Virus record (IMG/VR): IMGVR_UViG_3300034073_004211
Location: 1-22,905 of that record
Direction: 5' to 3' (one strand)
Length of the DNA: 22,905 nucleotides
Source of the DNA: a virus
Shown: piece by piece, positions 1 to 22,905 of the stretch
How the letters are laid out: each line of letters opens with the position of its first letter
How positions within the stretch are numbered: position 1 is the stretch's first letter
Notes under the pieces: model-generated
The model's database searches: none
Told to the model about the DNA's origin: nothing
The model's input: the letters and a program-made list of their open reading frames with translations, nothing else
Position numbers and translations under genes: made by a program

Positions 1-50
1 TCCAATCCAGTGGTATTTCTATTGGTCTTGCTATTGCTCTAGGTGCATAA
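1..50 (+). CDS. C-terminal end of a virion/fiber-like protein (partial)
   Basis: Only the last 15 codons and a TAA stop at 48-50 lie in the window; the reading frame starts at base 3. The visible tail reads QSSGISIGLAIALGA. It resembles the hydrophobic tails of the small fiber-like proteins downstream, for example RSIAIGLPFVTGSV in the gene at 1495-1725. It may therefore be another member of that small-protein series or the end of a longer fiber. Nothing about its full length or function can be said from this window. Confidence 0.55.
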   Translation, partial: QSSGISIGLAIALGA

Positions 51-80
51 TATTATAACTAATAAAAAGGATCTAAAAAA

Positions 81-632
81 ATGGCAGAGTCATTTGCAAA
101 CAAATCTGTAAGAAGAGTAGGTGTGACCACAACGGTCTACACAGCATCTATTGGAGTTGCAACCGATAGAATCACCAATATTTCCACATATAATGTGGCT
201 GTTGGTGCTCTTGTAGATAATCCATTTTTTATTGGTGGTACACGAGTCACAACTATCAACACTGCTTCTAACTTTGGAACAGGTGGAATTGTGACAGTTG
301 ATTCTACATCAAGTAACGTTTCTGCTGCTACGACTCAAACTGTTGGATTTAATAGTGTCACTGCCATTGATACTCCAACAGAAAAAACAATCGTTGTTGC
401 TGGAACTTTTGCAAACAATACCGATAGTCAACTGAGAGCATCATTGATTCTCTCTCAAGCAAACAATGAGCACGTGAATATTGTTCATAACGTTCCAATT
501 CCAGAAGGATCTTCACTTGTTATTTCTGATGCTGGAAAAGTCGTGGTTGGTGTTGGAAGTACATTATCAGTTGCGGTAAATGGAAATGAAGCAGTTGATG
601 TAAGTTTCAGTTTCCTCAGAGGAGTAACTTGA
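81..632 (+). CDS. Putative virion structural (fiber-like) protein
   Basis: This 183-residue protein is rich in Thr, Val, Ser, Asn and Gly and very poor in charged catalytic-type motifs, which is typical of beta-structured phage tail or fiber proteins. The N-terminus is MAESFANKSVRRVGV. The central part alternates short polar and hydrophobic stretches, and the C-terminus (VSFSFLRGVT) ends one base before the next start codon. An AAGGA Shine-Dalgarno-like sequence lies about ten bases upstream of the ATG. It heads a run of small fiber-like genes and is probably expressed late with them. I recognise no defined domain. The structural role is inferred from composition and neighbours. Confidence 0.75.
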   Translation: MAESFANKSVRRVGVTTTVYTASIGVATDRITNISTYNVAVGALVDNPFFIGGTRVTTINTASNFGTGGIVTVDSTSSNVSAATTQTVGFNSVTAIDTPTEKTIVVAGTFANNTDSQLRASLILSQANNEHVNIVHNVPIPEGSSLVISDAGKVVVGVGSTLSVAVNGNEAVDVSFSFLRGVT

Positions 633-633
633 T

Positions 634-1221
634 ATGGCAAAATTTGGATACGTCGGCAATCAACCAGATTCAACTCCGGTAGTTGTTGCCAGGCAAATTC
701 ATACTGCCACAGGTCCAGTTGGAATCATAACATTTAATTCTGGATATACGCCAGGTTATTTGGATGTATTTTTGAATGGTATCAAATTAGTTGATGCTCA
801 AGATTATTCTGCGGCAGATGGTAGAACGGTAAACGTCATTTCAAATGCCGTTGCTGGCGATATACTTGAAATGGTTGCCTATAAGGCATTCAATTTGACA
901 TTAGGACCAGTTGGAGTTGCATCTGCTGGAACCACAATCAAAGCAGATAGTGTCACTACACTCAATTTTATTGGTGCTGGCAATACTTTTGCTGTCAATG
1001 GAAGTACTGTTGATATTTCCATTTCTGGTGGAGGAGCTATTGGTGTTTCATCAAATAGCTTTAGCACTCTAACTGGAACTGGATTTACACATTTCAATTT
1101 TATTGGAGCTGCTGTTACTGCTCTTGGAACTGGTGATGTTGGTGGTGCTAAAACTGCTGTTGTGACTATTACTTTACCTATCACACTTCGCGGTGGTGGG
1201 ATTGGAACAGTTATCCTCTAA
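634..1221 (+). CDS. Tail-fiber-like protein with an N-terminal LDVFLNG-type domain
   Basis: The protein has 195 residues. Residues about 30-85 contain GYLDVFLNGIKLV, then DYSAADGRTV and GDILEMVAYKAF. The same arrangement recurs near the N-terminus of the 407-residue fiber at 7566 (AIDVYRNGVKLV, then ALDGATITLI and DVIEFVIHENF), so the two share a domain. This pattern is common in tail fibers of marine T4-like phages. The C-terminal half is low-complexity, with repeated FNFIGA-like segments (NFIGAGNTF, FNFIGAAVT), and ends in a glycine-rich segment. A GGAG ribosome-binding site sits nine bases before the ATG, inside the upstream gene. The likely role is a short virion fiber or fiber-associated protein; its exact position in the particle is unknown. 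Confidence 0.78.
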   Translation: MAKFGYVGNQPDSTPVVVARQIHTATGPVGIITFNSGYTPGYLDVFLNGIKLVDAQDYSAADGRTVNVISNAVAGDILEMVAYKAFNLTLGPVGVASAGTTIKADSVTTLNFIGAGNTFAVNGSTVDISISGGGAIGVSSNSFSTLTGTGFTHFNFIGAAVTALGTGDVGGAKTAVVTITLPITLRGGGIGTVIL

Positions 1222-1222
1222 T

Positions 1223-1230
1223 AATAAATA
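1223..1230 (+). promoter_or_regulatory. T4-type late promoter-like element (AATAAATA)
   Basis: AATAAATA lies just after the stop of the gene at 634-1221 and 27 bases before the ATG at 1250. It matches the T4 late promoter core TATAAATA at 7 of 8 positions. Spacing to the start codon equals that of the clearer elements at 7542, 13189 and 17970. Without transcript data it could be chance in AT-rich DNA. Confidence 0.45.
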
Positions 1231-1249
1231 AAGTCAAATAGTCAGAGTT

Positions 1250-1489
1250 ATGGCACAAAGAAATCCTATTATTTACAATGATAGTGCTGGACAACTTCAA
1301 GAAGTGTCTCTTAATGATGAACTTAATGTTGGTATTGTATCCGCTGTTGCATTTTCCAACATAAAGTTAGTCACTTCTCCTGTGTCTCTTGCTAACAGTA
1401 ATTACAATTATATGATGGTTGGTCCAGTTGCTGTATCAGGAATTGGAACAATTAATGTTAGTGCTGGAGTTACCTTTACTGTTATCTGA
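1250..1489 (+). CDS. Small fiber-like structural protein
   Basis: This 79-residue protein begins MAQRNPIIYNDSAGQLQEVS and ends in a hydrophobic, beta-rich stretch (VAVSGIGTINVSAGVTFTVI). A DELNVG segment near residues 24-29 is the only clustered charge. It lacks the GDGS-LTGI module of its three downstream neighbours but has the same size, composition and direction, and only five bases separate it from the next gene. A late-promoter-like element precedes it. The function is unknown; a small virion component is the best guess. Confidence 0.7.
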   Translation: MAQRNPIIYNDSAGQLQEVSLNDELNVGIVSAVAFSNIKLVTSPVSLANSNYNYMMVGPVAVSGIGTINVSAGVTFTVI

Positions 1490-1494
1490 AAATT

Positions 1495-1725
1495 ATGTCA
1501 CAACTAAAAGTAAACGGTATTGTTAATTTTGCCAATGATGGTCCTATTGAACTTTCTAGTGGATTAACAATTCCATTGGGACAAAGAATCGACGGATCTC
1601 TAAATGCAAATGTAGGTTTTTGTACTGCTACAGAATTTCATGGAGATGGATCTGCACTTACTGGAATTTTGGGCATACCAAGATCTATTGCAATTGGACT
1701 ACCATTTGTAACAGGGAGTGTTTAA
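1495..1725 (+). CDS. Small fiber-like protein, tandem paralog 1 of 3
   Basis: This is a 76-residue protein. An N-terminal MSQLKVNGI segment is followed by LTIPLGQ, then CTATEFHGDGSALTGI and a hydrophobic tail. The two following genes have the same plan (MSQIQVDSI, ATIPSGQ, ITATSFVGSGAGITNI and MSVIKVDTL, AIIPSGQ, ITATQFSGDGSNLTGI), so the three are tandem paralogs. The TATxFxGDGSxLTGI block also occurs inside the long fibers at 7566 and 17995. They read like mini-fibers made from one module plus a variable tip. Only three bases separate this gene from the next. Confidence 0.75.
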   Translation: MSQLKVNGIVNFANDGPIELSSGLTIPLGQRIDGSLNANVGFCTATEFHGDGSALTGILGIPRSIAIGLPFVTGSV

Positions 1726-1728
1726 AAA

Positions 1729-1953
1729 ATGTCACAAATTCAAGTTGACTCTATACAATCAAAAACTGGTGGTCCAGTAATTGTTTCTTTGGGAGCAACT
1801 ATTCCATCTGGACAAACTCTTTCTGCAGATGGAGATCTTTCAATTTCAGGAATTATAACTGCAACATCATTTGTTGGATCTGGAGCAGGTATAACTAATA
1901 TACCTGTTGTGCTACAGTCTGCAAGTCTAGCTCGCGTTTTGGTGAGGGTTTAA
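1729..1953 (+). CDS. Small fiber-like protein, tandem paralog 2 of 3
   Basis: This 74-residue protein starts MSQIQVDSIQSKTGGPVIVS. It carries ATIPSGQTLSADGDLSISG followed by IITATSFVGSGAGITNI, the module shared with the flanking genes. The last 15 residues (ending ASLARVLVRV) differ from both paralogs, so variation is concentrated at the C-terminus, as expected for a fiber tip. It begins three bases after the upstream stop and ends one base before the next ATG, which suggests co-translation. The structural role is inferred from the shared module; there is no enzymatic motif. Confidence 0.75.
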   Translation: MSQIQVDSIQSKTGGPVIVSLGATIPSGQTLSADGDLSISGIITATSFVGSGAGITNIPVVLQSASLARVLVRV

Positions 1954-1954
1954 A

Positions 1955-2203
1955 ATGTCTGTAATCAAAGTAGATACGTTAGTAAATTCTAATAATGATG
2001 GTGCGGTAATCTTTGAAAAAGGAGCTATCATACCAAGTGGGCAACAGCTAACTGTAAATGGCAATATCAATGTCAGTGGCATTATCACAGCAACTCAATT
2101 TAGTGGTGATGGTTCTAATCTGACAGGAATTGGAGGATCTGCAACATCAATATCAGCAAATATTGCTTGGGGTATGCTCTTTGGAAATTATTACCGAGCA
2201 TAG
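1955..2203 (+). CDS. Small fiber-like protein, tandem paralog 3 of 3
   Basis: This is an 82-residue protein starting MSVIKVDTLVNSNNDGAVIF. It has AIIPSGQQLTVNGNINVSG followed by IITATQFSGDGSNLTGI. The C-terminal tail (SATSISANIAWGMLFGNYYRA, about residues 62-82) is aromatic and unlike the tails of the two upstream paralogs. A perfect TATAAATA late-promoter core starts two bases after its stop codon, so this gene ends the first block of small genes. It is most likely a minor virion fiber component; the receptor or partner is unknown. Confidence 0.75.
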   Translation: MSVIKVDTLVNSNNDGAVIFEKGAIIPSGQQLTVNGNINVSGIITATQFSGDGSNLTGIGGSATSISANIAWGMLFGNYYRA

Positions 2204-2204
2204 A

Positions 2205-2212
2205 TATAAATA
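2205..2212 (+). promoter_or_regulatory. T4-type late promoter core (TATAAATA)
   Basis: This is an exact match to the T4 late promoter core TATAAATA, in the 44-base gap between two genes and 43 bases before the ATG at 2248. The following bases (ACCAAAGA) resemble the ACTAAAAA that follows the elements at 7542, 13189 and 17970. It probably drives 2248 onward late in infection. Confidence 0.7.
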
Positions 2213-2247
2213 ACCAAAGACTCTACAACTAATTCTCTTTAAAAATC

Positions 2248-2628
2248 ATGGCTGCACCAAATATTGTTGGAATTACAACTCTGGTAGGAGTAACTACTTT
2301 TACTACATTATCAAATACTAACCAAACAAGTATTATAAGCAATCCCGGTTCAAGCGGTGCATCTTATAAAGTTACTAGTTTAATCGTAGCAAACACCGCT
2401 AATTCAGGAACTAACTATGTTCATGTTGGTATGAATGATAAAGCTGCGGGGGGTGGGACAACACGTTATATTCAGAAAAATGTAGGTATCGATACTGGAA
2501 CTTCTCTTGTTGTTCTCGATAGAGCATCTGGCGTTTATATTACAGAAGATCAATCGTTAGTTGTGCAATCTGTTACTGCTTCTAACGTTATTGATGTAGT
2601 TGCTTCTTACGAATCTATTGAAGACTGA
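2248..2628 (+). CDS. Putative virion structural protein
   Basis: This 126-residue protein starts MAAPNIVGITTLVGVTTFTT. Its first 30 residues are Thr- and Val-rich repeats (GITTLVGVTTFTTL) like fiber shafts. Residues about 40-126 look like a compact beta domain, with segments such as YKVTSLIVANTANSGTNYVHV and SLVVLDRASGVYITEDQSLV. The latter resembles small structural proteins of marine myoviruses that I have seen called hypothetical or structural. It is the first gene after a perfect late promoter and precedes the glycine-rich gene by 28 bases. No enzymatic motif is present. Confidence 0.72.
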   Translation: MAAPNIVGITTLVGVTTFTTLSNTNQTSIISNPGSSGASYKVTSLIVANTANSGTNYVHVGMNDKAAGGGTTRYIQKNVGIDTGTSLVVLDRASGVYITEDQSLVVQSVTASNVIDVVASYESIED

Positions 2629-2656
2629 CTAATTTTAGTTTAGACTGGTATCTAAA

Positions 2657-3703
2657 ATGTCAAATAAAAAATATAGAAGACTCAGATCTCAGAATAGATT
2701 GAGTGGAAGATTTGAAACTGGTGGAGTGTTTGATTTTAGAATTGACTCCCCTTCATCTTCTTTGGGGTCTTCTGGTGGCAATTCATATTTTAAGGCAACG
2801 TCTAATACTACTGTAAATTGGAAAGTTTCCAATGGAACTGGATATGTCTCAAGACATGCAGACGATGTAATTGGTAATTCTACTAGAGTTAGTTCTAGAT
2901 CCAATTCTATTGAATATTTTATTAGCGCAGGAGGTGGGTCCGGTGCTCATGGTGGAGGAGGAGCTGGAGGATTTGTTGGAAATGGTCCAATAACACCAGC
3001 TCCCACGCGAAATAGTGATCTAACTGCTCCACAATTTTCCTTTATAAAATCAAATAATACAATCTCACCAATTTCTAAAAATGCTAGCGGTGGTTTTGTG
3101 GGTTTTGTTAGTTCATATTCTCAAACACTAACCATTGGTGGCGGCGGCGGTTCTGGTGCAAATGGTGGCAATACATCCTTTTTTGGAAGAACTGCTACTG
3201 GTGGTGGTAGAGGTGGTACTAATGGAGGCAATGGTCAACCTGGTGGATGTGGTGGAGGAGCTGGATTTAATGCATCTCCTGGACCAGGATCGCAAGGAGG
3301 ATCTGGTGGAGGAACATCTAACGCAACCCCGGTTGGTTGTACTGGAGGAGGCGGCGGTGGAATGAATGCCAATGGTAGTGGTGGCGCAGGAGGTTCGGGA
3401 TTTACTATTACGCTACCGACTCCTGAAGCAATCGGAGGTGGTGGTGCCGGCGGTGGCGGGACCCCTGGTCCTTCTTACTGTCAAGGAACTCAAAGACCTG
3501 ATGGTTATTGTTATGGCACTTTTGTTCCTGGTGCCGCCTCTCCATCTGGAACCCCGGGAGGATCTGGTGGTGGTGCTGCCAGCGCGGCCGCCAGTAGTTA
3601 TGCCGCAGGTGGTGGAGGAACTCCGGGGAATGGATCATCATATACCTCAGGTAGTAATGGTGCTGCATGGTTTGTCGTGAAAACGAATATTACAAAACTT
3701 TGA
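2657..3703 (+). CDS. Glycine-rich putative fiber tip / adhesin (first of three)
   Basis: The protein has 348 residues. The N-terminal part (about 1-90) is polar and Ser-rich. From about residue 90 it becomes strongly glycine-rich, opening with IEYFISAGGGSGAHGGGG, a start common in glycine-rich marine phage proteins. Long Gly runs alternate with short loops. Several Cys lie in the loops (GGCGGG, VGCTGG, YCQGTQ, GYCYG). Glycine-rich, helix-packed domains are known in receptor-binding adhesins such as gp38 of T4-like Salmonella phage S16, so a receptor-binding tip is a reasonable inference. The coding DNA is locally GC-rich and contains a NotI-type octamer at 3584-3591, unusual in this AT-rich region. 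It is separated by four bases from the gene at 3708. Confidence 0.75.
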   Translation: MSNKKYRRLRSQNRLSGRFETGGVFDFRIDSPSSSLGSSGGNSYFKATSNTTVNWKVSNGTGYVSRHADDVIGNSTRVSSRSNSIEYFISAGGGSGAHGGGGAGGFVGNGPITPAPTRNSDLTAPQFSFIKSNNTISPISKNASGGFVGFVSSYSQTLTIGGGGGSGANGGNTSFFGRTATGGGRGGTNGGNGQPGGCGGGAGFNASPGPGSQGGSGGGTSNATPVGCTGGGGGGMNANGSGGAGGSGFTITLPTPEAIGGGGAGGGGTPGPSYCQGTQRPDGYCYGTFVPGAASPSGTPGGSGGGAASAAASSYAAGGGGTPGNGSSYTSGSNGAAWFVVKTNITKL

Positions 3704-3707
3704 TAAA

Positions 3708-4184
3708 ATGACACAGGAAAAACCTAAAAATTGGGCAAAAATTGATCCAAAAACCAAAAAGGTTGTTGAGATCACAGTTGCTACTGAGTCTTGGATACTT
3801 TCTGGAAAGTCTGGAGATCCTTCAAGTTGGATTGAATATACTAATTACAGAGATGATGATATGCCTGGACCATGTGGAATTGGTATAACTTATGATAGTG
3901 AACTGAATCAGTTTATTCCTGATTCTCCATATCCAAGTTGGGTTCTGAATAGAGATAAAATCGAATGGGAACCTCCCGTTCAAAAACCACAAGAAGTTTT
4001 TGTGGTTCTTGGTGGACCAATAGGAATACAAACCACGTATAAATTATATGAATGGGATGAAGAAACTACTTCGTGGGTTGTATATAGAGAATCTATGGTT
4101 CCAACAGGTGACACTGATCCTGAATCTGAATATTACATAGCACCAACTAGAACCCAAGAAGAAGCAGAGGCAGACAACGGTTAA
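3708..4184 (+). CDS. Small protein with YPSWxL-WEPP motif, marine phage type
   Basis: The protein has 158 residues. The N-terminus, KPKNWAKIDPKTKKVVEITVATESWI, spans about residues 5-30. The middle contains YDSELNQFIPDSPYPSWVL followed by WEPPVQKPQ, and the C-terminus YKLYEWDEETTSW. The run from IPxxPYPSWVL to WEPPVPxP is a recurrent pattern in small proteins near the tail fibers of marine myoviruses. Its biochemical role is not established as far as I know. It lies four bases after a glycine-rich gene, the mirror of the order at 8801-10369 where a chaperone-like gene flanks a glycine-rich gene, so a fiber-assembly accessory role is possible. Confidence is high that it is a gene and low on function. 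Confidence 0.75.
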   Translation: MTQEKPKNWAKIDPKTKKVVEITVATESWILSGKSGDPSSWIEYTNYRDDDMPGPCGIGITYDSELNQFIPDSPYPSWVLNRDKIEWEPPVQKPQEVFVVLGGPIGIQTTYKLYEWDEETTSWVVYRESMVPTGDTDPESEYYIAPTRTQEEAEADNG

Positions 4185-4199
4185 ACTACTATTTTTGTT

Positions 4200-5168
4200 A
4201 TGAAAAAGCAAAATTTTATTACCAATCATCCAGCGTACGGTCAGAAATTATATTTGGATAATTGGACTGGTGTAACACATTCCTTAAAATATGAAATTAC
4301 TCCTGGGATAGCAAAAGAAAATTTTTTTCAAAATTGGGATTATGATTATATCATGTATAATCCTCCCAAATATTTTTGGGGAAACCAAGTAATAAAAAAA
4401 ATACCAGACGATGCGATATTTGGTGTAAGTCCATTTTGCTATGGTCTTGAACTTAATAAAGTTTCTTACAAAGAGGAAGAAAAAGTTGATATTGTGTTTT
4501 TGCCACGATCAGATTGGAGCACCGAGTTGGCAGAAGAGAAAAAGCATGATATAATAACATCCTTAGGCAATCTTTCTCTTGATGATAAAACATATTACAT
4601 CTCTTTCCCATCAGATATAGACTTTTGGAAATCAGCAATACCAAAAAATCTTTATAAAATATCTCACAGACAACATGACGATTCCTGGGGGGATCAACTA
4701 ATAAGACTCATAAAAAAAGCAAAAACTTTATATTTTCCAATATTTTGCAGCACAGTTGTGTATGCTGGTTTTTGTGGGTCTAAAGTAAAATTTTATGATG
4801 AGGGAAATATTCATAAAAAAGTAAGTAACCTAATAGAACAAGATGTTCATAAACATTATGCTCCAAGTGATAAAGGAGAAGAATGGAATCAAGGTATGAA
4901 ATATTTGGAAGAAATTTTTTCAGATGACTTACTAACGGATGAAAAAAAATTTCTCACATATCAGTTTCTTTCTTTAGATTTATTAGAAACTCCCAGTAAT
5001 CTTTATAAAAAATTGAGATTACTGCACGAAAGAGTAGAATCTATCGATTTTGTCATCAATGAAGATCTTATTTTGAATGATGGTGCATATCAATCTCTTT
5101 CCAATAAAATCAAAAAGTTTGAAGTAGAACCACCAAAAAAAGTATTTGATTTTTTTCAAAAATTATGA
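4200..5168 (+). CDS. Glycosyltransferase-like protein (paralog of 15511-16509)
   Basis: This 322-residue protein is a paralog of the 332-residue protein at 15511. Matching blocks are FGVSPFCYGLELN / LGASPFVYADALI, VDIVFLPRSD / GICIFLPKGD, and TLYFPIFCSTVVYAGFCGSK / LFYFPLFTSATLYAYYSGAI, followed by VKFYDEGNI / VRYYDPGDI. The last block (around residues 178-205) has the feel of the donor-side helix of GT-B glycosyltransferases, where a Ser-Ser/Thr-Ala pair follows a beta strand. The other copy is next to a KdsB-like CMP-sugar synthetase. I therefore suggest a glycosyltransferase or other polysaccharide enzyme, without proof. The start has no clear Shine-Dalgarno sequence, and the gene overlaps the next by ATGA. 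Confidence 0.7.
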   Translation: MKKQNFITNHPAYGQKLYLDNWTGVTHSLKYEITPGIAKENFFQNWDYDYIMYNPPKYFWGNQVIKKIPDDAIFGVSPFCYGLELNKVSYKEEEKVDIVFLPRSDWSTELAEEKKHDIITSLGNLSLDDKTYYISFPSDIDFWKSAIPKNLYKISHRQHDDSWGDQLIRLIKKAKTLYFPIFCSTVVYAGFCGSKVKFYDEGNIHKKVSNLIEQDVHKHYAPSDKGEEWNQGMKYLEEIFSDDLLTDEKKFLTYQFLSLDLLETPSNLYKKLRLLHERVESIDFVINEDLILNDGAYQSLSNKIKKFEVEPPKKVFDFFQKL

Positions 5169-5890
5169 AAACTGTAAAAGTATTTTATGATTATTCTATT
5201 GGATCCTTTGATCCAGAAAATAGAAATTGTCTTCCTGAAGATTATTTTATTTCACCTCAAAAGTATACTTCAGATTATGATTCTAGATATCAACATTCTA
5301 AATGTCCTGGTTGGAAAGAATATTACAAAAATACCTTTACATTATATCAACAATTTCCTCTGAAAATAAAGTACAATTCAAATTCTAATTTTTTGAATGC
5401 AGATTTTAATTCGCAGAGTAATTTTGATCGTTATTTTCAAATTCATTCAGATTGGAATAATGGGGAATTTCCAGAATTTCAAATGCTTTTATCCTTTTTG
5501 TTTTGGACTGAAGAAGAAGATCTTTGGATTGAGCAAATTCCCCATTCATCATTAACTTCTAAAGGGTTGGATTTAATATCTGGAACTTTTCCAGTATCTT
5601 GTTGGGAGAGACCAATAAATATTGGAGTTCTTCTAAAAAAGAAAGATGAAGAAATATTTCTTGACAGAGGATCGCCATTATGCAATGTTAGATTTACAAA
5701 AAAGAATCAACATGATATAATGATAAAGTTGGTCAAAAAAGAGGTGTCAGAGGAAATATCAAAAAAAGTCATTCAAAATAATGAACTAAAAAAATGGCAC
5801 CCTTTTCATTCATGGAATCTGATCAAAGAAAGAACCAAAAGATCTGAAAACGGTAAGTGCCCATTTTCTTCACTGTGGAAGCAAACTTAA
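5165..5890 (+). CDS. Unknown protein, translationally coupled to 4200-5168
   Basis: This is a 241-residue protein I cannot assign. The N-terminus is MKTVKVFYDY. A CPGWKEYYKNTFTLY segment near residue 48 is followed by an Asn/Ser/Phe-rich region. Then come SFLFWTEEEDLWIEQIPHS, LISGTFPVSCWERPINIGVL and FLDRGSPLCNVRF. The order of an aromatic strand, a Trp-Arg-Pro motif and a DRGSPL loop recalls phage proteins of unknown function found beside cyanophage tail genes. The C-terminal 70 residues are basic and Lys-rich. It starts inside the stop of the upstream gene (ATGA), so the two products are probably made together and may act in one step. Confidence 0.65.
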   Translation: MKTVKVFYDYSIGSFDPENRNCLPEDYFISPQKYTSDYDSRYQHSKCPGWKEYYKNTFTLYQQFPLKIKYNSNSNFLNADFNSQSNFDRYFQIHSDWNNGEFPEFQMLLSFLFWTEEEDLWIEQIPHSSLTSKGLDLISGTFPVSCWERPINIGVLLKKKDEEIFLDRGSPLCNVRFTKKNQHDIMIKLVKKEVSEEISKKVIQNNELKKWHPFHSWNLIKERTKRSENGKCPFSSLWKQT

Positions 5891-5905
5891 TTTAACTTTT
5901 TACAT

Positions 5906-6526
5906 ATGGCATTTCAATCAGTTTGGTATTTTAGTGATCTACCAGATGATGTTGTACACATCATCGAACGAGATCTTACAGAAAAGTTTGATGAGCAAAT
6001 GGCAGACTCCAAACTTCATGGAGATGCTCTCAATAAAGAAAAAAGAAACTCACAAAACGCCTGGATTCCTACCACTCATTGGGTTGGTGGATTTGTGTGG
6101 CATTATATTCAAAGAGCAAATCGTGAGAACTTCCTTTATGACCTTCACTGTATTGATGGAGAATCAATGCAGTTTACAAAATATACTGAGGGACAGTTCT
6201 ATGGTTGGCATAATGACGCAGGACTTTCGACTCAATACAAACCAGTAGCAGTTGGAAATCGTGCTGAAGGTTTGGCACAGGATTATTTTAATGAAAAAAT
6301 TGAAATGGTTCGTAAACTTTCATTTGTAGTTCAGTTGAGTGACCCTGATGATTATGAAGGTGGAAACTTACAACTGCTTGATGAAGCAGGGAATAGTTAT
6401 ATTGCTCCCCGTAAGCGTGGCACTGTAATTCTATTTGATTCTCGCACACAACATAGAGTTCTAAAAGTTACAAAAGGAACCCGCAAATCCCTTGTTGGAT
6501 GGACGGTTGGACCCCGCTGGAAGTGA
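5906..6526 (+). CDS. 2-oxoglutarate/Fe(II) dioxygenase, PKHD/prolyl-4-hydroxylase type
   Basis: The protein has 206 residues, a normal length for PKHD-type hydroxylases. It shows the double-stranded beta-helix signature: YTEGQFYGWHNDAG gives the HxD iron pair (H102, D104), and FDSRTQHRVLKVTKGTRKSL gives the distal His (H183) and the 2-oxoglutarate-binding Arg (R193) with RxS. GGNLQLL near residue 152 is the usual connecting strand. Such enzymes hydroxylate protein side chains or small molecules with O2 and 2-oxoglutarate. The substrate here is unknown. It is followed, eight bases on, by a second, unrelated-looking oxygenase. No strong Shine-Dalgarno sequence precedes the ATG. Confidence 0.9.
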   Translation: MAFQSVWYFSDLPDDVVHIIERDLTEKFDEQMADSKLHGDALNKEKRNSQNAWIPTTHWVGGFVWHYIQRANRENFLYDLHCIDGESMQFTKYTEGQFYGWHNDAGLSTQYKPVAVGNRAEGLAQDYFNEKIEMVRKLSFVVQLSDPDDYEGGNLQLLDEAGNSYIAPRKRGTVILFDSRTQHRVLKVTKGTRKSLVGWTVGPRWK

Positions 6527-6534
6527 GGTAAATT

Positions 6535-7218
6535 ATGGCAGAAAAAATGACAGAAGAGCAATTGCTATGGCAAGAACGACAAAACACAGGAACTGCGTGG
6601 ACTCGAAATGATCAATTTGAAAATGATGGATACTTAGTTATTAAAAATCTTTGGAATTCTATTGATTTGCATAGGTCAGTTCCTGAGATCAGAGGGCAAA
6701 TAAACTTCTGGGGAAAAAATTTAGATCAATATCAGCATATTCCATTAGAAGAACAGGTAGAAGGTTCTATTGCAACTTATACTCATCCCCAATACAGAGA
6801 AGTTCATTCTGGTATTCGTTTGAAATTAGAGGAAATAATTGGACGTAAGTTGTATAATACGTATTACTATGATAGATTTTATTTTGCTGGGCAAGAACTA
6901 AAAAGACATGCCGATCGTGATGCTTGCGAAATTTCTGTAAGTGTTCATGTTAGCACTAATTTAGAAGAATGCTGGCCATTCAAAATCAAAACTGTTGGTG
7001 GAGAAGAGAGATCCCTTTGTTTGGAACCAGGAGATGGTTTGTTGTACAAAGGGTGTGAACGACCACACTGGAGAGATCCCTTGCCATCTAGACATAAAGG
7101 CAATATAATAGGTAGATGGAAGAGGAGAAATGATGATACGTACTATCATCAAATTTTCTTCCATTATGTTCTTGCTGATGGACAACGTGCTCACTGTGCA
7201 AAAGATGCTGCGAGGTAA
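6535..7218 (+). CDS. 2-oxoglutarate/Fe(II) oxygenase family protein
   Basis: This is a 227-residue protein. ELKRHADRDACEISVSVHV carries the HxD pair (H125, D127). EPGDGLLYKGCERPHWRDPL (residues 164-183) supplies the distal His (H178) in the GDGLLYxG...H.R context seen in this phage-associated oxygenase group. QIFFHYVLADG follows as the closing strand. It differs clearly from the PKHD-type neighbour upstream. The first 40 residues look like a helical lead-in with FENDGYLVIKNL, a typical opening of 2OG oxygenases. It ends two bases before the next gene. The reaction is predicted to be a 2-oxoglutarate-dependent hydroxylation or oxidation; the substrate is unknown. Confidence 0.85.
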   Translation: MAEKMTEEQLLWQERQNTGTAWTRNDQFENDGYLVIKNLWNSIDLHRSVPEIRGQINFWGKNLDQYQHIPLEEQVEGSIATYTHPQYREVHSGIRLKLEEIIGRKLYNTYYYDRFYFAGQELKRHADRDACEISVSVHVSTNLEECWPFKIKTVGGEERSLCLEPGDGLLYKGCERPHWRDPLPSRHKGNIIGRWKRRNDDTYYHQIFFHYVLADGQRAHCAKDAAR

Positions 7219-7220
7219 TT

Positions 7221-7550
7221 ATGTCTAAATACGAAAAACTTAAGTCCTATCTTCAAACTCATTACAATTTTCATGCAAATCTGGGGCAATTCAATCTCGG
7301 AGACCATGAACAGTATGAAACTGAAGCAAAATGGAGAATGATCTCAGATATTATGGATTATATTGATAATCTAGATCTTGAAGATAAAGTCATTGAGTTT
7401 CCCGAAACTGATAATGCAACTGGTATTTTTGAATTTCCAAATTATTTGAGTTCTTATGGTGAAGATATGATTTTTGCTGCTGATACAGTTCCTTTTTGTG
7501 GTCTTGAAGGATCTGATGTGATTTCTTTTGATGTTGGAGATGATAAATAA
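7221..7550 (+). CDS. Small acidic protein of unknown function
   Basis: This 109-residue, strongly acidic protein starts MSKYEKLKSYLQTHYNFHAN. A predicted helical section (EAKWRMISDIMDYIDNLDLED, about residues 35-55) precedes a beta-like C-terminus with a single Cys. I recognise no family. It starts two bases after the oxygenase at 6535-7218, so it is probably co-expressed with it. Its last codons (GAT AAA TAA) form part of the late-promoter element of the next cassette, so gene end and promoter are superimposed. Function is unassigned. Confidence 0.65.
   Translation: MSKYEKLKSYLQTHYNFHANLGQFNLGDHEQYETEAKWRMISDIMDYIDNLDLEDKVIEFPETDNATGIFEFPNYLSSYGEDMIFAADTVPFCGLEGSDVISFDVGDDK
7542..7549 (+). 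promoter_or_regulatory. T4-type late promoter-like element (GATAAATA)
   Basis: GATAAATA matches TATAAATA at 7 of 8 positions and is followed by ACTAAAAA. It lies 24 bases before the ATG at 7566. The 15-mer ATAAATAACTAAAAA recurs exactly at 13190 and 17971, each time before a long fiber gene, which strongly supports function. It overlaps the stop codon of the upstream gene. Confidence 0.75.
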
Positions 7551-7565
7551 CTAAAAAACGATAAC

Positions 7566-8789
7566 ATGGGATACCTAGGACAACAATCTAGTTTTACTGG
7601 AACCCAAAATAATATAAGATTATCAGTGTTAGCCACTGCTGGACAGGTAGATTTTTTGCCTAGTGGTGGTTATAATATCAATGCCATTGATGTATATCGT
7701 AATGGTGTGAAGTTAGTTGGACAAAGAGATTTTGTTGCATTAGATGGGGCAACAATAACTCTAATTACTCCAGCAAATCAAAATGATGTTATTGAGTTTG
7801 TCATACATGAAAATTTTGTAGTTGCTGATGTTCTGAATGGCGATGGTGATCAAGTCGTAAGAGGAAATTTCCAAGTCTCTGGTGATCTCTCAGTTGGTGG
7901 ATTATTAAATGCCACTGTTCAATCTACCATTAAAGCTGGTATTGCAACTGAAGCAGTTCGTGCTGGAATGTCCACCGAAGCGACTAGAGCAGGTATTGCA
8001 ACTGAAGCAGTTCGTGCTGGAATGTCCACCGAAGCGACTAGAGCAGGTATTGCAACTGAAGCAGTTCGTGCGGGCATTGCTTCTGTCGCGGTTAGTGCAG
8101 GCATTGCAACATATGCATCAACTGCCGGAGTTTCCACATCTGTTAGCGGATTTCTTGGTGTAGGAGTAACTGGAACAAATCTAAATGTTACTGGTATCAT
8201 CACAGCAAATTCTTTCAGTGGAGATGGATCTGCACTTACTGGAATTGCTGCTACTGATAATGTAAGTACCAGCACTCTTGTAGTTTCTGGTATGTCTACA
8301 TTGAGTGGAAATCTAAATGTATCTGGTATTACAACTTTTACTCAGTCCAATTCAACACACTTCAGAGTTACTGGATTTTCAACACTAGCAAGCGTAACTT
8401 CAAATACGATTACGGTGTCTGGGGTATCTACTTTCAATACCTCAGCAGGTATGGGTACGGTAACCATTGGTATTGGTACAACTGCGTTATTGGTTGATGG
8501 AAATGCTAGAGTTATTGGAATTCTGACCATTGGCAGAAGTTCAATAACTTTGAATGGTAATAGTGATGTTGTTCAGGTTGGAAGTGCAATTACAATGAGA
8601 GGCGGTTCTTCTCAGATTCAGGTCGGAACTGGAGTCACAATTAGTGGTACTCATTTGTCAATCGCTGGTATTATGACTGTTGGATCAATTGGTGCTGCTA
8701 TTGGGAAAAATGCGATAGGAAATAGAACTGTACAATCTGGAGGATCTCCTACTGGTGGATCTGACGGAGATATATACTACATCTACTAA
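7566..8789 (+). CDS. Long tail-fiber-like protein with internal tandem repeats
   Basis: This is a 407-residue protein. Residues about 1-95 hold the AIDVYRNGVKLV / ALDGATITLI / DVIEFVIHENF domain shared with the protein at 634. Residues about 125-170 are a tandem repeat of an 18-residue unit (GIATEAVRAGMSTEATRA, about 2.5 copies) followed by degenerate AGIA-type units. ITANSFSGDGSALTGI (about residues 212-227) is the recurrent fiber module. The C-terminal half is repeats of VSGxSTF/TVSGVSTF type and ends SPTGGSDGDIYYIY. All of this fits a trimeric beta-structured fiber. A chaperone-like gene and a glycine-rich gene follow directly, so it is probably the shaft of that fiber. Confidence 0.82.
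   Translation: MGYLGQQSSFTGTQNNIRLSVLATAGQVDFLPSGGYNINAIDVYRNGVKLVGQRDFVALDGATITLITPANQNDVIEFVIHENFVVADVLNGDGDQVVRGNFQVSGDLSVGGLLNATVQSTIKAGIATEAVRAGMSTEATRAGIATEAVRAGMSTEATRAGIATEAVRAGIASVAVSAGIATYASTAGVSTSVSGFLGVGVTGTNLNVTGIITANSFSGDGSALTGIAATDNVSTSTLVVSGMSTLSGNLNVSGITTFTQSNSTHFRVTGFSTLASVTSNTITVSGVSTFNTSAGMGTVTIGIGTTALLVDGNARVIGILTIGRSSITLNGNSDVVQVGSAITMRGGSSQIQVGTGVTISGTHLSIAGIMTVGSIGAAIGKNAIGNRTVQSGGSPTGGSDGDIYYIY
7938..8071 (+). repeat. 54-bp exact in-frame tandem repeat, about 2.5 copies
   Basis: Copies start at 7938, 7992 and 8046; identity runs without mismatch to 8071, where the third copy diverges. The 54-base unit encodes 18 residues (GIATEAVRAGMSTEATRA), so gain or loss of units keeps the frame. 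Perfect identity at third codon positions indicates recent duplication rather than selection on protein alone. Confidence 0.95.
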
Positions 8790-8800
8790 GGATAAAAACA

Positions 8801-9499
8801 ATGAGTTGGGTAGAAGAAACAGACAAAAAGTATTGGTTTCCTGATGTTCTTCCAGAACTAACTGATGAATGGAATCAGAGTCAAGAAAGACAAAAATATG
8901 TAACTAATTATAATACAGAAAGAATGCATCCTCGTTGGATTTATGACAACGGTGCATTTGTTGATGATGACTATTTGTATTATAATGAGAGTTGGAGAAG
9001 AATCACCAATGCTAATGATGTGCCAACAGCAAATGATAAAGAATTTTATATCAAAAATCCTATTAAAGAGTGGGCAATTAGTGATGATGATAAAACAATT
9101 TCAATTACTTGGAAAACTTATAAAGTAGTTGAACCAGATGTTGGTGATGAAGATACTATTAAAATCAAGGCAACAAAACCAGATGATCAATGGATTCTTG
9201 ATCATAAGAAGTTAACCATCACTAAAGTATATGAAATAACAAGATTTACTGATGAAGAATTGAATACTGAAAAATGGAACATTTTGAGAGGAACAAGAGA
9301 TCTTCTTCTAAAAAATACAGATTATCTTGTTATTCAGGCAACTGAAACTGGAAAATTACTCACTACTGAAATTAAGCAGTATAGACAACAACTTAGAGAT
9401 TTGCCAGAAATTATTGGTGATGTATCACCTTATACTCGATCAATGATTTCTGCAAGGGATTTTTATCCACCACAACCATCTGGTCCTTATTTGGTTTGA
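8801..9499 (+). CDS. Phage tail/fiber assembly chaperone-like protein
   Basis: This 232-residue protein ends in a recognisable module: LRGTRDLLLKNTDYLVIQ, then KQYRQQLRDLPEII (about residues 165-210). The pattern R-x2-LL-x2-TD followed by YRQxLRDLP is that of the phage tail assembly chaperone family (Pfam Phage_tail_APC). The N-terminal 150 residues are aromatic and acidic (MSWVEETDKKYWFPD, WIYDNGAFVDDDYLYYNESW) and I cannot assign them. It sits between a long fiber and a glycine-rich gene, where fiber-folding chaperones are usually encoded. The inferred job is to help fold or attach the neighbouring fiber or tip. Confidence 0.72.
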   Translation: MSWVEETDKKYWFPDVLPELTDEWNQSQERQKYVTNYNTERMHPRWIYDNGAFVDDDYLYYNESWRRITNANDVPTANDKEFYIKNPIKEWAISDDDKTISITWKTYKVVEPDVGDEDTIKIKATKPDDQWILDHKKLTITKVYEITRFTDEELNTEKWNILRGTRDLLLKNTDYLVIQATETGKLLTTEIKQYRQQLRDLPEIIGDVSPYTRSMISARDFYPPQPSGPYLV

Positions 9500-9505
9500 T
9501 AAGAT

Positions 9506-10369
9506 ATGGCAACGCAAATTAAAGACGGAGGAACCTGGAGATCCGCAACTGGTATTCATGTAAAAGATGGTGGAGTTTGGAGAAGTTCCTCTACAGTTCA
9601 TATTAAAGACGCTGGGACCTGGAGACAAGTTTTTTCTTCCGCAATTTCAGATACTTTTACAGTTCCAGCAACAATTTCTGGTCCAGGCACATGGAGTTTT
9701 GTAACTAACGGGGCTCTGAGTTTTCAACCAACAGTTCAACATACTTTTGTTGCTCAGGGACCATATAATCTTAGAATTAGGGCTTGGGGTGGTGGTGGAC
9801 AACCAAATCAAGGATATCCATCTGGAGCTGGAGGGTTTGCTGGTGGGTATTTGCCAGGAACCACGGGAGATACTTTAATTATGAATTCAAATTTTGGGGT
9901 TGTTGGACCTTCTCTTGGTGGCGGCGCGTATGGAGTTTTTGCTTCATCAGTTTCGCAGGCCAATGCGAGGGTAGTTGCCGGTGGCGGAGGCGCAACAGAT
10001 TCTGATGATGGTGGCAGAGGGCAGGTAGCAGGAGCTGGAGGTGGAACATCGGGGCAACCTGGTAGTGGTTATCAATCAACTAACGGTGGTGGTCCTGGTT
10101 ATACTGTTTGGCCTTTACAAGGAGGACCTGGTGCTGGTTATGGTGGAGGATCTGGCGGGGGTTCTGGATATTGGGGAGGTCAAGGTGGTCCAGATATTTG
10201 TTGTCTTGCTGCAACAGGTGGCGGTGGCGGAAGTTCTTATGTGCATCCCACAGTAACATCTCCATCAAATCTTGGCGGATCTAGAGGAACTGTTGGAAAT
10301 CCATCCGATCCTGTGAGAGGAACTGCTGGAAATGCTGGAACGTTAGGAAGACTTTATTTAAGCACATAA
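9506..10369 (+). CDS. Glycine-rich putative fiber tip / adhesin (second of three)
   Basis: This is a 287-residue protein. The N-terminus has three 14-residue repeats, IKDGGTWRS, VKDGGVWRS and IKDAGTWRQ, with Lys at 6, 20 and 34. A short beta section (about 50-90) leads to a glycine-rich domain from about residue 93 (RAWGGGGQPNQGYPSGAGG) to about residue 275. A CC pair occurs in PDICCLAATGGG. The KxGGxWR repeat is common at the N-termini of marine phage tail proteins, where I take it to be a docking region. The stop codon overlaps the ATG of the first of five 2OG oxygenases (TAATG), which makes this protein a plausible substrate. That link is an inference from coupling. Confidence 0.75.
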   Translation: MATQIKDGGTWRSATGIHVKDGGVWRSSSTVHIKDAGTWRQVFSSAISDTFTVPATISGPGTWSFVTNGALSFQPTVQHTFVAQGPYNLRIRAWGGGGQPNQGYPSGAGGFAGGYLPGTTGDTLIMNSNFGVVGPSLGGGAYGVFASSVSQANARVVAGGGGATDSDDGGRGQVAGAGGGTSGQPGSGYQSTNGGGPGYTVWPLQGGPGAGYGGGSGGGSGYWGGQGGPDICCLAATGGGGGSSYVHPTVTSPSNLGGSRGTVGNPSDPVRGTAGNAGTLGRLYLST

Positions 10370-10914
10370 TGTTTATTTTTGAAAAAGATAATGCACTCTC
10401 ACGAGAAAATTGTGAAAAACTGATATCATTATTTGAAGAACTTAAAAATTTTCAACGAGATGGAGAAACTATTGGAGGTTTGAATAAAAATAAGAAGGAT
10501 TGTACTGAAGTATTATTTTCTCCAAATCATCCTGAACTAGATTGTTTATTAGAAACCTTGCAACTTGAATTGCATGAATATGAAAAAACATATCCATTTC
10601 TAAAAAACCTAAGCAGTTTTGGTCAAATAGAAAATATATCACTCAAACGGTATTATCCAGGACAAGCATATCATGAGTTGCATTGCGAAAGAAGCACGAT
10701 TAAAACCTGTGCTAGAATACTGGTGTGGATGCTGTATTTGAATGATGTTCACGATGGCGGAGAAACCCTATTCTATCATCAAAAAAAACTCATAAAACCA
10801 AAACAAGGAAAACTTGTTATTTGGCCTTCTGAGTGGACACATGCTCACAAAGGTCTTACTTCGTCGAGTGAGACCAAATATATAATTTCCAGTTGGTTAA
10901 GTTTTGTATCATGA
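10369..10914 (+). CDS. 2-oxoglutarate/Fe(II) oxygenase, prolyl-4-hydroxylase-like, HxE variant
   Basis: This is a 181-residue protein, first of five oxygenase-like genes in a row. RYYPGQAYHELHCERS contains the expected first ligand region, but the pair reads H105-x-E107 rather than HxD. GGETLFYH is the connecting strand. KPKQGKLVIWPSEWTHAHKG gives the distal His (H160, or H158), and K170 in ETKYIISSW is at the position of the 2-oxoglutarate-binding Lys of prolyl-4-hydroxylases. Glu can replace Asp as iron ligand in some members of the superfamily, so activity is still possible. It starts inside the stop of the glycine-rich gene and ends in an ATGA overlap. Confidence 0.83.
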   Translation: MFIFEKDNALSRENCEKLISLFEELKNFQRDGETIGGLNKNKKDCTEVLFSPNHPELDCLLETLQLELHEYEKTYPFLKNLSSFGQIENISLKRYYPGQAYHELHCERSTIKTCARILVWMLYLNDVHDGGETLFYHQKKLIKPKQGKLVIWPSEWTHAHKGLTSSSETKYIISSWLSFVS

Positions 10915-11420
10915 TTACAATTTACGATAATTTTTTGAAGCAAGATGAAGTCAGAGACATCTATAGTTTTTTGAATACTGATGATTTTATTTGGAATAAA
11001 ATTGATGATTATAGAGGACAGCAAGTAAAAAGAATGTCCTTTGGTAGAACAATAAGACAACCTATGATTGGGGAAATTATGCATGATGACCCCTTGGTAA
11101 GTTATTTGCACAATAAAATTAAAGAAAAAAACATTCCAGAAACAAACAATCTTTATAAGGTTTCTATAAACTGCATCAAACCATTTGAACATTTTGAATA
11201 TCATACCGACGAATGGGGAAGCACTGTAATTTTTTATGTAAATCCCGTTTGGAAATGGTATTGGGGGTCAGGCACTAAGTTTCGTAGAGGAGGAATTGTA
11301 AGACCAAAACCAGGTAGAGCAGTTGTTTTTAATGGAAGAATTCAACACAAAATCATTCCTCCAACTCCTTTGATGAATGATTTTGGTAGACTTTCAATAG
11401 CATTTCAATATAACCCATGA
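10911..11420 (+). CDS. 2-oxoglutarate/Fe(II) oxygenase (second in the five-gene array)
   Basis: From the ATG at 10911 the protein has 169 residues. I prefer this start to the upstream TTG at 10893 because it forms an ATGA overlap with the previous stop, like the other junctions here, and gives a natural N-terminus (MITIYDNFLKQDEVRDIYSFL). FEHFEYHTDEWGS gives H98-x-D100. GRAVVFNGRIQHKI gives the distal His (H146), and R160 (FGRLSIAFQY) is the likely 2-oxoglutarate-binding Arg. The KPGRAVVFNGRIQH section is typical of phage and marine bacterial 2OG oxygenases that act with surface polysaccharide or fiber genes. Substrate unknown. Confidence 0.83.
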   Translation: MITIYDNFLKQDEVRDIYSFLNTDDFIWNKIDDYRGQQVKRMSFGRTIRQPMIGEIMHDDPLVSYLHNKIKEKNIPETNNLYKVSINCIKPFEHFEYHTDEWGSTVIFYVNPVWKWYWGSGTKFRRGGIVRPKPGRAVVFNGRIQHKIIPPTPLMNDFGRLSIAFQYNP

Positions 11421-11983
11421 TTTTTATTGAAGACGAATGTGGAATACCATCTAAAATTTTGGAGCAAATTGATTATCATGTCTTAAAAAATGCAGATTTG
11501 CCGTTTTATTATCGGCACTCATATACTACAGAAAAATTTCCATATTTTAGTCATACTTTGATGCCAAGAGTAGAACTTGGTGAAGTAAGAAAATCCGTAT
11601 ATTTTGACTTTTTCTATAGTATTGTGGTAAACTTTTGCTATAAACATAATATTTCCTTTTCCAATGTAACACGAGCATGTATAAATTCGACCATTCATCA
11701 TGATACTCAATTTTCGGAACCACATATAGATTATACAGATGATCATTATGTTGTTTTGATGTACTTGAATGATTGTGATGGAGAAACGATTATATTTGAC
11801 AAGTATTATGATACAGGTCCTACCTTCATATCAATTGATCAAGGTCAAAGTTTAGATATACTAAAACAAATAACTCCAAAGGCAGGAAAGGTTATACTGT
11901 TTGATGGTAAGTATTTTCATACGAATGTTTTTCCGTCTGTAGGAAAACATAGATTTGTCTGTGTCTTTACACTTCAAAAATAA
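11417..11983 (+). CDS. 2-oxoglutarate/Fe(II) oxygenase (third in the array)
   Basis: This is a 188-residue protein. FSEPHIDYTDDHYVVLMYL gives H103-x-D105. The strand DGETIIFD follows, and then ITPKAGKVILFDGKYFHT with the distal His at H168. R179 (GKHRFVCVF) is the likely 2-oxoglutarate contact. The N-terminus MIFIEDECGIPSKILEQID resembles the short lead-in of its neighbours. Junctions are ATGA upstream and TAATG downstream. All iron ligands are present, so an active dioxygenase is expected. The substrate is not known. The pairwise similarity to neighbouring oxygenases is low, which suggests different substrates or old divergence rather than recent tandem copying. Confidence 0.85.
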   Translation: MIFIEDECGIPSKILEQIDYHVLKNADLPFYYRHSYTTEKFPYFSHTLMPRVELGEVRKSVYFDFFYSIVVNFCYKHNISFSNVTRACINSTIHHDTQFSEPHIDYTDDHYVVLMYLNDCDGETIIFDKYYDTGPTFISIDQGQSLDILKQITPKAGKVILFDGKYFHTNVFPSVGKHRFVCVFTLQK

Positions 11984-12570
11984 TGATTACAATTTTTCCT
12001 TGCATTATTCATACTTTCTTTTTAGAAAATTTTTCTTACCATAAAAATGACTTAATATCATATGTGCATCAAGAAAAATCAAAATCATCTGGAGTAAAAA
12101 AATCAAATGCTGGCGGGTGGCAATCAACAGATGATTACAATCAAAAAGAAGACAATCTAATCAAAAGTTTGATAGATACTCAATTAGAAAGTTTCTTTGC
12201 GAATAAACAAATTTTCAATAATTTTTCCACTGCTAAAATGAATAGTATGTGGTTAAATTGTAATGATACGGGAAATTATAATCATTCTCATAATCATCCA
12301 GGTTGTGACTTATCTGGGGTTTTATGGTTAAAAGTACCAAAAAATAGTGGCAATATAGTTTTTGAATCTCCTTGCAGTTTTCAACAGTACAAAACACTAT
12401 CAAACTATAGTGAAGAGTTTAAAAAATCAACTAATGCTTATGATTGGTTCTATGTTGAACCTCAAGAAGGGTTAATGATATTGTTTCCATCCCACTTAAA
12501 TCATTCGGTCACCTCAAATAAATCAGATCAAGAGAGAATTTCAGTAGCCTTCAATATATCGTTCTCATGA
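11983..12570 (+). CDS. Putative 2OG-Fe(II) oxygenase, HNHPG-type (fourth in the array)
   Basis: The protein has 195 residues. It fits the putative 2OG-Fe(II) oxygenase family marked by GGWQS (44-48), MWLNCNDTGNYN (89-100), HNHPGCDLSGVLWLKVP (103-119), SGNIVFESP (122-130) and a C-terminal LFPSHLNHSV (167-176) with RISVAFN. This corresponds to Pfam 2OG-FeII_Oxy_5. H174 and R185 are the likely distal ligand and 2-oxoglutarate contact; which of H103 and H105 binds iron I cannot tell by eye. The first 13 bases (ATGATTACAATTT) equal those of the gene at 10911. It overlaps the next gene by ATGA. Confidence 0.8.
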   Translation: MITIFPCIIHTFFLENFSYHKNDLISYVHQEKSKSSGVKKSNAGGWQSTDDYNQKEDNLIKSLIDTQLESFFANKQIFNNFSTAKMNSMWLNCNDTGNYNHSHNHPGCDLSGVLWLKVPKNSGNIVFESPCSFQQYKTLSNYSEEFKKSTNAYDWFYVEPQEGLMILFPSHLNHSVTSNKSDQERISVAFNISFS

Positions 12571-13190
12571 CAGAAATTATACCTATTTTTGCAATTCCGT
12601 TGGTGATTGATCATATTCAGCATCTCATTACTAATGAAGTAGTTGAATATGTGAAGAATCTTGAGTATGAACCAGTTCATATTGGTAATGGCGATTGGTC
12701 AAAAAACAAATCAATCTTAGACCATAAAATATTTTCAAATATAAAACAACATATTTGTGGTAACGTTGATAAATTATCTAAAGATGTGTATCTGATTGAT
12801 GATGATCTTGTTTTTGATTATGGAAGATCATGGGCATTGAGACATTCCTATGGACATCATTGTGTAATGCATAATCATACAGGATCTATTTTTAGTGGAG
12901 TTCTCTACATTGATGCTCCAGAAAATTCCGGCGATATTGTATTTCATAATGCAAGTGCAATGGGATGTTCCCATGCTTATCATCAAATTTCCCTCCCATT
13001 TACACATACAAAATTCAATGCATATAACACCCCACATTATACTGTTCCTGCTGTAACTGGAACACTATTATTATTCAGTTCTGGTCTTTCTCATTCTGTG
13101 AAACCAAATCTATCAAACAAAGATCGTTATTCATTATCTTTCAATATATTTCCAAAAGGAATGGTAGGAATAAGCGAATTATTGCTCTGA
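12567..13190 (+). CDS. Putative 2OG-Fe(II) oxygenase, HNHTG-type (fifth in the array)
   Basis: This 207-residue protein is related to its upstream neighbour: MHNHTGSIFSGVLYIDAPE (101-119) followed by SGDIVFHNA, and LLFSSGLSHSV (168-178) with RYSLSFNIFP. H176 and R187 correspond to the distal His and the 2-oxoglutarate-binding Arg of the family. The start MTEIIPIFAIPLVIDHI matches the IPIFxxPL opening typical of these proteins. Between residues 130 and 160 there is a His-rich insertion (CSHAYHQISLPFTHTKF) that the neighbour lacks in this form. It closes the oxygenase array; the next late promoter overlaps its stop codon. Substrate unknown. Confidence 0.8.
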   Translation: MTEIIPIFAIPLVIDHIQHLITNEVVEYVKNLEYEPVHIGNGDWSKNKSILDHKIFSNIKQHICGNVDKLSKDVYLIDDDLVFDYGRSWALRHSYGHHCVMHNHTGSIFSGVLYIDAPENSGDIVFHNASAMGCSHAYHQISLPFTHTKFNAYNTPHYTVPAVTGTLLLFSSGLSHSVKPNLSNKDRYSLSFNIFPKGMVGISELLL

Positions 13191-13196
13191 TAAATA
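13189..13196 (+). promoter_or_regulatory. T4-type late promoter-like element (GATAAATA)
   Basis: GATAAATA overlaps the stop codon of the last oxygenase and is followed by ACTAAAAA. It lies 27 bases before the ATG at 13216. The exact 15-mer ATAAATAACTAAAAA is shared with 7543 and 17971. Its position favours the ATG at 13216 over an in-frame TTG at 13207 as start of the next gene. Confidence 0.75.
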
Positions 13197-13215
13197 ACTA
13201 AAAAATTTGTCGGTA

Positions 13216-14235
13216 ATGGCAATAACAAAAGCTACAAATCTAGCAGCAGTTGGATCTGGGCTAGGAACATCTCCATCACAACCAATAGATATTGGAATTG
13301 GTATAACCCTAGATGGAAACTCTGGCGTAATTACGGCATCTAAAGGTAATTTTGGAACTGTCTCTATTGATGGAAACTCTGGCGTAATTACGGCATCTAA
13401 AGGTAATTTTGGAACTGTCTCTATTGATGGAACTGGTATTGGCATCATCACCGCAAATACTTTTAATGGCACTGCAACTAATGCTGGTAGTGCCACTGGA
13501 TTAGGACCAGGTGCTACGGGTTCTAATCTTTCTTTGACTGCAGATCTAAGTGCAAGACATATCAATGCATTGGGAGTTGTCACTGCAACACAGTTCAGTG
13601 GAAATATTTCTGGTGTTGCAGCAACATTTGCTGGAAATGTAACTGTTGGTGGTACTTTGACTTATGATGATGTAACTAATGTAGACTCAATTGGATTGAT
13701 TACTGCTAGAAACGGTCTCCAAGTTACTGGTGGAATTACTACAATTAGTGGTCAAGCAAATCTAAGTAATACTACAATTACCGGTGTTACTACAATCACT
13801 AACGTTGTAATTCCGAATGAATCTAGATTCTCTAACGTCGCAGAAAAGATGGTTAGAGTATCAGCATCATCAAGTGTTGGAGTCTGCACATATACATCCA
13901 CTGCAAATATTATCTATTTTGATAATCCTTCTGCTGATGTTGTAATTAGAGTTGAAGGAATTCCAACTGATAGTTCTTTTGACAATCATTCAATTTCTGT
14001 TTCTGCAATTCTAAGAACAACAGGAACTGGTCGCAGTTGTCATACGTTTGTTAGACTAAATGGTGTAGAAAGAGCAGTGAAGTTTGCTGGAGGTTCTAGA
14101 AACGAGGCAACTTCAGGTGTCACAACCACCAATGGATACACAGTTTATAATTTTGTTGGAGTAAATACAATTGGTTCAGCAAGTTCTGCTGCTAATTACG
14201 AAGTATTTGGAATTGTTTCTGGCGGATTTTTCTGA
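13216..14235 (+). CDS. Long tail-fiber-like protein with tandem repeat and C-terminal beta domain
   Basis: From ATG 13216 the protein has 339 residues. It starts MAITKATNLAAVGSGLG. Residues about 33-73 are two exact copies of DGNSGVITASKGNFGTVSI. Fiber modules follow (GIITANTF, GVVTATQFSGN, and TISGQANLSNTTITGVTTI). From about residue 200 the composition changes to a compact domain (NESRFSNVAEKMVRVSASS ... TFVRLNGVERAVKF) with two Cys, which may be a receptor-binding or knob domain. The stop overlaps the ATG of the glycine-rich gene (TGATG). It is probably the shaft protein of the third cassette. Confidence 0.8.
   Translation: MAITKATNLAAVGSGLGTSPSQPIDIGIGITLDGNSGVITASKGNFGTVSIDGNSGVITASKGNFGTVSIDGTGIGIITANTFNGTATNAGSATGLGPGATGSNLSLTADLSARHINALGVVTATQFSGNISGVAATFAGNVTVGGTLTYDDVTNVDSIGLITARNGLQVTGGITTISGQANLSNTTITGVTTITNVVIPNESRFSNVAEKMVRVSASSSVGVCTYTSTANIIYFDNPSADVVIRVEGIPTDSSFDNHSISVSAILRTTGTGRSCHTFVRLNGVERAVKFAGGSRNEATSGVTTTNGYTVYNFVGVNTIGSASSAANYEVFGIVSGGFF
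13312..13432 (+). repeat. 57-bp exact in-frame tandem repeat, 2 copies plus a short third start
   Basis: Copies start at 13312 and 13369, and a seven-base start of a third is at 13426. The unit encodes the 19 residues DGNSGVITASKGNFGTVSI. No mismatch separates the two copies, so the duplication is recent. The 57-base length keeps the frame. Confidence 0.95.
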
Positions 14236-15107
14236 TGGCACCTATTGTATCAAGAATTTCTCAATCTTTTGGATTTGGTAATAGAAAAAAATTAAGGGGG
14301 GCCTCCGGACCAAAAAATATACAAATCTATCTTTGGGGTGGGTTTGGTACACCGGGCAGGGGCGGCGCGCCAGGCGGCGGCGGATGGGTACAAATACAAG
14401 GAACTGCTAATCCAGGAACAGTTATTGGATATATTGTTGGATCTAGAGATGGAGCAAGAAATTTTTATACTGGAGGAGGCGGGTCTCGCGCAGCTGGCGG
14501 GTTTTCTGCAGCTTTTGTTGGTCCAGTAGATGGCACTACAGGTAGAACTTATGTATTGGGAGTTGCTGGCGGTGCCGGCGGTGGCGGAAATGATGGATAT
14601 GATAGCGCACAAGGCGGTGCTGGGGGTGGACCTTCTGGTACAACTGCAGTAGAGATTCCAGATTTTGGTTTACGGGGTGGTGGTGCCACTCAAAATGCCG
14701 GCGGTGGCGGCGGATCAGGCGCAAGTTCAGGAGGTCAGTGGTTAGGTGGGAATGGCGCATCCCCCACCGAAGGCGGCGGCGGCGGCGGTGGTTGGTATGG
14801 TGGTGGCGGTGGTGGCACTAATGGTGGATATGATGCAGGAGGAGGTGGAGGATCAGGATATGTTAATTCCGGAACAGTAACTCAACCTGGATTTGGTTCT
14901 TTTACAATTACATCAACTACAAATCTGTCAGGAAATGGAGCTCCAGGTAGTCCCTCTGGTGGAAGTGGAACATATAATAATCCTAGCCCATATCCAAACG
15001 CCCCAGGCACTACTGGAAAAGTTCTTATTGTTGTAAATAACGTAGTAGTTGTTGATGACACATCTGCACCACCAGGATCTGCAGTAGAAACTTATACCAT
15101 AATTTGA
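14235..15107 (+). CDS. Glycine-rich putative fiber tip / adhesin (third of three)
   Basis: This is a 290-residue protein. A basic N-terminus (about 1-26, SFGFGNRKKLRG) leads into QIYLWGGFGTPGRGGAPGGG and glycine-rich repeats up to about residue 215. The region encoding residues about 175-200 contains runs of GGC/GGT codons. The end (GKVLIVVNNVVVVDD, then PPGSAVETYTII) is a short beta tail. It is the third glycine-rich protein in the window and, like the second, directly follows other fiber genes. The stop codon lies inside the -35 box of the promoter at 15104. A receptor-binding tip like the glycine-rich adhesins of some T4-like phages is the best inference. Confidence 0.75.
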   Translation: MAPIVSRISQSFGFGNRKKLRGASGPKNIQIYLWGGFGTPGRGGAPGGGGWVQIQGTANPGTVIGYIVGSRDGARNFYTGGGGSRAAGGFSAAFVGPVDGTTGRTYVLGVAGGAGGGGNDGYDSAQGGAGGGPSGTTAVEIPDFGLRGGGATQNAGGGGGSGASSGGQWLGGNGASPTEGGGGGGGWYGGGGGGTNGGYDAGGGGGSGYVNSGTVTQPGFGSFTITSTTNLSGNGAPGSPSGGSGTYNNPSPYPNAPGTTGKVLIVVNNVVVVDDTSAPPGSAVETYTII

Positions 15108-15132
15108 CATAACTCAAAAACTCATCTATAAT
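15104..15132 (+). promoter_or_regulatory. Consensus sigma-70 promoter (TTGACA, 17 bp, TATAAT)
   Basis: TTGACA at 15104-15109 and TATAAT at 15127-15132 are both perfect matches, with the optimal 17-base spacer. A start about seven bases after the -10 box would leave a leader of about 16 bases before the ATG at 15155. Host RNA polymerase could use this without phage factors, so the sugar module may be expressed early although it lies among late genes. Confidence 0.85.
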
Positions 15133-15154
15133 AATCACATCATCTTGAGCGAAT

Positions 15155-15514
15155 ATGAAGACCCTTTGTAACGAATACGAAGAAAGCGTATATCTTTTTC
15201 CAGACTTTATCCCAATCAGATTTGATGAAGATCTGGGTCAGTGGTGGATTGACAATACCATGATTCCAGATCTACCTCACTACTACGTTCTTCATGAAGA
15301 TGTAGAAGAACCAAAGAATTGGTACAAGAAAAAATATAAATTCAATCCAACTGATGGGTGGAGATTCAATCCAGATTGGGATGGAGAAGATCTCAAACTT
15401 CATAGAAACTTTGAAAGAAAACTGCACAAGATGCTCAAAGTTCTCTATCAAAAAGATATTCTAACAGAAGAAGAGATGAATAACCTATTCAACACTGATG
15501 ATAATCAACTATGA
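15155..15514 (+). CDS. Unknown protein heading the sugar module
   Basis: This 119-residue protein is aromatic and acidic. It starts MKTLCNEYEESVYLFPDFIP. The middle contains GQWWIDNTMIPDLPHYYVL and GWRFNPDWDGED. The C-terminal 40 residues look like a helical hairpin (ERKLHKMLKVLYQKDILTEEEMNNLF). I recognise no family. It is the first gene behind the consensus sigma-70 promoter and overlaps the glycosyltransferase-like gene by ATGA, so it probably serves the same pathway or is an early phage protein that shares the transcript. Function cannot be assigned. Confidence 0.65.
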   Translation: MKTLCNEYEESVYLFPDFIPIRFDEDLGQWWIDNTMIPDLPHYYVLHEDVEEPKNWYKKKYKFNPTDGWRFNPDWDGEDLKLHRNFERKLHKMLKVLYQKDILTEEEMNNLFNTDDNQL

Positions 15515-16509
15515 GTCGTTTTGGAACTAAAGAACTTCTCAACTATTGGGCAGGAACTGACCAGTTTTTAGATTATAATTTTATTCCTGGGGTGCAGACA
15601 GAAACCATGGGACGTAAAGAGTTCTATGCTGACTTCATGTGCTCCAGTGTTTACATCTGGAGTGAGTATTTACAAAACAAACTCACAAAACCATCATATT
15701 ATGTTCACCTAGGTGCGAGTCCTTTTGTTTATGCTGATGCACTGATTCCAAGGCAAGAAAGAAAAGGTATCTGCATCTTTCTTCCAAAGGGAGATATTGC
15801 AACTGGAATTGATTTCAATAAGGTTGTCTACGAAAACTTTAGACAAATCGTATCAACTTCTAATGAACCAGTTTATGCAATGGCACCTGCAGAACAAAAG
15901 GATGAATGGTATCGTGCCTTTGCATATGAAGGATTGGAAAATGTGAAAATTATCAGCATTTTCAATGATCCAGGTATTGAAGAATGGCAATTAGGTCTTG
16001 CTGTGGCAATGGGAAAGTTTAAGTTATTTTATTTCCCACTCTTTACATCAGCAACTCTTTATGCATATTATAGTGGTGCAATCGTTCGTTATTACGATCC
16101 TGGTGATATTTTCTATCGCTTTGACAAAGAGAGTACGATTGATACCTATGCCAATCTAGAACTAATTCACAAGAAGTTTGAAGATCTTTGGATACAGAAT
16201 GTAGATGATCGTGAAATTATATCCAGCATGGTCAAATTGTTTCTGTGTCCACACAAAAGGGAAACACCAGAACAATTACTCAAATCTCTTTACATGTTAA
16301 ACTTTTATTCAAATCGTTTGACTGAGAATCATGGTAGAATGTGGGATGATTGGTTCTATGGAAACTCTACAGGTAGAATCATTCCTGAAGCAGTTCCTCT
16401 TTCGTTATATGATAAAGACAAAGCGATAGAAAAACTTGAGATGAAGTGTAAAATGTATGATAAAATGGAGTATCATCCTGAAGTTGCTAAACTGATTCCT
16501 GAACTATGA
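15511..16509 (+). CDS. Glycosyltransferase-like protein (paralog of 4200-5168)
   Basis: This is a 332-residue protein. The region LGASPFVYADALIPRQERKG, then ICIFLPKGD, then KLFYFPLFTSATLYAYYSGA with IVRYYDPGDIFYRF matches the paralog at 4200 block by block; a later helical block (MVKLFLCPHKRETPEQLLKSL) also aligns with LSLDLLETPSNLYKKL. The strand, Thr-Ser-Ala, helix, strand order resembles the donor-binding half of GT-B glycosyltransferases. It overlaps the KdsB-like gene by ATGA, which makes a CMP-sugar-using transferase an attractive but unproven idea. No membrane segment is seen, so it should be cytoplasmic. Confidence 0.7.
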   Translation: MSRFGTKELLNYWAGTDQFLDYNFIPGVQTETMGRKEFYADFMCSSVYIWSEYLQNKLTKPSYYVHLGASPFVYADALIPRQERKGICIFLPKGDIATGIDFNKVVYENFRQIVSTSNEPVYAMAPAEQKDEWYRAFAYEGLENVKIISIFNDPGIEEWQLGLAVAMGKFKLFYFPLFTSATLYAYYSGAIVRYYDPGDIFYRFDKESTIDTYANLELIHKKFEDLWIQNVDDREIISSMVKLFLCPHKRETPEQLLKSLYMLNFYSNRLTENHGRMWDDWFYGNSTGRIIPEAVPLSLYDKDKAIEKLEMKCKMYDKMEYHPEVAKLIPEL

Positions 16510-17231
16510 TTACTTGTATTATTCCTGCTCGATTAGGATCATCAAGATTTCCTGGCAAACCATTATACAAAATCAAAGGAAAAGAGATGATTTTGCATGT
16601 AATTGATCGTGCAAAAGAAAGTATTAAAATTGATGAGATTGTTGTTGCAACTGAAGATCAGGACATCTATGATGTTGTGACAAATTATGGGCACAAGTGT
16701 ATCATTACTGAAAAATGTCCTACATGTACGCATAGAGTTTATCTGTGCTCTCACATGTTAGATCGTCGTCCAGATTATGTTGTCAATCTTCAAGGTGATG
16801 AACCATGCATGAATGTGACTGCCATGGACGCAATGATTCAATATGCAGTTGATCATAAACATCAGATGGTTCAGGCAATTTACAATATTGATGAAAATGA
16901 TCTTGCGGATGAAGATTGTGTAAAGGCAGTTGTAAACAACAATTGTATCATTTGGTTATCGAGGAATCCAGAAAAAGAATGGATGATCAATCGTCACATT
17001 TTTGGCATATCTGGTCTTTACGTTTATGACTACGATACGATTTCAAAATTCGGACAGTATGACTTGCGTATGGTAGAAGACTGTGCTAGTCTTGATACGT
17101 TAGGTTTTATTGGAAAAGTACCAGTAAGACCATTTAATATTCAAACAAGAACACATGCCGTTGATCGTTTATCTGACATTGAAGTGGTAAAAGATGAAAT
17201 ACATCGTAGACATAGATGGAACAATCTGTGA
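16506..17231 (+). CDS. kdsB: CMP-sugar synthetase, KdsB-like (3-deoxy-manno-octulosonate cytidylyltransferase family)
   Basis: The protein has 241 residues, close to the usual KdsB length of about 250. It shows the family motifs in order: IIPARLGSSRFPGKPL (5-20, nucleotide binding), MILHVIDRA (28-36), VVATEDQDI (46-54), VVNLQGDEP (92-100) and the C-terminal DRLSDIEVV (220-228). FGISGLYVYDYDTISKF corresponds to the HxGIYxYR region. The usual SGTDR loop is replaced by CTHRV (74-78), which may change sugar specificity. KdsB activates Kdo with CTP to CMP-Kdo for LPS or capsule. The acceptor here could be a fiber or the host surface. The 38-base overlap with the next gene implies co-expression. 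Confidence 0.82.
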   Translation: MITCIIPARLGSSRFPGKPLYKIKGKEMILHVIDRAKESIKIDEIVVATEDQDIYDVVTNYGHKCIITEKCPTCTHRVYLCSHMLDRRPDYVVNLQGDEPCMNVTAMDAMIQYAVDHKHQMVQAIYNIDENDLADEDCVKAVVNNNCIIWLSRNPEKEWMINRHIFGISGLYVYDYDTISKFGQYDLRMVEDCASLDTLGFIGKVPVRPFNIQTRTHAVDRLSDIEVVKDEIHRRHRWNNL

Positions 17232-17520
17232 ACATGTAAACAATCCAGGATTTGGAACTGGTAAAGTTTATTATGATCGCATTGAGAAGATAAATCAACT
17301 CTTTGATGAAGGACATGAAATTATCTACTACACTGCTCGTGGAATGGGAGAATATGATGGATCTATTCACAATGCTCATCAAAAGTGGTATAATTACACA
17401 TATAATCAACTAGAAACTTGGGGATGTAAGTTTACTAAACTCATTCTTGGAAAATATTCTGGCGACATTTACATTGACGATAAAGGAGTAAACAGTGACG
17501 ATTTCTTTAGATCTAATTGA
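17194..17520 (+). CDS. HAD-family phosphatase of the capsule/LPS biosynthesis type
   Basis: The protein has 108 residues. HAD motif I is VDIDGTIC (D6, D8), motif II is YYTARGMGEY (T47), a GK (K87) fits motif III, and IDDKGVNSDDFF (D95, D96) is motif IV. It has no cap domain. Short HAD proteins with the YTARGM...Y motif are found in polysaccharide gene clusters, where they dephosphorylate sugar phosphates. It lies between a KdsB-like and an SIS-type gene, as expected for a sugar-phosphate step. The start overlaps the end of the KdsB-like gene by 38 bases; the DIDGT motif itself is encoded in the overlap, so the overlap cannot be a start-site error. Confidence 0.82.
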   Translation: MKYIVDIDGTICEHVNNPGFGTGKVYYDRIEKINQLFDEGHEIIYYTARGMGEYDGSIHNAHQKWYNYTYNQLETWGCKFTKLILGKYSGDIYIDDKGVNSDDFFRSN

Positions 17521-17965
17521 ACTGGTCAACCAATCAAACAGTATTGCTATTATTGGAAATGGCGGAAATCTTGCTATTGCCCAACATGTTGCAAGTGATA
17601 TGAATAGGTATCTTGGTAAATTCTGTTTTGCTCCAGATGCTGTTCATCTTTCTGCACTATCTAAAGATCAACCATGGCATCTTCCGTGGATTGAATATGC
17701 TGCTAAACATGCAGATTTGATTCTTGGAATCAGCACAAGGAATGATTCTCCGATTGCAAATAGTTTAGCATATGTTAATTGTAAGACGTATTTGTTTGCA
17801 CCAGAAAAACATGAAACAGTTCCTACCGTCGTTGTAGATAAAAATAGTTGTCAAAGATTAGATTCTACAAAAGAAAATCTAACATTCCATGAATTTGAAG
17901 TGGAAGTTTTGTGGCAGTTTTATATGTTGTTCCAAGCATGTGGTGCTGACTTGATGACTATTTGA
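17495..17965 (+). CDS. SIS-domain sugar-phosphate isomerase, GmhA-like
   Basis: This is a 156-residue protein. AIIGNGGNLAIAQHVASDMNR (about 18-38) matches the GNGGSAADAQHFAAE motif of phosphoheptose isomerase GmhA, and LILGISTRNDSP (75-86) matches the second phosphate-binding loop. The C-terminal helix (FHEFEVEVLWQFYMLF) fits the SIS fold. GmhA is usually about 190 residues with an N-terminal helical extension; this protein starts almost directly at the SIS core, so it is shorter. It would act on a ketose phosphate upstream of the sugar activated by KdsB. Arabinose-5-phosphate isomerase-like activity is an alternative. It overlaps the HAD gene by 26 bases. Confidence 0.8.
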   Translation: MTISLDLIELVNQSNSIAIIGNGGNLAIAQHVASDMNRYLGKFCFAPDAVHLSALSKDQPWHLPWIEYAAKHADLILGISTRNDSPIANSLAYVNCKTYLFAPEKHETVPTVVVDKNSCQRLDSTKENLTFHEFEVEVLWQFYMLFQACGADLMTI

Positions 17966-17969
17966 TGTA

Positions 17970-17977
17970 CATAAATA
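17970..17977 (+). promoter_or_regulatory. T4-type late promoter-like element (CATAAATA)
   Basis: CATAAATA lies 25 bases before the ATG at 17995 and is followed by ACTAAAAA. The exact 15-mer ATAAATAACTAAAAA is shared with 7543 and 13190. It separates the sugar module from the last fiber gene. Confidence 0.75.
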
Positions 17978-17994
17978 ACTAAAAACTGTGTGCA

Positions 17995-19587
17995 ATGACT
18001 AGAGCACGTAATATAGCAAAACTTTTATCAGAACAAGTATCTGGCGATGTAAATATTTCTGGTATCCTTACAGCTGCGATATTGTTTGGTGAGGGTTCTG
18101 GTATTACTGGAGTAACGGCAGTTGGTTCTGGTGTAACTATTCTTGATGATGGAGTCAGCAAAGGGGCAGCATCAAAAATAGATTTTGCCGATTATTTTAC
18201 TGTATCTAATATCAGTTCTGGTATTGCAACAATTACCGTTGGAATTACTACTGAAAACGTTAATTCAAGTCAAATCAATAATTCTGGCATAACTACAACT
18301 GCGACATTATCAGTAACTGGGCAATCAACACTTTCAAATCTAAATGTAGGAAGTGGAATTGCAACAGTATCTGGGCAAACAGACCTTACTAATCTAAGTG
18401 TAACTGGAGTTTCTACTTTCGCAGGAGTTACTACATCTACTTCTACTTTATTTGCAAATCAGTTAAGTGTAACTGGAGTTTCTACTTTCGCAGGAGTTAC
18501 TACATCTACTTCTACTTTATTTGCAAATCAGTTAAGTGTAACTGGAGTTTCTACTTTCGCAGGAGTTACTACAGTAACATCAAATACATTTTTTGCAAAA
18601 GCGATTAATGTTAGCGGTATCAGCACTATTTCTGAACTAGATGTACTCAATGATGTTACTGCATTCAAAAGAGTAGAAGTTGCTGGCGTATCTACAATGT
18701 CTAATGGTGGTTACTCCACCCTTGGTATTGTAACAGCATCATCATTTGTTGGAGATGGATCTCAACTGACTGGTATTAGTGTTGGAAGCACAGCAGATAT
18801 AAGAACAAGCAGTCTTGTAGTTTCTGGTGTTTCTACATTTACAGGAAATGTAAGTGTGGGATCTTCATTTACATATACCTCTGGCAATGCTGCGATATTT
18901 ACTGCACCTGCTCGCCCATCACTGTCAATTTATCAAAGCACTTCCACAAATGAAGCATTTTTAGAATATGCTGGAACTGATCTTAACATTAGATCATATG
19001 GTTCTACTTATATTTGGTCTGATGTAGATGGATCTGCTGGATTTCCATTAGTTGCAGATTCAAGTGGTTCTGCTCAATTATATTTTGGAACGAATAAAAA
19101 ACTTGAAACTCTTGGTGCTGGTGTAACAATTACTGGAACCACCTTTACAAATCAGTTGAATGTTTCTGGTGTTACAACATTAGGAACGGTTCAAGTTTCT
19201 TCTGGTATTATTACTGCATCATCGGGCATTGTCACATATTATGGAGATACTTCAAATGCTATTGATGGTAGATGGGTTTTAGGTGCCAATGGAACGTCTG
19301 ATTATACCTTCACTGGAATTGGATTTACTCAAACGACCAATGATCCAATTCTATATCTTGCAAGAGGTAGAGTGTATGAGTTTGTAAACAACTCTGGTGG
19401 AGCTCACCCATTTCAAATTCGTGTAAGTGATGGTGGTGCTGCTTATGATAATGGAGTTACAAATAACGGTGCTGCAACTGGAACAATAAGGTTTGAAGTT
19501 CCATTTAATGCATCAAATACTCTTTACTATCAATGCACCAATCACTCAGGAATGGGAAACACAATTACGATTTATCCCACCATCTGA
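17995..19587 (+). CDS. Long fiber protein with a C-terminal cupredoxin-like copper-site domain
   Basis: This is a 530-residue protein, the largest in the window. The N-terminus is MTRARNIAKLLSEQVSGDVN. The shaft has VSGVSTF/VTGVSTF repeats, including 2.6 exact copies of a 23-residue unit, and ITASSFVGDGSQLTGI-type modules. Residues about 420-530 differ: DPILYLARGRVYEFVNNSGG, H471 in GGAHPFQI, and C514, H517 and M520 in YYQCTNHSGMGNTITI. His, then Cys-x2-His-x2-Met is the type 1 copper ligand set with amicyanin-like spacing, and the strand pattern fits a cupredoxin fold. Copper binding is predicted, not shown. A terminator follows the stop. Confidence 0.83.
   Translation: MTRARNIAKLLSEQVSGDVNISGILTAAILFGEGSGITGVTAVGSGVTILDDGVSKGAASKIDFADYFTVSNISSGIATITVGITTENVNSSQINNSGITTTATLSVTGQSTLSNLNVGSGIATVSGQTDLTNLSVTGVSTFAGVTTSTSTLFANQLSVTGVSTFAGVTTSTSTLFANQLSVTGVSTFAGVTTVTSNTFFAKAINVSGISTISELDVLNDVTAFKRVEVAGVSTMSNGGYSTLGIVTASSFVGDGSQLTGISVGSTADIRTSSLVVSGVSTFTGNVSVGSSFTYTSGNAAIFTAPARPSLSIYQSTSTNEAFLEYAGTDLNIRSYGSTYIWSDVDGSAGFPLVADSSGSAQLYFGTNKKLETLGAGVTITGTTFTNQLNVSGVTTLGTVQVSSGIITASSGIVTYYGDTSNAIDGRWVLGANGTSDYTFTGIGFTQTTNDPILYLARGRVYEFVNNSGGAHPFQIRVSDGGAAYDNGVTNNGAATGTIRFEVPFNASNTLYYQCTNHSGMGNTITIYPTI
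18395..18573 (+). repeat. 69-bp exact in-frame tandem repeat, about 2.6 copies
   Basis: Copies start at 18395, 18464 and 18533; identity is unbroken to 18573. The unit encodes 23 residues (beginning LSVTGVSTFAGVTTSTST). As in the fibers at 7566 and 13216 the length is a multiple of three, so unit number can change without breaking the protein. Confidence 0.95.
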
Positions 19588-19612
19588 TGTGACAGTCAAA
19601 TAAGTGGCACAG

Positions 19613-19644
19613 ACTCCTCCAGAATCGTCCTGGAGGGGTTTTAT
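19613..19644 (+). terminator. Rho-independent terminator after the last fiber gene
   Basis: CCTCCAG (19616-19622) pairs with CTGGAGG (19630-19636) around a seven-base loop; flanking ACT/GGT extends the stem to ten pairs with one G-T wobble. A TTTT run with a following TAT stretch completes the signal. It lies 26 bases after the stop of the 530-residue fiber and divides the late region from the small early-type genes. Confidence 0.88.
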
Positions 19645-19668
19645 AATGGAAGGGTAAGCAAAGACCCT

Positions 19669-19776
19669 ATGAGATTCACAACTCTTGATAGACTGCTGTT
19701 TATCGTGTCGTTTATGGCAATGATGAACTGGGGTGTACGTCTTACTCAAGTGGTATTTAATTATGCTCTGTCTTGA
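19669..19776 (+). CDS. Possible 35-residue membrane microprotein
   Basis: ATG at 19669 opens a 35-codon frame: MRFTTLDRLLFIVSFMAM, then MNWGVRLTQVVFNYALS. About residues 8-31 form a plausible single membrane span, with an Arg-rich start. A GGG-containing stretch lies upstream but no ideal Shine-Dalgarno sequence. The end overlaps the next gene by 14 bases, as is common for the small genes here. It could be a non-coding leader in front of 19763. No homolog can be named by eye. Confidence 0.42.
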   Translation: MRFTTLDRLLFIVSFMAMMNWGVRLTQVVFNYALS

Positions 19777-20200
19777 AACTTCTGGATACAATTACAGCAA
19801 GCGTCGTTGTGAGCGTATCGTCAATTGGTTTGTTCAGAAACATCTTCCACGACACAGATTGGACATTGTTGTTCATCATCGTGGGATGCTTCGTGATGGT
19901 GTTCACGGTTGGGTAGGTGTCACAGATTGTGATCATCGTCCTCGTGCATTTGAGATTGAAATGCACAATCAAATGCCTGCCGAACATTACACCAGAACCC
20001 TCCTACATGAACTCTGGCATGTATATCAACACGTCAAGGGTGCTCTCAGGGATAAGTATGGAAAGCGTCTCTGGAGGGGCATAGATCACACTGAGACGGA
20101 CTATTCAGAGCAACCATGGGAAGTGCAAGCATTTCAAATGGAGGAGGTTCTTTATGAGGAATACCTGTACTACTTGACAAAAACCCATAAATCCCTCTAG
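19763..20200 (+). CDS. SprT-like / zincin-type metallopeptidase-fold protein
   Basis: From ATG 19763 the protein has 145 residues; an upstream in-frame GTG at 19733 would add ten residues inside the preceding small gene and is less likely. LLHELWHVYQHV (81-92) has the HExxH zinc motif (H82, E83, H86), and QPWEVQAF (117-124) offers E120 as third ligand in the PWExxA context common to SprT-like and related zincins. The N-terminal part is Arg/His-rich. Phage proteins of this type are known from T4-like cyanophages, with unknown targets. It would act as a cytoplasmic protease on host or phage proteins, or the site may only be structural. There is no signal peptide. Confidence 0.78.
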   Translation: MLCLETSGYNYSKRRCERIVNWFVQKHLPRHRLDIVVHHRGMLRDGVHGWVGVTDCDHRPRAFEIEMHNQMPAEHYTRTLLHELWHVYQHVKGALRDKYGKRLWRGIDHTETDYSEQPWEVQAFQMEEVLYEEYLYYLTKTHKSL

Positions 20201-20203
20201 AAT
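20174..20203 (+). promoter_or_regulatory. Sigma-70-type promoter (TTGACA, 18 bp, TAGAAT)
   Basis: TTGACA at 20174-20179 is perfect and TAGAAT at 20198-20203 matches TATAAT at 5 of 6, with an 18-base spacer. It lies at the end of the metallopeptidase-like gene and would drive the small genes from 20220. Transcription starting near 20210 rules out the TTG at 20208 as a start codon. Confidence 0.7.
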
Positions 20204-20219
20204 ACCTTTGTTCGGTTTG

Positions 20220-20495
20220 ATGGAAATGTTAAAAACCTCTGATCCTTCAGATTCTTTACTCAATAAATGGCACATGGAAACTTACGAAAAGCAACGTCGT
20301 GATCGCCTTGGTGATGTGATTGGCGATTATTTGACGGATGAGGATACTACAGCGGTACAATTCTTTATTGAACTCAAACAAGAGATTCAAGAATGGGTGG
20401 ATTATCATCAAAAGTTTCTGCGTAAAGCACAAGATGTTCAGGCACTTGTGAATGGTCACAATCCAATTTCTGATTTTACTCTTGGGGACAAATGA
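20220..20495 (+). CDS. Small unknown protein, helical, early-region type
   Basis: From ATG 20220 the protein has 91 residues; ATG 20226 is an alternative. It is predicted to be mostly helical: MEMLKTSDPSDSLLNKWHME, then EKQRRDRLGDVIGDYLTDED and QFFIELKQEIQEWVDYHQKF with a charged heptad-like pattern that could form a short coiled coil. No enzymatic motif is seen. It is the first gene behind a sigma-70-type promoter with a very short leader, and its stop overlaps the next ATG. Function unknown; an early host-takeover role is only a guess from position. Confidence 0.72.
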   Translation: MEMLKTSDPSDSLLNKWHMETYEKQRRDRLGDVIGDYLTDEDTTAVQFFIELKQEIQEWVDYHQKFLRKAQDVQALVNGHNPISDFTLGDK

Positions 20496-20650
20496 TTGAT
20501 GTTAAAGAGAATGAGGACGGGTCGTTCACTATCTCCTGGGACCCGAATGATCCTGTTGAAAGTGTTTTCAACACATGGACAGAAGAAGACTTTACTAATG
20601 CGATTATGGAACGCTGTAATGAGGTTCTAAAGAATCATGGGAATGTTTGA
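20492..20650 (+). CDS. 52-residue unknown protein
   Basis: ATG at 20492 overlaps the previous stop (ATGA) and opens a 52-codon frame: MIDVKENEDGSFTISWDPND, then PVESVFNTWTEEDFTNAIME and RCNEVLKNHGNV. The beginning reads as a beta hairpin (DGSFTISWD) and the end as an acidic helix. The DGSFTISWDPNDP segment is a type I often see in small cyanophage early proteins. The frame fills an otherwise empty gap of 140 bases and both junctions overlap, which supports it as real. Function unknown. Confidence 0.7.
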   Translation: MIDVKENEDGSFTISWDPNDPVESVFNTWTEEDFTNAIMERCNEVLKNHGNV

Positions 20651-21029
20651 TACAGTCAGGACCTCATATGATTTGGGTCCTGGTTATCTTAATAAAGAAC
20701 TACAAACTAAAGATCTTGACTGTTGCCTGAAGGACTATTGGATTAGTCCTGCTGGGCAATTGTATGAGATTGATTATGGTGGAACTCATACCTTTGAGAC
20801 AATTAATGAAGATGATCCAAGGTATGATGAAAAGAAATTATTTTTGAATTATGAGTGGATTCCCACTGGGAAGAGAGGAAAGATAAAACCTGTTTATATT
20901 TTCAAAGTCGTAGAAGTATATCCTTCAAGGTGGGATGGACACTATTGCAAGTGGCCCTCTTGCCACATCCTGTTTCGGGATGGTAAAATAACTGAAGTTA
21001 GACACACACCTCTTCATGATGACACTTAA
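20637..21029 (+). CDS. Unknown protein, MGMFDTV-type
   Basis: This is a 130-residue protein starting MGMFDTVRTSYDLGPGYLNK; the second ATG at 20643 is an alternative start. It contains LQTKDLDCCLKDYWISPAGQLYEI, KKLFLNYEWIPTGKRGKIKP and VYIFKVVEVYPSRWDGHYCKWPSCHILF, mostly beta-like with several Cys and Trp. Proteins opening MGMFDTV with QTKDL and WISPxGxLY are frequent as hypotheticals in T4-like phages. No function is established to my knowledge. It overlaps both neighbours by 14 bases. Confidence 0.8.
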   Translation: MGMFDTVRTSYDLGPGYLNKELQTKDLDCCLKDYWISPAGQLYEIDYGGTHTFETINEDDPRYDEKKLFLNYEWIPTGKRGKIKPVYIFKVVEVYPSRWDGHYCKWPSCHILFRDGKITEVRHTPLHDDT

Positions 21030-21291
21030 AGAAAAAAAAGCACTACTCAAGAAACTTGAGACTGCTGGTAATACTTGTTTTGATTGTGGACAAAAGTATG
21101 GTGTTTATTCTGTAGGTTGCTCTTCTGTTTATGAAGCAAAGTGTGGTGTATGTGGTGAGATCAAACGAATCACTGAAACACGAGACTTTGCTTATTTCAT
21201 CACTGGTATCCGCAAACTTAAAAAGGAAATTGAAGATGAGAAAAGTGCTCGTAAAGCCCAAAAGCAGCAAAGCGAAAAACCGTCTAGCTAA
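21016..21291 (+). CDS. Small zinc-ribbon-like protein
   Basis: This is a 91-residue protein. Two Cys pairs, CFDC (21-24) and CGVC (43-46), are 18 residues apart and could bind one zinc in a ribbon (C35 is an extra Cys). The N-terminus (LKEKKALLKKLE) and the C-terminal half (IRKLKKEIEDEKSARKAQKQQ) are charged helices. The start could be ATG 21016 or 21019. Zinc ribbons of this size often bind nucleic acid or polymerase subunits, but the specific role is unknown. It overlaps the upstream gene by 14 bases and ends four bases before the next ATG. Confidence 0.72.
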   Translation: MMTLKEKKALLKKLETAGNTCFDCGQKYGVYSVGCSSVYEAKCGVCGEIKRITETRDFAYFITGIRKLKKEIEDEKSARKAQKQQSEKPSS

Positions 21292-21295
21292 CACT

Positions 21296-21451
21296 ATGGA
21301 TAACAATCCTGTCTGTATTGTAGAGCAGGATACTGGTGGTGAGTTGTTTCTGGCATCAGAAAATCGCAAATACTTCTTCTGGGTAAGCACAAGAACTGGA
21401 ACTAATCGTTTTGGTGACAAATCTGACGCACACTGGGAGGTGATTGAATGA
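21296..21451 (+). CDS. 51-residue unknown protein
   Basis: ATG 21296 gives MDNNPVCIVEQDTGGELFLA, then a beta-like middle (YFFWVSTRTGTNRFG) and the end HWEVIE. A longer in-frame version from a non-ATG codon at 21131 would overlap the zinc-ribbon gene by 160 bases and is unlikely. The stop overlaps the next ATG (ATGA). No family recognised; the role is unknown. Confidence 0.65.
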   Translation: MDNNPVCIVEQDTGGELFLASENRKYFFWVSTRTGTNRFGDKSDAHWEVIE

Positions 21452-21624
21452 ACTACCTTTGTATTGTTGATGGACTTATAGAGTATGCTAGCACTTCTGA
21501 AAGTAGCTTTGCTCACTATCAGTTGGTGTATGCTGAAGAGCACAAAAATGCTAATGTTCAGTATCTCACTCTGACTGATGAAGAGTATGATGAAATGTTC
21601 CCTTATGAAGAGGATGAAGAATGA
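21448..21624 (+). CDS. 58-residue acidic unknown protein
   Basis: ATG 21448 overlaps the previous stop and opens a 58-codon frame: MNYLCIVDGLIEYASTSESS, then FAHYQLVYAEEHKNANVQYL and TLTDEEYDEMFPYEEDEE. The end is strongly acidic. The stop overlaps the following ATG (ATGA). Both junctions and the clean frame support a real gene. No motif gives a function. An acidic tail of this kind occurs in DNA mimics and in many small phage proteins, so nothing specific follows. Confidence 0.65.
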   Translation: MNYLCIVDGLIEYASTSESSFAHYQLVYAEEHKNANVQYLTLTDEEYDEMFPYEEDEE

Positions 21625-21806
21625 AACCCAACTTTCGTAAAGTATTAGAAATGGCACTTGAAGAAGGTGTCCGTTACGGATACAATCGTGCTCACAAACA
21701 TGTAGAAAACCCGCACCAAGATGCTGTGGTTGATTGTGTGGTTGAGGGTGCAATGAATTCCCTGTATGAATGGTTTGATTTTGAGGATCAACATGTCTCT
21801 GATTGA
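21621..21806 (+). CDS. 61-residue unknown protein
   Basis: This frame opens MKPNFRKVLEMALEEGVRYG and continues YNRAHKHVENPHQDAVVDCV to the end FEDQHVSD. It is likely a two-helix protein: LEMALEEGVRYGYNRAHKH and VVDCVVEGAMNSLYEWFDF. This EGVRxGYxRAHKH-type small protein is recurrent among T4-like cyanophage hypotheticals. It is coupled to the upstream gene by ATGA and overlaps the downstream start by 14 bases. Function unknown. Confidence 0.75.
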   Translation: MKPNFRKVLEMALEEGVRYGYNRAHKHVENPHQDAVVDCVVEGAMNSLYEWFDFEDQHVSD

Positions 21807-21993
21807 TACATTAGAATACTTCATACAAGATCAAGAAGGAGATCTTCAATGTTATGAATGGGACATTCGTGAAGAACTTAATCACGAAGTCAATGATATT
21901 GATTGGTATGTAGAACAATACGATCTTACAAAACAAAGAATAGAAGACCTCAAACAAATCAAAACTATCTTGGAGAACAATGAGATTTCGTAA
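21793..21993 (+). CDS. 66-residue unknown protein, helical
   Basis: I place the start at ATG 21793 (MSLIDTLEYFIQDQEGDLQC) rather than 21766, which would overlap the previous gene by 41 bases. The product is acidic and probably helical, with WDIREELNHEVNDIDWYVEQ and LTKQRIEDLKQIKTILENN suggesting two helices that could pair as a short coiled coil. The stop lies inside the next gene by 14 bases. Function unknown. Confidence 0.65.
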   Translation: MSLIDTLEYFIQDQEGDLQCYEWDIREELNHEVNDIDWYVEQYDLTKQRIEDLKQIKTILENNEIS

Positions 21994-22234
21994 CATTGAG
22001 TTCCGTTGGAGTAAATGCAACAACAAATATGAACTCGTCAAGTGGCGTCAAAACACAAATAGTGAAACTTGTTATGTGATTGCTTTCTTTGATAAAGAAA
22101 AAGAATGTTATTCAATGAGAACCGTAGGTGATAGGTTCTTTGAAGATAAAGATGCGTGGGTTGTAGGTAAGTATGGTCTGGAGTTTCTAAATGCAATTTT
22201 TGAGATTGAAAGGATTGAAGAAGAACTGAAATGA
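21980..22234 (+). CDS. 84-residue unknown protein
   Basis: The product starts MRFRNIEFRWSKCNNKYELV, a beta-like opening, continues with KWRQNTNSETCYVIAFFDKE and DRFFEDKDAWVVGKYGLEFL, and closes in an acidic helix (FEIERIEEELK). The YVIAFFDKEKECYSMRTVGDRF section looks like a small alpha/beta fold, but I cannot name a family. It overlaps its neighbours by 14 and 4 bases, so it is part of one continuous transcript of small genes. Confidence 0.7.
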   Translation: MRFRNIEFRWSKCNNKYELVKWRQNTNSETCYVIAFFDKEKECYSMRTVGDRFFEDKDAWVVGKYGLEFLNAIFEIERIEEELK

Positions 22235-22452
22235 AGCCCTTTATCTTTATCTTCATCATTCCACTTCTCATCGTTACTGGTTATTTCCTTTCTATGGAAC
22301 TACTGAATACTTACAATACTCAAAAGGACAGAGAGTTATTCACCAAAACTTATGAGATTGTGTTAGAATGTAGGAAATCTTATGCTGCTAATGATACTGC
22401 GGCAACTAAAATGTGTGGGGAAGTTCCTGTATTTGTGGATACTGTAAAATGA
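22231..22452 (+). CDS. Small membrane-anchored unknown protein
   Basis: The protein has 73 residues. Residues about 3-22 (PFIFIFIIPLLIVTGYFLSM) form a clear N-terminal membrane segment; the remaining 50 residues are polar and contain two Cys (C47, C62). It could be an inner-membrane protein with a soluble periplasmic domain, in which the two Cys might pair. The position among early-type genes hints at an effect on the host envelope, but that is a guess. Coupled to both neighbours by ATGA. Confidence 0.7.
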   Translation: MKPFIFIFIIPLLIVTGYFLSMELLNTYNTQKDRELFTKTYEIVLECRKSYAANDTAATKMCGEVPVFVDTVK

Positions 22453-22760
22453 AAGTTTATTCACTCTATCACAACGACACTTATGTTGCTTCCTTTCCAA
22501 ATAAGGAAGATGCGATTTTCTATGGTAAGCAATTCTATGAGGATGGATGGTCTTGTAATATTATTGAAGAGTATTTGAGTAAATCTCCACTACTTTATAG
22601 TGCTCCTTATACTCCTCCCACTCCTCCTAATACTATTTCTCCTAATATTACAAAGTTAGTTCATACTGCTCAACCTAATGACCCAAAGCCTTATTTTGAT
22701 ACTTATGGTGGTGTGAAAGCAGAACCTTATAGAAATGTGAGAGCATATTGGAATGACTGA
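22449..22760 (+). CDS. 103-residue unknown protein with Pro-rich middle
   Basis: From ATG 22449, which overlaps the previous stop (ATGA), the protein has 103 residues; an upstream in-frame start at 22413 is less likely. MKVYSLYHNDTYVASFPNKE and DAIFYGKQFYEDGWSCNIIE look like a small alpha/beta unit. A Pro/Thr/Ser-rich linker (SAPYTPPTPPNTISPN) covers about residues 54-69. The end (YFDTYGGVKAEPYRNVRAYW) is aromatic. The linker suggests two parts joined by a flexible segment. Function unknown. Confidence 0.68.
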   Translation: MKVYSLYHNDTYVASFPNKEDAIFYGKQFYEDGWSCNIIEEYLSKSPLLYSAPYTPPTPPNTISPNITKLVHTAQPNDPKPYFDTYGGVKAEPYRNVRAYWND

Positions 22761-22905
22761 CCTTGATAAAATACTTCACAATCTCAACAATCGTCCAGCA
22801 TCCTTGTGGAATGTAATGAGGCATCAACTTGGTTTCTCTGTTGAGCAAAGTAATGAGATTGTATCAGCAGTTGAGGAATGGATGCCGAATGAGCACGACA
22901 CGAAC
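22753..22905 (+). CDS. Unknown protein (partial, C-terminus outside window)
   Basis: ATG 22753 lies in the end of the previous gene (8-base overlap) and the frame stays open for 51 codons to the window edge. It starts MTDLDKILHNLNNRPASLWN and continues with VMRHQLGFSVEQSNEIVSAV and EEWMPNEHDTN. The visible part looks helical. Nothing further can be said without the remaining sequence. Confidence 0.6.
   Translation, partial: MTDLDKILHNLNNRPASLWNVMRHQLGFSVEQSNEIVSAVEEWMPNEHDTN

What the first reader, a model, noticed from the sequence alone, without database searches (positions are those of the whole stretch)
9506..13190. A glycine-rich fiber gene translationally coupled to five consecutive 2OG-Fe(II) oxygenase genes
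The sequence shows six genes joined by TAATG or ATGA junctions without any gap: a glycine-rich protein (9506), then oxygenases at 10369, 10911, 11417, 11983 and 12567. Iron and 2-oxoglutarate residues can be read in each, with less certainty in the last two. Several 2OG oxygenases per genome are known for T4-like cyanophages, but five in one coupled array behind a putative adhesin is striking. The inference is a hydroxylation line that modifies the glycine-rich tip, the fiber or a surface glycan, possibly with one enzyme per site. Low similarity between the five argues for different targets.
Basis: partly seen in the sequence, partly recalled or inferred. Interest (0 to 1): 0.85.

Follow-up and report, generated by a model that had tools for sequence, protein, structure and literature searches.

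The report
Oxygenase gene array behind fibre tip
An uncultured marine cyanophage carries five overlapping oxygenase genes directly behind a glycine-rich, tail-tip-like gene; the arrangement is real and kept in related phages, which makes enzymatic finishing of the phage's own tail tip a testable but unproven idea.

Summary
Five ORFs (10369-13190) overlap by 1-4 bases behind a glycine-rich gene (9506), and each matches a 2OG-Fe(II) oxygenase family. One more oxygenase and one probable one sit upstream (5906, 6535). The array lies between two exact late-promoter-like sites, with a fibre gene and a tail chaperone. The order is kept in related contigs at 58-70% protein identity, with active-site residues intact; these contigs form essentially two independent groups. 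In one relative (L174) tip body and enzyme set differ together: one other oxygenase stands where the five are. This favours, without proving, enzymes matched to their tip.

Against a general rule: 11 marine T4-like isolates carry 10-22 such genes each, without significant genome-wide attraction to fibre genes (16 of 49 within 4 kb, null 11.6, p 0.20). Twelve of 15 groups of other tips with this anchor show no oxygenase in the flank seen. Tandem runs already exist in isolates; papers seen read such genes as metabolism or DNA repair.

The last two genes are the strongest Pfam hits of the five, but their family has H-x-H, not H-x-D. Hydroxylation of tip or fibre is plausible and untested; structure prediction failed. 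A new variant of a known kind.

The parts
5906..6526 (+). OX_A, 2OG-Fe(II) oxygenase (P4H/PKHD-like)
   Evidence: PF13640 2.8e-15; H102, D104, H183, R193 in 20 of 20 aligned sequences, window and twin included; PKHD-type hydroxylase PiuC in PDB 2.7e-5
6535..7218 (+). OX_B, probable 2OG oxygenase of the family PHROGs names ferrochelatase
   Evidence: phrog_2954 7.9e-58; PF13532 only 0.039, below cut-off; no NCBIfam match; H125-x-D127 kept in the three orthologs; membership weaker than the others
7543..7557 (+). late-promoter-like site ATAAATAACTAAAAA
   Evidence: exact match; in the 72.6 kb twin all four occurrences of its core precede ORF starts, three of them fibre-like genes; also before the 7566 counterpart of G007 and G004
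7566..8789 (+). tail-fibre-like protein with repeats, first gene of the presumed unit
   Evidence: similar to other fibre-like ORFs of the window; only parts conserved in G003/G004, 55% over its length in G007
8801..9499 (+). tail assembly chaperone-like protein
   Evidence: PF16778 4.5e-8, over cut-off
9506..10369 (+). glycine-rich putative distal tip/adhesin with an N-terminal three-repeat K-D-[GA]-G-x-W anchor
   Evidence: 70-72% identity to four related contigs
10369..10914 (+). OX1, prolyl-4-hydroxylase-like oxygenase (HCE...H...K)
10911..11420 (+). OX2, 2OG-Fe(II) oxygenase (HTD...H...R)
   Evidence: phrog_274 3.9e-23; A4 invariant columns; NCBIfam FlmC-family model 4.1e-12 but 46.5 bits against a cut-off of 240
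11417..11983 (+). OX3, 2OG-Fe(II) oxygenase (HID...H...R)
   Evidence: phrog_274 5e-28; A4 invariant columns
11983..12570 (+). OX4, PF13759/TIGR02466 oxygenase (HNH...H...R)
12567..13190 (+). OX5, PF13759/TIGR02466 oxygenase (HNH...H...R)
13190..13204 (+). second late-promoter-like site, presumed end of the unit that holds the array
   Evidence: exact match; G007 and G004 have only a looser form (ATAAATAATTAGAAA) at the same place
13207..14235 (+). fibre-like gene starting the next presumed unit (TTG start as listed; ATG at 13216)
   Evidence: first about 185 residues conserved in relatives, the rest not matched
14235..15107 (+). second glycine-rich tip-like gene, no oxygenase behind it here
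   Evidence: in relative L011 the gly-rich gene at this slot is followed by an oxygenase

Best explanation
A late transcription unit of a T4-like cyanophage makes a tail fibre, its assembly chaperone, a glycine-rich distal tip and five 2OG-Fe(II) oxygenases together. The oxygenases hydroxylate residues (Pro, Asn/Asp or Lys) of the newly made tip and/or neighbouring fibre proteins before or during tail assembly, each on its own site or residue type, so that the finished tip is stabilised or given its receptor-binding chemistry. The enzymes stay in the cell and are not part of the virion. Shown by sequence: order, coupling, families, active-site residues, conservation. Inferred: late expression, tip role of 9506, substrate, hydroxylation and its effect.
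For: Coupled order, between two late-promoter-like sites. Order kept in G003/G004, G007 and, as far as it reaches, L163. dN/dS 0.08-0.32 for the oxygenase comparisons that could be computed, many with saturated dS. Active-site residues kept in distant relatives. OX1 is nearest in PDB to prolyl 4-hydroxylases (1.9e-6), the profile of the OX2/OX3 family to the HIF prolyl hydroxylase EGLN1 (4.3e-4), OX_A to PKHD-type hydroxylases (2.7e-5). The full-length 9506-type body is followed by OX1 and OX2 in 4 of 4 genomes with downstream sequence (two groups by tip identity); L174, with another body, has one other oxygenase there instead. In L011 a glycine-rich gene at the next slot also has its own oxygenase. 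None of the 24 annotated oxygenases of S-SCSM1 is marked virion protein, as expected of modifying enzymes.
Against: No hydroxylation data. The related contigs are less independent than their number: G007, G004, L163 and L172 tips are 87-96% identical to each other and the three OX1 98-99%, so tip plus OX1 amounts to two groups. No significant fibre proximity of oxygenases in isolates: 6 of 159 within 1 kb with window-derived markers (null 7.3); 16 of 49 within 4 kb with annotated fibres (null 11.6, p 0.20). In S-SCSM1 16 of 24 are more than 4 kb from a gene labelled tail fiber, mostly among replication, glycan and photosynthesis genes, though ORF16 and ORF88 adjoin other virion-protein genes. 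Single oxygenases of other isolates sit after the major capsid gene, psbD or replication genes. Twelve of 15 groups of tips with the same anchor show no oxygenase near. P-RSM6 has an array near psbA and talC with no fibre-labelled gene in the stretch seen. The window's own second glycine-rich gene (14235) has none behind it. L174 is a single 5 kb contig, and its chaperone also differs (35%). Two other oxygenases of the twin contig lie outside the fibre block. Similarity to protein hydroxylases does not fix the substrate.
Confidence: 0.4

Rival explanations
1. The oxygenases act on host metabolites, nucleic acids or the 2OG pool (auxiliary metabolic genes), and their place in the fibre region is a gene-hotspot accident.
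For: Published readings of such genes: modulation of 2OG and nitrogen metabolism (PMC3037559, passages), DNA repair (Syn9 as told in PMC2984593, passages), host reprogramming (PMC9602691, passages). Oxygenases lie in many parts of isolate genomes with no significant fibre bias, some beside uvsX, uvsY and uvsW.
Against: In the window's lineage the array sits in a fibre unit behind a late-type site and is kept in order in relatives; tip body and enzyme set differ together in L174. A simple 2OG sink would not need three active-site types.
Confidence: 0.3
2. The enzymes tailor a glycan or small molecule of the phage or host surface (for example a sugar made by the phage's own glycan genes) rather than the tip protein.
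For: The next unit carries a cytidylyltransferase (PF02348 5e-32), an ORF with sub-cut-off HAD-type matches and one with a sub-cut-off SIS match; the twin contig starts with glycosyltransferase- and UDP-sugar-dehydrogenase-like ORFs (read by eye); in S-SCSM1 some oxygenases lie beside fucosyltransferase and GDP-sugar genes.
Against: The sugar genes are in the next unit, not in the array; nearest solved relatives of OX1-OX3 and OX_A are protein hydroxylases.
Confidence: 0.2
3. The enzymes assist fibre or tip folding as non-catalytic chaperones, catalysis being incidental.
For: They follow a tail assembly chaperone gene; none of 24 in S-SCSM1 is marked virion protein.
Against: The metal and 2OG residues make up four of the five invariant columns in the OX2/OX3 family, which argues for catalysis.
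Confidence: 0.05

Closest known systems
2OG-Fe(II) oxygenases of T4-like marine phages (PHROGs 61, 81, 274, 2297; Pfam PF13640, PF13759)
   Same: Families, gene size, several copies per genome, tandem runs (S-SCSM1 240-243 beside tail fibers 244/245; S-SM1 051-061; HTVC008M gp068-072; S-CAM4 fibre-2OG-chaperone-2OG-2OG)
   Different: Here five different ones are coupled to a glycine-rich tip-like gene and kept as a block in the relatives found
Prolyl 4-hydroxylases (3itq, 5hv0, 5c5t; 5c5t being a chlorella-virus enzyme is recalled)
   Same: OX1 has H-x-E...H and K ten residues after the second H; PDB profile match 1.9e-6
   Different: Substrate unknown; no systematic search for collagen-like tracts was made; E rather than D in OX1
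Salmonella phage S16 gp38 tip adhesin (polyglycine II sandwich)
   Same: Glycine-rich body; N-terminal attachment with three tryptophans (PMC6851490, passages) against three K-D-[GA]-G-x-W repeats here
   Different: No sequence comparison with gp38 was run and no structure was obtained; body well conserved among the relatives seen
S-SCSM1, Synechococcus phage with 24 such genes (PMC9602691)
   Same: Contains a four-gene run next to fibre-labelled genes
   Different: Paper (abstract and passages seen) interprets them as host metabolism; its run was not shown to be orthologous to this array

Membership tests
2OG-Fe(II) oxygenase superfamily (OX1-OX3, OX_A) | H-x-D/E...H triad and distal R/K for 2OG | tested here: met
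   OX2/OX3: H, D, H, R in 30 of 30. OX1: H 30/30, E 22 and D 8, H 30/30, K 30/30; OX_A: H, D, H, R 20/20. The last two counts include the window's own and its twin. Residue roles are recalled
2OG-Fe(II) oxygenase superfamily (OX4, OX5) | canonical H-x-D/E | tested here: not met
   H-x-H in 53 of 53, with H 53/53 and R 51/53; they are members of PF13759/TIGR02466 over cut-off, a family whose chemistry I could not test
2OG-Fe(II) oxygenase superfamily (OX_B) | family match and triad | tested here: inconclusive
   PF13532 0.039 only; H-x-D kept in three orthologs; second His and Arg not assigned
2OG-Fe(II) oxygenase superfamily | double-stranded beta-helix fold | tested here: inconclusive
   AlphaFold2 of OX2 and OX3 with three-row alignments: pLDDT 31.8 and 35.3
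2OG-Fe(II) oxygenase superfamily | 2OG-dependent oxidation | not testable with these tools
   needs enzyme assays
Prolyl 4-hydroxylase (OX1) | profile similarity and Lys at +10 after the second His | tested here: met
   the role of that Lys is recalled
Prolyl 4-hydroxylase (OX1) | hydroxylates proline in a peptide | not testable with these tools
   none
gp38-like polyglycine adhesin (9506) | glycine-rich motifs in a polyglycine II sandwich on a fibre-attachment domain | tested here: inconclusive
   74 of 287 residues are Gly and a three-Trp repeat is present; no match over cut-off in Pfam or NCBIfam (only PF00801 PKD 0.0027, below cut-off) and unnamed PHROGs to the anchor at about 5e-5; no structure
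T4-type late transcription unit | TATAAATA-like late promoter at the head (consensus recalled) | tested here: met
   ATAAATAACTAAAAA exact at 7543, 13190, 17971; with up to 3 mismatches nine matches, reached by 2 of 100 shuffles; no expression data

The most novel reading that the evidence does not exclude
A virus builds its receptor-binding tip with chemistry beyond the twenty amino acids: a coupled set of different hydroxylases, inherited and exchanged as a cassette with the tip it modifies, so that host recognition depends on enzymatic finishing of the tip.
Probability: 0.23. Interest if true: 0.87.

Novelty: new variant of a known kind. Interest (0 to 1): 0.5.

Why it matters
2OG oxygenases are much repeated and unexplained genes of marine T4-like phages: 10-22 per genome in the 11 isolates counted here, against 1-5 usually quoted (PMC9602691, passage), nine in S-SZBM1 (PMC9146016, passage) and 24 in S-SCSM1. 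The papers seen read them as metabolic or repair helpers. A subset locked to a tail-tip-like gene gives a concrete, cheap test: search virion mass-spectrometry data for hydroxylated fibre peptides. If positive, it would explain part of this gene expansion and add post-translational modification as a layer of phage host range.

Tried and rejected
tblastn of the glycine-rich protein in the phage collection: no match at 1e-5. Papers holding FlmC together with oxygenase (a model name that OX2 matches far below its cut-off): none.

Rejected: the names 'DNA endonuclease V' and 'DNA endonuclease' for these proteins; the invariant columns are those of a 2OG oxygenase. The name 'ferrochelatase' for OX_B is doubted, not disproved. 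Rejected: that such arrays are unique; comparable runs exist in isolates. Not supported: a general rule that cyanophage oxygenases sit by fibres; two shift tests were not significant. The first used fibre markers derived from the window and found none in S-CAM4 and S-CAM1, so it is weak; the second covers three genomes, with 'tail fiber' as annotated and oxygenases taken from annotation and the census together. Its null counts shifts that fall inside fibre genes, which makes it somewhat conservative.

Rows dropped or missed: the census finds 21 of the 24 oxygenases annotated in S-SCSM1, so its counts are low there. Its motif check (H-x-D/E...H...R/K) was met by 146 of 186 census ORFs and by 114 of 538 other ORFs of 140-260 residues; the H-x-H family is outside that pattern. 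Six of 34 OX2/OX3 relatives were left out of A4 because they lay on the twin or G004; the window's own two were put in directly. The tip search used two short patterns and is not exhaustive. L185 was not extracted and is counted as a group of its own. Isolate records were chosen from hit lists, not at random.

Changed on checking: the number of independent relatives was overstated at first; one search shows two groups, and I lowered the best explanation from 0.42 to 0.40 and the novel case from 0.25 to 0.23, raising the metabolic rival from 0.28 to 0.30.

Papers: eight were seen as passages found by term only (PMC3037559, PMC2984593, PMC9602691, PMC9146016, PMC9611531, PMC6851490, PMC9301287, PMC10598087), none in full; others only as search listings. 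That the fibre-oxygenase array is not described in print rests on searches of the held library only.
Full report
What is there. The window is a 22,905-base virus record. An uncultured 72.6 kb contig contains it at 100% identity; that contig encodes a photosystem D1-like ORF, a phoH-like ORF and T4-like tail ORFs, read by eye, so the phage is most likely a T4-like cyanophage. Nucleotide matches to isolates are few and short (4 records). The six ORFs of the finding are at the stated places and their junctions overlap by 1 or 4 bases.

Families and active sites. OX1, OX4 and OX5 exceed Pfam cut-offs (PF13640, PF13759, PF13759); OX2 and OX3 do not but match phrog_274 strongly. That PHROG is named DNA endonuclease V. 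An alignment of OX2, OX3 and 28 relatives has five invariant columns, H103, D105, F162, H168 and R179 of OX3: the iron triad and 2OG arginine plus one Phe. 18 of 30 members reach PF13640 at E 0.001, and the profile's best solved match is the HIF prolyl hydroxylase EGLN1 (4.3e-4). OX1 relatives keep H (30/30), E or D (22 and 8), H (30/30) and K (30/30), as in prolyl 4-hydroxylases (role of K recalled). OX4 and OX5 belong to a family with H-x-H (53/53), H (53/53) and R (51/53). So the array mixes three active-site types. Upstream, 5906 is a PKHD/P4H-like oxygenase and 6535 a probable one.

Expression unit. ATAAATAACTAAAAA occurs exactly three times in the window, each directly before a fibre-like ORF: 7543, 13190 and 17971. 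In the twin contig a shortened core occurs four times, each before an ORF start, three of them these fibre genes. G007 and G004 have the core before their counterpart of 7566 but only a looser form before that of 13216. No exact copy lies inside 7566-13190; one loose match with three mismatches is at 11866. The simplest reading is one late unit: fibre 7566, chaperone 8801, tip 9506, OX1-OX5. This is inferred from sequence; I saw no expression data.

Conservation. The order OX_A, OX_B, fibre, chaperone, tip, OX1-OX5, fibre recurs in G003/G004 (two near-identical contigs) and in G007 (84 kb), OX1-OX5 at 58-70% identity. L163 shows the same order until it ends inside OX2; L172 ends inside the tip and has an additional oxygenase between OX_B and fibre. 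These relatives are not independent of each other: their tips are 87-96% identical and OX1 98-99% (three contigs), against 70-72% and 66% to the window. dN/dS is 0.08-0.32 for the oxygenase comparisons that could be computed; several dS values are above 1 and saturated, and OX1 of G007 against G004 had no synonymous change. Comparing G007 with G004, the block is a mosaic: chaperone 0.97, tip 0.88, OX1 0.98, OX2 0.96, OX3 0.64, OX4 0.91, OX5 0.66, OX_A 0.79, OX_B 0.63. So single enzymes are also exchanged on their own, which fits separate tasks and weakens the idea of an indivisible line.

The tip and its relatives. 9506 begins with three repeats around K-D-[GA]-G-x-W (W at 11, 25, 39). S16 gp38 also attaches by three tryptophans (PMC6851490, passages); the parallel is mine and untested. 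A search with the tip alignment gave 30 loci: 7 carry the full-length body (5 genomes) and 23 only the anchor with other bodies, 15 groups after merging near-identical copies. With the full-length body, OX1 and OX2 follow in 4 of 4 genomes with downstream sequence, and OX3-OX5 in 3 of 3 that reach so far. With other bodies, an oxygenase lies within the available flank, up to 5 kb, in 3 of 15 groups (L174, L193/L194, L196); some flanks are very short. L174 is the telling one: OX_A (86% over a cut end), OX_B (73%), fibre (50%) and chaperone (35%), then the anchor (62%) with another glycine-rich body, then a single minus-strand oxygenase (28% to OX5), then the next fibre (41%). At the neighbouring slot, L011 has a glycine-rich gene followed by an OX1-like oxygenase, the window a glycine-rich gene without one, L017 a gene without the glycine-rich body and no oxygenase.

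Isolates. A profile census of 11 marine T4-like isolates found 159 oxygenase ORFs, 10-22 per genome; reversed-sequence controls gave none. Adjacent oxygenase pairs exceed random placement clearly in HTVC008M (p 0.001) and S-SM1 (0 of 2000) and weakly in S-RIM44 and P-RSM6 (0.0185 each); the other seven do not at 0.05; the twin, G007 and G004 do. Runs beside fibres: S-SCSM1 ORFs 240-243 before tail fiber 244, S-CAM4 gp230, gp228, gp227 around a tail chaperone and after a short tail fiber. In S-RIM2 the gene labelled tail fiber before a 2OG gene is itself an oxygenase by profile. Runs elsewhere: P-RSM6 near psbA and talC, HTVC008M beside neck genes. Single genes lie after the capsid gene (P-SSM5), psbD (S-CAM3) and in a replication/recombination block (S-CAM7). 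Shift tests do not show attraction to fibres overall (6 of 159 within 1 kb, null 7.3; 5 of 49 within 1 kb, null 6.7; 16 of 49 within 4 kb, null 11.6, p 0.20; 25 of 49 within 8 kb, null 16.9, p 0.10). In S-SCSM1 none of the 24 carries the virion mark.

Reading. The strongest case for tip modification is local: coupling, the late-type unit, block conservation, the L174 replacement and protein-hydroxylase relatives. The strongest case against is global: in the genomes tested most oxygenases lie elsewhere, and most tip groups of this anchor type lack them in the flank seen. I therefore hold tip or fibre hydroxylation as the best single explanation at 0.40, the metabolic or hotspot reading at 0.30, glycan tailoring at 0.2.

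Literature. Prior readings are nitrogen/2OG control (PMC3037559), DNA repair (PMC2984593) and host reprogramming (PMC9602691), all seen as passages. A Baltic virome paper remarks that collagen can be part of viral tail fibers and that the use of viral prolyl 4-hydroxylase is cryptic (PMC9301287, passage), so the broad thought is not new; the array and the tip link were not found in searches.

Noticed in passing
window 11983-13190: OX4, OX5 and the aligned members of their family from 11 isolates and the related contigs have H-x-H (53 of 53) instead of H-x-D/E, with H and R further on: a possibly unusual metal site in PF13759/TIGR02466.
   Followed up: partly
window 10911-11983; S-SSM4, S-CAM4, S-SM1 records: Proteins named DNA endonuclease V or DNA endonuclease in GenBank/PHROGs look like 2OG oxygenases by active site; 'ferrochelatase' (phrog_2954, 3531) and one 'tail fiber protein' of S-RIM2 (162872-163372) also look misnamed.
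   Followed up: partly
L174 3908-4534: The OX1-OX5 array is absent and a single minus-strand oxygenase stands in its place, behind a different glycine-rich tip body.
   Followed up: partly
L011 11105-12511: A different glycine-rich gene is followed by an extra OX1-like oxygenase at the slot where the window has 14235 without one.
   Followed up: partly
G007 against G004, counterparts of window 8801-13190: Patchwork of near-identical (chaperone, tip, OX1, OX2, OX4) and diverged (OX3, OX5) genes, a sign of recombination within the array.
   Followed up: partly
L017 414-2336: Two further oxygenase-like ORFs (one by profile, one by eye) flank a radical-SAM-like ORF (CxxxCxxC, by eye) upstream of OX_A.
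   Followed up: no
window 15511-17965: A cytidylyltransferase (PF02348) with HAD-like and SIS-like ORFs (both below cut-off) forms a sugar-activation-like set behind 15511, which is 25% identical to the unknown protein at 4200.
   Followed up: no
window 7931-8071, 13312-13432, 18395-18573: Exact or near-exact internal repeats (64-110 bases) in the three fibre-like genes.
   Followed up: no
L198, L200, L201, L202: OX1-like genes (35-37%) in Gammaproteobacteria MAGs seem, by eye, to share chromosomal neighbours.
   Followed up: no
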